Shown: in pieces, positions 1 to 53,293 of the stretch | Numbering within the stretch: the first letter of the stretch is position 1 | How the letters are laid out: every line of letters begins with the position of its first letter | Assembly: GCA_028718565.1 (NCBI GenBank) | Contig: JAQULO010000003.1 | Span: 19,999 to 73,291, forward strand | Reading direction: 5' to 3' | From: Syntrophales bacterium | Lineage (GTDB): Bacteria > Desulfobacterota > Syntrophia > Syntrophales > UBA2210 | DNA length: 53,293 nucleotides | Notes under the pieces: generated by a model | The model's input: only the letters and a program-made list of their open reading frames with translations | Told to the model about the DNA's origin: nothing | Database searches by the model: none | Program-made: the position numbers and the translations under genes

Positions 1-394
1 CCTTTTTTTCGGACTGGAGGTGTTTCACCTGGAGCACCTTCTCTTGAGCCCTCTTTGATCGCTTCCTCTTCTGCCGTTTAATCTTTTCGATTTTCTGACG
101 CTGTAGGCTCGCGCGCCCCTTCTGTATCCTCTCTATCCTGTCACCGAGGATCCGTCTCGCAATAAACCTGTTCAGCGCCCGTGACCGCTCGCTCTGGCAC
201 TTCACCGAAAGCCCCGTCGGGACATGCATGAGAAACACACAGGAAGAGGTCTTGTTCACCTTCTGCCCCCCCGGACCGGACGCTCTGACAAATGTCTCGC
301 GGAGGTCTTCCTCCCGTATGCCCAGCTTCTCCATGCGCGCAAGGAGAAGCTCTTCCTTTTTCTGCGAAACGGCAAACATTCCCATACCCGGCAT
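1..394 (-). CDS. Peptide chain release factor-like protein (RF-1 domain), 3' end beyond window
   Basis: The minus-strand frame is open from an ATG at 394 to the window edge, so the C-terminus is missing. The visible 131 residues contain the class I release-factor signature GPGGQKVNKTSS near residues 40-51, whose GGQ tripeptide enters the ribosomal peptidyl-transferase centre and triggers peptidyl-tRNA hydrolysis. The C-terminal part is very rich in Lys and Arg, as in ArfB/YaeJ-type rescue factors. There is no room for the codon-recognition domain of RF1/RF2, so this is a short single-domain release-factor homologue, probably for rescue of stalled ribosomes. ATGs at 385 and 379 are alternative starts; none has a strong ribosome-binding site. 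The domain is clear; the exact subfamily is not. Confidence 0.82.
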   Translation of the reverse strand, partial: MPGMGMFAVSQKKEELLLARMEKLGIREEDLRETFVRASGPGGQKVNKTSSCVFLMHVPTGLSVKCQSERSRALNRFIARRILGDRIERIQKGRASLQRQKIEKIKRQKRKRSKRAQEKVLQVKHLQSEKK

Positions 395-438
395 AATACC
401 CCACCGGCGAGGCGGAATGTCAAGGGTTTTTCATCTTC

Positions 439-795
439 TTGACACCTTCTCGTTTATTCATTTATAGCGGGACATGCTCAGCGCAGCCCCGTCCGGATAA
501 GATCGAGACGGTCTCATACATCGCCGATGCGGTCTACAACAGCGATACGGCGCGGAAGATCGTAAAATCGGTGGAGAGACCCCATATCCTCTTTATCGAG
601 GCCCCGTTTCTGGAGGAAAACGCGGATATAGCGGCGGGAAAGTACCATCTGACGGCACGGCAGGCGGGGCAACTGACACGGAAAGCGGGAGCAAAAGAGA
701 TTCGCATCTTCCACCCGTCAGCGAAATACAAGTGGCGCGAGCACCTCCTCATTAGTGAGTCCATGGGGACGTTCGGGGGTTCCTCACCGCGATGA
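439..795 (+). pseudogene. C-terminal remnant of RNase Z-like metallo-beta-lactamase hydrolase
   Basis: The open frame has no ATG and no plausible ribosome-binding site at its 5' end. From about 490 it matches the C-terminal third of ribonuclease Z-type MBL proteins: a YIADAVY strand, HILFIEAPFLEEN, then the diagnostic HLTARQAGQ helix containing the metal-ligand His, and a degenerate FHPSAKY where intact enzymes have FHFSPRY. The first two thirds, including the HxHxDH zinc motif, are absent; the sequence upstream belongs to the oppositely oriented release-factor gene. It is best read as a 5'-truncated, decayed gene left by a rearrangement. Expression as a short protein cannot be excluded, but it could not bind the metal pair. 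Confidence 0.7.
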
Positions 796-823
796 ACTGC
801 CCAGGAGTCCGCCCTACCGGGGG

Positions 824-1327
824 TCATGCCTTCTCGATCTGGAACTCTTCCAGGTTAATGGCGACTGATCGCTGGAGCAGGTCTATGGAAACAACGAAGA
901 GGTGCCTGCGATAATCGGCGCGCACCACGACACCCTCTATCCCCCTGAAGGGTCCGTCCGTTATCCTTGCCCTCTCACCCTCTTTCGGGTAGAGGCACGG
1001 CTGTATCTCTACATCCGAGGCTATCAGGCGCTTGATCGCGTCTATCTGGGCATTGGGAACCTGTATCGGTTCATAACTGTCCGGCCTCCCCAACATCTTT
1101 ACTACACCGGGGGTGGTGAGAACGTTAAGCTTCCGCTCGGTTGTGTATTCAGGAAAGTCGACGAAGAGATAGCCGGAAAACATCGGGATGATTATCTTCT
1201 TTCTTCGGTCCTTCCTTCGGCTCCATACCTCTATCTTGGGGAGGAAGGCCTCGACCGATCGCTGACCCAGTCCGGCGTATACCCTGTCCTCGAAACGGCT
1301 CCGTGTGTAAACGGCATACCAAGGCAT
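824..1327 (-). CDS. NusG paralogue, transcription antitermination factor family
   Basis: 167 residues. It begins with the NGN-domain opening MPWYAVYTRSRFE and contains SGYLFVDF near residue 50, as in NusG, RfaH and UpxY proteins. A KOW motif follows in the C-terminal third (GERARITDGPFRGIEGVVV, about residues 117-135). NGN-KOW proteins bind RNA polymerase and modulate pausing and termination; specialised paralogues often serve long polysaccharide operons. Housekeeping NusG sits beside secE and rpl genes, which are absent here, so this is a paralogue. Its ATG lies one base after the ribD stop codon, so the two are co-transcribed and probably translationally coupled. Sugar-nucleotide genes rfbA and rfbC lie divergently upstream of ribD, consistent with, but not proof of, a polysaccharide target. 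Confidence 0.85.
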   Translation of the reverse strand: MPWYAVYTRSRFEDRVYAGLGQRSVEAFLPKIEVWSRRKDRRKKIIIPMFSGYLFVDFPEYTTERKLNVLTTPGVVKMLGRPDSYEPIQVPNAQIDAIKRLIASDVEIQPCLYPKEGERARITDGPFRGIEGVVVRADYRRHLFVVSIDLLQRSVAINLEEFQIEKA

Positions 1328-1328
1328 C

Positions 1329-2420
1329 TCAGCCTTCCCCTTTTCTCATATACATCACGACATCCTCCCCCTTCCGGAAGATACGCTCGTAGCGGAACGC
1401 GATGGAATCGTCTATCCGGGATATCCCCAGATCTCCCACTGCCTCTATCCCACTGCCCAGTATCTTGGGGGCGTTAATAACGATCATCCGGTCGAAGAGA
1501 CCGGCTCTCACAAGGGAGGTAATGACACCCGCGCCCCCTTCTACGAGGACCGAGGATATCTGCCGTTTTCCCAGCTCAGTCAGCAGCATTTTCAAATCAA
1601 GAGAGCCATCAGTGTTCCTCTCGACAGCCAGCGTTTCGATTCCCCTTTCCTCTATGACGGAAGATTTGCCGCTCTCACGAAGAGGGCCGGTGACAACCAG
1701 CGTTCTGGCAGTATCCTGGTTGTCGAGGACACGCGCATCCGACGGTATTCGGAGGGAAGAATCGACAATAATCCTCAGGGGATTTCTCCCCCTGACCAGG
1801 CGGACCCTCAGATCGGGATCATCAGCGGCAACGGTCCCTATCCCGACAAGGACGGCGTCATGCTGTCCCCTCAGCCGGTGGGCAAACTTCAGAGAGAGTT
1901 CCGAACTGATCCAGCGGGAATGGCCTGTGAACGAAGCGATCCTTCCGTCAAGGGTCTGGGCGTATTTCAGCGTAACAAAGGGCATGCCGGTTCTCATGAA
2001 CGTGAAGAACTTTTCGTTCAGCGCCTCACAGTCCCGCTCCAGAACTCCCACCCTCGTCTCTATACCGTGGTCATTCAATATAGAGATACCCCTCCCGGAG
2101 ACAAGGGGGTTGGGGTCGATACTCCCCACTACCACTCGTGACGCCTTCGCCTTGATGATTCTGTCGACACAGGGAGGTGTTTTCCCATGGTGGGAACAGG
2201 GCTCCAACGTAACATAAAAGGCCGCTCCTTCGACGGGGCCCGAGGCATCGTTGATCGCGTTGATCTCCGCATGCGCCTCCCCGAACCGCCGATGGTATCC
2301 TTTTCCCAAGACCTTCCCATCCCTCACAATAACGGCACCCACCATGGGATTGGGGCTTGTCCACCCCTCGCCCCTGCGAGCAAGCTCCAGTGCCAGCCTC
2401 ATATACTCTTCATCCGTCAT
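1329..2420 (-). CDS. ribD: Bifunctional riboflavin biosynthesis deaminase/reductase RibD
   Basis: This 363-residue protein catalyses two consecutive cytosolic steps of riboflavin synthesis, deamination of the pyrimidine intermediate and then NADPH-dependent reduction of its ribose. The N-terminal deaminase domain has zinc ligands in HAE (His50) and PCSHHGKTPPC (Cys75, Cys84). The C-terminal reductase domain starts near residue 148 (VTLKYAQTLDGRIA) and includes the VEGGAGV nucleotide-binding loop. The length is normal for the fusion. The ATG at 2420 lies 33 bases after a good promoter. No FMN riboswitch is visible upstream and no other rib genes are nearby; the partner gene is the NusG paralogue. 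Confidence 0.95.
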   Translation of the reverse strand: MTDEEYMRLALELARRGEGWTSPNPMVGAVIVRDGKVLGKGYHRRFGEAHAEINAINDASGPVEGAAFYVTLEPCSHHGKTPPCVDRIIKAKASRVVVGSIDPNPLVSGRGISILNDHGIETRVGVLERDCEALNEKFFTFMRTGMPFVTLKYAQTLDGRIASFTGHSRWISSELSLKFAHRLRGQHDAVLVGIGTVAADDPDLRVRLVRGRNPLRIIVDSSLRIPSDARVLDNQDTARTLVVTGPLRESGKSSVIEERGIETLAVERNTDGSLDLKMLLTELGKRQISSVLVEGGAGVITSLVRAGLFDRMIVINAPKILGSGIEAVGDLGISRIDDSIAFRYERIFRKGEDVVMYMRKGEG

Positions 2421-2452
2421 GGTCTCGAACCCGTTACGATATATTTGTGAAC

Positions 2453-2481
2453 CGTATACTATATGGCACGCGCCATGTAAA
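2453..2481 (-). promoter_or_regulatory. Sigma-70-like promoter for ribD-nusG paralogue
   Basis: Read on the minus strand: -35 TTTACA at 2481-2476, a 17-base spacer and -10 TATACG at 2458-2453. The spacer contains the inverted repeat ATGGC-ACGC-GCCAT, which could be an operator. It was chosen by eye. Confidence 0.55.
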
Positions 2482-2518
2482 GAAAAGTAATGATCCCGCC
2501 CGTATCCACATTATGCGG

Positions 2519-2548
2519 TTGCCACGCCCCCCTTAAATATGCTATGAG
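2519..2548 (+). promoter_or_regulatory. Candidate promoter for rfbA-rfbC pair
   Basis: TTGCCA, 18-base spacer, TATGAG, ending 44 bases before the rfbA start. The match to consensus is only moderate. A good ribosome-binding site (GAGGAG at about 2581) follows before the ATG at 2593. Confidence 0.35.
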
Positions 2549-2592
2549 ACGCCCGAGAATATGCTTGAGTGTAATGAAGAGAGGAGATACGC

Positions 2593-3321
2593 ATGAAGGG
2601 AGTCGTTCTCGCGGGGGGTCTCGGAACTAGGATGCACCCGCTGACAAAGGTCACGAATAAGCATCTGCTGCCGATCTATGACAAACCCATGATCTATTAC
2701 CCGATCACCACACTGGTCAATGCCGGCATAGATGAGATACTGATCGTAACGGGGGGGAACAATGCGGGTGATTTTCTGAAACTGCTCGGCAATGGGAAAG
2801 AGTTCGGCCTCAGACACCTGAATTATACCTACCAGGAGGGCGAGGGGGGAATAGCGGCCGCACTGGGCCTTGCGGAATTCTTCGCGGATAAGGACAAGAT
2901 CGTCGTCATGCTCGGTGACAACATCATCGAAAAGAACATCATCGGGGCGGTCAAGGACTTCGAGGAGCAGAAGGAGGGGGCCAAGGTGCTGCTCAAGGAG
3001 GTCACCGACCCACAGCGCTTCGGTGTCCCGACATTCGAGGACGGGAGGATTGTCGGCATTGAGGAGAAGCCCTCGCACCCCGCCTCTTCCTACGCGGTTA
3101 TCGGCATCTACATGTACGACAGCACGGTCTTCGATTTCATCAAGACCCTGAAACCCTCGGCCAGGGGGGAACTGGAGATAACCGACGTGAACAACTATTA
3201 CATCGGCAAAGGGGCCATCACCCATGATATCCTGGACGGCTGGTGGACTGACGCGGGAACCCTTGAATCACTACAGTACGCAGGCAACATGGTCGCCAAG
3301 ACCGGGGCAAACAAGGTATAA
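2593..3321 (+). CDS. rfbA: Short glucose-1-phosphate thymidylyltransferase (RmlA/RfbA family)
   Basis: 242 residues. It begins with the nucleotidyltransferase loop MKGVVLAGGLGTRMHPLTKVTNKHLLP, where GGLGTR binds the nucleotide and the Lys that follows is catalytic. LGDNI near residue 108 binds metal, and EKPSHPASSYAVIGIYMYD follows. The family makes dTDP-glucose from dTTP and glucose-1-phosphate in the cytosol. Canonical RmlA is about 290 residues; this copy lacks the C-terminal helical extension that forms the allosteric dTDP-rhamnose site, so feedback inhibition may differ. It is followed after 15 bases by an epimerase-like gene. rfbB and rfbD are not in the window, so the final sugar cannot be named. 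Confidence 0.9.
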   Translation: MKGVVLAGGLGTRMHPLTKVTNKHLLPIYDKPMIYYPITTLVNAGIDEILIVTGGNNAGDFLKLLGNGKEFGLRHLNYTYQEGEGGIAAALGLAEFFADKDKIVVMLGDNIIEKNIIGAVKDFEEQKEGAKVLLKEVTDPQRFGVPTFEDGRIVGIEEKPSHPASSYAVIGIYMYDSTVFDFIKTLKPSARGELEITDVNNYYIGKGAITHDILDGWWTDAGTLESLQYAGNMVAKTGANKV

Positions 3322-3336
3322 GGAGGAGAACGAGAC

Positions 3337-3792
3337 ATGATTGAAGGTGTAGCGATAAAGAGACTGAAGGTCATCCCTGATGAGCGCGGACGGTTGATGG
3401 AGATACTCCGCCGCGATGATGAGATGTTTAAGGGATTCGGCCAGGTCTACATGACAACGGCCTATCCCGGCGTGGTCAAGGGGTGGCACTATCACAAGAA
3501 ACAGTACGATAATATGGCCGTGGTCAAGGGGACCATGAAGATCGTTCTGTGTGACGGGAGAGAAGATTCCCCGACCTACAAAGAGGTGAATGAATTCTTC
3601 GCCGGAGAGCACAACCCCATCCTGGTGCACATCCCCCCCTACGTCTACCACGGGTTCAAATGCATCTCTCAGGAAGAGGCCATCGTCGTCAACACCCCCA
3701 CCGAGGTTTACGACTACGCCCAGCCGGATGAGTTCCGCGTCCATCCGCATGAAAACGACATTCCGTATGACTGGGGGAGGAAGGATGGGTGA
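3337..3792 (+). CDS. dTDP-4-dehydrorhamnose 3,5-epimerase-like cupin protein
   Basis: 151 residues, shorter than RfbC (about 180). It contains the epimerase-type opening IKRLKVIPDERGRLMEILR, then GVVKGWHYHKKQYDNMAVVKG, which carries the active-site His, and VHIPPYVYHGFKC. It belongs to the RmlC-like cupin sugar epimerase/isomerase group, acting on nucleotide-bound 4-keto sugars. AAGGAGGAG lies just upstream and the gene follows rfbA closely, so they form an operon. Whether it is a true 3,5-epimerase or a related ketoisomerase cannot be settled by eye. Confidence 0.82.
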   Translation: MIEGVAIKRLKVIPDERGRLMEILRRDDEMFKGFGQVYMTTAYPGVVKGWHYHKKQYDNMAVVKGTMKIVLCDGREDSPTYKEVNEFFAGEHNPILVHIPPYVYHGFKCISQEEAIVVNTPTEVYDYAQPDEFRVHPHENDIPYDWGRKDG

Positions 3793-3846
3793 GGGTGGGC
3801 AGCAAAAAAGTTCAGAAAACCACCCCTATCCCAACTCCTGTATCCT

Positions 3847-5247
3847 TCACTTCTTTTGTCTCAGGTACTCGTCTATCGCCCTGGCTGCCTTTTTCGCGGC
3901 GCCCATTGCAAGAATGACGGTTGCCGATCCCGTAACAATGTCTCCGCCCGCATAGACCCCTTCCCTGCTGGTCTTGCCGGTTTCTTCATCGGCCACAATG
4001 TAGCCCCACTTGTTTGTATCCAGACCGGGGGTTGTCACAGGGATAACCGGGTTGGCGTTTGTCCCTATGGCAACTACTACCATATCCACGTCTATCACAA
4101 ACTCGGACCCCTTTATGGGGACCGGCCTGCGTCTCCCTGAATCATCAGGTTCGCCCAGCTCCATCCGGATGCACTTCATTCCCTTTACCCAGCCGTTCTC
4201 GTCGCCGATGTATGCCACCGGGTTGGTAAGGAGCTTAAACTGCACGCCTTCTTCTTTCGCGTGATGGACTTCCTCGGCCCTCGCCGGCATCTCAATTTCT
4301 GTCCTGCGATAGACTACGGTGACATTCTCAGCGCCCAGGCGCAGGGCTGTTCTCGCGGAGTCCATTGTGACATTGCCCGCGCCAAGAACCGCCACATTTT
4401 TTCCGCGTGCTATCGGAGTATCATATTCGGGGAATCTGTACGCTTTCATCAGATTTGATCTTGTGAGGTACTCGTTGGCGGAATAGATGCCACTCAGGTT
4501 TTCTCCTGGTATATCCATGAAAACAGGAGCACCCGCACCCACACCCAGAAATACCGCATCGAACCCTTCGTCGAGAAGATCGTCGACCGTTTTTCCTCTT
4601 CCAATAACGGCATTGGTTACAAGCTTAACCCCCATCTTCTCAAGATATGATATCTCGGCGTCCACGATTACCTTGGGAAGACGGAATTCGGGAATCCCAT
4701 AGATAAGAACACCACCGGCCTTGTGCAATCCCTCAAACAGGGTCACACGGTGTCCCCACTTTACCAGGTCGCCGGCGATGGTAAGCCCGGCCGGACCGGA
4801 ACCCACAACAGCCACTCTCTTACCCGATGATGCTGAGATTTCGGGAACCTGAACAGCGCCTGTTTGGCGCTCATAATCCGCTGCAAAACGTTCGAGCCTT
4901 CCCACGGCAACAGGCTCGCCCTTTTTACCAAGAACACACCGCAACTCGCACTGGGCTTCCTGGGGGCATACCCTTCCGCAGATAGCGGGGAGACTATTTG
5001 TACCTTTGATCCTGAGAGCCGCACCTACGAAGTCATTTTCAAGAATCAATTTTATGAATCCGGGAATATCCACATCCACGGGACAGCCTTCCGTACACGC
5101 AGGCTTTTTGCACTGCAGACACCGGCCAGCCTCAATCACCGCCAGTTCTTCCGAGTACCCTAAGGGAACCTCGTCGAAATTTGCCCTGCGGACCTTCGGA
5201 TCCTGCTCCGGCATACCCTGCCTGGGATTTTTTTCCTTCTTACTCAT
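3847..5247 (-). CDS. nfnB: NfnB: NADPH-binding large subunit of NADH-dependent ferredoxin:NADP+ oxidoreductase (GltD-like)
   Basis: 466 residues. Two N-terminal [4Fe-4S] clusters are formed by Cys43/46/51/55 (CLQCKKPACTEGC) and Cys90/94/100/104 (CGRVCPQEAQCELRC). An FAD loop, VVGSGPAGLT, lies near residue 150. An NAD(P)H loop, LGAGNVTMD, is near 290 and a terminal FAD motif, VYAGGDIVTGSATV, near 430. The fold is shared with the glutamate synthase small subunit, but there is no gltB here, and the gene overlaps by 8 bases with an NfnA-type partner. NfnAB bifurcates electrons from NADPH to NAD+ and ferredoxin, reversibly, in the cytosol. Sulfide dehydrogenase (SudA) is an alternative name for the same architecture. 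Confidence 0.9.
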   Translation of the reverse strand: MSKKEKNPRQGMPEQDPKVRRANFDEVPLGYSEELAVIEAGRCLQCKKPACTEGCPVDVDIPGFIKLILENDFVGAALRIKGTNSLPAICGRVCPQEAQCELRCVLGKKGEPVAVGRLERFAADYERQTGAVQVPEISASSGKRVAVVGSGPAGLTIAGDLVKWGHRVTLFEGLHKAGGVLIYGIPEFRLPKVIVDAEISYLEKMGVKLVTNAVIGRGKTVDDLLDEGFDAVFLGVGAGAPVFMDIPGENLSGIYSANEYLTRSNLMKAYRFPEYDTPIARGKNVAVLGAGNVTMDSARTALRLGAENVTVVYRRTEIEMPARAEEVHHAKEEGVQFKLLTNPVAYIGDENGWVKGMKCIRMELGEPDDSGRRRPVPIKGSEFVIDVDMVVVAIGTNANPVIPVTTPGLDTNKWGYIVADEETGKTSREGVYAGGDIVTGSATVILAMGAAKKAARAIDEYLRQKK

Positions 5248-6067
5248 GACATCTGCACCCCTTTCTCGCTTCCTCCTCCTCGTTGCAATACATCCTGAGG
5301 CGACTTATCAGAAGATCAAAATCCACATCATGGCCGTCAAACTCGGGACCGTCCACACAGGCAAATTTAGTCTCTCCCCCCACGGAAACGCGGCACGCGC
5401 CGCACATCCCGGTCGCGTCCACCATGATCGGGTTCAGACTCACGATAGTCTTTATATTGTGAGGCCTTGTTACCTCGCACAGGAACTTCATCATCGGAAC
5501 GGGGCCTATCGCGAAAACCCTTGCAATCGGCTCTCCGGAACCAATCAGATCCTTGAGCACATCCGTCACAAAACCATGGACTCCATAACTACCATCATCG
5601 GTGGTCACGATAAGTCTGTCACATATCCGCTTTATGTCTTCTTCCAGGATAAGGATGCCTTTCGTTCTGGCACCGATAATGGCTATCACTTTGTTGCCGG
5701 CATCTTTGAGGGCCTTGATTATCGGATAGGCAACACCTATTCCGACACCGCCACCGACAACCACCGTTGTCCCAAACTGTTCCATCTCTGTCGGCTCACC
5801 GAGTGGACCGAGAACGGCAAAGAGATCGGCCCCCTCTTCCATCGCCGCGAGACACATGGTGGTCTTGCCGACGACCTGAAATATGATGGTCACCGTTCCC
5901 TCGTTTTTGTCGGAATCAACTATGGTCAGGGGAATACGCTCCCCCTTCTCTTCTGTCATAATGACAGCAAACTGTCCGGCCTTTCTCTTTACCGCAATTT
6001 CAGGCGCTGCAATTGCCATTCTGAAAACAGTTTCGGACAGTTGCGACTTTTTCACTATCTTGTTCAA
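5240..6067 (-). CDS. nfnA: NfnA: FAD/[2Fe-2S] small subunit of NfnAB
   Basis: About 275 residues with a ferredoxin-reductase fold. RIPLTIVDSD binds FAD, VVVGGGVGIGVAYP binds NAD, and the C-terminal cluster motif is DATGMCGACRV...FACVDGPEFDGH. The cluster motif has only three Cys (222, 225, 237 counted from the TTG start), preceded by Asp217 where related subunits have a first Cys. This matches the Asp plus three Cys [2Fe-2S] site known for NfnA. A GTG at 6073 would sit one base from the GGAGG ribosome-binding site; the TTG at 6067 is seven bases away and gives the usual start MNKIVKK, so TTG is preferred. It oxidises NAD(H) and feeds the bifurcating flavin in NfnB. Confidence 0.9.
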   Translation of the reverse strand: MNKIVKKSQLSETVFRMAIAAPEIAVKRKAGQFAVIMTEEKGERIPLTIVDSDKNEGTVTIIFQVVGKTTMCLAAMEEGADLFAVLGPLGEPTEMEQFGTTVVVGGGVGIGVAYPIIKALKDAGNKVIAIIGARTKGILILEEDIKRICDRLIVTTDDGSYGVHGFVTDVLKDLIGSGEPIARVFAIGPVPMMKFLCEVTRPHNIKTIVSLNPIMVDATGMCGACRVSVGGETKFACVDGPEFDGHDVDFDLLISRLRMYCNEEEEARKGCRCHE

Positions 6068-6155
6068 ACCCACACCTCCAAACTATTTTGTGTCTGTCGA
6101 GCAGGCAATTTTCACCCATATTCTGACAGATCATATATGTCAACACCCAATCCTC

Positions 6156-6186
6156 ATAAAGAGCGGTGACAAGCTCCGCTCTTTAT
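6156..6186 (-). terminator. Hairpin after the Hdr-Flx operon
   Basis: A perfect 11-bp stem, ATAAAGAGCGG (6156-6166) with CCGCTCTTTAT (6176-6186), and a 9-base loop. It lies downstream of flxA with respect to transcription and about 90 bases before nfnA. The arm starts with A/T bases but no long T-run follows on either strand, so termination is likely rather than certain. Confidence 0.5.
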
Positions 6187-6326
6187 AACCTGTTAATCCG
6201 GCGATTGAATACAATAAAAGCTTTTTCTATAGGGTTTTCCGGCAGAGCACTTTCCCTATGTAATAGAAAGGTTGGTATATCTGAGATTACATTAATACTG
6301 ACGGTTATCGTAACAGGCATTTTCGT

Positions 6327-6362
6327 GGCGGAGCAAGCCGCCCCCGTCGGAAACAACGGGGG
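6327..6362. repeat. Two overlapping GC-rich inverted repeats
   Basis: GGCGG (6327-6331) pairs with CCGCC (6338-6342). CCCCCGT (6341-6347) pairs with ACGGGGG (6356-6362). The arms share two bases, so the stems are mutually exclusive at the junction. There is no T-tract. The role is unknown: a structured RNA element or an extragenic repeat are both possible. Confidence 0.5.
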
Positions 6363-6568
6363 ATCCATGAAAGCATTGAACATATCAAGGGCAAAAAATA
6401 CAACACCTGCTAGACTCAAACACTCCGGGTAAAAGACGCTGGCAAGTGCCTGGTGCCAATAAGCCCCAACTGCTCGACCCCGCACCCGGAGAGTCTAAGG
6501 TTCCAGCCGAGCGATGACGGCACTCCCAAGAGGTTTTGAGCAAAGAGAGCTGTCTTTTTACGACAGCA

Positions 6569-7408
6569 TCAATATTCCTTTGTGAGTTTGTCCAGTTCGG
6601 CCAGCGAAAAAACTGGGCCGTCCTTGCAAACATACTTGCTCCCCACGTTGCACCGACCGCACTTACCGATACCACACTTCATCCGCATCTCAAGTGAGGT
6701 ATAGATGTTATCTTTCGAAAATCCCAGTTCAAAGAACACCGGGAGCGTGAAACGAATCATGACCGGGGGACCACATATAACCGCTACCGCGTTTTCCGAA
6801 CTGGGAGCAACTTCCTTGCATACCGTGGGAACAAATCCTTCTCTACCCTTCCAGGTCGCGTCACCTTTGTCCACCGTGACGTTCATGTCTATGTCGTCTC
6901 TCTTCTCCCAGGCAGCAAGCTCGTCCTTGTAGATCAGAAGGCCCGGCTCCCTGGCTCCGTATACCACGGTGATCTTACCAAAGCTTGAGCGGTTCTCATC
7001 ATGGAGCATGTAGTTGATCAGGGATCGCAGGGTCGTAAAGGCAAACCCGCCGCCCACAATCACGATATTCTTCCCTTTGAGGTACTCGATCGGCCAGGTG
7101 TTCCCGAGGGGTCCTCGAACCCCCATACGGGCACCCTCTTCAAGACTGTGGAGCTCCGACGTGACAACTCCCGCCTTCTGCACGGTAAATTCCAGATATC
7201 CGGGCTGCGTGGGCGACGAGGCTATCCCGATCGGTGACTCCCCCTTGCCGAATATCGAAAGCTCACCAAACTGACCGGGCAGGTACTTGAAACTCTCTTC
7301 ATCTTCCTTGTTAACAAAGGTGAAACGAAATGTCTTGATGTCCTTCGTCGTTACCTCCGTTATTATCTTATCCAAATCAACGGGTATCGGTATGTATGGG
7401 TTTTGCAT
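6569..7408 (-). CDS. FlxA-like FAD/NAD(P)H-binding subunit of Hdr-Flx complex
   Basis: About 279 residues with a ferredoxin-reductase fold related to anaerobic sulfite reductase subunit B. PGQFGELSIFG and IGIASSPTQPG form the flavin site, IVIVGGGFAFTTLRSLI the pyridine nucleotide site, and the C-terminal CGIGKCGRCNVGSKYVC a canonical four-Cys [2Fe-2S] centre. It probably oxidises NAD(P)H and passes electrons through FlxB to the Hdr subunits. A GTG at 7420 is possible, but GGAG at 7413-7416 is better placed for the ATG at 7408. It is the last gene of a seven-gene operon, 15 bases after flxB. Confidence 0.87.
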   Translation of the reverse strand: MQNPYIPIPVDLDKIITEVTTKDIKTFRFTFVNKEDEESFKYLPGQFGELSIFGKGESPIGIASSPTQPGYLEFTVQKAGVVTSELHSLEEGARMGVRGPLGNTWPIEYLKGKNIVIVGGGFAFTTLRSLINYMLHDENRSSFGKITVVYGAREPGLLIYKDELAAWEKRDDIDMNVTVDKGDATWKGREGFVPTVCKEVAPSSENAVAVICGPPVMIRFTLPVFFELGFSKDNIYTSLEMRMKCGIGKCGRCNVGSKYVCKDGPVFSLAELDKLTKEY

Positions 7409-7423
7409 CGGTATCTCCACAAA

Positions 7424-8449
7424 CTATAGTTTAGAAATGTCTGTTACGATCTTTCGTATATCGATATTCACAGGACAGTACATCACACAGCGGCCGCAGC
7501 CGACACAGGCAATGGCATCAAAGTTGTCCACGAAGTATTTGAATTTGTGCATGGCCCGCTGACGCCATCGCTCTTTCTGTGAAGTGCGGGGATTATGTCC
7601 CGATGTTTCAACCGTAAAGAGCCATGACATGCAGGAATCCCAAGAGCGGATCCGCCTGCCATCCTCTTTCTTGACCTCATCGGTTATATCAAAACAGTGG
7701 CAGGTGGGGCACAGATACGTACACGTGCCGCACGCAAGACAGCTTTTATGGATCGTATCCCAGAATGGATTTTCGAAGTTTTCATCCAGCCAGGCCTTTA
7801 TCGCATGCGCCGGCACCGCCCCATTGACTTCCTTCTCAGCGGCATCGGACAGTTCCTGTTTCTTGGCTTCGAGCGCCTGATCCGCCTTCGGGAGGTCTCC
7901 CATCTTTTTCAGGAGATCTTCGCCCTTCGGGGTCACACATTCGGCGAGGTAGGTATCCCCCAGGTCTATCAGACATACATCGGCCCCCTCTGAAGACAGG
8001 GGATGACCATCCACGGACGTGCAGAAACAGGTGGTGTAGGGGGGATGGACACAGGCCAGTGAAACGATGGTGGTCTTCTCCCGGCGCTTGATATAGTAAG
8101 GGTCCTTGTATTTAGGATCGTTAAACAGGTTGTCGAGCAGGACAAAGCTCCTTGCGTCACAGGGACGAACACCGAAAAGCACCGCTTCCTGAATCTCCCC
8201 TTCCCCGGTGGAGAGTTCCTTGCCCCTCTCGGTTCTCATGTATCTCATCATGACCTCGGTCTGCGGGAAGAAGAAGTTCTTCGGGGCATTCTTCGCGTTA
8301 TCAAAATCCAGTAGAGGCTCCATACCCTTCTCCAGGACCTTGAAGAGGAGATTGTCCTCCTCCCGGACGGGGGCATACACAAGCGTGCTTTCCGCCATCT
8401 TTTTGATTATACCGGCCAAGGCGTCTTTTTTAATTACTCTCTTTTCCAT
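7424..8449 (-). CDS. FlxB-like (AsrA-type) 4Fe-4S dicluster subunit
   Basis: 341 residues. The N-terminal two thirds resemble anaerobic sulfite reductase subunit A/FlxB (VLFGVRPCDARSFVLLD around residue 95, followed by CFCTSVDG). The C-terminal third has two [4Fe-4S] motifs, CLACGTCTYLCPTCHC near 235 and CVGCGRCVMYCPVNI near 315. It would carry electrons between the flavin subunit FlxA and HdrABC in the cytosol. The ATG at 8449 follows a GGGAAG-type site. Stop and next start are 15 bases apart. The family is certain; the physiological acceptor is inferred. Confidence 0.85.
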   Translation of the reverse strand: MEKRVIKKDALAGIIKKMAESTLVYAPVREEDNLLFKVLEKGMEPLLDFDNAKNAPKNFFFPQTEVMMRYMRTERGKELSTGEGEIQEAVLFGVRPCDARSFVLLDNLFNDPKYKDPYYIKRREKTTIVSLACVHPPYTTCFCTSVDGHPLSSEGADVCLIDLGDTYLAECVTPKGEDLLKKMGDLPKADQALEAKKQELSDAAEKEVNGAVPAHAIKAWLDENFENPFWDTIHKSCLACGTCTYLCPTCHCFDITDEVKKEDGRRIRSWDSCMSWLFTVETSGHNPRTSQKERWRQRAMHKFKYFVDNFDAIACVGCGRCVMYCPVNIDIRKIVTDISKL

Positions 8450-8494
8450 ATCTTCCCTTAGTTGCCTCGTTTATTGTATCAAAATATAAAAACC

Positions 8495-9343
8495 CTACAT
8501 CAATCCCAGGGATGTCAAAAGTGGTCTCGGGTCAACGTTGTGCATCTTGAACCACTCTTCAGTTCCTTTCAGCCCCAGAGCAAGCGCTATGATCTCTGTA
8601 AAGTAGAAAGCCGGAAGTCTCCCCTTTTCACTAGCCCGCGTATCCAAGTTGGCGAAACAGACAGGGCAGGCCGTCACGATGCAGTTTGCCCCGGCCTCTG
8701 AGGCCATCATCATCATCTTGTCCACGAGGTGAACGACTATCTCGGTCTTGCTGAGGGTCAGGCTCCCTCCGCAGCAGTCTGTTTTACACGACCAGTTGCG
8801 GGCATCGGCGCCCAGTGCGTTCATGATCCCGTCCATCATATACGGGTTTTCATAATCGTCGAACTGGCATACCTCGGGCGGCCGCAGAAGGAGACACCCG
8901 TAATAGGAAACCGGCTTCAGGCCATCGAGTTTCCTGGTCACCGCCTCACCAAGTTTTTCAAGGCCTATGTCATTATAGAGGATGTCTATCGGGTTCCGTA
9001 CCGAGACACTGGCATCATACTTCGCGCCGATGATTTCCTCTACCTCAGCCTTGAGGGCGTCATCCCCATCAAGGTGGTGCTGGGCGCTCTTGAAACGATT
9101 AAAACAGGCGGCGCAGGGGACCATCATGTCCAGCTTATCCTTTTGCGCGGCAATGATATTGCGCGCCGGAAGGGCGACAGACAGCTTGAAATTGGTCATA
9201 TGGGCCGAAGACGCGCCACAGCAGGACCAGTCCTCGACTTCCTGCAGCTCAATTCCCACGGCATCACTGACGGCCTTCACCGACTGATCATATTCCTTCC
9301 CCGTGGCGTGGAGCGAACATCCTGGATAGTATGAAACTTTCAA
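8495..9343 (-). CDS. hdrB: Heterodisulfide reductase subunit B-like protein
   Basis: 282 residues with two CCG domains. The first has Cys9 (YYPGCSLHATG), SCCGASS near 40 and CAAC near 77. The second has YGCLLLRP near 147, DCCGGS near 188 and ACPVCF near 224. In methanogens these bind the two noncubane [4Fe-4S] clusters that reduce the CoM-CoB heterodisulfide. In bacteria the substrate is unknown, and a DsrC-like trisulfide or protein disulfide is often proposed. All key cysteines are present, so the site should be functional. Translation starts at TTG 9343 behind an excellent GGAGG. It directly follows hdrC. Confidence 0.92.
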   Translation of the reverse strand: MKVSYYPGCSLHATGKEYDQSVKAVSDAVGIELQEVEDWSCCGASSAHMTNFKLSVALPARNIIAAQKDKLDMMVPCAACFNRFKSAQHHLDGDDALKAEVEEIIGAKYDASVSVRNPIDILYNDIGLEKLGEAVTRKLDGLKPVSYYGCLLLRPPEVCQFDDYENPYMMDGIMNALGADARNWSCKTDCCGGSLTLSKTEIVVHLVDKMMMMASEAGANCIVTACPVCFANLDTRASEKGRLPAFYFTEIIALALGLKGTEEWFKMHNVDPRPLLTSLGLM

Positions 9344-9380
9344 CTACAGCCTCCTTCAACACCGGGCACAACCTGAAAGG

Positions 9381-9905
9381 CTACTTGCCCGTTGATTTGA
9401 ATATTTTTCGTACCGATCCCATATCCTTTGTCCTGGGAGAAATGGGCTTTATCTTCCCCTTCATGAACATACTCATTCCCAGACCCAGATCGGAGAAAAG
9501 ATCACCAGATTTCAGCTTGTAATGGACAAGCATTGTGGGTTCATTGATCCGCCCACCCATTTTGATGCTGGACAGGAATGCCTCGTGAAACTTGACGACA
9601 TTTTTCTCCCCCTTCGACACACCCGATTCTATCGCCATCTCCCTGAGGGTATCCATCATCCCCGCGATATCAACTTCATTGGGGCACCTCGTTACGCATG
9701 TCTCACAGGAAGCGCACAGCCATATGGTGGAACTGGTCAGCACCTTCTCCTTCATCCCCATCTGTATCATCTTCACGACGGCGTTGGGATTGTACTCCAT
9801 GGCAAACGCAACCGGACACCCGGCCGTGCATTTTCTACAGTGGAAACAACTCTGTATCGGGGTTCCGCCCATCCTGTCATTGACTTCTTCTAGAAAGGTA
9901 CTCAT
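9381..9905 (-). CDS. hdrC: Heterodisulfide reductase subunit C-like ferredoxin
   Basis: 174 residues. Two [4Fe-4S] motifs, CFHCRKCTAGCPVAF (from residue 20) and CASCETCVTRCPNEVD (from about 64), are followed by a helical C-terminus. HdrC wires HdrA to the catalytic HdrB. The ATG at 9905 has a GGAG site a few bases upstream. The position between the FrhB-like gene and hdrB and the exact match to family architecture make this assignment secure. Confidence 0.92.
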   Translation of the reverse strand: MSTFLEEVNDRMGGTPIQSCFHCRKCTAGCPVAFAMEYNPNAVVKMIQMGMKEKVLTSSTIWLCASCETCVTRCPNEVDIAGMMDTLREMAIESGVSKGEKNVVKFHEAFLSSIKMGGRINEPTMLVHYKLKSGDLFSDLGLGMSMFMKGKIKPISPRTKDMGSVRKIFKSTGK

Positions 9906-9919
9906 CTCTTCTCCGTTCC

Positions 9920-10930
9920 TTATGGCTCAAAGATAAAGGCTTCTTTATCGTCCTCCGAATGAACACTCAGGGTGGGGGCACTCTCCATCGCCTCTCCGGC
10001 CCTGTGGTCAAACAGTTGAAAATCGTCCTTGTCCAGTTTCTTAAGAAACTTCCGCAGGTCAACACCCATGGGACATACCTCCAGGCATGAACCGCAATCG
10101 ACACAGCGACCCACCATGTGAAACATCCTCATGAACTGAAACACCTGCGTATCGGTCTCATCTATGCCGACGCCCACCCACTTGGGCTGGTTCTGCTCGA
10201 TAAAGCAGACCTTACAGTAGCAGGAAGGACACGTATTGCGACAAGCGTAACACCGCATGCACTTGCCCATCTCCTTCGTGAAATAGGCCCACCGTTCGTC
10301 CACGGGAAGCGCCTCAAAGGCTTCAACTTCTTCATACTCTTTCTCTACATCGGGCATCGGCGGAGCAGCCTCGCCTATCATCACGTCCGATATGATGGGG
10401 TTATTGAACCGGCAGGTCAGGCAATTATCGGCCAGAACCTCCTTCAAAGGAACATCCTTGCCTCCGTCTTTCGTCTGTACGGACAGGCTGTCTCCAACAA
10501 CGGAGCAAGCGATGACTTCCTTACCATCTACGGCCACCGACATTTTCTTATTGGCGACAAATCCCGCGCAGGGAACCCCGATAATAACAACCTGATCGCG
10601 GTCATACTGTTTCTCCTGGAGGTGGATTGTCAAAGACCGGGTTGTACATCCCCGAGCAATAACACCTACCTTCTTTTTGGTTCTGTCCTCCGGTTTGGCC
10701 CTCTTCTGGGATTCCTTGTGCCCAAAGATGATATCATGGACATACTTTGCCAGGTTCACGGAGCAGAACCGGTTCCAGACAAGCCGCTTTGCGTCATCGG
10801 GGTCCGTTATGAAGCAGGGCGTCGTCTGGAAAGGAAGCGTGCCCCCTTCGTACCCCACTACGACATCCACCGTGCCATCGGCAAGCAGCTTCTTTGCGTA
10901 TTCCCGCACTTGTTTTTCTATATTTTCCAC
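9920..10930 (-). CDS. FrhB/FdhB-like 4Fe-4S dicluster protein of the Hdr operon
   Basis: 336 residues. The N-terminal half resembles the flavin-binding beta subunit of F420 hydrogenase/formate dehydrogenase (VDVVVGYEGG, then VVIIGVPCAGFV near 115). The C-terminal half has two ferredoxin motifs, CMRCYACRNTCPSCYC near 223 and CVDCGSCLEVCPMGV near 276. Such proteins are entry modules by which a donor such as F420H2, formate-derived electrons or reduced ferredoxin reaches HdrA via MvhD. The start is GTG at 10930 with GAGG about 11 bases upstream. The donor cannot be told from sequence; no F420 genes occur here. A FlxC-type role is possible. Confidence 0.8.
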   Translation of the reverse strand: MENIEKQVREYAKKLLADGTVDVVVGYEGGTLPFQTTPCFITDPDDAKRLVWNRFCSVNLAKYVHDIIFGHKESQKRAKPEDRTKKKVGVIARGCTTRSLTIHLQEKQYDRDQVVIIGVPCAGFVANKKMSVAVDGKEVIACSVVGDSLSVQTKDGGKDVPLKEVLADNCLTCRFNNPIISDVMIGEAAPPMPDVEKEYEEVEAFEALPVDERWAYFTKEMGKCMRCYACRNTCPSCYCKVCFIEQNQPKWVGVGIDETDTQVFQFMRMFHMVGRCVDCGSCLEVCPMGVDLRKFLKKLDKDDFQLFDHRAGEAMESAPTLSVHSEDDKEAFIFEP

Positions 10931-10964
10931 AGTTGTCGATTCCTCGTTCCTGTTATTTGACTGT

Positions 10965-11399
10965 TTACAGTTTCTTCACCAGCTTTTCAGCCGGGCCCAA
11001 CGCCTTTACCTTATCGGTAACACCCTTCATAACCTGCGAAAATTTCTCGCCTTCCGAAGCTGAGACCCACGTAAAAATCACCCGGTCGGGTTCCATGCCC
11101 ACATACGAGAGAAAGTTCTTCAGCATGGCGAATTTACGTCTGGCCGAGAGGTTGCCGCTGATATAGTGACACTCGCCCGGATGACAACCGGAGACAAGAA
11201 CACCGTCCATCCCCTCCTGCAGGGCCTTCACAATATAAAACGGATTCACCCTCCCCGAGCAGGGTAGTCGTACCAGCCTGACATTGGGGGGATACTGCAG
11301 CCTGCTGATGCCGGCCAGGTCTGCTCCCGCATAGGTACACCAGTTGCACACAAAGGCGATTATCTTCGGCTCCCAGTTTTCATTCGCTTTCTCAGTCAT
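10965..11399 (-). CDS. mvhD: MvhD/FlxD-like [2Fe-2S] iron-sulfur protein
   Basis: About 144 residues. The family signature is complete: FVCNWCTYAGADLAG, VRLVRLPCSGRV, and GVLVSGCHPGECHY. MvhD carries the [2Fe-2S] cluster that hands electrons to the bifurcating HdrA. A GTG at 11414 is in frame, but AGGA is five bases from the ATG at 11399, so that start is preferred. The gene begins within 20 bases of the hdrA stop codon, so the two products are probably made together and interact. Confidence 0.9.
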   Translation of the reverse strand: MTEKANENWEPKIIAFVCNWCTYAGADLAGISRLQYPPNVRLVRLPCSGRVNPFYIVKALQEGMDGVLVSGCHPGECHYISGNLSARRKFAMLKNFLSYVGMEPDRVIFTWVSASEGEKFSQVMKGVTDKVKALGPAEKLVKKL

Positions 11400-11417
11400 A
11401 TATTCCTGTTCCACCTC

Positions 11418-14400
11418 TTACAGAGCGCTTATCTGCGCCAGGATTTCTTCATTATTAAAGCCGTTGAGGTCGATAGCGTTCATCCTGCAGGATGCCGTGC
11501 ATACCCCGCATCCCTTGCACAGGACGGCATTGACAACGGCGCACCCCTCGACCATATCCACCTCGACTGCACCGAAGGGACAATTCCCCTCGCAGAGTCC
11601 GCAGGCCATGCACCGGTCCTTGATAACATACGCGGTCTTGCCCTCGGCCTCGATAAAGTCCTTGGTCAGGATGGTGCACGCCCGCGAAACGGCGGCATTT
11701 GCCTGCGTCACAGTCTCCTCACTCAGTTTCGGCGAATGCGACATACCGCACATGAAGACGCCATCGGTGGCAAAATCAACCGGCCTCAGCTTCACATGCG
11801 CCTCAAGGAAAAAGCCATCATGATTGACGGGGACCTTGAGCATCTTCGATATGTCCTCATTATCCTGGTTCGGGACCACACCGACGCTCAGCGCCAGGAT
11901 ATCGGTCTCCAGTTCCACCGGCTGGTTCAGTATCGGGTCAAAAACCTTTACCCGGACCTTCGAACCATTACCGCTCACCTCGGGCTTTCTGTCTTCCTTG
12001 TAACAGATAAATCTGACATCGGCCTCGCGGGCCTTCCGGTAGAAATCCTCCTTGAGACCATACGTTCTGATATCCCGGTAGAGGATGGTAACCTCCCTGT
12101 CCGGATTTTCCTCTTTCAGTGCGAGGGCGTTCTTCATCGCTTCGCTACAGCAATACCGGCTACAGTAAGGTCTCTCATCACATCGTGAACCGACGCACTG
12201 GATCATGACTACGCTGTCGGCACCCGTCACCTTCGCATCTTTTCCATGGATGAGGTTCTCCAGCTCGCGTTGCGTGACGACCTTGTCATTGCTGCCGTAC
12301 AGGTATTCCGTCGTCTCGTTTTCATAGGCCCCCGTCGCCACAATAACGACGCCGTGCTCAAACTGCTCCTGTTTTCCTCCGGCCTGTATCGTCGTCTTGT
12401 AGTTGCCGATGAACCCCTCTATCTTTTCTATCTTGGCCCCCGTATGCACATGCACGAGGTCGTTCTTTTTGACCCGCTCCAGCAGACCGGTCAGGTGCTT
12501 CACGGTATCAAGTCCCTCAAGGGTGTGGTAGAGCTTTCTGTAATTCCCGCCCAGATCGGCTTCCTTCTCAACGATGTGAGATTCGAATCCCTGATCGGCG
12601 AGAGAAAGGGCTGCTGTCAGACCGGCAAGTCCCCCTCCGATGACAAGGGCCGCCTTGTTTACACCCAACTGTCCCGGTTTCAGGGGTTTGAGATATTGGG
12701 CCTTGGCCACGGCCATACGGACAAGATCCTTTGCCTTCTCGGTGGCCGCCTCAGGCTCATTCATGTGGACCCAGGAATCCTGGTCCCTGATATTGGCCAT
12801 CTCGAACAAATACCGGTTGAGTCCTGCCTTTTCACAGTTTTCCTGGAAAAGACCCTCATGCGTCCGTGGGGAACAGGAGGCCACAACAACCCTTGTGAGG
12901 TTGTGTTCCTTGATCATCTCGCCCATCTTAACCGCCGTGTCCTGAGAACAGGTAAACAGATTGTCCTCGGCATACACCACGTTGGGGAGTGTTTTGACAT
13001 ATTCGACCACCTCGGGGACATTGACCACGCCCCCGATATTAATACCGCAGTGACAGATGAAGGCACCTATACGAGGGCCGGTGCCTCTCATATCCATCTC
13101 TTCGGGAAGCTCATCCGCCTTGGTCAGTGATCCTCGTTGGGCGGACAGGAGTCCTTCCGCACATGCTGCGGCGCCGCTCGCCTCCATGACCGTCTCCGGA
13201 ATGTCCTTGGGACCTCCGAAGACACCGCATACAAACACACCGTCCCGCGAGGTCTGTACCGGGTTTTCCAGGGAGGTCTTGCAGAAGCCATGCTCCTCCA
13301 GTTCAATGCCCAGGCTATCTGCCAGTGCCTGTGCCTCTTTCGGCGGGGCCAGCCCCACGGAAAGGACAACCATGTCGAACTCTTCCTCGATCAGCGTCCC
13401 GTCTTCCTGTACGTAAGTGAGGAGCAGGTTCTTGGTCTTCTGAAGCTCCTTTACGGACGACGGCATGGACCGGATGTACCGGATACCGTATTCGTTCTGC
13501 GCCCTGTTGACAAACCGGTCGAAGTCCTTGCCGTAGGCGCGGATATCGATATAGAAGATGGTCGGCTCCATCCCCTTGGCATGTTCCTTGCCGATGATGG
13601 CCTCCTTGGTCGCGTACATACAGCACACGGACGAACACCAGCTGTTGCCGCAGTTGACATCGCGTGAGCCCACGCACTGCAGGAAGGCTACCTTCTTCGG
13701 TTCCACCCCGTCGGAGATACGCCGCACATGTCCGAAATAGGGACCCGAAGCGGACAGTATCCGCTCAAACTGGATACTGGTAACGACATTGTCATAGGTA
13801 CCGAACCCATATTCTCCCCTTAGGGAGGCGTTGAAGAGTTCCGTCCCCGGGGCCGCAATGATCGCGCCCACATCGATGGTCTCTTCCTCCTGTCCCATTT
13901 CGTGGTTGATTGCACCGGCCACACAGGACTCGACACACTGGTAGCACTCGGAGCAGATACCGCAGCTCAGGCATCGTTTTGCTTCCCTGAGGGCATCCTC
14001 TTCGCTGTACCCCTTGGCAACCTCTTCAAAGTTGGTCCTCCGCGTTGAGGGCTCGAGTTCCGGCATTGACGGACGGTTCTCCTTTTTCACGGAGCTGTTA
14101 TCTGCCTTGTCGGCGATATTCTGTGTCCAGTCTCTCTCGCGCCCCAGCTTGATGTCCTCACCACGCAGATACCGGTCTATGGACTTGGCTGCCTCCTTAC
14201 CGGCATTGATGGCCTCAACCACCGTCGCTGGCCCGGTCACATCATCACCACCTGCAAAAACCCCCTCCACATTCGTGGCAAAGGTCGCCGTATCCACATC
14301 GAAGGTGTTCCACTTATTGACGGCTATGCCACTCTCCTTGGTGACAAAGGAAAGATCACTGGTCTGCCCTATCGCGGGGATGATCGCATCGGCTTCTACA

Positions 14401-15857
14401 GTGAACTCCGATCCCTTGATCGGCACTGGACGCCTTCTCCCGCTTGCGTCGGGTTCGCCCAGTTTCATCCGTATGCACTCGATACCGGTCACCTTTCCAC
14501 CGCTCCCCAGCACCTTCACCGGAGCGGCCAGAAACTCCATTTTGATCCCTTCCTGCAAGGCCTCTTCAATCTCCTCATCGGCCGCGGGCATCTCGGCACG
14601 CGTCCTCCTGTACAGGACAAATGCCTCCTTGGAACCGGTCCTGAGCGCCGTCCGGACGGCATCCATAGCGACATTTCCGCCACCGACCACCGCAACGCGA
14701 TCCCCCAGGAATACCTTTTCGCCGAGGGCGACCCTTCTCAGGAAATCGATACCGTGAACCACTCCCTCCAGTTCATCCTCACCGGGGACGCCCAGCTTGC
14801 TGCTGACATGCGATCCCACACCGATAAAGGTGGCGGAAAACTCCTTACGGAGGGTATCCATGGTAATATCCTGACCCACTTTTGTGTTGTATTTTATTTC
14901 AACGCCAAGCTCCTCAATGGTCTTGATCTCGGCATTCAGGACATCCTTGGGGAGGCGGTATTCCGGGATACCGACGGTAAGCATGCCACCCGCAACCGGG
15001 AGAGCCTCAAAAATCGTCACCTGGTACCCTTCAATCGCCAGGTAATACGCGGCTGTCAGGCCAGCAGGTCCGGCGCCTATGATCGCCACCTTTTTGTCTT
15101 TCTTTTCCTTTATCTCGGGAACATATTTTGTTTCATCATTCAGATCGAGGTCAGCCACGAACCGCTTCAAATACATGATGGATATGGGCTGATCCACCTC
15201 GCCCCTCTTACAGGCCGCCTCACAGGGGTGGTTACAGACCCTGCCGCACACGGAGGGAAGCGGATTTTCCTGCTTGATGAGTTTCAGTGCCTCTTTGTAT
15301 TTCCCTTCGGCGATAAGCGCCACGTAGCCCTGAACACTGATATGGGTGGGACATGCTGCCTTGCAGGGGGCCGTCCCTATCTTTTCGATTGCAAAGGCGC
15401 TGGGTATGGCTTGGGGAAACTTCCGGTAGATGGCCTTCCGGTCATCCAGGCCCTCGTTAAAGACGTTCGGCACCGTAACCGGGCAGACCTTGGCGCAGTC
15501 GCCGCACCCGGTACACTTGTCGACATCGACAAACCTCGGCGCCCTCGCAAGCTTTACCTTGAAGTGCCCCGGCTCGCCGTCAACCGCCTCGACGGTTCTC
15601 TTTGTCAGTATCTCTACGTTGGGGTGTCTTCCCACCTCGACAAGCTTGGGGGAAAGTATGCATGCAGAACAATCATTGGTCGGAAAGGTCTTGTCCAGTT
15701 GAGCCATGACACCGCCGATGCTGATGTCATTTTCAACAAGGTAGACCTTCATCCCGGAATTCGCGAGGTCAAGGGAAGACTGGATTCCGGCTATCCCCGA
15801 CCCGACAACCATAACAGCGCCGATCTTTTCGCTATCTTTTACCACCGCTTTTTGCAC
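11418..15857 (-). CDS. hdrA: Giant HdrA: tandem HdrA modules with an inserted NfnB/GltD-like module
   Basis: 1479 residues, over twice the size of methanogen HdrA. HdrA module 1 is split. Its front part carries an FAD loop, GSGIAG (19-24), DCSAC (62-66) and a ferredoxin motif, CTGCGDCAKVC (115-125). A GltD/NfnB-like block of about residues 160-620 follows, with its own Cys clusters (165-216), FAD loop GAGPAG (261-266), NAD(P)H loop GGGNVAMDA (392-400) and FAD tail AGGDDVTGPATV (535-546). Module 1 then resumes, with CLSCGICSECYQC (629-641) and QCVGSRD (728-734). Module 2 (930-1479) has CHCG (935-938), CSPRTHE (995-1001), GGGLAG (1074-1079) and two terminal ferredoxin motifs (1416-1457). It is the flavin hub of the complex, cytosolic, and predicted to bifurcate electrons. 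Start: GTG 15857, or GTG 15845, which is better spaced from GAGG. Confidence 0.92.
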   Translation of the reverse strand: MQKAVVKDSEKIGAVMVVGSGIAGIQSSLDLANSGMKVYLVENDISIGGVMAQLDKTFPTNDCSACILSPKLVEVGRHPNVEILTKRTVEAVDGEPGHFKVKLARAPRFVDVDKCTGCGDCAKVCPVTVPNVFNEGLDDRKAIYRKFPQAIPSAFAIEKIGTAPCKAACPTHISVQGYVALIAEGKYKEALKLIKQENPLPSVCGRVCNHPCEAACKRGEVDQPISIMYLKRFVADLDLNDETKYVPEIKEKKDKKVAIIGAGPAGLTAAYYLAIEGYQVTIFEALPVAGGMLTVGIPEYRLPKDVLNAEIKTIEELGVEIKYNTKVGQDITMDTLRKEFSATFIGVGSHVSSKLGVPGEDELEGVVHGIDFLRRVALGEKVFLGDRVAVVGGGNVAMDAVRTALRTGSKEAFVLYRRTRAEMPAADEEIEEALQEGIKMEFLAAPVKVLGSGGKVTGIECIRMKLGEPDASGRRRPVPIKGSEFTVEADAIIPAIGQTSDLSFVTKESGIAVNKWNTFDVDTATFATNVEGVFAGGDDVTGPATVVEAINAGKEAAKSIDRYLRGEDIKLGRERDWTQNIADKADNSSVKKENRPSMPELEPSTRRTNFEEVAKGYSEEDALREAKRCLSCGICSECYQCVESCVAGAINHEMGQEEETIDVGAIIAAPGTELFNASLRGEYGFGTYDNVVTSIQFERILSASGPYFGHVRRISDGVEPKKVAFLQCVGSRDVNCGNSWCSSVCCMYATKEAIIGKEHAKGMEPTIFYIDIRAYGKDFDRFVNRAQNEYGIRYIRSMPSSVKELQKTKNLLLTYVQEDGTLIEEEFDMVVLSVGLAPPKEAQALADSLGIELEEHGFCKTSLENPVQTSRDGVFVCGVFGGPKDIPETVMEASGAAACAEGLLSAQRGSLTKADELPEEMDMRGTGPRIGAFICHCGINIGGVVNVPEVVEYVKTLPNVVYAEDNLFTCSQDTAVKMGEMIKEHNLTRVVVASCSPRTHEGLFQENCEKAGLNRYLFEMANIRDQDSWVHMNEPEAATEKAKDLVRMAVAKAQYLKPLKPGQLGVNKAALVIGGGLAGLTAALSLADQGFESHIVEKEADLGGNYRKLYHTLEGLDTVKHLTGLLERVKKNDLVHVHTGAKIEKIEGFIGNYKTTIQAGGKQEQFEHGVVIVATGAYENETTEYLYGSNDKVVTQRELENLIHGKDAKVTGADSVVMIQCVGSRCDERPYCSRYCCSEAMKNALALKEENPDREVTILYRDIRTYGLKEDFYRKAREADVRFICYKEDRKPEVSGNGSKVRVKVFDPILNQPVELETDILALSVGVVPNQDNEDISKMLKVPVNHDGFFLEAHVKLRPVDFATDGVFMCGMSHSPKLSEETVTQANAAVSRACTILTKDFIEAEGKTAYVIKDRCMACGLCEGNCPFGAVEVDMVEGCAVVNAVLCKGCGVCTASCRMNAIDLNGFNNEEILAQISAL

Positions 15858-15910
15858 CTCAGCTTTAATGTTAAGGACCTGCCGTGGCGGGGCCCATTGG
15901 TTATATGTTT

Positions 15911-15925
15911 ATGACCGCCGGTCAT
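15911..15925. promoter_or_regulatory. Palindromic operator at the hdrA promoter
   Basis: ATGACCGCCGGTCAT is a perfect 7+1+7 palindrome, lying about 20 bases past the -10 element of the hdrA promoter, near +13 to +27. Size and symmetry are typical of TetR-family repressor sites. A sibling site, ATGACCGTTAGTCAT, lies in the acs promoter at 19414. No TetR-type regulator gene occurs in the window. Confidence 0.7.
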
Positions 15926-15944
15926 TTAATAATTAATCGGTGGT

Positions 15945-15973
15945 TGGGTAACAGGATTTACATCACATGTCAA
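15945..15973 (-). promoter_or_regulatory. Sigma-70-like promoter of the Hdr-Flx operon
   Basis: Read on the minus strand: a perfect -35 TTGACA (15973-15968), a 17-base spacer and -10 TACCCA (15950-15945). It has the same layout as the acs promoter. It precedes hdrA by about 90 bases, with the operator in between. Confidence 0.6.
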
Positions 15974-16067
15974 GACATAATTGCAGACAGAATTGCAGGT
16001 TTTCGGACCTAATTTAAAGGGACATTCTAAAAGGGTTTTGATAGCAGGCAGCAAGAAACTGCGTGGG

Positions 16068-16343
16068 CTAGGGTTTGGGGCGATAGACTGTCTCTATCAC
16101 ACGCCAGATATCACCCTTACCGGAGCGAGCTTTTGCGGAAAAGGGGAGAAGCTCGCCATGCGGGACTCTCAGGTGTTCTCCTACCCTCCGGCGGGCTATC
16201 TTTCCCTGACTTCCGGAACATTTATCCGCCTTCGTGAGCACAAAGGCAATTTCGGTATTCTTATCGCGGAGCCCCTGAGCAAATATATCGCCGTTTCCCG
16301 AGGGCTCCCTGTATATGTTGAGCATCATAACCACGAGGCACAT
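16068..16343 (-). pseudogene. engB: 3' remnant of engB/yihA ribosome-biogenesis GTPase
   Basis: On the minus strand, about 90 codons ending in TAG at 16068 match the C-terminal half of EngB. LVVMMLNIYREPSG corresponds to the Walker B strand region, VLTKADKCS is the G4 (TKAD) motif, and LPFSAKARSGKG is the G5 (SAK) motif. The P-loop and switch regions that should lie upstream are absent, and similarity stops near 16343, just before a degraded insertion sequence. An intact EngB is essential in most bacteria, so another copy should exist elsewhere. This is most likely a duplicate or displaced piece broken by a rearrangement. Confidence 0.72.
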
Positions 16344-16435
16344 TATTTTTATGACATAAAAGATACTAGAATAGCAGGGAAGAACTATCACAAAAGCCAC
16401 AACATTATGGAGCTTTTTCTAAAAAGAGAACCAGT

Positions 16436-16817
16436 ATGGCACATCGATGTGGCGACCGCTATCACCGAGGGTTGCTTCCTCAGAGCATTGAAGAATACGT
16501 GGCCAACGATGATACGGTCAGGGACTATGATGCCTTTGTCGGGTCGAGCATTTGTTTGCAGCGCGTGGGTTGATAGACCATAGGGAGCAAGGTAAAGGTT
16601 CTTATGTGACCATGAACAAAGAGCTCGCCAAGGCCCAGAATTTAAGGGACAGAATCAGGTTGGACAGATTAAACGTAATTTGAAAACCGACGTTTTTCTC
16701 TTACGCGGTCGGGATGGTGTTCAAGCTAAGGCCTCGCTGCTGGCAACTTGCTTCAATGTTGCACGTATGATTACGATCTTTGGGGTTGGCACATTGATTG
16801 GGAAACTGGCGGGCTGA
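16436..16817 (+). mobile_element. Internally deleted IS1182-type transposase remnant
   Basis: Two pieces of one transposase lie in the same orientation. At 16436-16573, an ATG-started 45-codon frame (MAHRCGDRYHRGLLPQSIEE, then YVANDDTVRDYDAFV) matches the N-terminus of IS1182-family DDE transposases and ends in TGA. At 16662-16817, 51 codons (GQIKRNLKTDVFLLRGRDGV, then NVARMITIFGVGTLI) match the C-terminus. The roughly 300 residues between, with the DDE residues, are gone, so the element cannot move on its own. I could not identify terminal inverted repeats or a target duplication. It abuts the engB remnant, so insertion followed by deletion probably destroyed that gene. Confidence 0.75.
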
Positions 16818-17190
16818 ATATAACACTTGACGACCTACGTACCTCTGGCGAGTTCCTAATATTTTTTGTCAAAGAACGCTTATATCGCAGCTTTTCCTCC
16901 TGGTTATGACACAGACCCCCAAGTCGTTGGGATTACTTGTTTTTTAAGGACGAGAGAAGAGGAAAAAAAGGGGGGAGGTAGGCAACGTCTTCAGGGCTGG
17001 CATGTTCAGCTACGGCAATGTAGACGTCCCCAGATCACTATGTTTGTGGGTCCCCGCTTCGGGGTAAAATCCTTGAAGTGTTTGTGCGGGTATGGTAGCT
17101 TAGCTCTGGTTATCCCTATTACTAGGAAGAATCCGCACCCGTTCAGGAAACAAAGGAAGGGATGAGATCAAACGGTCGGGAGGTTGATGT
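16818..17190. other. Gap downstream of the IS remnant
   Basis: I see no supported gene in these 373 bases. A 99-codon plus-strand frame (16866-17165) looks random and has no ribosome-binding site. A small hairpin, CCCCG-CTT-CGGGG, is at 17052-17064. A promoter candidate for the next operon is at 17073-17101, and its ribosome-binding site GGGAGG is near 17178. Confidence 0.5.
17073..17101 (+). promoter_or_regulatory. Candidate promoter for 17191-19340 operon
   Basis: TTGAAG, 17-base spacer, TAGCTT, ending 90 bases before the first start codon. The spacing equals that of the other promoters in the window. Confidence 0.42.
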
Positions 17191-17418
17191 ATGGATGAAG
17201 ATACGAGGACGTTGACGGAAGATGACAAGATTTACGATCTCGTGGATGTGATTGAAGAGAGATCCGACGGGGTTCTACCGGCCGATACCCTGCATGACGA
17301 GATTGCCGGCGTTGTTTCAAAGATTGCCGAGAGGATTGCCAGGGAAATGTTTCCCTCTATCGCCGAGAAGATTATACGGGAAGAGATAGACAAGCTGAAG
17401 GAAAACCCGGGCAAGTAA
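17191..17418 (+). CDS. Small acidic helical protein of unknown function
   Basis: 75 residues with no transmembrane segment and no signal peptide. The sequence is strongly charged and should be almost entirely helical after residue 10. The end, EMFPSIAEKIIREEIDKLKEN, resembles the short C-terminal helix pair of PopZ-like and some response-regulator-associated proteins of Deltaproteobacteria, which mediates self-assembly; that is only a resemblance. GGGAGG lies 7-8 bases before the ATG. It is followed by two envelope proteins on the same strand, so a link to the cell envelope or cell pole is conceivable. I do not recognise a defined function. Confidence 0.68.
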   Translation: MDEDTRTLTEDDKIYDLVDVIEERSDGVLPADTLHDEIAGVVSKIAERIAREMFPSIAEKIIREEIDKLKENPGK

Positions 17419-17451
17419 CTGCGCAGTCCCGGCGGGGAGAGAGGAATACTT

Positions 17452-18144
17452 TTGAAAAACTCATGTTGTTGTGTTGTGTCCGCAGCCCTGTTTTTCTTTG
17501 CGTTTTATCCGCTATGTGTGTACGCCGACCGAGAGCTTGTCCAGGTTGTTGAAACCGAGGGTGTATGTGCCGTGTATGGCAATGACAGGGCGCCGGCACA
17601 GGACGGTGCGATAAGTGACTCAATGAGAAGGGCCGTAGAACGCGTGGTCGGGATTCTGATCTCCGAGGAGGTTGCAGCGGAAAATGAGGATGCCCTCAAT
17701 GACGACATCTATCCACAATATAAGAATTACATACGTGATTACAAGATCCTACAGGAAGGTATAGAAAACGGCCTCTGCCGAATTAGGATCCGAGCCACCC
17801 TATCAGTTATGGATATAAAGCGCGATCTTGAGAAACTGGGTGTTCTCACAGGCGAGTGGCAGCCGGAAAATGGTACAACGGCAGTAGTTCGAGTTGTGGT
17901 CCGGGGAATAGAAAAATACGGTGATTTTAAAACGCTGAGAGAAAGATTGGAAACCGATGTAAGGGGGGTGGATGCCGTGCATCTGCGAAGGATGGGATCG
18001 GGTGTAGCAATGATGGATGTCGAGATGCAGGGAGATGCCTCGATACTCGCCAACGAGCTGCAATTAAAGAAATCAGGAAACTTTGCACTCTACGTGACCA
18101 AGATTACCCGGGATACCATAGAATTCAACATGGCAAAGGAGTAA
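17452..18144 (+). CDS. Exported FlgT N-terminal-domain-like protein
   Basis: 230 residues. A signal peptide (about residues 1-25, hydrophobic core VVSAALFFFAFYPLCVY, cleavage near YA-D) sends it to the periplasm. The mature part opens with VVETEGVCAVYGNDRAPAQDGA and continues SMRRAVERVVGILISEE, YIRDYKILQEGIENGLCRIRIRA. This is the pattern of the FlgT N-terminal domain, named for a flagellar H-ring protein but common in non-flagellar envelope proteins. No flagellar gene is nearby. Translation begins at TTG 17452 after GAGAGGAAT. Five bases after its stop comes a GNA1162-like lipoprotein; the two probably act together at the outer membrane. Confidence 0.78.
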   Translation: MKNSCCCVVSAALFFFAFYPLCVYADRELVQVVETEGVCAVYGNDRAPAQDGAISDSMRRAVERVVGILISEEVAAENEDALNDDIYPQYKNYIRDYKILQEGIENGLCRIRIRATLSVMDIKRDLEKLGVLTGEWQPENGTTAVVRVVVRGIEKYGDFKTLRERLETDVRGVDAVHLRRMGSGVAMMDVEMQGDASILANELQLKKSGNFALYVTKITRDTIEFNMAKE

Positions 18145-18148
18145 ACAA

Positions 18149-18784
18149 TTGATTAACAAACTAAAGTCAGGTGTTGTGCTATGCCTTATGGTCTGCGTCA
18201 TGTCGGGATGCGCTTCCGGGATTTCCCATACCATTGCTCCGGATTATAATCAGGGTGCAATACGGCTCATCGCTCTGGCACCTGTTGACAATAAGACGGA
18301 GGATGCACAGGCGGCGCGGCTTCTAAGAGAGGGGATCCTCGAGGCCCTGTATTTCAAGGGATACCCCCGAATACCCCTTAGTATGATAGACGAGAAATTG
18401 ACCCAGCACCGTGACCGGAACGAGGACAATAGTAAATCCGGCATTCCACCGGAGGTTATCGGGAAGTTGCTGGGCGTGGATGCCGTTATGTGTTGTAGTT
18501 TGCTTGAATGGGACACCTCGTTCATTAGCATGTATGCACCCACAACGGTCTCCGTTTCACTAGAATTGAAAGATGCCGGAACGGGGGCAACCCTCTGGAG
18601 CTCAAAATACAGAGTGGTCGACAGACACTATGATTTCACCAGGAAGAGACTTGAATTAAAGGCATGTCAGTCGTATGAGCCGGCTATTCGAGAGATTATT
18701 TGTGAAACCTTCACCAGCCTCCCCGATGGTCCTGATTTTGTGGGGAAGCCACCCCCTGAAAAGAAATTTTGGAAAATCTGGTAG
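18149..18784 (+). CDS. GNA1162-like (DUF799) lipoprotein
   Basis: 211 residues. A lipoprotein signal ends in the lipobox VMSGC, with the lipidated Cys at 21, so it should be anchored in the outer membrane. The mature domain resembles the GNA1162/DUF799 family: IRLIALAPVDNKTEDAQAARLLREGILEAL, then GVDAVMCCSLLEWD and VSLELKDAGTGATLWSSKY. Related proteins adopt a TolB-like fold and have been linked to transport or envelope assembly; the role is not settled. The start is TTG 18149 with AAGGAG overlapping the end of the preceding gene, so translation is coupled. Confidence 0.8.
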   Translation: MINKLKSGVVLCLMVCVMSGCASGISHTIAPDYNQGAIRLIALAPVDNKTEDAQAARLLREGILEALYFKGYPRIPLSMIDEKLTQHRDRNEDNSKSGIPPEVIGKLLGVDAVMCCSLLEWDTSFISMYAPTTVSVSLELKDAGTGATLWSSKYRVVDRHYDFTRKRLELKACQSYEPAIREIICETFTSLPDGPDFVGKPPPEKKFWKIW

Positions 18785-18803
18785 AAGCGTAGGCTTGTCA
18801 AAT

Positions 18804-19340
18804 ATGAACATTCCCAATATGCTTACCCTCATCCGTATAATACTTGTTCCGATCTTTGTTATTCTTGTGATGCAGGGTTTCTTTTCTTATGCCCTTGCGG
18901 TCTTTGTCGTTGCGGGTGTAACGGACGGCCTGGACGGATTCCTGGCAAGGGTACTGAGACAGCAGACCGTCCTGGGCTCTTATCTGGATCCGCTGGCAGA
19001 CAAGGCGTTGATAATAACGGCCTTTGTTATTCTGTCGATCTTGGAGGTTATCCCGGGCTGGCTTGCGGTGGTTGTCATAAGCCGGGATTGCATAATCCTG
19101 TTTGGAGTGTCAGTTCTCTTCCTTATGTCCGTCCCCTTCGAGATACGTCCCACCTACGTGAGTAAGGCGACAACGGTACTGCAACTTCTGACGATCCTTC
19201 TTGTGCTCGTGTCCAAGCGTCTACCCGGATATGCCGGTCCCATAATGATTGTAACATTATTCTGGAGTACCGCTTTTTTTACTGTGGTTTCAGGATTTTA
19301 TTATATCTTCAAAGGGATAAAATTCATAAACAACTCATAG
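18804..19340 (+). CDS. pgsA: CDP-alcohol phosphatidyltransferase, probably PgsA
   Basis: About 178 residues with five or six predicted membrane helices. The signature DGLDGFLARVLRQQTVLGSYLDPLADK fits the consensus DGxxARxxxxxxxxGxxxDxxxD, whose Asp residues bind metal and the CDP-diacylglycerol pyrophosphate. The opening MNIPNMLTLIRIILVP is typical of phosphatidylglycerophosphate synthase, which makes the precursor of phosphatidylglycerol and cardiolipin at the inner membrane. TTG 18795 is an alternative start. The gene lies 20 bases after the lipoprotein gene. Confidence 0.9.
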   Translation: MNIPNMLTLIRIILVPIFVILVMQGFFSYALAVFVVAGVTDGLDGFLARVLRQQTVLGSYLDPLADKALIITAFVILSILEVIPGWLAVVVISRDCIILFGVSVLFLMSVPFEIRPTYVSKATTVLQLLTILLVLVSKRLPGYAGPIMIVTLFWSTAFFTVVSGFYYIFKGIKFINNS

Positions 19341-19374
19341 GCTTTATATAATATTTCTGTTCCCGTTTTTTTCC

Positions 19375-19403
19375 TTGACATCCATCCATTTTTTGATTAC
19401 CTT
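19375..19403 (+). promoter_or_regulatory. Sigma-70-like promoter of acs
   Basis: A perfect TTGACA, a 17-base spacer and TACCTT. The predicted start near 19410 leaves a leader of about 170 bases before acs. Confidence 0.6.
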
Positions 19404-19413
19404 GTCCAGCTAA

Positions 19414-19428
19414 ATGACCGTTAGTCAT
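19414..19428. promoter_or_regulatory. Palindromic operator at the acs promoter
   Basis: ATGACCGTTAGTCAT, with arms ATGAC and GTCAT and the same first seven bases as the hdrA site at 15911. It sits just after the predicted transcription start (+5 to +19), where a bound repressor would block initiation or early elongation. Confidence 0.62.
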
Positions 19429-19430
19429 AT

Positions 19431-19454
19431 TCTTGGTTATATTCTTAGTTATAT
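19431..19454 (+). repeat. Tandem 12-bp repeat in the acs leader
   Basis: TCTTGGTTATAT followed directly by TCTTAGTTATAT, one mismatch in 12, immediately after the operator. It could be an extra regulator-binding site or contain secondary -10-like elements (TTATAT). Confidence 0.5.
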
Positions 19455-19583
19455 TCTGACCTTGGGTTGCTTCCCGGCAGCAAATCTCGGAGTGTGGAGG
19501 GCTTTTCAGGTCGGAACAGAGGATTGAGTAGCTGAGCCGTATGGTATATTTCACAGAAAACAATAAATGGAGGTAGCAAAGCA

Positions 19584-21554
19584 ATGGCGGAAGATAAGGT
19601 AGCATTGAAAGAGATTTATCCTGTACCTGAAGGTTTAAAAAAAACGGCATGGATCAAGGGGAAAGCGGAGTACGAAAAGATCTATAAGCGCTCCATTGAA
19701 GATCCGAATGGCTTTTGGGGCGAGATAGCGGATAAATATGTGACCTGGTTCAAAAAGTGGGACAAGGTTGAGGACTATAACTTTGATCACAGAAAAGGCG
19801 ACATCTATGTCAAGTACTTTGAGGGTGGCAAGCTGAATGTTTCCTATAACTGCCTGGACAGACACCTTGAAAAACGAGGCAATCAGGTAGCCATTCAGTG
19901 GGAAGGCAACGAGCCCGGTGAAGAAAAGGGCATTACCTACAAGATGCTGCATAAAGAAGTCTGCAAATTTGCGAATGTGCTCAAGGCCCAGGGCCTTAAG
20001 AAGGGCGACAGGGTTGTTATCTATCTGCCCATGATCCCCGAGTTGGTTATCTCCATGCTGGCGTGTACGCGTATTGGTGTGGTTCACAGTATCGTCTTCG
20101 GCGGATTTTCTGCGGACGCGCTGAAAGACAGAATACAGGACAGCAGTGCCAGAATGCTCATTACCTGCGACGGCACATTCCGTGGTTCCAAGGCTATCCC
20201 TCAGAAGGCAAATTCAGACGCAGCAGTCGCGCAGTGCCCATCTATTGAGAAGACTGTCGTTGTGGAACGTGTCGGAAGTAAGATTAAATGCGACTGGAAG
20301 GAAGGGCACGATCTCTGGTGGCACGATGCAATGGCAAAGGTTGATGCCAACTGCGAGCCGGAATGGATGGATTCCGAAGATCCCATGTTTGTCCTTTATA
20401 CATCCGGCTCCACTGGAAAGCCGAAGGGTGTTGTGCATACCACCGGAGGGTATCTCACCTATGTTGCATATACACACAAGATGGTTTTTGACTATCACGA
20501 TGGTGATATATACTGGTGCACCGCTGATATCGGCTGGGTTACCGGGCACAGCTACATAGTCTATGGTCCTCTCTGCAACGGCGCCACATCAATCCAGTTT
20601 GAAGGGGTTCCAAACTATCCGAATATGAGCCGTTTCTGGCAGATCGTTGAAAAATACAAGGTCAATATTTTCTATACCGCTCCGACAGCTATTCGATCAA
20701 TTGCCAAAGAGGGTGATACGTGGGTCAAAGCAGCTGACATATCGTCGATCAGGATACTCGGCACGGTGGGTGAGCCGATCAATCCGGAGGCGTGGAACTG
20801 GTATTATAACCTCATCGGACGTGGGGAGTGCCCCATTGTTGATACCTGGTGGCAGTCAGAAACAGGTGGAATTCTGATCACGCCCCTTCCCGGCGCCACC
20901 GATATCAAGCCGGGTATGGCGACGGTACCCTTCATGGGCGTATGGCCGGTGCTTTTAAACGATGAAGGAAAGGAAATCACGGAGACGGTTGCGTCGGGCG
21001 CCCTCTGCATAAAGAAACCTTGGCCAGGAATCACGAGAGGGATATATGGCGATGTCTCAAGATTCAAGGAAACCTATTTCGAGCAGTTCCCAGGTTACTA
21101 TGTGGCGGGTGACGGCGCGAGAAGGGATTCAGACGGCTACTACCAGATAACCGGTCGTATCGACGACGTTATCAACGTCTCAGGACACAGGATGGGGACA
21201 GCGGAAGTAGAATCCGCCCTGGTCAAGCATGCCACGGTGGCCGAGGCCGCTGTTGTTGGGTATCCGCATGAGATGAAGGGACAGTCAATCTATGCCTATG
21301 TAACCCTGAATACCGGTGTTGAAAAGACTCCCGAACTGATGAAAGAACTGATTGCTCACGTGCGCAAGGAGATCGGCCCGATCGCCACTCCCGAGAAGAT
21401 TCAGTGGGCGGACGGGCTTCCCAAGACCAGGAGCGGAAAGATCATGCGTAGAATTTTGAAGAAGGTTGCGGCCGGCGAGATCAACGATCTGGGCGACACC
21501 TCAACTCTGGCTGACCCCTCTGTCGTTGATGATATTGTGAAGAACCGCCTGTAA
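19584..21554 (+). CDS. acs: Acetyl-CoA synthetase, AMP-forming
   Basis: 656 residues, full length. The ATP-binding loop is [18 protein letters not shown] near residue 270. [16 protein letters not shown] near 425 forms the acetate/adenylate pocket. The C-terminal [14 protein letters not shown] near 617 contains the Lys whose acetylation silences the enzyme. It interconverts acetate, CoA and ATP with acetyl-CoA, AMP and PPi in the cytosol. In Syntrophus, AMP-forming Acs has been shown to run toward acetate and ATP during syntrophic growth; the same is plausible here given the neighbouring etf and FeS oxidoreductase genes. GGAGG lies nine bases before the ATG. Confidence 0.97.
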
Positions 21555-21563
21555 GAATATTGC

Positions 21564-21599
21564 TTCATTCTCTCCCCCACCAGTGGGGGAGAGAATGAA
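21564..21599 (+). terminator. Perfect 16-bp hairpin between acs and etfB
   Basis: Left arm 21564-21579, CCAG loop, right arm 21584-21599, perfectly paired and containing CTCTCCCCCA/TGGGGGAGAG. No T-tract follows, so it may be a weak terminator, an mRNA-end stabiliser separating acs from etfBA expression, or an extragenic repeat. Confidence 0.55.
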
Positions 21600-21671
21600 A
21601 GGGTATGAGAAAAACAACAAAAGGTGAGTGCGGAGCGTAGCATCCGCGCTTATCGGTGAAAGGAGGCAATT

Positions 21672-22433
21672 GTGAATATAGTTGCATGTGTAAAACAGGT
21701 TCCGGATACCGAGGCGTTGATCAAGGTGAAGGCAGACGGCTCCGGTATTGAAGAGGGCGGAATAAAGTGGGTCATGAACCCCTATGATGAGTACGGTGTT
21801 GAAGAGGCTCTGAAGTTGAAAGAGGCGAATGGCGGAGAGGTGACCGTCGTATCACTCGGCCCCGCGCGGGCGATGGAGACGATCAGGACCGCCCTGGCCA
21901 TGGGCGCGGACAAGGGGGTACACATCACCATCGATGATGCGGACGAGTACAACACGGCGGCCGCTCTGGCAGCCGTTATAAAAGGGATCAATCCGGATAT
22001 CGTTCTCTGTGGACAGAGGGCGATTGACAATGACTCCACTCAGGTTGGTTCCATCCTGGCCGAACTGCTCGGGATTCCGCAGGTCACTATCGTGACAGGG
22101 CTTGAGGCGGCGAACGGCAAGATCAAGGCCATCAAACCCATAGAAGGTGCGCAGCTTGTCATAGAGAGCCCGATGCCCTGCGTTGTTACCGCGCAGAAGG
22201 GTCTGAATGAGCCGCGGTACGCATCCCTCCCCGGTATCATGAAGGCGAAGAAGAAACCGGTCGATGTGAAGGACGCGGCGGCACTCGGTATATCCGTTGA
22301 GCCGAAGGCGAAGATTATCAAGATGACTCCCCCTCCGAAAAGGGCCGCAGGAAAGATCATCGGAGGCGACGATCCGGCTGCGAAGGCCGCTGAACTGGCC
22401 AAGTTGCTGAGGGAAGAGGCCAAGGTAATTTAA
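21672..22433 (+). CDS. etfB: Electron transfer flavoprotein beta subunit (first set)
   Basis: 253 residues. It starts VNIVACVKQVPDTEALIKV at GTG 21672 with a perfect AGGAGG. NPYDEYGVEEAL and CGQRAIDNDSTQVGSILAELLGIP are standard EtfB segments; the second contacts the AMP or FAD of the beta subunit. With EtfA it forms a soluble heterodimer that takes electrons from acyl-CoA dehydrogenases. Because a membrane FeS oxidoreductase is encoded next, this pair most likely connects acyl-CoA dehydrogenases to the quinone pool. Confidence 0.95.
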   Translation: MNIVACVKQVPDTEALIKVKADGSGIEEGGIKWVMNPYDEYGVEEALKLKEANGGEVTVVSLGPARAMETIRTALAMGADKGVHITIDDADEYNTAAALAAVIKGINPDIVLCGQRAIDNDSTQVGSILAELLGIPQVTIVTGLEAANGKIKAIKPIEGAQLVIESPMPCVVTAQKGLNEPRYASLPGIMKAKKKPVDVKDAAALGISVEPKAKIIKMTPPPKRAAGKIIGGDDPAAKAAELAKLLREEAKVI

Positions 22434-22458
22434 CCGGAGGGAAGAGGAGGATAAAAAA

Positions 22459-23433
22459 ATGGCAAAAGGTGTATGGATAGTTGCTGAACAGAGAGGTGGC
22501 GCCCTTCGCAAGGTCTCATTCGAGATTGCCAGCGCGGCGAGAAAGCTTGCTGATGAGCTGGGCGAAGAGGTAAGCGCGGTTCTGGTAGGGTCCGGTGTTG
22601 AGGGCCTTGCCCCGGAACTGGCCAAGTATGGTGTGGACAAGGTGTATGTGGCGGATGACGCCATCTATGCCGATTATACAACCGATGCGTACAGCGCGGC
22701 GGTTGCCAAGGTTGTGAAGGAAAATGATGCGTCGATCCTTCTGCTGGCCGCATCGGTCCAGGGTAAGGACCTCGGAGCAAGCCTGGTTGGAAAACTGGCC
22801 ACCGGCATGGCTTCCGACTGCACGGAGCTGAAAATTGCCGATGGTAAGATGGTTGCCGTCAGGCCGATGTATGCGGGTAAGGTGTTTGCAGAAGTGGTTG
22901 TCGACAGCTATCCCCAGATGGCCTCCCTGCGCCCGAATGTCTTCGCCGCGGTGGAGAAGGCCAAGGCCGGCCAGGTAGTGAAATTCGATGCTGGTATCGC
23001 TGCGGGCGCTCTCAAGACCAAGGTTCTTGAGACACAAGCGGATGCAAGCGGCAAGATTGAACTGACAGAGGCCACCTGTATCATCTCCGGTGGGCGGGGC
23101 ATGAAGGGGTCCGACGAGTATAAGATCCTTGAAGATCTGGCCGGACTTCTCGGCGCAGCTGTTGGAGCTTCGAGGGCCGCGGTTGACGCGGGGTGGAAAA
23201 CCCAAGCGGACCAGGTTGGACAGACCGGAAAAGTTGTTGCTCCGAATCTGTATATCGCCTGTGGTATCTCCGGGGCCATTCAGCATCTGGCGGGTATGAG
23301 CTCTTCCAAATATATCGTCGCCATCAACAAAGATGAAGAGGCGCCGATATTTGCCAAGGCCGACTACGGTATTGTGGACGATCTGTTCAAGATCGTTCCG
23401 GAATTGACCACTGCAGTGAAAAAGATCGTGTAA
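22459..23433 (+). CDS. etfA: Electron transfer flavoprotein alpha subunit (first set)
   Basis: 324 residues. The C-terminal FAD domain has the canonical signature GQTGKVVAPNLYIACGISGAIQHLAGM near residues 252-278, followed by NKDEEAPIFAKADYGIVDD. The N-terminal part pairs with EtfB. It is separated from etfB by 25 bases, with GAGGAGG before the ATG. The signature is the conventional one, in contrast to the second etfA at 49927. Confidence 0.95.
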   Translation: MAKGVWIVAEQRGGALRKVSFEIASAARKLADELGEEVSAVLVGSGVEGLAPELAKYGVDKVYVADDAIYADYTTDAYSAAVAKVVKENDASILLLAASVQGKDLGASLVGKLATGMASDCTELKIADGKMVAVRPMYAGKVFAEVVVDSYPQMASLRPNVFAAVEKAKAGQVVKFDAGIAAGALKTKVLETQADASGKIELTEATCIISGGRGMKGSDEYKILEDLAGLLGAAVGASRAAVDAGWKTQADQVGQTGKVVAPNLYIACGISGAIQHLAGMSSSKYIVAINKDEEAPIFAKADYGIVDDLFKIVPELTTAVKKIV

Positions 23434-23440
23434 CATGTAA

Positions 23441-23472
23441 ACGGGGGTGGATATATCCACCCCCGTTTTTTT
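23441..23472 (+). terminator. Intrinsic terminator after etfA
   Basis: A perfect 26-base palindrome (ACGGGGGTGG ... CCACCCCCGT, 23441-23466), whose centre ATAT forms the loop, followed directly by a run of seven T. It is a textbook Rho-independent terminator that closes acs-etfBA. Confidence 0.92.
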
Positions 23473-23621
23473 GAGCGGCACTGCAAATACATGTGCTCCT
23501 GTCGGATATTTGATCCTGTTGGGCCTGTAAAAGAGTGAAGGCGTATAAGAGGGGCCCCTCCTGTTTTTACGGAACTACCAGGGTTAGAAATCTTAAACTT
23601 GTATATGGAGGCAAGAACATC

Positions 23622-25757
23622 ATGGCACACGGTGGACATGTATACTCTGCAGGAAATGAGGGGAGGGAGGTGTTCTGGAATGCCCCCTTCCCGTCAGAAT
23701 TGATACTGTTTCTATTTGCGGCGATTGCCATAGCGATATGCGCCTATGGCTTTTACCTGCGTTGGCAGATGTGGAAGGCGATCGGGCGGCCGGAAAACAG
23801 GACCGATAGCACGGGGGAACGGATCAAGTCCCTTCTTCTCAACGGCCTGCTACAGATCAGGACATTCAAAGATGCGTATCCCGGCATTATGCATGCGCTC
23901 ATATTCTTTGGATTTTTTGTTCTAATCTTCGGCGCGGCCTTTGACGCAACACACTACCACCTCCCCTTCCTTGTTCCCTTCTTTAACGGAGGGTTCTATC
24001 TTGGATTTTCATTCATCATGGAGGTGTTCGGTCTGGCCGTCCTTGTAGGGGTTGTCCTGGCGGTCTGGAGAAAGTATGTCCAGAAACCGGACAGGCTCGG
24101 CTACCGAGGGAAGGCGGACGCCGTTGCGGACGACGCGATTGCCCTGCTCCTCATAGCCGGTATTATCGTAACGGGGTTTCTGCTTGAGGGGTTTAGATTG
24201 TATGTGAATATCAATGTGGACGGATTCACCTGGGGCGGGTGGTCCTTTGTGGGGTACGCCTTTGCGAAGACCCTGACCGGCGTCAGTTACGATACGGTCA
24301 GGATTCTTCATAAGTTGACGTGGTGGATACACGCGTTTATCGCCTTTGGTTTTATCGCGTACCTGCCCTTCTCGAAGTTGATGCATATCGTCCTCGCTCC
24401 GGCCAACCAGTATATGAAATCGCTCAAGCCGACAGGATATCTCGAGCCCATTGCCGACTTTGAGAATGCCGAGTCATTTGGCGTGGGACAGCTGGAGAAT
24501 TTCACGTGGAAGCAAATCTTCAACACCGATGCGTGTCTGAGATGCGGACGGTGCCAGGATGGATGCCCCGCATACCTGTCGGGAAAACCCCTGTCCCCGA
24601 AGAAACTGCATCAGGACATCAAGGAATACTGGCTTGAGCGGGTGCCTGTTGTAATGGCGGCGAAGAAGGCCGCCGCCAAAAAGGGAGAAGAACCGGTTAT
24701 CCCGGATCCGGAAAAGGCGATGGTGGGCGAGGTTGTCGATCTCCACGAGCTGTGGGCGTGTACGAACTGCATGTACTGTATGGAGGTATGTCCGGTATTT
24801 AATGAGCACGTTCCGATGATCATCGGTATGAGACAGTACAAGGTGCTGATGGAGGCTGATTTCTCTCCGGAGCTGCAGTTGACGTACCGGAATATGGAGA
24901 ACAACTCCAACCCCTGGGGAATCGGTACGCATTTGAGGGCCGAGTGGGCCAAGGATCTGGGCGTCAAGACATTGGCCGAAGACCCGAATGTGGAGTACCT
25001 CTTCTATGTTGGATGCTCCGGCTCATTCGATGACAGGGGCAAAAAGGTGACGATCGCCTTTGCCAAACTCCTGAAAGAGGCCGGAGTCAGCTTCGGGATT
25101 ATGGGTGGGGAGGAGAGCTGCTGTGGCGATTCCGCCATGAGAGGTGGAAACGAGTACCTCTCTCAGACCCTGGCGCAGATGAACATTGACGTGATGAACG
25201 GATATGGTGTGAAGAAGATTATCTGTACCTGCCCCCACGGATATAACATGATCAAGAAAGACTATCCGCATTTCGGCGGCAATTTTGAGGTCTATCACCA
25301 CACCGAGATCATTGCAGACCTGATAGCCCAGGGTAAGGTCAAACTGAAAAAATCGGTTCAAGGCCTGTTCACCTACCATGACTCCTGCTTCCTGGGCAGG
25401 TACAACGATATCTATGAACAGCCGAGGAAAGTACTGAAGGCCGTTCCCGGCATGAAGTTGTCTGAGATGGATAGAAATTACGCCAAAAGCTTCTGCTGCG
25501 GTGCCGGTGGAGGAAGAATGTGGATGGAAGAGGATATCGGAGAGCGGATCAATGATATGAGAACCGACCAAGCCATGGAAGCGAAAGCGGATACGATAGC
25601 GGTTGCGTGTCCCTTCTGTCTCACGATGATGTCCGATGGTATCAAGGACCGTCAGGCGGAAGAAAAGATGAACGCGCTTGATATAGCCGAGATAGTCTGG
25701 GAAGCCATGGGCTTTGAAGAGGCCATGGAGACCGAGACCCCCTCCGAGACGGCTTAG
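23622..25757 (+). CDS. Membrane FeS oxidoreductase, ETF:(mena)quinone reductase type
   Basis: About 711 residues. The N-terminal 280 residues hold about six membrane helices resembling the heme-binding nitrate reductase gamma subunit (His-rich GIMHALIFFGFF and LHKLTWWIHAFIAFG). Two [4Fe-4S] motifs follow, CLRCGRCQDGCP and CTNCMYCMEVCP. The HdrD-like C-terminus has two CCG domains (GCSGSFDDRG...SCCGDS...CTCPHG and DSCFLGRY...FCCGAGGG...CPFCL). Proteins of this type are encoded beside etfBA in syntrophic fatty-acid oxidisers and move electrons from ETF to menaquinone. The ATG at 23622 with GGAGG is preferred over upstream starts. It lies after a terminator, so it has its own promoter, which I could not define. 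Confidence 0.92.
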   Translation: MAHGGHVYSAGNEGREVFWNAPFPSELILFLFAAIAIAICAYGFYLRWQMWKAIGRPENRTDSTGERIKSLLLNGLLQIRTFKDAYPGIMHALIFFGFFVLIFGAAFDATHYHLPFLVPFFNGGFYLGFSFIMEVFGLAVLVGVVLAVWRKYVQKPDRLGYRGKADAVADDAIALLLIAGIIVTGFLLEGFRLYVNINVDGFTWGGWSFVGYAFAKTLTGVSYDTVRILHKLTWWIHAFIAFGFIAYLPFSKLMHIVLAPANQYMKSLKPTGYLEPIADFENAESFGVGQLENFTWKQIFNTDACLRCGRCQDGCPAYLSGKPLSPKKLHQDIKEYWLERVPVVMAAKKAAAKKGEEPVIPDPEKAMVGEVVDLHELWACTNCMYCMEVCPVFNEHVPMIIGMRQYKVLMEADFSPELQLTYRNMENNSNPWGIGTHLRAEWAKDLGVKTLAEDPNVEYLFYVGCSGSFDDRGKKVTIAFAKLLKEAGVSFGIMGGEESCCGDSAMRGGNEYLSQTLAQMNIDVMNGYGVKKIICTCPHGYNMIKKDYPHFGGNFEVYHHTEIIADLIAQGKVKLKKSVQGLFTYHDSCFLGRYNDIYEQPRKVLKAVPGMKLSEMDRNYAKSFCCGAGGGRMWMEEDIGERINDMRTDQAMEAKADTIAVACPFCLTMMSDGIKDRQAEEKMNALDIAEIVWEAMGFEEAMETETPSETA

Positions 25758-25782
25758 AAAAGTTTTTGTCGGTGTATGATTA

Positions 25783-25814
25783 AGGGCCCTCGATCTTGAG
25801 ATCGAGGGCCCTTT
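25783..25814 (+). terminator. Hairpin terminator after the FeS oxidoreductase gene
   Basis: A perfect 14-bp stem, AAGGGCCCTCGATC (25783-25796) with GATCGAGGGCCCTT (25801-25814), and loop TTGA. Only a short T-rich stretch follows. It is the last recognisable element before the MBL gene promoter. Confidence 0.72.
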
Positions 25815-25944
25815 CTAAGTAATCGCTCCAGGGCGCACCTGATCATCAACTGTGAACGCGGAATAGGGAAACAGTTGATACCTTTTCACGCCGACAGATC
25901 TTTCGCCTAATGATCGGCGAACATCAGCGAATTCCCGAAATTGA

Positions 25945-25973
25945 TTGACTTTAAATCAAAAAAAATATACCAA
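25945..25973 (+). promoter_or_regulatory. Sigma-70-like promoter for the MBL-purC pair
   Basis: TTGACT, a 17-base A-rich spacer and TACCAA, 35 bases before the likely start codon. Confidence 0.58.
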
Positions 25974-26007
25974 AGCCTTCTTGAAATATGTAGGAGGATG
26001 CGTGAGG

Positions 26008-26637
26008 ATGTTTCTGCAACAGATCCAGGTAGGCAATATGGCGGTATTCGCCTATATAGTGGGTGACAAAGAAAGCGGAGAGGGGTTGGTGATCGACCCT
26101 GCCGCGGATACCGAGCACATCCTTTCTGAGGCTTCCGCCGCCGGTATCACTATCAGATATATCGTCAACACCCACGGACATGTCGATCACATCTCAGGAA
26201 ACGCAAACATGAAAGACCGAACGGGAGCTGAGATCATCATCCACAGGGACGATGCCGATATGCTTGTATCCACTCCTCCCATGATGCTGCGAATGTTCGG
26301 CGCAAAATCCTCTCCCCCTGCGGACAGAACGGTACAGGATGGAGAGAGCATTTCCATCGGAAAAGTCGTGTTGCAAACCATACATACCCCCGGTCACTCC
26401 CCCGGCGGCATGTCGCTCTACACACCCGGGTACGTCTTTACCGGAGATACCCTGTTTGTAGAAGCTCTGGGGAGAACAGACCTGCCGGGTGGATCGTGGA
26501 ATGTCATGTACGATTCTATCATGAAAAGGCTTTTGACTCTCCCCGATGAGACCGTTGTTTTGCCGGGGCACAATTACGGGAGGATGCCGACATCCACCGT
26601 AAAAAACGAGAGAGAGAACAACCCGTTTCTGAGATAA
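26008..26637 (+). CDS. MBL-fold hydrolase, glyoxalase II-like
   Basis: About 209 residues. The metal-binding motif THGHVDHISG lies near residue 53, with HTPGHSPGGMSL (third metal His) near 129, FTGDTLF (bridging Asp) near 146 and VLPGHNYG (last His) near 190. All ligands of a binuclear site are present. Family members hydrolyse S-lactoylglutathione or other thioesters, or are persulfide dioxygenases; the lack of the glutathione-binding C-terminal domain makes true glyoxalase II unlikely. AGGAGG at 25992 suits either GTG 26002 or ATG 26008. It is followed directly by purC. Confidence 0.85.
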   Translation: MFLQQIQVGNMAVFAYIVGDKESGEGLVIDPAADTEHILSEASAAGITIRYIVNTHGHVDHISGNANMKDRTGAEIIIHRDDADMLVSTPPMMLRMFGAKSSPPADRTVQDGESISIGKVVLQTIHTPGHSPGGMSLYTPGYVFTGDTLFVEALGRTDLPGGSWNVMYDSIMKRLLTLPDETVVLPGHNYGRMPTSTVKNERENNPFLR

Positions 26638-26640
26638 AGC

Positions 26641-27537
26641 ATGGGGTTTCTTATGGAAAATAAGGCCGTGATCAGCACAGAATTCAAACAATTGAAACTC
26701 TTCAGCAGGGGCAAGGTGAGGGATGTATACGAAGTAGGGAACAGCCTCCTTATCGTCACAACGGACAGGATATCCGCCTTTGACGTCATTATGACCGATC
26801 CCATCCCCGATAAGGGAAAGATTTTGACGCAGATGGCAACCTTCTGGTTCCGTAAGATGGAAGATATCATCGCAAACCACCTGATCACGACGGACGTGAA
26901 CAAGTTTCCCGAAGAATGCACCCCCTATAAAGAGATGTTGGAAGGGAGGAGCATGCTGGTCAGAAAAGCGGCCGCCCTTCCGGTGGAATGTGTTGTAAGG
27001 GGATATTTAAGTGGCTCGGGATGGAAGGATTACTGCGCTGAAGGGTCTGTTTCGGGGGTGCGTCTCCCTTCAGGCCTGAAAGAATCGGCCCGGCTTACGG
27101 GGCCCATTTTCACGCCTTCGACCAAGGCCGCGGCGGGTCAGCATGATGCACCGATGACACAGGGGGAGATGGAGAACCTGATTGGTCGCGATATGACGAA
27201 AAAGGTCATCGACACCAGTATGATAATCTATGACAGAGCACGGACGATTGCCGGGAAAGGTGGAATCATCATCGCCGATACCAAGATGGAGTTTGGAACC
27301 GTAGATGGCGAGCTGATATTGATAGATGAGCTCCTGACGCCTGATTCATCACGGTTCTGGCCTGAAGATGATTTCGAGGAAGGTCGTTCTCAGAAGAGTT
27401 TCGACAAGCAGTTCCTGAGGGACTATCTACTCTCCATACAGTGGGACCAGAAACCACCCGCTCCTCACCTCCCGGAGGATGTCATAACGGGAACAATGGA
27501 AAAATATAAAGAGGCCCTGAGGCGCATCGTAGGATGA
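26641..27537 (+). CDS. purC: SAICAR synthetase (purine biosynthesis)
   Basis: 298 residues of the longer, yeast-like type. FSRGKVRDVYEVGN near residue 20 forms the ATP loop. VVRGYLSGSGWKDY near 118 and IADTKMEFG with LIDELLTPDSSRFWP near 215-245 are the conserved catalytic and nucleotide segments. It ligates aspartate to CAIR using ATP. ATG 26641 or 26653 could be the start. No other pur genes are nearby; it shares a transcript with the MBL hydrolase gene. Confidence 0.95.
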   Translation: MGFLMENKAVISTEFKQLKLFSRGKVRDVYEVGNSLLIVTTDRISAFDVIMTDPIPDKGKILTQMATFWFRKMEDIIANHLITTDVNKFPEECTPYKEMLEGRSMLVRKAAALPVECVVRGYLSGSGWKDYCAEGSVSGVRLPSGLKESARLTGPIFTPSTKAAAGQHDAPMTQGEMENLIGRDMTKKVIDTSMIIYDRARTIAGKGGIIIADTKMEFGTVDGELILIDELLTPDSSRFWPEDDFEEGRSQKSFDKQFLRDYLLSIQWDQKPPAPHLPEDVITGTMEKYKEALRRIVG

Positions 27538-27558
27538 GACTTTTCAAGGGTACCCTGC

Positions 27559-27587
27559 TTGACATACCGGCAGACAGTCGTTACCTT
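27559..27587 (+). promoter_or_regulatory. Sigma-70-like promoter of dnaJ
   Basis: TTGACA, 17-base spacer, TACCTT, identical in both boxes and spacing to the acs promoter. No CIRCE element is seen between it and dnaJ. Confidence 0.6.
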
Positions 27588-27668
27588 ACTTCCGTCGTTC
27601 GTATACCCCATGATATGTCCGTGCGAACAGTAAATTCATCCATCGAACGGGAATCCGAATAATAGACC

Positions 27669-28727
27669 ATGAAGAACGATTACTACACAACCCTCGGCGT
27701 GGACAAAGACGCCTCGGTCGACGAATTAAAAGCATCCTACCGAAAGATGGCCTTGCAATACCACCCGGACAGAAATCCTGGGAACAAGGAAGCCGAGGAT
27801 AAATTCAAGGAGGCAGCCGAGGCTTACGAAGTCCTGTCCGATCCGAGAAAGAGGGAGATTTACAACCGGTACGGGCACGAGGGGTTGAGAGGAAACGGCT
27901 TCCAGGGATTTTCAGGGTTCGAGGATATCTTTTCGAGCTTCGGCGACATTTTTGAAGGTGTCTTCGGATTCGAGACCGGCAGGTCACGTTCACGAACAGC
28001 AGCACGGCAGGGGGCCGACCTTCGCTATGATCTGAAGATCTCTTTTATGGATGCGGCATTCGGGGCGTCTCCGGGAATAGAGATAGAGCGGCTCGAAGGT
28101 TGTAAAGAATGCGAGGGCAGCGGCGCTGCGCCCGGGACACAACCCTCGGTATGCCCGACGTGCCGGGGTTCGGGACAGGTAACCAAGTCAAGCGGCTTTT
28201 TCAGCGTCAGTTCAACCTGTCCTCAATGTCGCGGTGCCGGACAAATAATAGAGTTCCCCTGCAAGACATGTCGTGGAACAGGGAAAACGAAGCTGAGAAA
28301 GTCCATACAGTTGAAGATACCACCGGGCGTGGAAACCGGTTCACGCCTGAGGCTCCGAGGGGAGGGAGAAGAGGGAGCGTTCGGCGGGCCCAGGGGAGAC
28401 CTGTACGTCTTTATATACATAGAACCGCATGAGTTTTTTGAAAGGGATGGAACCGATATCGTATGCCGCATCCCCATCCCCATGACCATGGCTGTTCTGG
28501 GCGGTACTGTCGATGTCCCCACGCTGGAGGGTGTGGAACGGATGAAGATACCCAAGAATACCCCCCACGGCAAGGTATTTAAACTAAGGGGGAAGGGGGT
28601 CCCCCATCTTCGGGGGTTTGGGAGAGGAGACCAGCTTGTTCAAGCTGTGATAGAGATTCCGACTTCTCTGAGCAAAAAAGAAGAAAAACTGCTTAGGGAA
28701 TTTGCCGAGCTGCGCGGCGAATTATAG
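27669..28727 (+). CDS. dnaJ: DnaJ-family co-chaperone with zinc-finger domain
   Basis: 352 residues. The J domain (1-70) carries the HPD tripeptide in YHPDRNPGN, needed to stimulate DnaK ATPase. A short Gly/Phe region (about 75-105) follows. Four zinc repeats are present: [24 protein letters not shown] and CKTCRGTG (about 140-215). The C-terminal substrate-binding domains complete it. All eight zinc Cys are intact. dnaK and grpE are not adjacent, so this may be a stand-alone type I J-protein. It has its own promoter. Confidence 0.95.
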
Positions 28728-28756
28728 ACACTGTTCTGTCTTGGCATCAAAAGACC

Positions 28757-28785
28757 TTGACTTGAAGATGCAATGACAATAGACA
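28757..28785 (+). promoter_or_regulatory. Sigma-70-like promoter of the cold-shock gene
   Basis: TTGACT, 17-base spacer, TAGACA, 67 bases before the GTG start. Confidence 0.55.
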
Positions 28786-28852
28786 CATGCAAGGGCGACA
28801 CGGGAATTTCCCGGATGGTGTTTTAGAAACCTGAGGAGAGGGGGTACAGAAA

Positions 28853-29056
28853 GTGGCGGAAGGTACGGTGAAATGGTTTAATGAGAAAAAGGGGTTTGGC
28901 TTTATAGAAAACAGTGACGGTGGGGAAGATGTGTTCGTCCATTTCAACGCTATACAGGGGGAAGGGTTCAAAACCTTGCATGAGGGACAGCGCGTCAGCT
29001 TCGACATCGAAAATGGGGCGAAGGGGTTGTCTGCAGTAAACGTGGTAGCTCTGTAA
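28853..29056 (+). CDS. cspA: Cold-shock domain protein
   Basis: 67 residues forming a single OB-fold. The RNA-binding motifs are KGFGFIE (RNP1) and VFVHF (RNP2), and [14 protein letters not shown] is diagnostic. Such proteins melt mRNA secondary structure and prevent premature termination. The start is GTG 28853 after a GAGGAGAGGGGG purine run. It is monocistronic, with its own promoter and terminator. Confidence 0.96.
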
Positions 29057-29095
29057 GGGAAACAGTGTAAGATAAGAAATATCGTACAATGAATG

Positions 29096-29132
29096 GAGGT
29101 GTTCTCGGCACGGGGAACGCCTCTCTTTTTTC
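29096..29132 (+). terminator. Intrinsic terminator after the cold-shock gene
   Basis: A 9-bp stem, GAGGTGTTC with GAACGCCTC (one G-T pair), about 10-base loop, then CTTTTTT. Confidence 0.85.
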
Positions 29133-29199
29133 CGGGAATGGGGTTTTTGTAAGAAAAAGAAGCGGACAGGACCCTTACCCCTCCGCACCCAACAATCTT

Positions 29200-29228
29200 T
29201 TGACATATTCCGGCAAATAGATTAGGAA
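29200..29228 (+). promoter_or_regulatory. Sigma-70-like promoter of efp-epmA
   Basis: TTGACA, 17-base spacer, TAGGAA, 40 bases before the efp ATG. Confidence 0.58.
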
Positions 29229-29268
29229 GGCTGATTCTCTGAAATTAGAAAGGGCACAGGAGAGGGTT

Positions 29269-29832
29269 ATGTATAACGCAAGTGACTTGAGAAAGAATCT
29301 AAAGATACAGATCGACGGTGACCCTTACGTGGTCGTTGATTTTAGCTTTGTAAAACCGGGGAAGGGACAGTCCCTCTATCGATGCAAGCTCAAAAACATG
29401 ATCAACGGAAGCCAGTTCGAGCGGACCTACCGATCTGTGGACACATTCGAACCCGCCAATCTTAAGGAAAAGAAGATGCAGTATCTCTACAAGGAAGACA
29501 CGAAATACTGTTTTATGGAAGCGGAAACATACGAGCAGGTCTACCTCACCGAAGACCAGGTCGGGGATGCAAAAGGTTTCCTGTCCGACAATCTGGACGT
29601 CGAGATCCTCTTTTTCGGGGAGGAGCCCCTTGGGATCACCCTTCCCAACTTCGTCGACCTGACGGTCACCGTAGCGGAACCCTGGGCAAAGGGGGATTCG
29701 GTCACGGGGAAGTCAAAACCGATCGTCGTGGAAACAGGCTATTCGCTCCAGGCACCCCCCTTCGTCGAAGAGGGCGAGAAGATACGTATCGATACGCGTA
29801 CCGGCGAATATCTGACCCGTGTTAAGGAATGA
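29269..29832 (+). CDS. efp: Translation elongation factor P
   Basis: 187 residues, three beta-barrel domains. The loop FVKPGKGQ carries Lys32, equivalent to the modified lysine of E. coli EF-P, and the C-terminus IRIDTRTGEYLTRVKE is conserved. EF-P rescues ribosomes stalled at polyproline. The next gene, overlapping by 4 bases, encodes the EpmA-type lysylating enzyme, so beta-lysylation of Lys32 is expected. Confidence 0.97.
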   Translation: MYNASDLRKNLKIQIDGDPYVVVDFSFVKPGKGQSLYRCKLKNMINGSQFERTYRSVDTFEPANLKEKKMQYLYKEDTKYCFMEAETYEQVYLTEDQVGDAKGFLSDNLDVEILFFGEEPLGITLPNFVDLTVTVAEPWAKGDSVTGKSKPIVVETGYSLQAPPFVEEGEKIRIDTRTGEYLTRVKE

Positions 29833-30755
29833 TGGAAACAGCCTGGAGTCTCACCAGAAAGAGAAGCACCCTTCAGATACGCGCCGGGATGATTCGCGCG
29901 ATACGTAGATTCTTCACGGACAGAGACTACCTCGAGGTGGAAACTCCTTCCCGGATCCCCGGCCCCGCCCCGGAATGCCACATCGATGCGATCCCCTCGG
30001 ACGGCTGGTACCTCCACACTTCTCCGGAACTGTGCATGAAGCGTCTCTTGGCCGCCGGGTATCCCCGCATATTCCAGATTACCAAATGCTTTCGCGGCAA
30101 AGAGCGCGGATCGCGCCATATACCGGAATTCACCCTCCTTGAGTGGTACGAGGGCGGGGTCAATTATATCCGTATGATGGAGGTATGCGAAGAGCTGATC
30201 GTATCCGTTGCACATGATCTTGGCCACGAAGGGGATATCACGTATCGTGAAAGACAGATCGCGATGCACAGGCCGTGGGAGAGGATCTCCGTCAGCGAGG
30301 CCTTCAAGCGCTACTCCTGCGTATCCATGGAAGAGTCGCTGAAGCGGGGCCGTTTTGACGAGATCATGGTCAGAGAGATTGAACCCCGTATCGGGACGGA
30401 AGGCCCCGTATTCCTGTACGATTATCCGGTGGCTCTCGGGGCGCTCGCGCGGGTGAAGAAAATGGATCCGAGGGTAGCTGAGCGCTTTGAACTGTATATG
30501 GGGGGGCTCGAACTGGCCAACGCCTTCTCGGAGCTGACCGATGCGGTGGAGCAGCGGGCGCGTTTTGAAGAAGAACTGAAGAGCCGCCGTGCATCCGGCA
30601 GGGAAGTGTACCCCATGCCGGAAAAGTTCTTGGCCGCCCTCCCCACCATGCCGGAATCGTCAGGCGTCGCTCTGGGAGTGGACCGACTGGCGATGATCTT
30701 TACAAACAGCGCCTCGATCGACGACGTGGTGGCCTTCACCCCCGAGGACCTGTAG
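29829..30755 (+). CDS. epmA: EF-P beta-lysine ligase EpmA (PoxA/GenX)
   Basis: 308 residues, corresponding to the catalytic domain of class II lysyl-tRNA synthetase without the anticodon-binding domain. Motif 2 is FRGKERGSRHIPEFTLLEWYE near residues 88-108, and motif 3 is GVALGVDRLAMIF near 279. LHTSPELCMKRLL binds the lysine adenylate. It attaches (R)-beta-lysine to EF-P. The ATGA overlap with efp indicates translational coupling. The aminomutase EpmB that supplies beta-lysine is not in the window. Confidence 0.94.
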   Translation: MMETAWSLTRKRSTLQIRAGMIRAIRRFFTDRDYLEVETPSRIPGPAPECHIDAIPSDGWYLHTSPELCMKRLLAAGYPRIFQITKCFRGKERGSRHIPEFTLLEWYEGGVNYIRMMEVCEELIVSVAHDLGHEGDITYRERQIAMHRPWERISVSEAFKRYSCVSMEESLKRGRFDEIMVREIEPRIGTEGPVFLYDYPVALGALARVKKMDPRVAERFELYMGGLELANAFSELTDAVEQRARFEEELKSRRASGREVYPMPEKFLAALPTMPESSGVALGVDRLAMIFTNSASIDDVVAFTPEDL

Positions 30756-31121
30756 CCCGCTACCCCCAGCCATTGATTCCATAAGATCGACGAACTACTC
30801 GTTGCTGTAGGGGGAAAACATCAGATGATTTTCTATATACTTCGGGACGACATTCACTTCCCCGCCATAACCACACCTCCTCATGAGCATACGGCTTTTA
30901 TATCATTAATGATTTAGAAGTTGAATTGTGACCGATCACCCGGGGGGAGGGCATCCCTTCCTACAACATTTCCGGTTCAATGTTGGGAAAAAATGTGGTA
31001 AGAGCCACCAAGGAAGTTTTCCACAAACACCTTTGTCGGCATCACCGGCGAATGGATACCGACTGCGTCCGAACGAATGAAGTTCAGGGGAAACCTGGAA
31101 GCAACGGAGATTTGAGAGAAT
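30756..31121. other. Non-coding gap after epmA
   Basis: I find no gene in these 366 bases. The only structures are a 12-bp A/T palindrome, ATCATTAATGAT, at 30902-30913 and the short inverted repeat GTGACCGATCAC near 30927. I cannot name a terminator for efp-epmA or a promoter for the next gene. Confidence 0.5.
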
Positions 31122-31523
31122 ATGGCTATGAAAAGATGCTTGTCATTTTTGCTTATGCTGGTCGCCTGCTCCATGTTGGCCGGTTGTGCTGTCGCTGTTT
31201 TGGGTGCCGCCGCGGTCACCGGAGGATCCGGAGCGGTTTTCTACATAAACGGGGAATTAAAGACTGATTATCCCTATCCATTTGACAAGGCATGGAATGC
31301 CTGTGAAAAAACGGCGGCCTACATGAATGCAACGGATGTGTTCCCTGAGAAAGAGATAAGCAAGGGGACCTTACAGGCCTTTATAGATGGCGAGAAAGTC
31401 CGTTTCGTTGTCGAGTACAAGACAAAGGACCTGACCACTGTATCTATACGGGTCGGCATCATAGGAAATAAATCCGCGTCACAACGCCTCCATGATAAGG
31501 TGGCGGGTTATCTGTCCAAGTAA
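31122..31523 (+). CDS. DUF3568 family lipoprotein
   Basis: 133 residues. The signal ends in the lipobox MLAGC (Cys22), then GAAAVTGGSGAVFYINGELKTDYPYPFDKAWNACEKT. This is the typical opening of DUF3568, small lipoproteins common in Deltaproteobacteria and of unknown function. A GAGAG site precedes the ATG. It is expected to be attached to the outer membrane, facing the periplasm. It is followed after 90 bases by the arn-type operon, but there is no evidence of a functional link. Confidence 0.85.
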   Translation: MAMKRCLSFLLMLVACSMLAGCAVAVLGAAAVTGGSGAVFYINGELKTDYPYPFDKAWNACEKTAAYMNATDVFPEKEISKGTLQAFIDGEKVRFVVEYKTKDLTTVSIRVGIIGNKSASQRLHDKVAGYLSK

Positions 31524-31613
31524 AATGCCGGGAGAGCGGAGCGGGAACAAGTAAACACTCCCCGGCCCGGTGCGCCGTCCACTGGCCTCTATCCAAGGAA
31601 CAGAATTCAGATA

Positions 31614-32600
31614 ATGCTGAAAAAATTATTTTTCGGGGTCGTCATCGGCTTTTTCTTTGTATATTTCTCCTTCAAGGATGTCGAGCTGGGGGGTATTGCC
31701 GACGGACTGAAAAGCGCGAAGCTCTCCTTCCTCCCCCCTGTGCTGGGCCTTCTGGTCCTCATACAGTTACTCAGGTCATACCGGTGGGGCATAATCCTGA
31801 AGCCCCTGAAGAGCATTGATCAGCTTTCACTCTTTTCCGTAACCAGCGTGGGTTTTCTGGCCGTGGTAGCCATCCCCGCAAGGATCGGCGAACTCGCACG
31901 GCCCTACCTCATCAGTACAAAGACCGGCATCAGCATGTCTTCAGCGCTGGGGACCATCCTGGTGGAGCGCGTCTTTGACGGCCTCAGCGTTCTTACGGTA
32001 TTCTTTGTCGTCGTTCTGTTCACACCGCTTCCGCCTTGGCTGATCAGGGGCAGTCTCCTGTTTCTTTTCATAACGCTCGTCTTTTTCGGTTTCATGATCT
32101 TTCTCATCTTCAGGAGGGAGGCCTCGCTCAATTTTCTTACACCACTCCTAAAAGGGTTCCCCGAGAGATGGCGCCTCAAATTGGCGGATATGATCGATAG
32201 CCTTATAGATGGCTTTAAAATCATTTCACGCCGGCGATCCATGTGCTACGTGGCATTTTTGTCCGTAGTGATATGGGTGACCGATGCTGCTGCCATATAC
32301 TTCCTCTTCTTCGCGTTCGGGTTTGATCTCCCTCCGTCGGCAGCAGTGGTGCTCATGGTTATCATCATCCTGGGCATCGCCATCCCGACCGCACCCGGAT
32401 TCGTCGGAAACTGGCATTTTTTCTGCGTGTTGGGGCTCGGACTGTTCGGCATTCACAAGACCGACGCGCTTACCTACGCCATAGTGCTCCATTTCCTGAG
32501 CATTGGCACCATCACTATCCTGGGGCTCGTCTTCCTGCCCTTCAACCGGTTTTCTCTGTCCGATATAAAACGCCGATTTTCCGCCAACCATGATGCGTGA
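31614..32600 (+). CDS. UPF0104/LPG-synthase-TM flippase-like membrane protein
   Basis: 328 residues with about eight membrane helices. The segment GFLAVVAIPARIGELARPYLIS near residue 85 is the hallmark of the AglD/YbhN/MprF-N family, and TAPGFVGNWHFFCVLGLGLFG near 255 is its second conserved block. Family members include lipid flippases and glycosyl- or lysyl-lipid proteins. It overlaps the following ArnT-like gene by 11 bases and heads an aminoarabinose operon that lacks arnE and arnF. It may therefore flip undecaprenyl-phosphate-aminoarabinose across the inner membrane; this role is inference from context. Confidence 0.85.
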   Translation: MLKKLFFGVVIGFFFVYFSFKDVELGGIADGLKSAKLSFLPPVLGLLVLIQLLRSYRWGIILKPLKSIDQLSLFSVTSVGFLAVVAIPARIGELARPYLISTKTGISMSSALGTILVERVFDGLSVLTVFFVVVLFTPLPPWLIRGSLLFLFITLVFFGFMIFLIFRREASLNFLTPLLKGFPERWRLKLADMIDSLIDGFKIISRRRSMCYVAFLSVVIWVTDAAAIYFLFFAFGFDLPPSAAVVLMVIIILGIAIPTAPGFVGNWHFFCVLGLGLFGIHKTDALTYAIVLHFLSIGTITILGLVFLPFNRFSLSDIKRRFSANHDA

Positions 32601-34281
32601 GGGAACAACGTACACAACGAAAAGGGCTGAAAGAATGAAGGTCAAACTGCTGGTTCTGCTTGTTGTTCCTCTGTTTTTATACATTATGCTGTTGCCCGCC
32701 ATGCCCCTGATGGAACCGGATGAAGCGCGGTACAGCCATATCCCAAGCCTGATGAACAGTACAGGAGACTATGTCACTCCTCGCCTTCATCATGTGGTAT
32801 ACCTTGAAAAGCCTCCTTTGTGTTATTGGGCAACAGCCCTGTCATTCAAGATATTCGGTGAAAACGATTTTTCATCAAGGCTTTTTGTGGGGTTATGCGC
32901 CTGGGGATGTATTATTCTTGTATATTGTATTGGCGTGTTCTTCGCCGATGAAAAGACCGGGGTATACTCAGCAGGGGTCCTGACCACATTCCTGTTTCAT
33001 TTTGCTTTTGGAAGATTAAATATATTGGATATCCCCCTTGCTTTCTTCGTATGCCTCGCTATCTGGGCCGGATATCGGTATATAGAAAAGGGGGGCAGGG
33101 GGCGGGCCTGGATCTATCTCTTCTATTTTGCGAGCGCTCTGGCTTTTCTGACCAAGGGATTGATCGGCATTGTTTTCCCATTCGCGATACTGATTCTCTG
33201 GCTACTCATCTCCCGGAGGTGGCGTTCTGTCTTTATGCTCTTTTCACCTGTAGGGGTTATAATCCTGCTCGCAGTATCATGCCCCTGGATAATACTCGTG
33301 CAAAAGGCGAACGAGGATTTCCTATGGTTCTTTTTCATTCATGAACACCTTCTGAGATATGCAACAGATGCATGTCGCCGAGAGGGCCCCCTCTACTATT
33401 ATGTCCCAATTATTATAGCAGGCACGCTGCCGTGGTGCGCTTTTCTACCCGAGGCCACGACAGGAAACACTAACAAGAAAATGCTCTTTCGGGGGGATAT
33501 TGACTGGCGCTTTCTTCTTACATGGATTGTCTTCATGTTTGCGTTCTTTTCGCTTTCTTCGTCTAAGCTGATACCCTACATGACGCCCCTATTCCTGCCT
33601 CTGGCGATAATCTTCGGATACGTTTTCAGTCTCTACGACGACCGTGGCTCCACGCAACGCTCACGGAGGCTCGTTCTCCTGCCGGTTGTCATCCAGTCCT
33701 GCATTCTTATCATCCTGCTTTTTGTTCCCCTTTTCCTTGCGAGACACACTATTACGGCAAGCGAATGGTTACCCCGTATAGCACTGCCCATTCTGGCGCT
33801 GATCCTGATCGTATTTGTCCCTGGTATCGTTAAAAGGCGATGGGGCAAGGGGTGGTTCCTCTCCATCTACCTGCTCTCCGCACTGTTTATGGCTTCACTG
33901 TTCCCCCCCGCCTCCTATTTTCTGACCCCGTACAAATCGGCGTATCCTGTGTCACAGGCAATCAAGACCATGCTTCCCCCCGGTGAAGAACTGTTTCAAT
34001 ATGGGATTGCACTCTATGGGATCGATTTTTACAGCAAGATACGAACACCGATCGTTGATGATTTCGGAGAATTAAGTTTCGGTATCAAGAGACTCCCTTC
34101 CAATGAAAGATCCCACTATTTCCTGACATCGGAAGACTTCTTCCGGTTATGCAGAGAAAAGGGTGATATATACTGCGTGACGAAATATGAAAGAAGGGTT
34201 GCCAGGCTGAAAGAGGAAATCCCTGAGGTCCAGATTATATGGGACAACGGGGCCTACTTTCTCCTGCGGTTACGATGTTAA
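32590..34281 (+). CDS. arnT: ArnT-like lipid A aminoarabinose transferase (GT39/GT83)
   Basis: 563 residues with about 12 membrane helices. The first periplasmic loop has EPDEARYSHIPSLM near residue 43, whose Asp-Glu pair is catalytic in ArnT and PMT enzymes, then YVTPRLHHVVYLEKPPLCYW. It transfers 4-amino-4-deoxy-L-arabinose from undecaprenyl phosphate to lipid A in the periplasmic leaflet, giving resistance to cationic peptides. The presence of arnB, C, A and D directly downstream makes ArnT much more likely than another GT39 enzyme. ATG 32638 is an alternative start that avoids the overlap. Confidence 0.88.
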   Translation: MMREGTTYTTKRAERMKVKLLVLLVVPLFLYIMLLPAMPLMEPDEARYSHIPSLMNSTGDYVTPRLHHVVYLEKPPLCYWATALSFKIFGENDFSSRLFVGLCAWGCIILVYCIGVFFADEKTGVYSAGVLTTFLFHFAFGRLNILDIPLAFFVCLAIWAGYRYIEKGGRGRAWIYLFYFASALAFLTKGLIGIVFPFAILILWLLISRRWRSVFMLFSPVGVIILLAVSCPWIILVQKANEDFLWFFFIHEHLLRYATDACRREGPLYYYVPIIIAGTLPWCAFLPEATTGNTNKKMLFRGDIDWRFLLTWIVFMFAFFSLSSSKLIPYMTPLFLPLAIIFGYVFSLYDDRGSTQRSRRLVLLPVVIQSCILIILLFVPLFLARHTITASEWLPRIALPILALILIVFVPGIVKRRWGKGWFLSIYLLSALFMASLFPPASYFLTPYKSAYPVSQAIKTMLPPGEELFQYGIALYGIDFYSKIRTPIVDDFGELSFGIKRLPSNERSHYFLTSEDFFRLCREKGDIYCVTKYERRVARLKEEIPEVQIIWDNGAYFLLRLRC

Positions 34282-34301
34282 TTCTGTAGAGGTTACAACA
34301 T

Positions 34302-35453
34302 ATGAACATACGAGAAGATTTTCTCCCCTTGAGCAGGCCGTCAATTGGGGAAGAAGAGGTGCGCGCCGTTGTCGCGTGCCTTAAATCAGGGTGGATAACA
34401 ACGGGGCCTGTCTGTAGGGAATTCGAGGATAGATTCCGAGAGCTTACGGGAGCATCTCACGCGATATCCTTAAGTTCGGGAACGGCCGGGATGCACCTTA
34501 TGATGCTCGCCCTGGGGCTCAAAGAGGGGGATGAAGTCATAACACCCTCCTTGACCTTTGCCTCCACCATCAATATGATTACCCTGTGCGGCGCACGCCC
34601 CGTCTTTGTCGATATTCACTACGACTCCCTCAATATAAATGCGGATCTGATCGAAGAGGCGATCACCGAGAGGACAAGGGCTGTCATCCCGGTCCATTTT
34701 GCGGGTGCCCCCGCCGACATGGACAAGATCATGGATGTTGCGGGAAGACATGATCTTGCCGTAATTGAGGACGCCGCACACGCATTGGGTACCGCCTATA
34801 GGGGCATACATGCCGGTGGATTTGGACAGAGCGCCGTCTTTTCCTTCCACCCCCTGAAAAATATCACGACCGGAGAAGGGGGCATGATAACGCTCAGTGA
34901 TGATCAGGTCGAAAGACGCGTGCGACTTCTCAGGTTTCACGGAATCGAGCGGGATGCGTGGAAGAGATACGGTAAGGGGGGAACCCCCGAATATGATATC
35001 AGCGAACCCGGCTTCAAATACAACCTGACGGACATCCAGGCAGCCATGGGATTGGTTCAGCTTGCCCGACTGGAAAAGCTCAACGAACGCAGGAGAAAAT
35101 TGGCCGCTCTCTACACAGAGGGCCTCATCGATCTGGAGGGTATCGATATCCCAGGTATTCCCCCATACCCGCACGTTCACTCGTGGCATCTTTTCGTCGT
35201 CAAGGTAACGGGAATGGCCAGGGAGGCGTTTATGAAAAAACTGGCGGATTACAATATCGGGTACGGTATCCACTTCCCCGCGTGCCACCGACTCGGATAT
35301 ATCGAAAAAAGCTACGGAATCATGGAGGACAACTTGCGGGAAACCGTACGGGTAGGCGATAGGATTGTATCCCTCCCTCTTTTTCCTGATATGAAGGACA
35401 GCGATGTCCTCTACGTCTGCGAGGCGGTCAAGGAGATCGTGAGTAATGGATAA
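34302..35453 (+). CDS. arnB: UDP-4-amino-4-deoxy-L-arabinose aminotransferase (DegT family)
   Basis: 383 residues. PLP-enzyme features are SLSSGTAGMHLMMLAL near 57, EDAAHALGT (Asp157 contacts the PLP ring nitrogen) and SFHPLKNITTGEGG with Schiff-base Lys186. It converts the UDP-4-keto-pentose made by the ArnA decarboxylase to UDP-aminoarabinose using glutamate. The gene overlaps arnC by 8 bases. The context is decisive, since DegT aminotransferases are otherwise hard to tell apart. Confidence 0.9.
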   Translation: MNIREDFLPLSRPSIGEEEVRAVVACLKSGWITTGPVCREFEDRFRELTGASHAISLSSGTAGMHLMMLALGLKEGDEVITPSLTFASTINMITLCGARPVFVDIHYDSLNINADLIEEAITERTRAVIPVHFAGAPADMDKIMDVAGRHDLAVIEDAAHALGTAYRGIHAGGFGQSAVFSFHPLKNITTGEGGMITLSDDQVERRVRLLRFHGIERDAWKRYGKGGTPEYDISEPGFKYNLTDIQAAMGLVQLARLEKLNERRRKLAALYTEGLIDLEGIDIPGIPPYPHVHSWHLFVVKVTGMAREAFMKKLADYNIGYGIHFPACHRLGYIEKSYGIMEDNLRETVRVGDRIVSLPLFPDMKDSDVLYVCEAVKEIVSNG

Positions 35454-36402
35454 TACAATGATTTCTGTGGTAATTCCCGTGTACAATGAGGATGCAAATA
35501 TCTCTCATCTTATGGAGCGTCTCAGGCCCGTCATGGAGGGAATGAACAAAAGATATGAGATTATCCTGGTGGATGATGGGAGTAGCGACAGGAGTCTTGC
35601 CCTCATGAAGGGGTTTACGACACACCCCGAGGTACGGGTCGTGGAACTTACAAAAAACTACGGACAGCATGCCGCCATCTTTTCGGGGTTCTCCATTGCC
35701 ATGGGGGATATTATAGTAACCATGGATGCCGACCTCCAGAACCCCCCCGAAGAAATCCCCAATCTCGTAAGGGTTATGGAGGAGGGGGGATATGATGTCG
35801 TCGGAACCATACGAAAAGAAAGGAAGGACTCCATCTTCAGGACTCTTCCTTCCAGAATCGTAAACAGCTTTGCGAGAAAGATGACGGGGATTCGCATGAC
35901 CGACTGGGGGTGCATGCTGAGGGCCTATCGACGGAACATCGTGAAGCACATGTCGGACTGTCGCGAACAATCCACCTTCATCCCCGCCCTGGCGGTATAT
36001 TTTGCCAAACGGGTTACGGAGATTGAGGTAAAACACGAGCAGCGATATGCGGGGACATCACACTACTCGCTGAGGAAACTCATTAACCTCCAGTTTGATC
36101 TCGTGTCATCCTTTTCCGATTTCCCCCTGAAGCTGATTATGTATGCCGGCCTTGGAATGGCCTTTCTTGGCATCTCGTTGGGTGCCATCATCGGAATCTC
36201 CCGGCTTGTGTACGGTGCCGCCTGGGCGGCCGAGGGTGTCTTTACCCTCTTTGCCGCCCTGTTCGCTTTTATCGGTTTTCAGTTTTTCGCCCTCGGCGTC
36301 ATGGGTGAATATATAGGCCGCATATATAAAGAGGTCCGGAGGAGACCGGAGTACGTCATCGACAGGGTCCACTCCTCTGACAGCGAGGGAGATGCCCGAT
36401 GA
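35446..36402 (+). CDS. arnC: ArnC-like undecaprenyl-phosphate aminoarabinose glycosyltransferase (GT2)
   Basis: 318 residues. The cytosolic GT2 domain opens ISVVIPVYNEDANI, with VDDGSSDRS near 46 and the metal-binding VTMDADLQNPPEE near 90. Two C-terminal membrane helices (about 225-285) anchor it to the inner membrane. It links formylated aminoarabinose to undecaprenyl phosphate. It overlaps arnB upstream and the formyltransferase downstream by 4 bases. Confidence 0.9.
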   Translation: MDNTMISVVIPVYNEDANISHLMERLRPVMEGMNKRYEIILVDDGSSDRSLALMKGFTTHPEVRVVELTKNYGQHAAIFSGFSIAMGDIIVTMDADLQNPPEEIPNLVRVMEEGGYDVVGTIRKERKDSIFRTLPSRIVNSFARKMTGIRMTDWGCMLRAYRRNIVKHMSDCREQSTFIPALAVYFAKRVTEIEVKHEQRYAGTSHYSLRKLINLQFDLVSSFSDFPLKLIMYAGLGMAFLGISLGAIIGISRLVYGAAWAAEGVFTLFAALFAFIGFQFFALGVMGEYIGRIYKEVRRRPEYVIDRVHSSDSEGDAR

Positions 36403-37322
36403 AGGTGGTTGCATTTGCCTACCACAACATGGGCATTGTCGGCCTTGAGGCCCTGAGGGGGGAAGGGTTCGACATACGGACGGTCATTTCCCATGATGAC
36501 GACCCCGGAGAGAACTGCTGGTTTGGCTCGGTTGTACAGTGGGCGAAAGAAAACGGGATACCGGTACGCTGCCCGGCGGATGTTAATTCGCCCGAGTGGA
36601 TTAAAAAGATACGAGATATATCGCCGGACATTCTCTTTTCCTTTTACTACCGCAATCTCTTGAGCAACGCTATCCTGTCCATCCCCCCGGCAGGTGCGTA
36701 CAATCTGCACGGTTCTCTCCTCCCGGCCTATCGGGGGAGGTGCCCTGCGAACTGGGTCCTCGTCAATGGTGAAACAAAGACGGGGGTTACCCTGCATCAC
36801 ATGGTGAGGGCGGCGGATGCGGGGGACATCGTGGGACAAAGGGAAATAACAATAGGGGCGGATGACACCGCCCTGACCCTGTATGCAAAGCTTTGCGGGG
36901 GCGCAAAGGAGCTTCTCGAAGAACTCCTGCCCCTAATAAAGAAAGGCACGGCGCCGCGCATCCCCCAAGATCTGAAAGCGGGCAGCTATTTCGGCGGCAG
37001 AAAACCGGAAGACGGAAAAATAGACTGGCATTGGCCCACATCGAGGATATATAACCTCATACGGGCCGTTACCGATCCCTACCCCGGGGCCTTTACCTTT
37101 CTTCCCGGAGGGGAGAAGATGCTCATCTGGTGGGGAAAACCGGGGCGGCAGGAAAACACGCGCATTGGGGAGGGCGAAGTGGAGATAGAAGACGGGACGG
37201 TCTTTGTGGGGAGTGGTGACGGCAGGGTACACCTTATGGATATCCAGATTGCGGAAACCAGGATAAAAGGGAACGCGATATTTGACTACTTTAAGGGAAA
37301 GAGGGGAATGATTCTGAAATGA
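36399..37322 (+). CDS. arnA: UDP-aminoarabinose formyltransferase (ArnA N-terminal half as separate gene)
   Basis: 307 residues. The folate-dependent formyltransferase fold is seen in FAYHNMGIVGLEAL at the start, NLHGSLLPAYRGRCPANW (catalytic Asn and His) near 102 and RAADAGDIVGQ (catalytic Asp) near 138. It formylates UDP-aminoarabinose so that ArnC can use it. In enterobacteria this domain is fused to the decarboxylase in one 660-residue ArnA; here the two are separate genes overlapping by 4 bases. Confidence 0.9.
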   Translation: MKVVAFAYHNMGIVGLEALRGEGFDIRTVISHDDDPGENCWFGSVVQWAKENGIPVRCPADVNSPEWIKKIRDISPDILFSFYYRNLLSNAILSIPPAGAYNLHGSLLPAYRGRCPANWVLVNGETKTGVTLHHMVRAADAGDIVGQREITIGADDTALTLYAKLCGGAKELLEELLPLIKKGTAPRIPQDLKAGSYFGGRKPEDGKIDWHWPTSRIYNLIRAVTDPYPGAFTFLPGGEKMLIWWGKPGRQENTRIGEGEVEIEDGTVFVGSGDGRVHLMDIQIAETRIKGNAIFDYFKGKRGMILK

Positions 37323-38341
37323 AGATCTTAATATTCGGTGTTAACGGTTTTATCGGGCATCACCTGACAAACAGAATACTGGGCACGACCGACTGGTCCG
37401 TCTATGGTATGGACCTCGGTGTCGATAGACTGAGCACATCGCTGGATAATCCCCGTTTTCACTTCCTGGAAGGTGATATCTCCATAAACAAGGAGTGGAT
37501 AGAGTACCATATCAAGAAATGCGACGCCATCCTGCCCCTGGTGGCCATAGCCACGCCAAAGAGTTATGTTGAAAACCCGGTCGGGGTCTTCAATCTGGAC
37601 TTTGAGATGAACCTCAACATCATAAAACAATGTGTCAAATATCACAAACGGGTCCTCTTCCCTTCCACGTCTGAGGTGTATGGAGCCTCCACCGATCCGG
37701 AATTCAAGGAGGATGAAACCTTCCTTGTCGTAGGACCCATACAGAAAGAACGCTGGATTTATTCATGCTGCAAACAGCTTCTCGATCGCGTTATTTACGC
37801 CCACGGCACCAGAGGCGACCTGGAGTTTACCCTCTTCAGACCTTTCAACTGGGTCGGCCCGCGCTTGGATTCACTGGATACTGCGAAGGAAGGAAGTTCC
37901 AGAGTCGTCACCCAGTTTATCGCGGAGCTTCTCATGAAACATCCCCTGTCTCTTGTGGACGGAGGCGGCCAGAAGAGGTGTTTTACCTATGTTGACGACG
38001 GTATAGACGCCCTTATGAAGATCCTGGAGAATAAAGACGACTGCTGCAAGAATCAGATCATCAATATCGGCAATCCCCATAATGAATGTTCCGTAAAAGA
38101 ACTTGCCTGTATACTGAAAAAGATCTTTATGGAACACCCTGACCATAAAAGCGACCCGGTTTACTCCGAGATTGTCGAGGTGTCCGCCGGTTCCTTCTAC
38201 GGGAAGGGATACCAGGACATCTATACCAGAAAACCCAGCATTGAAAAGGCACAAAAGCTCCTGGGCTGGACTCCCGCGACCGGGTTGGAAGAATCGCTCA
38301 GAAAGACGCTCTATGCCTTTCTGGAGGAAAATGAACGGTAA
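37319..38341 (+). CDS. arnA: UDP-glucuronate decarboxylase (ArnA C-terminal half as separate gene)
   Basis: 340 residues, an extended short-chain dehydrogenase. The NAD loop is IFGVNGFIGHHL at residue 4, PSTSEVYGAS near 120 carries the catalytic Thr/Ser, and WIYSCCKQLLDRV near 145 has the Tyr-x3-Lys pair. It oxidatively decarboxylates UDP-glucuronate to the UDP-4-keto-pentose. The UDP-glucose dehydrogenase that supplies the substrate (ugd) is not in the window. The end overlaps arnD by 11 bases. Confidence 0.92.
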   Translation: MKILIFGVNGFIGHHLTNRILGTTDWSVYGMDLGVDRLSTSLDNPRFHFLEGDISINKEWIEYHIKKCDAILPLVAIATPKSYVENPVGVFNLDFEMNLNIIKQCVKYHKRVLFPSTSEVYGASTDPEFKEDETFLVVGPIQKERWIYSCCKQLLDRVIYAHGTRGDLEFTLFRPFNWVGPRLDSLDTAKEGSSRVVTQFIAELLMKHPLSLVDGGGQKRCFTYVDDGIDALMKILENKDDCCKNQIINIGNPHNECSVKELACILKKIFMEHPDHKSDPVYSEIVEVSAGSFYGKGYQDIYTRKPSIEKAQKLLGWTPATGLEESLRKTLYAFLEENER

Positions 38342-39218
38342 GCCCATCCATCAGGGAAAAGAAAATATCCTGGGACTGAAGATCGATGTTGACACCTATG
38401 TCGGCATGAAGCAGGGTGTCCCCCGCCTGCTTGCCACCCTCTCGCGTTTTGGGGTGAAGGGGACATTTTTCCTCAGCATGGGGCCTGATTCTTCTGGGCG
38501 TGCGATTCTGCAGCTTATTAAAAATCCTCGGTTTCTGAGGAAGATGATGAAGACCAACGCCGGACGGTTGTACGGCATACGGACCGCCCTGTATGGGACA
38601 ATCCTCCCATCTCCCATGATAGCGCTTTCATTTCCGAAACTTGTGCAGAGTATACTATCCGAGGGGCACGAAGTGGAATTTCACGCATGGGATCATCGAA
38701 GATGGCAGGATGATCTGTTTACACATTCCTCGGCATGGATCGAAGAGTGGTTTCAAAAAGGGGTGAGCGCGTACACACGACTGGTCGGCGACAAGCCATC
38801 CTCATTCGGGGCACCCGGCTGGCTGATAGATGACAGAGCACTGGAAATAGCGGGCAGATACGGCTTTTCATATCTTAGTTGTACGCGCGCGCAGGAACCT
38901 TTTATACATGAGGGTCCCGGCCTGATGGAGATACCGTCAGATCTTCCCTGTCTTGAAGAGATCGGTGTCGATACGTTTGTTGCAACCATACGGAGCATCC
39001 TCAATGACGGAGGAATCCACGTACTTCCCGTGCATGCCGAGGCGGAAGGGGGAATATGGAACGAACAATTCACACAACTATTGGAAGGAATTGCCGGTAC
39101 CGGCTGCCGCATAGTCCCCCTTTCGGCCGTAGGGGACCTTCTGCACCCTGAATTACTTCCGGTGAGAAAATACGAGATGACACTCCTGCCGGGACGTGCG
39201 TCTCTGTGTGCGGTATAA
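38331..39218 (+). CDS. arnD: ArnD-like 4-deoxy-4-formamidoarabinose-phosphoundecaprenol deformylase
   Basis: 295 residues from ATG 38331, which has GGAGG four bases upstream, inside the previous gene. It has a polysaccharide deacetylase (NodB) fold: LKIDVDTYVGM (metal Asp), VEFHAWDHRRWQDD (metal His), SSFGAPGWLIDD and LPVHAEAEGG (His). These match ArnD well. It removes the formyl group from the lipid-linked sugar before flipping. It is the last arn gene; a 12-bp palindrome follows at 39226. Confidence 0.9.
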   Translation: MNGKPIHQGKENILGLKIDVDTYVGMKQGVPRLLATLSRFGVKGTFFLSMGPDSSGRAILQLIKNPRFLRKMMKTNAGRLYGIRTALYGTILPSPMIALSFPKLVQSILSEGHEVEFHAWDHRRWQDDLFTHSSAWIEEWFQKGVSAYTRLVGDKPSSFGAPGWLIDDRALEIAGRYGFSYLSCTRAQEPFIHEGPGLMEIPSDLPCLEEIGVDTFVATIRSILNDGGIHVLPVHAEAEGGIWNEQFTQLLEGIAGTGCRIVPLSAVGDLLHPELLPVRKYEMTLLPGRASLCAV

Positions 39219-39601
39219 TGCTATTGAGGCGCGCCTCTCCCCTCTGCACGGTAAGCACTTCGTCTCATCCATCTGAGAGCATCCCCTTCAATGACTGCTA
39301 GATACTCTCCTTATCATCCACAACCGGTACCGGTTATGTGACACAGTCTCCAAGCGGTGGGGAATATAACCCTTTCCAGACGTATAATGCTCCTTTTTGC
39401 AGCTGTGTAATCCTTTACTGAGTGCGAATCATACTACGCACCAAACCACACTGGGTGTCCCGGTAGCGGGACGGCGTTATGGCTGGTATGCCCATATATT
39501 GTGCGGCATTTCAAGCTGTTGGGCTGAGCTCCCGTGGCCACGGGTCAAGCTGGCATGTAATGTGCGTAGCTGCGAGGGGCGGACCAAGAAGGGGTACAGG
39601 C
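39219..39601. other. Palindrome-rich leader between arnD and the FAS-like operon
   Basis: No gene is seen in these 383 bases. It holds four inverted repeats: GAGGCGCGCCTC (39226-39237), AACCGGTACCGGTT (39322-39335, perfect), GTCCCG-GTAG-CGGGAC (39457-39472) and CCCGTGGCCACGGG (39531-39544, perfect). A TATAAT box at 39383 lacks a matching -35. The 39322 palindrome is a good candidate operator and the later ones lie in the presumed leader RNA. None of the riboswitch classes I know is recognisable. Confidence 0.55.
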
Positions 39602-40576
39602 ATGGTAATGGATGATCGGCGGGGAGCAGTTGTTTTTCCGGGACAGGGGTCTCAGCGTCCCGGTATGGGGAAAGACTTTCATGACACGATCCCGGTGAGC
39701 AGGGACACCTATAATGAGGCCTCGGAAGCTTTGGGGTGGGATGTGTCCGCAATGTGTTTTGGGCAGGACGAGCGACTGAATTTGACCGAATACGCCCAAC
39801 CCTGTATACTAGCTACCGAGATTGCCATGTTTCGCGGGCTACAGCTTCTGTATGGCTTTGACCCCAAGTATTTCGGAGGTCACAGCCTGGGAGAATATAC
39901 GGCTCTGGTTACCGCGGGGGTTCTGCCCTTTTCCGACGGACTTAAAATTGTTCATGCGCGGGGTCGTCTCATGCAGGAGGCAACGCCCGTAGGGATGGGT
40001 GGGATGGCAGCCGTGATAGCGGCGGATGGCCTTGACGTTAATGTTGTCCTGCGTGCGCTGGAGGGACTGCAGGTTGATCTGGCGAACAACAATTCCGCCG
40101 ATCAGGTGGTCATAAGTGGTGAGTCAAGCGCGATACCAGAAGCGGAAAAGAGGATCAGGGCGTCTATCGGCGACAATCCCGCTTTTCGTTTTATACCCCT
40201 GAATGTCAGCGCTCCCTTCCACAGCCGTTTCATGAGTGTCATAAAGGAACGCTTCAAGGGGGTGTTGCGTCAGATCGAAACAAAATTAGAGCCCGGCAAT
40301 GCAGGGCGGGTGACGTCAAATTTCACCGGCCTTTTTCATTCGGACAACAGCATTGAAATTATTGATCGAATGGTTTCCCAACTGAGCAATACGGTGCAGT
40401 GGAGAAAAAACATGGAGACCCTTGCCGCTGTGGAGGACTCCATCTTTGAGGTAGGCCCCGGCCGTCCCCTTAGAGGATTTTTCAAGACCATGAATCTGGA
40501 GTGCCAGTCTATTACGACATTCTCGGGAGCGCAAAAGGTATTTGAAAGGGCCAGTGTACCACAGAAGCGGTTGTGA
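39602..40576 (+). CDS. fabD: Malonyl-CoA:ACP transacylase (FabD-like)
   Basis: About 324 residues from ATG 39602, chosen because AAGGGG is 7 bases upstream; ATG 39608 is possible. VFPGQGSQ is at 11-18, the nucleophile Ser95 in GHSLGEY, the malonyl-binding Arg in ARGRLMQEA near 120, and the catalytic His in APFHSRF near 203. It loads malonyl units on the acyl carrier protein. As the first gene of a ten-gene operon with its own carrier, it probably serves this pathway rather than housekeeping lipid synthesis. Confidence 0.92.
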   Translation: MVMDDRRGAVVFPGQGSQRPGMGKDFHDTIPVSRDTYNEASEALGWDVSAMCFGQDERLNLTEYAQPCILATEIAMFRGLQLLYGFDPKYFGGHSLGEYTALVTAGVLPFSDGLKIVHARGRLMQEATPVGMGGMAAVIAADGLDVNVVLRALEGLQVDLANNNSADQVVISGESSAIPEAEKRIRASIGDNPAFRFIPLNVSAPFHSRFMSVIKERFKGVLRQIETKLEPGNAGRVTSNFTGLFHSDNSIEIIDRMVSQLSNTVQWRKNMETLAAVEDSIFEVGPGRPLRGFFKTMNLECQSITTFSGAQKVFERASVPQKRL

Positions 40577-40719
40577 CGCCCGGCAGGTAATCCCTTAGGC
40601 CCTCGCTTCCTGACACCTTGTAGCAGAATCAGTGTGCTTACGACTGCGGGGATCGTTCTCATCAGGGAGCGGATGGACGCCTGATGAGGCCCCCCATATT
40701 TCAGGAGAATATATACAAC

Positions 40720-41919
40720 ATGGATTTTAATCTCACCGATGACCAGCAGGTATATGTAGAGACAGTCCGAAAGTTTGTAAGAAATGAGATAACACCTGAC
40801 GTTATAAACCTGGAACGGGAGCATGCCTTTCCATTCGATATCATCAGAAAGGCGTGGGAGATCGGCCTGCTGAATCTCTCCATTCCTCAATCGGTGAAGG
40901 AATTCGAGGTGGATATCGTTTCGTCGGCATTGATTGTCAGGGAACTGTCCTATGGTGATACCGGCATTTCCACATCGGCGATGTGCAATGATCTGGCAAA
41001 CGTTGTGATTACGCAGAATGGAACGGAAGAGCAGAAACAGGCCTTTCTCAAACCCTTTGTCGAGGCCCCCATCATTTCGGCCTTTTGTCTGACCGAACCC
41101 GGCGCGGGCTCCGATAATTCCGCTATGACGACATTCATCAGAAAGGGAGAAGACGGAAGGTACATCCTCAACGGGGAGAAGTGTTTCATCACCAATGCTT
41201 CGTATGCGTCACAGTTTACCGTTTTCTGCAAGGCCGGAAGCCCCGGCGGTCTTATGATGGCCTGTGTCATTGTCCCGTACAGCGCCCTGCGTGATGCGGA
41301 TATCGTCATGCAGCAATCTGGGGGGAGGGAGATCACCCTGCGGGGAGGCGGCAGGATCATAACGGGGAAACCCGAGGACAAGCTTGGGCAACGCCTGTCA
41401 AATACGGCGACGGTAACCTTTGAGGATGTCGTTCTTGAGGATCATCAGATCATCGGGAACAGGAGGCTCGGGTTCAAATATGCCGTCGATGTACTCGATT
41501 ATGCGAGGCCCATGGTGGCGGCGATCGGCGTCGGCCTTGCGAAGAGAGCCCTTGATGTGACGCTGGAATACACGAAGGAACGCAAACAATTCGGGCAGAG
41601 GATCTGCGATCTCCCGGTAGCGCGGGATACGCTGGTTGAGATGTGGAAGCGGGTTGAACTGGCGGATCTGGCCCTGATGAAGGCGGCGGTCAAGGTTCAG
41701 GAACAGGCCGCCGACAGAGGCATATACGCCTCCCTGGCGAAAAATGTTGCGGCCGAGGCGGCTCTCTTCTGTACCAAGGAGGGGCTCCATCTGCACGGTG
41801 GTTACGGCTTCATGTCGGAGTATGAGATCTCGAAACTGGCGCGGGATGCCCATATCATCGACATATATGAAGGGGTCAGAGAGGTTCAGGATATGATAAT
41901 AGGACGGGAGCTCGTATAG
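40720..41919 (+). CDS. Acyl-CoA dehydrogenase-family flavoenzyme in the FAS-like operon
   Basis: 399 residues from ATG 40720. FAD and substrate segments include FCLTEPGAGSDNSAMTTFI near 125 and CFITNASYASQFTVF near 157, and the catalytic base is Glu384 in IYEGVREVQ. A Gly/Arg-rich stretch around 205-222 (REITLRGGGRIITGK) before EDKLGQRLS makes this loop longer than in SCAD/MCAD. It is placed between fabD and a KAS III gene with only 3 bases to the latter. It may act on carrier-bound acyl chains, either desaturating them or, run backward with ETF, reducing the enoyl intermediate. The substrate is unproven. Confidence 0.88.
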   Translation: MDFNLTDDQQVYVETVRKFVRNEITPDVINLEREHAFPFDIIRKAWEIGLLNLSIPQSVKEFEVDIVSSALIVRELSYGDTGISTSAMCNDLANVVITQNGTEEQKQAFLKPFVEAPIISAFCLTEPGAGSDNSAMTTFIRKGEDGRYILNGEKCFITNASYASQFTVFCKAGSPGGLMMACVIVPYSALRDADIVMQQSGGREITLRGGGRIITGKPEDKLGQRLSNTATVTFEDVVLEDHQIIGNRRLGFKYAVDVLDYARPMVAAIGVGLAKRALDVTLEYTKERKQFGQRICDLPVARDTLVEMWKRVELADLALMKAAVKVQEQAADRGIYASLAKNVAAEAALFCTKEGLHLHGGYGFMSEYEISKLARDAHIIDIYEGVREVQDMIIGRELV

Positions 41920-41922
41920 AAT

Positions 41923-42909
41923 ATGTTGTATCTTCATGGGTTAGGCCATTTTCATCCGGAAAATGTGATTACGAACCGGTTTCTGGAGGAGCTGGACATC
42001 GGAAGCAGCGAGGGATGGATACTGGAGCGGGTCGGCATAAAGACCCGTCGGACAGCCCTGCCCCTGGATTATATCAAGACGACAAAAAATAAGGACCCGC
42101 GGGCCGCTAGGGGAGTCTGCCTGTATACAAATGCCCAGACAGGGGGACGCGCGGCGCGCCTGGCCCTGGAGAGGGCGAGATTGCAGCCCAGAGATATCGG
42201 TATGGTTATCTCGGGAAGCTCCGCACCCGATTACGTCACACCGGCCGAGGCGGCCACCGTGGCGGCGGAGATCGGGGCCGATGTCCCCTGTTTCGATCTT
42301 AATTCAGCCTGTTCCACCTTCGGGATGCAGTTGAAGTTCCTCTCCGACATGAGGCCGGGGATACTTCCCCCCTACGTCCTGATTGTCAATCCGGAGAATG
42401 TCACCCGTGTCATAGATTATTCCGACCGGAAGTCTGCCCCTCTGTTCGGAGACGGGGCCAGCGCCGCCGTCGTGTCCGCGTCCGTTCCCTCGAAGATGGT
42501 ATTTGAGGCCTTTTTCTGTGATTCAAATCCCCTGTCGTGGGACAAGGTCAGAGTCCCCCGCGTGGGACACTTCGATCAGGATGGGGGCGCCGTCCAAGGG
42601 TTTGCAATACGCAAGACGACACAGCTGCTCAGGGAATTACAGGAACTGTACCCTGCAGGATATGAAAGATTCAAGTTTGTCGGGCATCAGGCGAACTTCG
42701 GCATGCTCAAGACCGTGTGCGAGCGGTGCGGGATATCCGAAGAAGATCACTGGAACAATGTTATCGATTACGGCAACGCCGGATGCTCAGGAGCCCCGTG
42801 TGTCCTCAGCCAGCACTGGGATGACCTGCGCGGCGGAGACTATATCGCATTGGCCCTGGTGGGCGCGGGGCTCACCTGGGTTCGTACGATGCTGAAAATA
42901 GTAGAATAA
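41923..42909 (+). CDS. fabH: 3-oxoacyl-ACP synthase III-like condensing enzyme
   Basis: 328 residues with a thiolase fold. The catalytic triad is Cys130 in LNSACSTFG, His in FVGHQANFGML near 249, and Asn in DYGNAGCSGAP near 285. Families with this triad start chains by condensing an acyl-CoA with malonyl-ACP. The N-terminus (YLHGLGHFHPENVITN, then ERVGIKTRRTA) is FabH-like, but the sequence around 60-75 (RAARGVCLYTNAQTGG) is unusual, so the primer may not be acetyl-CoA. The gene starts 3 bases after the acyl-CoA dehydrogenase stop. Confidence 0.87.
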   Translation: MLYLHGLGHFHPENVITNRFLEELDIGSSEGWILERVGIKTRRTALPLDYIKTTKNKDPRAARGVCLYTNAQTGGRAARLALERARLQPRDIGMVISGSSAPDYVTPAEAATVAAEIGADVPCFDLNSACSTFGMQLKFLSDMRPGILPPYVLIVNPENVTRVIDYSDRKSAPLFGDGASAAVVSASVPSKMVFEAFFCDSNPLSWDKVRVPRVGHFDQDGGAVQGFAIRKTTQLLRELQELYPAGYERFKFVGHQANFGMLKTVCERCGISEEDHWNNVIDYGNAGCSGAPCVLSQHWDDLRGGDYIALALVGAGLTWVRTMLKIVE

Positions 42910-42936
42910 GATATTTGATTTGATAGCGAGAAATTT

Positions 42937-43533
42937 GTGAACTACTCTGAATTTATGAAAAAAGAAAGCTTTGGACTGAGCGATCTGATCGCCTTTGCCT
43001 ACGGACGGCTTGTGGATAACCCGCCCGAGGAGTTTGACTCCCGACTGCCCGCACCCCCGTTCCTGATGGTGGATCGCATCATTTCGATAGGGGGCAACGG
43101 ACGGAAGGGAACCATTGCCGCCGAGCAGGATATAAAGATGGACGCCTGGTATTTTCAGTGTCACATGCCTGGAGATCCCGTGCATCCGGGATGTCTGTGC
43201 GTGGATGCGATCTGGCAGTTGCTGGGTTTTTACTGCTGCTGGCGAGGGGGATTAGGCGGAGGCAGGGCCTTGGGCTGTGAGGAGATCATCTTCAACGGAC
43301 AGATCCGACCCTATAACAAAACGGTCCGGTATGAGGTCGACGTGAAGCGGTTTGCCAATCTCAAGGATTCGGGTGCGAGCATCGTTATAGGAGATGGCAG
43401 GGTATTTGTTGATGATGAGCTGATCATGACCGTTAAGAAGGCCCGTACCGGAATTTTCAGGGGGATTATCTATCCCGATTACCCGAAGGTGTCCCCCAAT
43501 GCGAAGGGTGGCATTATCGAAAGGAACATATGA
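42937..43533 (+). CDS. fabA: FabA-type 3-hydroxyacyl-ACP dehydratase/isomerase
   Basis: 198 residues, a hot-dog fold. His76 and Asp90 of CHMPGDPVHPGCLCVDAIWQ are the catalytic pair of FabA, which has Asp where FabZ has Glu; ALGCEEIIFNGQIRP follows. FabA both dehydrates and isomerises trans-2 to cis-3 enoyl chains, introducing a retained double bond. It begins at GTG 42937, giving the family-typical NYSEFMKKESF, with a weak ribosome-binding site. It overlaps fabG by 4 bases. Confidence 0.88.
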   Translation: MNYSEFMKKESFGLSDLIAFAYGRLVDNPPEEFDSRLPAPPFLMVDRIISIGGNGRKGTIAAEQDIKMDAWYFQCHMPGDPVHPGCLCVDAIWQLLGFYCCWRGGLGGGRALGCEEIIFNGQIRPYNKTVRYEVDVKRFANLKDSGASIVIGDGRVFVDDELIMTVKKARTGIFRGIIYPDYPKVSPNAKGGIIERNI

Positions 43534-44288
43534 GCCATTCAAGATCAGGCAGTACAGATTCAGAATCGAGACCGGTGGCCATTGTCACGGGAGGCGGCAC
43601 CGGAATAGGCGCCGCATGCTGCGAGGCCCTCTTCCGCGAGGGGTTCAGGGTCGGTGTCCATTACCGGAGGAGTGAGGCCCAGGCGAAGGAGGTTCTCTCC
43701 CGGATCGAGGGCGGATTTCTCCTGAAGGCGGATCTCGCCGTTGTGGACGACGTCGAGGCGATGGTAAAGTCGATCAAGGAGATGACGGGTCGTGTGGATG
43801 TCCTGGTCAACAATGCCGGCGTATCTGTCAACAACGATATCAATTCGATGAAGATCGAAGAGTTTGATCTACAGCGATCAATGCTTCGCGGGACCTGGTA
43901 TCTCACGAAGCGGATACTGCGCCTCTTCATGCTGCGTACGGGGAGCGGGAGGATCATAAATATTTCAAGTGTAGTGGGGCATACCGGGAACAAATGGCAG
44001 ATCCCGTACACGATGGAAAAGGCGGCCCTCGATGCCTTCACAAAGTCTTTAACAAAGGAATTGCAGGGGCGTAATATCCTCGTCAATTCGGTGGCGCCGG
44101 GGTTTATCGATACGGCCATGACCACGGATCTTTCCGATGACGTGCGGCAGGGTATCTCCGAGAACATTCCCTTAGGAAGGATGGGTCGTCCCGAGGAGGT
44201 GGCCGATGTCGTGACCTTCCTTGCCTGTAGGGGCGCGTACATCACGGGGAGCGTGATTCATGTGAACGGAGGGCTCTATGGAGGCTGA
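43530..44288 (+). CDS. fabG: 3-oxoacyl-ACP reductase (FabG-like)
   Basis: 252 residues, a classical short-chain dehydrogenase. The NADPH loop is TGGGTGIG at 20-27, NNAGVSVNNDI lies near 94, and the catalytic Ser147, Tyr160 and Lys164 are in ISSVVG and YTMEK. VNSVAPGFIDTAMT is typical of FabG. It reduces the 3-oxo group after each condensation. It overlaps both neighbours, indicating tight coupling. Confidence 0.92.
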   Translation: MSHSRSGSTDSESRPVAIVTGGGTGIGAACCEALFREGFRVGVHYRRSEAQAKEVLSRIEGGFLLKADLAVVDDVEAMVKSIKEMTGRVDVLVNNAGVSVNNDINSMKIEEFDLQRSMLRGTWYLTKRILRLFMLRTGSGRIINISSVVGHTGNKWQIPYTMEKAALDAFTKSLTKELQGRNILVNSVAPGFIDTAMTTDLSDDVRQGISENIPLGRMGRPEEVADVVTFLACRGAYITGSVIHVNGGLYGG

Positions 44289-44754
44289 TCATGAGACAAT
44301 ACGGCAGGTCTTACAGATTGTTCCCCAGCAGCATCCGTTCCGCTTTCTCGATGACATACTGGAAATGGATGGGGAGCACATTATCGGGGCATATCGATTC
44401 CGGGATGACGAGTACTTCTACCGCGGGCACTTTCCCGGCCGGCCCGTTACCCCCGGGGTTGTTCTGATTGAAACGATGGCGCAGACGGGGGTCGTCGCCT
44501 TCGGCATATACCTGCTCATGCTGCAGGGGATGCCGTCCGACCGGATCAGACAGATGGTCACCCTCTTCGCCATGGTCGATGATTGTGAATTTAACGGCAT
44601 CGTGAGTCCGGGAGAGCGGGTTATCATCAAGGGTGGAAAGCTCTATTTCCGCAGGGGAAATCTAAAAACTAAGGTCAGCATGGAGAGAGAGAACGGGGAG
44701 CTTGTCTGTTCCGGAACGCTGACCGGCAGGGGAGTTGATTCTCATGAAACATAG
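44278..44754 (+). CDS. fabZ: FabZ-type 3-hydroxyacyl-ACP dehydratase
   Basis: 158 residues. His51 and Glu65 of YRGHFPGRPVTPGVVLIETMAQ are the FabZ catalytic pair, and VPQQHPFRFLDDILE the FabZ-like opening. It dehydrates 3-hydroxyacyl-ACP without isomerisation. The co-occurrence with a FabA-type enzyme in one operon suggests that some cycles retain a repositioned double bond. It overlaps fabG and the KAS II gene. Confidence 0.9.
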   Translation: MEADHETIRQVLQIVPQQHPFRFLDDILEMDGEHIIGAYRFRDDEYFYRGHFPGRPVTPGVVLIETMAQTGVVAFGIYLLMLQGMPSDRIRQMVTLFAMVDDCEFNGIVSPGERVIIKGGKLYFRRGNLKTKVSMERENGELVCSGTLTGRGVDSHET

Positions 44755-46021
44755 GGTTGTGGTAACGGGGATGGGCGTTGTGGCGCCGAACGGCCACGGG
44801 CTGATCGATTTTGAACAGGCCCTTCGCGAGGGGCGATCGGGAATCCGATTCTTTCCCCGGCTGGAGGAGCTGAAATTCGCCTGTCAGATAGGGGGGGCGC
44901 CGGAGAGGTTCGATGAGATTCTCACGAGCTATTTTGGCGAGGAAACACTCCTCTCAATGAACGAGAATATCGGATACATATCCGTATCCGCAGTGGACGC
45001 GTGGCGCGATGCGGGATTTAAGGTGCCCGGCGATAATGATCCAGTGGACTGGGAGACGGGCACTATCCTCGGGTGCGGTATCGGGGGTATGGATACGATT
45101 GCCGAAACAGTTGTCCCCATGGTGAGTGAGGGGAGGATACGACGTATGGGGAGCACGATTGTCGAGCGGGTCATGAACAGCGGCACGAGTGCCCGCGTGG
45201 GAGGGTTGCTGGCTTTAGGCAACCAGGTGACGTCAAACTCCGCCGCCTGCAGCACCGGCACGGAGGCCATCGTCGATGCACTGTGGAGGATACGGGCGGG
45301 ACTGGCAAAGAGGATGCTGGCGGGCGGGTCTGAAGGTCCCTCCCCCTACACATGGGCCGGATTCGATTCCATGCGTGTGATCGCGCGCAGGTTCAACGAT
45401 CAACCGGAAAAGGGCTCCCGACCGATGAGCGCCTCGGCGAACGGGTTTGTTCCTGGTGCGGGGGGTGCCGTTTTGGTCCTTGAGGAACTGGAGACGGCAC
45501 GATCCCGTGGCGCGAGAATTTACGCGGAGATCCTTGGCGGAGTCGTCAACTGTGGTGGTCAGCGAAACGGCGGCAGCATGACAGCGCCGAACCCGGAAGG
45601 GGTTCAGCGCTGTATCAGAGGCGCGGTAGCTGATGCGGGGATATCTCCCGATGAAATCGATGCCATCAACGGCCACCTGACCGCCACCTTTGCCGATCCG
45701 TCGGAAGTCAGAAACTGGTCGCAGGCCCTCGGTCGGAGTCCGGCCGATTTTCCCTATATAAACTCGACAAAATCGATGATCGGCCACTGCCTCGGGGCGG
45801 CCGGGGCCATTGAGAGTGTTGCAGTTGTCTTGCAGTTGCAGAAAGGGTTCCTGCACCCGTCCGTCAACTGTGAGGATGTGCATCCCGAGATTGAGGCCTT
45901 TGCGGAGAGGATTCCCCAGAAGGCCATGGAATATCCGGGGCTCAAGGTTATCGCCAAGGCCAGTTTCGGGTTTGGAGATGTTAACAGCTGCCTGATTTTC
46001 AAGAAGTGGGAAGAGGCATAA
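44744..46021 (+). CDS. fabF: 3-oxoacyl-ACP synthase II-like elongating enzyme
   Basis: 425 residues from ATG 44744 (AGGGGAG upstream). The thiolase-fold active site has Cys169 in SNSAACSTGTEAI, His311 in INGHLTATFADPSE and Lys343/His348 in STKSMIGHCLGAAGA. The block around His311 reads NGHLTAT where FabF has AHGTST/AHGTGT, so the substrate tunnel may be modified. It extends carrier-bound chains by two carbons. It is not a chain-length factor, because the Cys is retained. Confidence 0.92.
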   Translation: MKHRVVVTGMGVVAPNGHGLIDFEQALREGRSGIRFFPRLEELKFACQIGGAPERFDEILTSYFGEETLLSMNENIGYISVSAVDAWRDAGFKVPGDNDPVDWETGTILGCGIGGMDTIAETVVPMVSEGRIRRMGSTIVERVMNSGTSARVGGLLALGNQVTSNSAACSTGTEAIVDALWRIRAGLAKRMLAGGSEGPSPYTWAGFDSMRVIARRFNDQPEKGSRPMSASANGFVPGAGGAVLVLEELETARSRGARIYAEILGGVVNCGGQRNGGSMTAPNPEGVQRCIRGAVADAGISPDEIDAINGHLTATFADPSEVRNWSQALGRSPADFPYINSTKSMIGHCLGAAGAIESVAVVLQLQKGFLHPSVNCEDVHPEIEAFAERIPQKAMEYPGLKVIAKASFGFGDVNSCLIFKKWEEA

Positions 46022-46063
46022 TCGTTTTTAACTGACAAATATTAATATACTAAGGAGAATAAA

Positions 46064-46309
46064 ATGGACGAACAGCAGATTTTTATGGAGATGGTAGATA
46101 TTTTAAGGCCTTACGTCAAGGATCCGGCATTGCTTGACGGGGCGACAAAGGAAACCCACATACTGGACGACCTTAAGGTTAATTCCGCGCGTCTGGTCGA
46201 TGTGATCATAAAATGCGAGGATGTCTTTGACATCGAGATTGATGACGACGATGCCGATCAGATCAGGACGATCGGGAATGCCGTGGACGTAATAAAAGCT
46301 AAGTTATAG
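46064..46309 (+). CDS. Acyl carrier protein with atypical attachment motif
   Basis: 81 residues, acidic, a four-helix bundle by pattern. The phosphopantetheine site reads ILDDLKVNSARLVDVII, so Ser41 lies in NSA rather than the DSL of primary-metabolism carriers. The rest (CEDVFDIEIDDDDADQIRTI) is a normal ACP helix II/III. Such deviations are found in carriers of dedicated pathways that have their own phosphopantetheinyl transferase, and one is encoded two genes downstream. An AAGGAG site precedes the ATG. Confidence 0.9.
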   Translation: MDEQQIFMEMVDILRPYVKDPALLDGATKETHILDDLKVNSARLVDVIIKCEDVFDIEIDDDDADQIRTIGNAVDVIKAKL

Positions 46310-46316
46310 TGATATC

Positions 46317-47132
46317 ATGAATTGGAAAACAAGATATATGCTGCGTTTGCAGGGCTTGATGGGGCGTCTATCCCTTTTCGTTACCGGTCCCCTGACGCAT
46401 CTGGGTGTAAGGGTGATGGGGTACCGGGTCCGGGATCTCAGAAGGGTGAGAAGGACGATCCGGCAGCTCTTTAAGGAACACGGGGGGCCATGGATTATAT
46501 GCCCGAATCATCTCACCATGATAGATTCCGTGATCCTTCAGTGCGCCATGGCGCCGCTGCACGGTTATATGATCCGATACCGGCGATTTCCCTGGAATCT
46601 GCCGGAGCGTGCAAATTTCCAGAAGAATATATTTCTGGCGGTCTTTTGCTACCTGTCAAAGTGCATACCGATCAGCCGCGGAGGTGACCGGGTACAGATG
46701 AAATCCATTATGGACAGGTGCATCTATCTACTGAAGAGAAGAGAAAGCCTGCTCATCTTCCCGGAGGGGGGGCGTTCCCGCACGGGTCGGGTGAATGTGG
46801 AGAAAGCTTCCTACGGGGTGGGCCGCATGGTGGCCAATGCCCCTGATTGCCGGGTGATGTGCATATATCTTAGGGGAGACGGCCAGGAAACGTACGGCGG
46901 TATCCCCCGATTTGGTGAACGCTTCACCATGCAGATAGAGGCATTCACGCCGGAAATGGAAGGCACGGGTTTGAAGGCGCAGCGGGACTGTGCACGGCAG
47001 ATCGTAGGACGCCTGGCCCGCATGGAGGAAGATCATTTTGATAGGCAACGATATTGTGGATCTTATGACCCCTCAGGCAAGAGGCAAAAGTCGGAATATC
47101 CCCTTCATGGACAGGGTGTTCACGCCGGATGA
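46317..47132 (+). CDS. PlsC-like membrane-associated acyltransferase
   Basis: 271 residues. The HX4D catalytic motif is NHLTMID (His65, Asp70) and the acceptor-phosphate motif is FPEGGRSRTG (148-157). It lies in the cytosolic face of the inner membrane by family. It would transfer the finished chain from the carrier to a glycerolipid or another hydroxyl acceptor. Family similarity ends near residue 240. The last 30 codons overlap the next gene by 95 bases and look like out-of-frame sequence, so the C-terminus is unusual. Confidence 0.85.
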   Translation: MNWKTRYMLRLQGLMGRLSLFVTGPLTHLGVRVMGYRVRDLRRVRRTIRQLFKEHGGPWIICPNHLTMIDSVILQCAMAPLHGYMIRYRRFPWNLPERANFQKNIFLAVFCYLSKCIPISRGGDRVQMKSIMDRCIYLLKRRESLLIFPEGGRSRTGRVNVEKASYGVGRMVANAPDCRVMCIYLRGDGQETYGGIPRFGERFTMQIEAFTPEMEGTGLKAQRDCARQIVGRLARMEEDHFDRQRYCGSYDPSGKRQKSEYPLHGQGVHAG

Positions 47133-47664
47133 GCGGAGACTGATTCGAAACAGCGGCGATCCGGACATGGTCCTCTGGAGTCTGTGGGCTGGGAAGGAAA
47201 CGGGATATAAGGCTGTACGGAGTCGGAATCCTTCCGTTTCTTCCGCCCCTGGGCGGTATGAGGTGCGACCATCCTCCACCGGCGGTCTTCTTTCAGAGTC
47301 GGTTACCGTCCACACCCCCTGTGGTCCGGTATCCCTCCGTTTCTTCATCACCGGTGATTACGTCCACTGTATCGGAGCTACGGTAGAGGAAGATCTGGAT
47401 GGCGTTGTCTGGGATGTCCGGAAGGTCCCCCGGACTCGGCTTTCATCCGATGGTGAATCGAACTTTGTCCGCGAAATGGCGAAAAAGAGCATATCGATCT
47501 ACCTGGGCGAACAGCCGGAAGCCGTCGACATTATCCGCCCGAAAGAAGATGGAGGCCTGGCCCCTCCGGTGGTGTGGGTCGAGGGAAGAACCCCCAATAT
47601 CACTCTCAGCATGAGCCACGACGGTCGGTTTGCCGCCTGTGTGTTTTCGGCTCACCATGCCTGA
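47038..47664 (+). CDS. 4'-phosphopantetheinyl transferase superfamily protein
   Basis: 208 residues beginning at TTG 47038, with GGAGG nine bases upstream. IGNDIVDL at 2-9 carries the metal-binding Asp, DEERRLI-type DERRLI lies near 31, and WSLWAGKETGYKAV near 47-60 carries the metal Glu and phosphate-binding Lys residues. It converts apo-ACP to holo-ACP with CoA. Because the operon's carrier has an atypical attachment site, this is likely its dedicated activator. It reads inside the 3' end of the acyltransferase gene. Confidence 0.87.
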   Translation: MIGNDIVDLMTPQARGKSRNIPFMDRVFTPDERRLIRNSGDPDMVLWSLWAGKETGYKAVRSRNPSVSSAPGRYEVRPSSTGGLLSESVTVHTPCGPVSLRFFITGDYVHCIGATVEEDLDGVVWDVRKVPRTRLSSDGESNFVREMAKKSISIYLGEQPEAVDIIRPKEDGGLAPPVVWVEGRTPNITLSMSHDGRFAACVFSAHHA

Positions 47665-47876
47665 TCGAATACACCGTAATCTCACCGTCTCTTTGCTGGA
47701 GCCCCCCCTTTTCATGAAACCTTCTTTTGTTGCCTGATTGAGGCTGGGACCCGCGCAATTATTTATAGTACATCGCGCGCTGTACGCCGGGCTGTTTCTT
47801 TGCAGGCAGGCTCCCGTTCCACGCAGCGTAACGGAACTGAGGAGGGTCCGCGGATGCTCCTCCCTGAATAGGAGGT

Positions 47877-49046
47877 TCAGCGGCGTAGCCGCTCCTTCAG
47901 TGTCATGATTCTTCGGTAGGAGGCATCGATCCTGCCGGCCGGGATCGTTCCCTCGCGCACCAGCCTCTCCAGTATCGCACCGGCCCGCGATGCAATATCC
48001 TCCTCAAAGACGGAGTTGTTGGCAAAAACGAGGATGTCGACGCCGGCGAGGACGGCGCGCTCTATCGCGGTATCAAGGCCGTAGGACTGGCTTATCGCCT
48101 TCATCTGCATGTCGTCGGAGACGACCACACCATCATACCCCATATAATCACGCAGGATGTTTATCGTCTTGGAAGAGAGCGTGGCAGGCCATTGGGGGTC
48201 AAGCTTGCTGTTGAATACATGGGCCGTCATGATCATGTCACACCGTCCGGTCTTGAAGATATTATCAAACGGGATCAGCTCTTCGGGAGACCATGTGCCC
48301 GTGATATCGACGAATCCCTCGTGCGAATCGGCGGTGGAGCTTCCGTGGCCGGGGAAGTGTTTGATGGCGGAGAGGACGCCGCGGCCGTGCAGGGAATCGA
48401 TGACCGCAAGTGCATGCCGGGTTACGACCGCCGGGTCGGAGGAAAAGCTCCGCTCCAATTTTCCTATTACAGGATTGTCCGGGTTGGTATTCATATCCAC
48501 GACGGGGGCGAAGTTGAGGTTTATCCCCAGGGAGGCCAGTGTCTCAGCCATCCTATCCGCGTACTTCTTCGTTGTTTCAACTCCGTCCAGCGACCCGAGA
48601 TACTGCGCCGACACGGAAGGGGGGAACTCGAACTGCTCCTTCAGACGGCAGACCCGTCCCCCCTCCTGATCGATCGCAACAAAGAGGGGAATGGGAGCGG
48701 CACCCTGAAGGGCGGCCACCAGCTTTGTTACCTGCTGCGGGGACTTGATATTTCTGACGGGAGAGGCCGACGGGACGTCATAATCAAAGAGGATGACGCC
48801 CCCGATCCTTCCCTCTCTGATATCCCGCACGACGGGAGATCCTTCATCCACCACGAGGCCCCTGAACCCGACCATCAACATCTGTCCGATCTTCGCTCCG
48901 ATATCCGTCTCCGGGCCATCCGCTGCTGACGAGAAGGAAGGGTTCATCACACCGAAAACCGCGATGACGGCGCACAGCGCCGCCAGACAGATCCGTTCTT
49001 CACATTTGTGCCGAAACGTGATAGCTCTCACACAGATTTCCCCCAT
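47877..49046 (-). CDS. nagZ: Glycoside hydrolase family 3 beta-N-acetylhexosaminidase (NagZ-like)
   Basis: 389 residues. A hydrophobic segment ICLAALCAVIAVFGV at about 19-33, ending near SSA-A, suggests export or a membrane anchor. Conserved GH3 features are QMLMVGFRG, AIDQEGGRV, the substrate loop KHFPGHGSSTADSH whose Asp-His dyad is diagnostic of NagZ, and the nucleophile Asp in VVSDDMQM. It cleaves GlcNAc from anhydro-muropeptides. A secreted form, unlike cytosolic E. coli NagZ, may work in the periplasm. GTG 49031 behind GGGGGAA is a better-spaced start than ATG 49046. Confidence 0.92.
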   Translation of the reverse strand: MGEICVRAITFRHKCEERICLAALCAVIAVFGVMNPSFSSAADGPETDIGAKIGQMLMVGFRGLVVDEGSPVVRDIREGRIGGVILFDYDVPSASPVRNIKSPQQVTKLVAALQGAAPIPLFVAIDQEGGRVCRLKEQFEFPPSVSAQYLGSLDGVETTKKYADRMAETLASLGINLNFAPVVDMNTNPDNPVIGKLERSFSSDPAVVTRHALAVIDSLHGRGVLSAIKHFPGHGSSTADSHEGFVDITGTWSPEELIPFDNIFKTGRCDMIMTAHVFNSKLDPQWPATLSSKTINILRDYMGYDGVVVSDDMQMKAISQSYGLDTAIERAVLAGVDILVFANNSVFEEDIASRAGAILERLVREGTIPAGRIDASYRRIMTLKERLRR

Positions 49047-49135
49047 ACGTCTAGTACCGGAACAACTATCATATCGTGCGGGGGAATGCCATAGGTCTTG
49101 ACACGCGAGTATTCTCTCCGGAGTAGAAAAGAAAG

Positions 49136-49927
49136 ATGCCTCTCAATGTTGTTGTCTGCATAAAACAGGTCCCCGACCCGGAACAGTTCAACCGGATCAC
49201 CCTTGATCCCGCAACCGGCGCCATCCGCAGGGCGGGAATTCCGTCCATCACCAATCCCCTTGACCGGCACGCGATGGAGGAGGCGCTGCTCATACGACAG
49301 CGGTGTGGCGGCACGGTCTCGGCCATCACCATGGGACCGCCTCAGTCACGGAAGATCCTGGAAGACGCCCTCGCCATGGGGTGCGACAGGGGGGCGATCC
49401 TGTGCGATCCGGCCTTTGCCGGCGCGGACAGCCTCGCGACCGCGTACGTTCTATCGGCGGGGATCCGCGCCTTGGGGGCGTTCGACCTCGTCCTCTGCGG
49501 GAACGAATCGGTTGACGGCGCTACCGGACAGGTCACCCCGCAGCTTGCTGAGTTCCTAGACATACCGCACGTAACACACGCGAGGAAGATCACGCTGGTC
49601 GGTGAGAAGGCCGCCCTGGTGGAGCGGGTGGTCGAGGGGGGGCATCTACGGGTCGAGGTTACATTACCCGCGGCGATCTCTGTTCTGAAGGGGATCAACC
49701 GCTACCGTCTCCCCACGGCAATGGGGATTATGGCGGCGGCAGACCGGGAAATTGTCGAATATGACTGCTTTGTGTTCGAGGCCGACGGCGCCAGACCGGA
49801 ATCACCCACGCGGGTGTCCGAGGTCTTTGAATCGTCGCTGAAACGGAAGGTGAAGATGCTCAGCGGCAAGCCGGAAGCCGTTGCCCGTGAATTGCTGAAA
49901 AGACTGCGCGAGATGGAGGTCTTCTGA
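49136..49927 (+). CDS. etfB: Electron transfer flavoprotein beta subunit (second set)
   Basis: 263 residues. LNVVVCIKQVPDPEQFNRITLDP begins the fold and CGNESVDGATGQVTPQLAEFLDIPHVTHA is the nucleotide-binding block. The VDGATGQV form differs from IDNDSTQV in the first EtfB and is closer to what is seen in bifurcating ETFs; that is an inference. A TTGACA at 49098 precedes it, but no convincing -10 follows. It shares its last base with the start of the next gene's region. Confidence 0.93.
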   Translation: MPLNVVVCIKQVPDPEQFNRITLDPATGAIRRAGIPSITNPLDRHAMEEALLIRQRCGGTVSAITMGPPQSRKILEDALAMGCDRGAILCDPAFAGADSLATAYVLSAGIRALGAFDLVLCGNESVDGATGQVTPQLAEFLDIPHVTHARKITLVGEKAALVERVVEGGHLRVEVTLPAAISVLKGINRYRLPTAMGIMAAADREIVEYDCFVFEADGARPESPTRVSEVFESSLKRKVKMLSGKPEAVARELLKRLREMEVF

Positions 49928-50916
49928 TGCGACAGGTCGTGGTCTGGGCGGAGCGTAGAGATGGACGAATTACGGATGTGTCCCTGGAGACACTTCAGAA
50001 GGCGACTCGCCTTGCGAAGGCCCTGAATGGCTCGGTCGCGGCCATACTGATAGGTGATACATGCCGGACGTCCGCCGAAGAACTGATCCATTACGGCGCC
50101 GACAGGGTGTGGCTGATCGAGGATCATCGACTGGATCTATACCAGAGCGATCTGTATGCGAAAATTGTAACGGATATCATCGCGGAGGCCAAGCCGGAGA
50201 TCGTCCTGATGGGGGGGACCTCCATCGGGATGGACCTCGCGCCGCGGGTCGCCGCGAAGCTGAAGACGGGGCTCACCGCGCACTGCATCGACCTGTATAT
50301 CGAGAATATCGACGGGAGAGACCAGCTTATCCCGGTGGTCCCCGGCTGGGGGGGACAGCTGATGGTAAAGATTACGTGCCCGGATCATCGGCCCCAGATG
50401 GCCACCGTCCGTCCCGGCGTCATGGACAGGGGGAGGGTGGATACGTCGCGCAGCGGAGAGATAATCCCGGTCGCACCCACAATCCGCGAGAGCGACTTCA
50501 GGGCGAAGACCCTGGAGATGGTAAAAGAGGAAGAGAAGGAAACGCTGCTGGAGGACGCGCAGATCATCGTTTCCGGGGGGTTTGGCCTCTACGGGTCGGG
50601 GGGCTTTGAACCGGTTGAACGGCTTGCCTCCGCCCTCCACGGCGAGGTGGCGGGGACGAGGCCGGCCTTCGATCAGGGGTGGATACCCGAATCGCGGATG
50701 ATCGGGCAGAGCGGCAGGACAGTGCGGCCGGGGCTCTTTGTCAGCGTGGGGGCCTCCGGCGCGATGCATTACACGACCGGGTTTCTCAAGGCGAAGGTTA
50801 TCGTGGCGATCGACAAGAACCCGATCGCCCCGATATTTGATATTGCCGATTTCGGTATCGCGGAAGACCTAAGCAGGATCATCCCTTGCCTGATTGAACA
50901 ACTGGAGAACCATTAA
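49927..50916 (+). CDS. etfA: Electron transfer flavoprotein alpha subunit (second set), divergent FAD motif
   Basis: 329 residues. The C-terminal FAD block is GQSGRTVRPGLFVSVGASGAMHYTTGF near 258-284, in place of the usual YIACGISGAIQHLAGM; the highly conserved Gln-His of the FAD contact becomes Met-His-Tyr. IDKNPIAPIFDIADFGIAEDL is conventional. The neighbouring acyl-CoA dehydrogenase overlaps in DNA and is its likely partner. The altered motif may shift the flavin potential. Confidence 0.92.
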   Translation: MRQVVVWAERRDGRITDVSLETLQKATRLAKALNGSVAAILIGDTCRTSAEELIHYGADRVWLIEDHRLDLYQSDLYAKIVTDIIAEAKPEIVLMGGTSIGMDLAPRVAAKLKTGLTAHCIDLYIENIDGRDQLIPVVPGWGGQLMVKITCPDHRPQMATVRPGVMDRGRVDTSRSGEIIPVAPTIRESDFRAKTLEMVKEEEKETLLEDAQIIVSGGFGLYGSGGFEPVERLASALHGEVAGTRPAFDQGWIPESRMIGQSGRTVRPGLFVSVGASGAMHYTTGFLKAKVIVAIDKNPIAPIFDIADFGIAEDLSRIIPCLIEQLENH

Positions 50917-50932
50917 CACAGATAGGAGAAGA

Positions 50933-52066
50933 ATGAACATGTTTGAACTGACCAAGCAGCAGGAGATGTTGAGAACAATGGTCCGTGAATTCGCGGACAC
51001 CGAACTGGCCCCGAAGGCCCTGGAGCTGGACCGGAAGGGAGAATTCCCGAGAGACCTCGTCAAGAAACTGGGGGATCAGGGCCTTATCGGCATGGCCGCG
51101 TCAAAGGATCTGGGTGCGGCCGGCATGGGGTACCTGGCCGGAACTCTGGCCATCGAAGAGCTGGGACGGGTCTATCCCTCGCTGGCGTTTCTGCTGGAGG
51201 TAAGCCAGGCCCCCATCTACGCCATAGAGCACTTCGGGACGGAGGAGCAGAAAAAGAAATACCTCCCCGGCGTCATCAAGGGAGACAAGATCATGTCCAT
51301 CGCCGCCACGGAAGCGACCGGGGGGTCAGTCCTGGCAAAGCCTGCGACCGAGGCCGTGGCTGATGGCGACGAGTACGTCATCAACGGGAGGAAGGTCTAC
51401 ATTACCAACGGCGGCGTGGCCGACCACTGCGTCCTCCTCGCCAAGACCGGGGAAAAGACCAGCACCTTCGTCGTGGGGAAGGACAACCCCGGGTTTATCG
51501 TCAGCCGAAGGCAGGAGATGACGGGCTTCAAGGCGGTCGATATCAGCGAGATCTCCTTCAATGACTGTCGTGTCCCGAAAGAAGACATGATAGGGAAGGA
51601 AGGGTCGGGCCTGGGCATTGCGATGACCGCCTTTATCGTCAACCGGCCCGCTATCGGCGCGATCGGCCTGGGTATCGCCCGCGGCGCCTTCGAAATCGCG
51701 GTGAAGTACGCCAAGGAGCGTATCCTCAACGGCCGGCCGATCAGCACCCTCCAGGCTATCCAGTTCATGCTGGTGGATATGGAGACCCAGATCGAAGCGG
51801 CTAAGTGGCTCATCTATTACCCCTGCGCCGCCATGGATCAGGGGTCGGACCCCAGCACCGTCGCCAAGCACTCCGCCCGCGCCAAGGTGGTCGGCGCGCA
51901 GGCGGCCCTCGATGTCACGCAGCAGGCGATGCAGATACTGGGGGGATACGGCGTAAGCCCGGAATACCATCTGCCCCGGCTGCTCAACGACGCCCTGGAG
52001 CTGTTTCCCGCCGAAGGCACCTCTCAGGTCATGAAGGTGATCCAGGCAGGTGAGATCGTAAGATAA
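50933..52066 (+). CDS. Acyl-CoA dehydrogenase (ETF-linked)
   Basis: 377 residues from ATG 50933 with AGGAG close upstream. Segments include EFADTELAPKALELDRKGEFP, the FAD-binding IAATEATGGSV near 124, VYITNGGVADH near 152, and the active-site Glu361 in FPAEGTSQVMK. The normal TEPxAGSD is changed to TEATGGSV, so substrate and flavin contacts differ from SCAD. It probably oxidises (or reduces) a specific acyl-CoA with the EtfBA encoded upstream. The substrate cannot be named. Confidence 0.92.
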   Translation: MNMFELTKQQEMLRTMVREFADTELAPKALELDRKGEFPRDLVKKLGDQGLIGMAASKDLGAAGMGYLAGTLAIEELGRVYPSLAFLLEVSQAPIYAIEHFGTEEQKKKYLPGVIKGDKIMSIAATEATGGSVLAKPATEAVADGDEYVINGRKVYITNGGVADHCVLLAKTGEKTSTFVVGKDNPGFIVSRRQEMTGFKAVDISEISFNDCRVPKEDMIGKEGSGLGIAMTAFIVNRPAIGAIGLGIARGAFEIAVKYAKERILNGRPISTLQAIQFMLVDMETQIEAAKWLIYYPCAAMDQGSDPSTVAKHSARAKVVGAQAALDVTQQAMQILGGYGVSPEYHLPRLLNDALELFPAEGTSQVMKVIQAGEIVR

Positions 52067-52170
52067 GCATATGACGGCGCACTACCTTGCAGAAAAGACT
52101 GTTCGAAAGTCGTGCTGAGAAAGGCTGCGCAGGAAATCGGAACATCACGAAAACCGGGGATTGTCCCAGG

Positions 52171-52752
52171 TCAGTGTCCGCCTCCGTTCCTCGCACCTTC
52201 GAGGTCACCGGGGGAGTTGACGTTGAAAAACATCCTCCCCTCGGGATCGAACGGCGCGATGTTCTCGGGCGGGATCTCCAGGACCCGTGCCCGTTCGTAA
52301 AAGCCGGTTATTTTCAGACAGTTTTCATTGATGCACTTTTTCATGACCGGCATGCATCGTCTGGAATAGATTGCGTGTAGGGGCTGAAGTCCTTCGGGCT
52401 GCACCGGGACCACGATATCGTAGCCCTTGGCCCTCCCCTTCATATACCGTATGAAATCGGCGTTCAGAAAGGGCATATCGCAGGGGCATACGAAGGCGTG
52501 TTCGCAGGATGAATGGAAAAGGCCCGTATAGATGCCCCCCAGAGCGGCCTTCCCCTTGATGATGTCCGTGACGATCTTCACATCAAACTCAAGATATGCG
52601 AGGGGCTCGTTGGTGACCAGGACGATTTCCTGAAACAGCTCCCTGAATATCCGTATCGTCCTGTCAATGATCCGCTCCCCATCTATCCGTACAAACGCCT
52701 TGTTTGCGCCCATACGGGTATTTTTTCCGCCCGATAGTATGATTCCCGTCAT
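52171..52752 (-). CDS. mobA: Molybdenum cofactor guanylyltransferase
   Basis: 193 residues. The nucleotide-binding loop ILSGGKNTRMGANKAF is at 4-19, VCPCDMPFLNADF (metal-binding Asp) near 88, and MFFNVNSPGDLEGA near the end is typical of MobA. It attaches GMP to molybdopterin, giving the cofactor of formate dehydrogenases and related enzymes. It begins 16 bases after the alcohol dehydrogenase gene. No molybdoenzyme is in the window. Confidence 0.92.
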   Translation of the reverse strand: MTGIILSGGKNTRMGANKAFVRIDGERIIDRTIRIFRELFQEIVLVTNEPLAYLEFDVKIVTDIIKGKAALGGIYTGLFHSSCEHAFVCPCDMPFLNADFIRYMKGRAKGYDIVVPVQPEGLQPLHAIYSRRCMPVMKKCINENCLKITGFYERARVLEIPPENIAPFDPEGRMFFNVNSPGDLEGARNGGGH

Positions 52753-52767
52753 GAAAGTTTTCCCGTG

Positions 52768-53293
52768 CTATTTACAGAGCATGAGGATATCGGCGATAAC
52801 CTCTTCAGTATAATAATCCTTGAGCCCCCATACCTGCGCGAGGGCATACGCGTTTTTTGCGATTTTCTCGATATCTTTCCCCGGTATCTGCGCCCCTTCC
52901 AGGGACACGGGGCACCCGATGGATGCAAACCACTCTTTGAGACGTGCTATGGCCGCCGTCCCCGCCTTCAGGTCGTCCTGCTCTGCGATGCCGAAAATCT
53001 CCCTGCCCGGTCGCGCGAAGTGTGCCGGCTTCTCCTTGACAACGTACAGCATCCAAGCAGGGAGGACAATCGACAGTCCGGCGCCGTGCGCGATGTCGTA
53101 CAGCGCACTCAGTGAATGCTCCATCATGTGGACAGGAAGGCTTGTCTTTCCCATCCCCGCAGAGGACAGCCCGTTAAAGCCCAGTGTGGCGGCCCACATC
53201 ATGTTCGCCCTTGCGTCATAATCTGCCGGGTTCTTCAGTATGGTCTGCGTGCTTTCCATAACCGTTTGTATCAGGCCCTCCACAAGTCGGTTC
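52768..53293 (-). CDS. Iron-containing alcohol dehydrogenase, C-terminal part, 5' end beyond window
   Basis: The frame is open to the window edge, so at least half the enzyme is missing. The visible 175 residues contain NMMWAATLGFNGLSSAG and the metal-ligand His residues of HMMEHSLSALYDIAHGAGLSIVLPAWM, as in the YqhD/butanol dehydrogenase branch of group III alcohol dehydrogenases. These use NADPH to reduce aldehydes or ketones in the cytosol. The gene ends in TAG 16 bases before mobA. Confidence 0.9.
   Translation of the reverse strand, partial: NRLVEGLIQTVMESTQTILKNPADYDARANMMWAATLGFNGLSSAGMGKTSLPVHMMEHSLSALYDIAHGAGLSIVLPAWMLYVVKEKPAHFARPGREIFGIAEQDDLKAGTAAIARLKEWFASIGCPVSLEGAQIPGKDIEKIAKNAYALAQVWGLKDYYTEEVIADILMLCK

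Follow-up and report, generated by a model that had tools for sequence, protein, structure and literature searches.

A putative ETF-linked enoyl-ACP reductase of the acyl-CoA dehydrogenase family in a conserved FAS-II operon of Syntrophales

The acyl-CoA dehydrogenase (ACAD) family usually serves in the breakdown of fatty acids. Several members are nevertheless known for other reactions, and three groups of described enzymes are relevant to the protein studied here. In the first, ETF-linked reduction is established at the CoA level, as in Bcd-EtfAB (PMC5691135); AcrC, Bcd-EtfAB and the caffeyl-CoA reductase CarC carry out the kind of reaction proposed below, the ETF-linked reduction of an alpha,beta-enoyl thioester, but they use CoA esters in energy metabolism and belong to no FAS operon. 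In the second, PigA, RedW and MbtN apply the ACAD fold to carrier-bound acyl groups, yet in the oxidative direction and in natural-product pathways. The third group comprises the enoyl-ACP reductases (ENRs) FabI, FabL, FabV and FabK, which catalyse the pathway step proposed here with SDR or TIM-barrel folds and NAD(P)H, in contrast to the FAD and ETF of an ACAD. All ENRs covered by a 2022 review are SDR-type or FabK-type, and ACAD or flavoprotein ENRs are not mentioned there (PMC9260719). No report of an ACAD-type ENR was found in the literature searched, the coverage of which was incomplete.

The gene in question is located in a Syntrophales bacterium, within a stretch of 53,293 nucleotides that was analysed as a whole (the window). 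The features of the surrounding operon, all on the plus strand, are listed below in window coordinates.

39602-40576, plus strand: FabD-like malonyl-CoA:ACP transacylase, start inferred (the only Acyl_transf_1 protein of the genome)
40720-41919, plus strand: ACAD-family protein of 399 aa, putative enoyl-ACP reductase linked to ETF (N-terminal, middle and C-terminal Pfam domains; AF2 model)
41287-41349, plus strand: insertion of 21 residues (190-210) specific to the clade, within the middle beta domain (alignments; predicted strands)
41869-41871, plus strand: codon of catalytic Glu384, equivalent to MCAD Glu376 (invariant column; mapping to pig MCAD)
41923-42909, plus strand: KAS III, FabH-like (profile matches; Cys/His/Asn motifs read from the translation)
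42937-43533, plus strand: FabA-type dehydratase/isomerase (NF003509, 197.8 bits, cut-off 124)
43530-44288, plus strand: FabG-type ketoreductase (profile matches)
44278-44754, plus strand: FabZ-type dehydratase (profile matches)
44735-46021, plus strand: FabF-type ketoacyl synthase (profile match)
46064-46309, plus strand: dedicated ACP with helix II DLKVNSARLVDVIIKCED (profile match; ACPs of clade loci)
46317-47132, plus strand: PlsC-like acyltransferase, LPLAT (PF01553)
47038-47664, plus strand: 4'-phosphopantetheinyl transferase, PPTase (PF01648)

Domains, fold and catalytic Glu all identify the protein as a member of the ACAD superfamily. PF02771, PF02770 and PF00441 were all matched above their cut-offs in the Pfam search, giving the N-terminal, middle and C-terminal domains, and the AF2 model (pLDDT 91.8) agrees closely with human MCAD (8sgp; VIA Z 53.5, 1.6 A, 376 residues). 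A second in-frame ATG is present at 40684; the homologues begin at the Met of 40720. Glu384 aligns with pig MCAD Glu376 and is invariant in a 48-sequence alignment of homologues, so the intact catalytic residue reported in a preliminary description of this DNA was read correctly. The fold, the position of this Glu and the ETF-contact positions are shared with MCAD; the 36% identity, the 21-aa insertion, the clade-specific changes (N133, R248-R249, M88, D91 and H357 in the alignment) and the FAS-II operon context set the two apart. It matches NCBIfam ACAD families, in each case with a score under the curated cut-off. Acryloyl-CoA reductase AcrC (NF042972) is the top match, with 259.6 bits against a cut-off of 640, and the carrier-protein families PigA, RedW and MbtN give 173.3, 157.4 and 32.9 bits against cut-offs of 500, 650 and 700. 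Twelve further ACADs are encoded in the same genome.

The preliminary description placed this ACAD inside a synthase operon, and the gene content agrees: all FAS-II functions are present save one, as FabI, FabK, FabL and FabV were not found within the operon. The ACAD itself has neither the SDR fold with a YX6K or YX8K motif nor the TIM barrel of FabK, but the ACAD fold instead. Helix II of the operon ACP, DLKVNSARLVDVIIKCED, is unusual and near-invariant across the clade loci, which suggests that this carrier may have dedicated partners.

A scan of genomes detected 39 loci with 71-92% identity to the ACAD, below which identity falls to 42% and less; almost all are labelled Syntrophales, Syntrophaceae, Syntrophobacterales or Deltaproteobacteria. 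Where the contigs are long enough, the order FabD-ACAD-KASIII-FabA-FabG-FabZ-FabF-ACP-LPLAT-PPTase is kept in these loci with few exceptions (FabD undetected beside the ACAD in some, FabG undetected in one). The same order is seen in a closed genome of 3,179,300 bp (G073), which we take to be Syntrophus aciditrophicus and in which the ACAD ortholog occupies C1:2996049-2997242. The linkage of the ACAD to genes for ACP, KS, KR, DH and MAT is conserved, as in a component of FAS-II, throughout the order. At a threshold of E<=1e-100 the gene is present in single copy in 132 of 155 Syntrophales genomes, including 83 of the 92 near-complete ones, with at least 68% identity; among 394 genomes sampled from the phylum, no match was found outside Syntrophales. 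One Spirochaeta-labelled contig (L045) carries a Syntrophales-type FabD-ACAD pair at 81% identity and is probably mis-binned.

Upstream of the operon the neighbourhood varies. About 18 relatives have a divergent NtrC/NtrB-like two-component pair directly upstream (for example L026 6281-9216 and L173 4668-7794), and this pair led to a search for a sigma-54 promoter, in which no convincing or conserved site was found upstream of the operon. In the window its position is occupied by a complete-looking Arn (aminoarabinose) cluster for lipid A modification (32590-39218), with separate genes for ArnT, ArnB, ArnC, a formyltransferase, a decarboxylase and ArnD.

Known ENRs were also sought beyond the operon. 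FabI was not found in this genome, in which the proteins most similar to E. coli FabI are generic SDRs of 23-36% identity. Among the 155 Syntrophales genomes, FabI is convincing in 8 (39-45% identity), ten more have a relative at 32-35%, and one has a partial match. No protein of these 155 genomes exceeded the FabK cut-off, and weaker NMO relatives are common: that of this genome is weakly FabK-like (238 bits against a cut-off of 453), and at E<=1e-60 such NMO proteins were found in 82 of the 92 near-complete genomes. The other ten include two with FabI and eight that, at E<=1e-25, have no FabI either (G009, G010, G073, G074, G075, G084, G085 and G090), all eight of which carry the ACAD operon. 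Conversely, each of the nine near-complete genomes without the ACAD has an NMO match, and at these thresholds every near-complete genome has at least one of the three (ACAD, FabI or NMO). This distribution is consistent with an ENR role of the ACAD, nine operon-less genomes being too few for significance. A search for FabV (PF12241) gave zero matches, with an equally silent control. The near-complete genome G097 has neither the operon nor FabI; therefore another ENR exists in the order.

The state of the housekeeping fatty acid genes is also informative. The housekeeping cluster follows the arrangement yceD-rpmF-fabD-fabG-acpP-fabF, and in this genome acpP and fabF are intact. Between rpmF and acpP-fabF (contig C55, L129 10600-11420), fabD persists as a frameshifted fragment and fabG as no more than its 3' tail. 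No second FabD was found genome-wide, which leaves the operon FabD as the sole copy. Both fabD and fabG are intact in a genome of the same genus (G111). Within the housekeeping cluster, both genes are missing from G073, G035, G009 and G113, and fabD from G145. G013, a 98%-complete genome with FabI, gave no match to the housekeeping FabF; its closest FabF is that of the operon, followed by one more distant protein. Because the sole FabD lies in the operon, the housekeeping fabD and fabG have decayed, and G013 is without a housekeeping FabF match, the operon probably contributes to primary lipid synthesis.

The residues around the active site and the ETF surface were compared with those of better-known ACADs. 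In MCAD and LCAD, the ETF-docking surface has been described as a hydrophobic pocket together with MCAD Glu212 (PMC10925408). The equivalent residue, Glu219, is invariant in 37 of 37 aligned sequences, and the pocket positions Tyr12, Gly49, Leu/Ile50, Leu53, Tyr/Phe62, Val/Ile64 and Ile72 are kept. Judged by its sequence, the protein has these two features of an ETF-dependent ACAD. Regarding the carrier, Arg396 corresponds to MCAD Arg388, presumed to contact the CoA phosphate as in LCAD; since this Arg is conserved, the enzyme may still accept CoA. Asn133 and the Arg248-Arg249 dyad, clade-specific and invariant within the clade, appear to map at or near CoA-contacting positions of LCAD. The dyad lies a few residues ahead of where LCAD has Tyr282, which stacks on adenine (PMC10925408). 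The dyad is an alternative candidate ACP contact, and together with Asn133 it would be a better candidate for ACP recognition than the variable insertion discussed below.

Genes for ETF beta and alpha, followed by a second ACAD, are found at 49136-52066 of the window; the recognition-loop Leu of this ETF beta is seemingly replaced by Ala (by eye). The proximity of the ETF genes (49136-50916) was dropped as evidence, as they lie near the operon only in the window and not in relatives.

The preliminary description had stressed a lengthened Gly/Arg-rich stretch at residues 205-222, before EDKLG, and proposed that it docks the ACP. The lengthening is real. Its true span, however, is 190-210, residues 211-222 being the ordinary strand preceding EDKLG (219-223), and the Gly/Arg-richness is limited to this protein and a few close sequences. 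The insertion is missing from 10 of 10 outgroup ACADs in the alignment; MCAD and eight other ACADs of the same genome are likewise without it, one of the eight differing by a single gap position. No ACAD aligned from outside the clade carries it. In the clade, the 31-residue segment that contains it has 31 residues in 35 of 38 sequences, 30 in two and 23 in one. The insertion is an order-wide feature of the clade, beyond chance. It is predicted to be ordered, with strands at 194-197 and 203-206 (pLDDT about 92, AF2), and by sequence comparison it would lie at the turn leading into the strand ending in the ETF-contacting Glu219. From the LCAD description (PMC10925408) and the alignment, it does not appear to lie at the hairpin used by LCAD near the CoA phosphate. 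Docking of the ACP by this loop was rejected as a main argument and is unsupported because sequence variability within the protein peaks in the insertion (mean entropy of 2.33 bits for residues 190-206, against 0.72 overall), because the net charge of the 31-residue segment ranges from -4 to +2 and is mostly 0 or negative, and because the carrier-protein-dependent PigA aligns end to end without this insertion.

Since the FAS-II set is complete except for an ENR and the ACAD occupies that slot, the ACAD is probably an ETF-linked enoyl-ACP reductase of the Syntrophales FAS-II operon, possibly of a new ENR class. The preliminary description had suggested such an enzyme; that suggestion stands on the context (the operon, the absence of FabI, the single FabD, the decayed fabD and fabG, and the ETF contacts) and no longer on loop docking. 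We infer that the substrate is ACP-bound, the direction reductive and ETF the donor. In the proposed cycle, the operon FabD would load malonate onto the operon's own ACP, KAS III would prime and FabF elongate, FabG would reduce, and FabZ and FabA would dehydrate, with FabA perhaps additionally isomerising toward unsaturated chains. The ACAD would then run in reverse of breakdown, passing electrons from ETF through FAD to the trans-2-enoyl-ACP with Glu384 as the acid, and the LPLAT would hand the acyl chain to lipid. A wider proposal is offered more tentatively, at somewhat less than an even chance: the ETF-linked ACAD-type enzyme may be the main or only ENR in much of Syntrophales, replacing FabI and FabK and using electrons of the syntrophic flavin pool rather than taking them directly from NAD(P)H.

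Other roles for the ACAD were considered. It could supply starters, reducing free CoA esters such as crotonyl-CoA or a cyclic enoyl-CoA to a saturated primer for KAS III. The ACAD gene is almost always next to that of KAS III, whose start lies here 3 nt past the ACAD stop, and both the AcrC match and the Arg at MCAD position 388 agree with a CoA substrate; the operon and several FabI/FabK-poor genomes would then, however, be without an enoyl-ACP reductase, and we consider this role unlikely. An oxidative function, in which saturated acyl-ACP is dehydrogenated to trans-2-enoyl-ACP and FabA converts this to the cis-3 isomer for unsaturated fatty acids, appears still less probable. FabX of H. pylori, of a different fold, is a precedent (PMC8626469), and the operon FabA scores above the cut-off for bifunctional dehydratase/isomerases, but FabA and FabZ already supply trans-2-enoyl-ACP, and the oxidation of acyl thioesters is uphill in a strict anaerobe (crotonyl/butyryl-CoA about -10 mV, PMC5691135).

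It is very improbable that a beta-oxidation ACAD has come to lie in the operon by chance, with the FabK-like NMO or some other protein as the true ENR. Many of the genomes that carry the operon, this one among them, also encode a weakly FabK-like NMO protein that could be the ENR, which weighs against the main reading. Against chance stand the synteny and conservation throughout the order, the dozen other ACADs of the genome, and the clade-specific invariant residues.

If the ENR reading is correct, an essential step that is a drug target would gain a third fold and an ETF-linked supply of electrons, and the enzyme would presumably be unaffected by triclosan and other FabI inhibitors. Moreover, membrane-lipid synthesis in syntrophic anaerobes would be coupled to the ETF pool through which the electrons of their beta-oxidation pass. 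Conservation throughout the order and the reasoning from the missing ENR are of more interest than the original loop argument. The ENR role is a strong hypothesis, which the presumed S. aciditrophicus ortholog renders testable now.

Two other clusters of this genome contain related genes. On contig C2 (L128 5375-12380), a biotin-like cluster encodes proteins resembling BioA, BioF and BioD at their N-terminal ends, together with its own KS, ACP, SDR and FabZ-like genes, and is possibly a dedicated pimeloyl-ACP synthesis system. On contig C11 (L126 7209-18620, L127 1376-5368), several KS genes, ACPs, radical-SAM-like proteins and a phytoene-desaturase-like protein form a cluster that resembles the FAS-II clusters of Desulfotalea and Kuenenia (PMC2649909).
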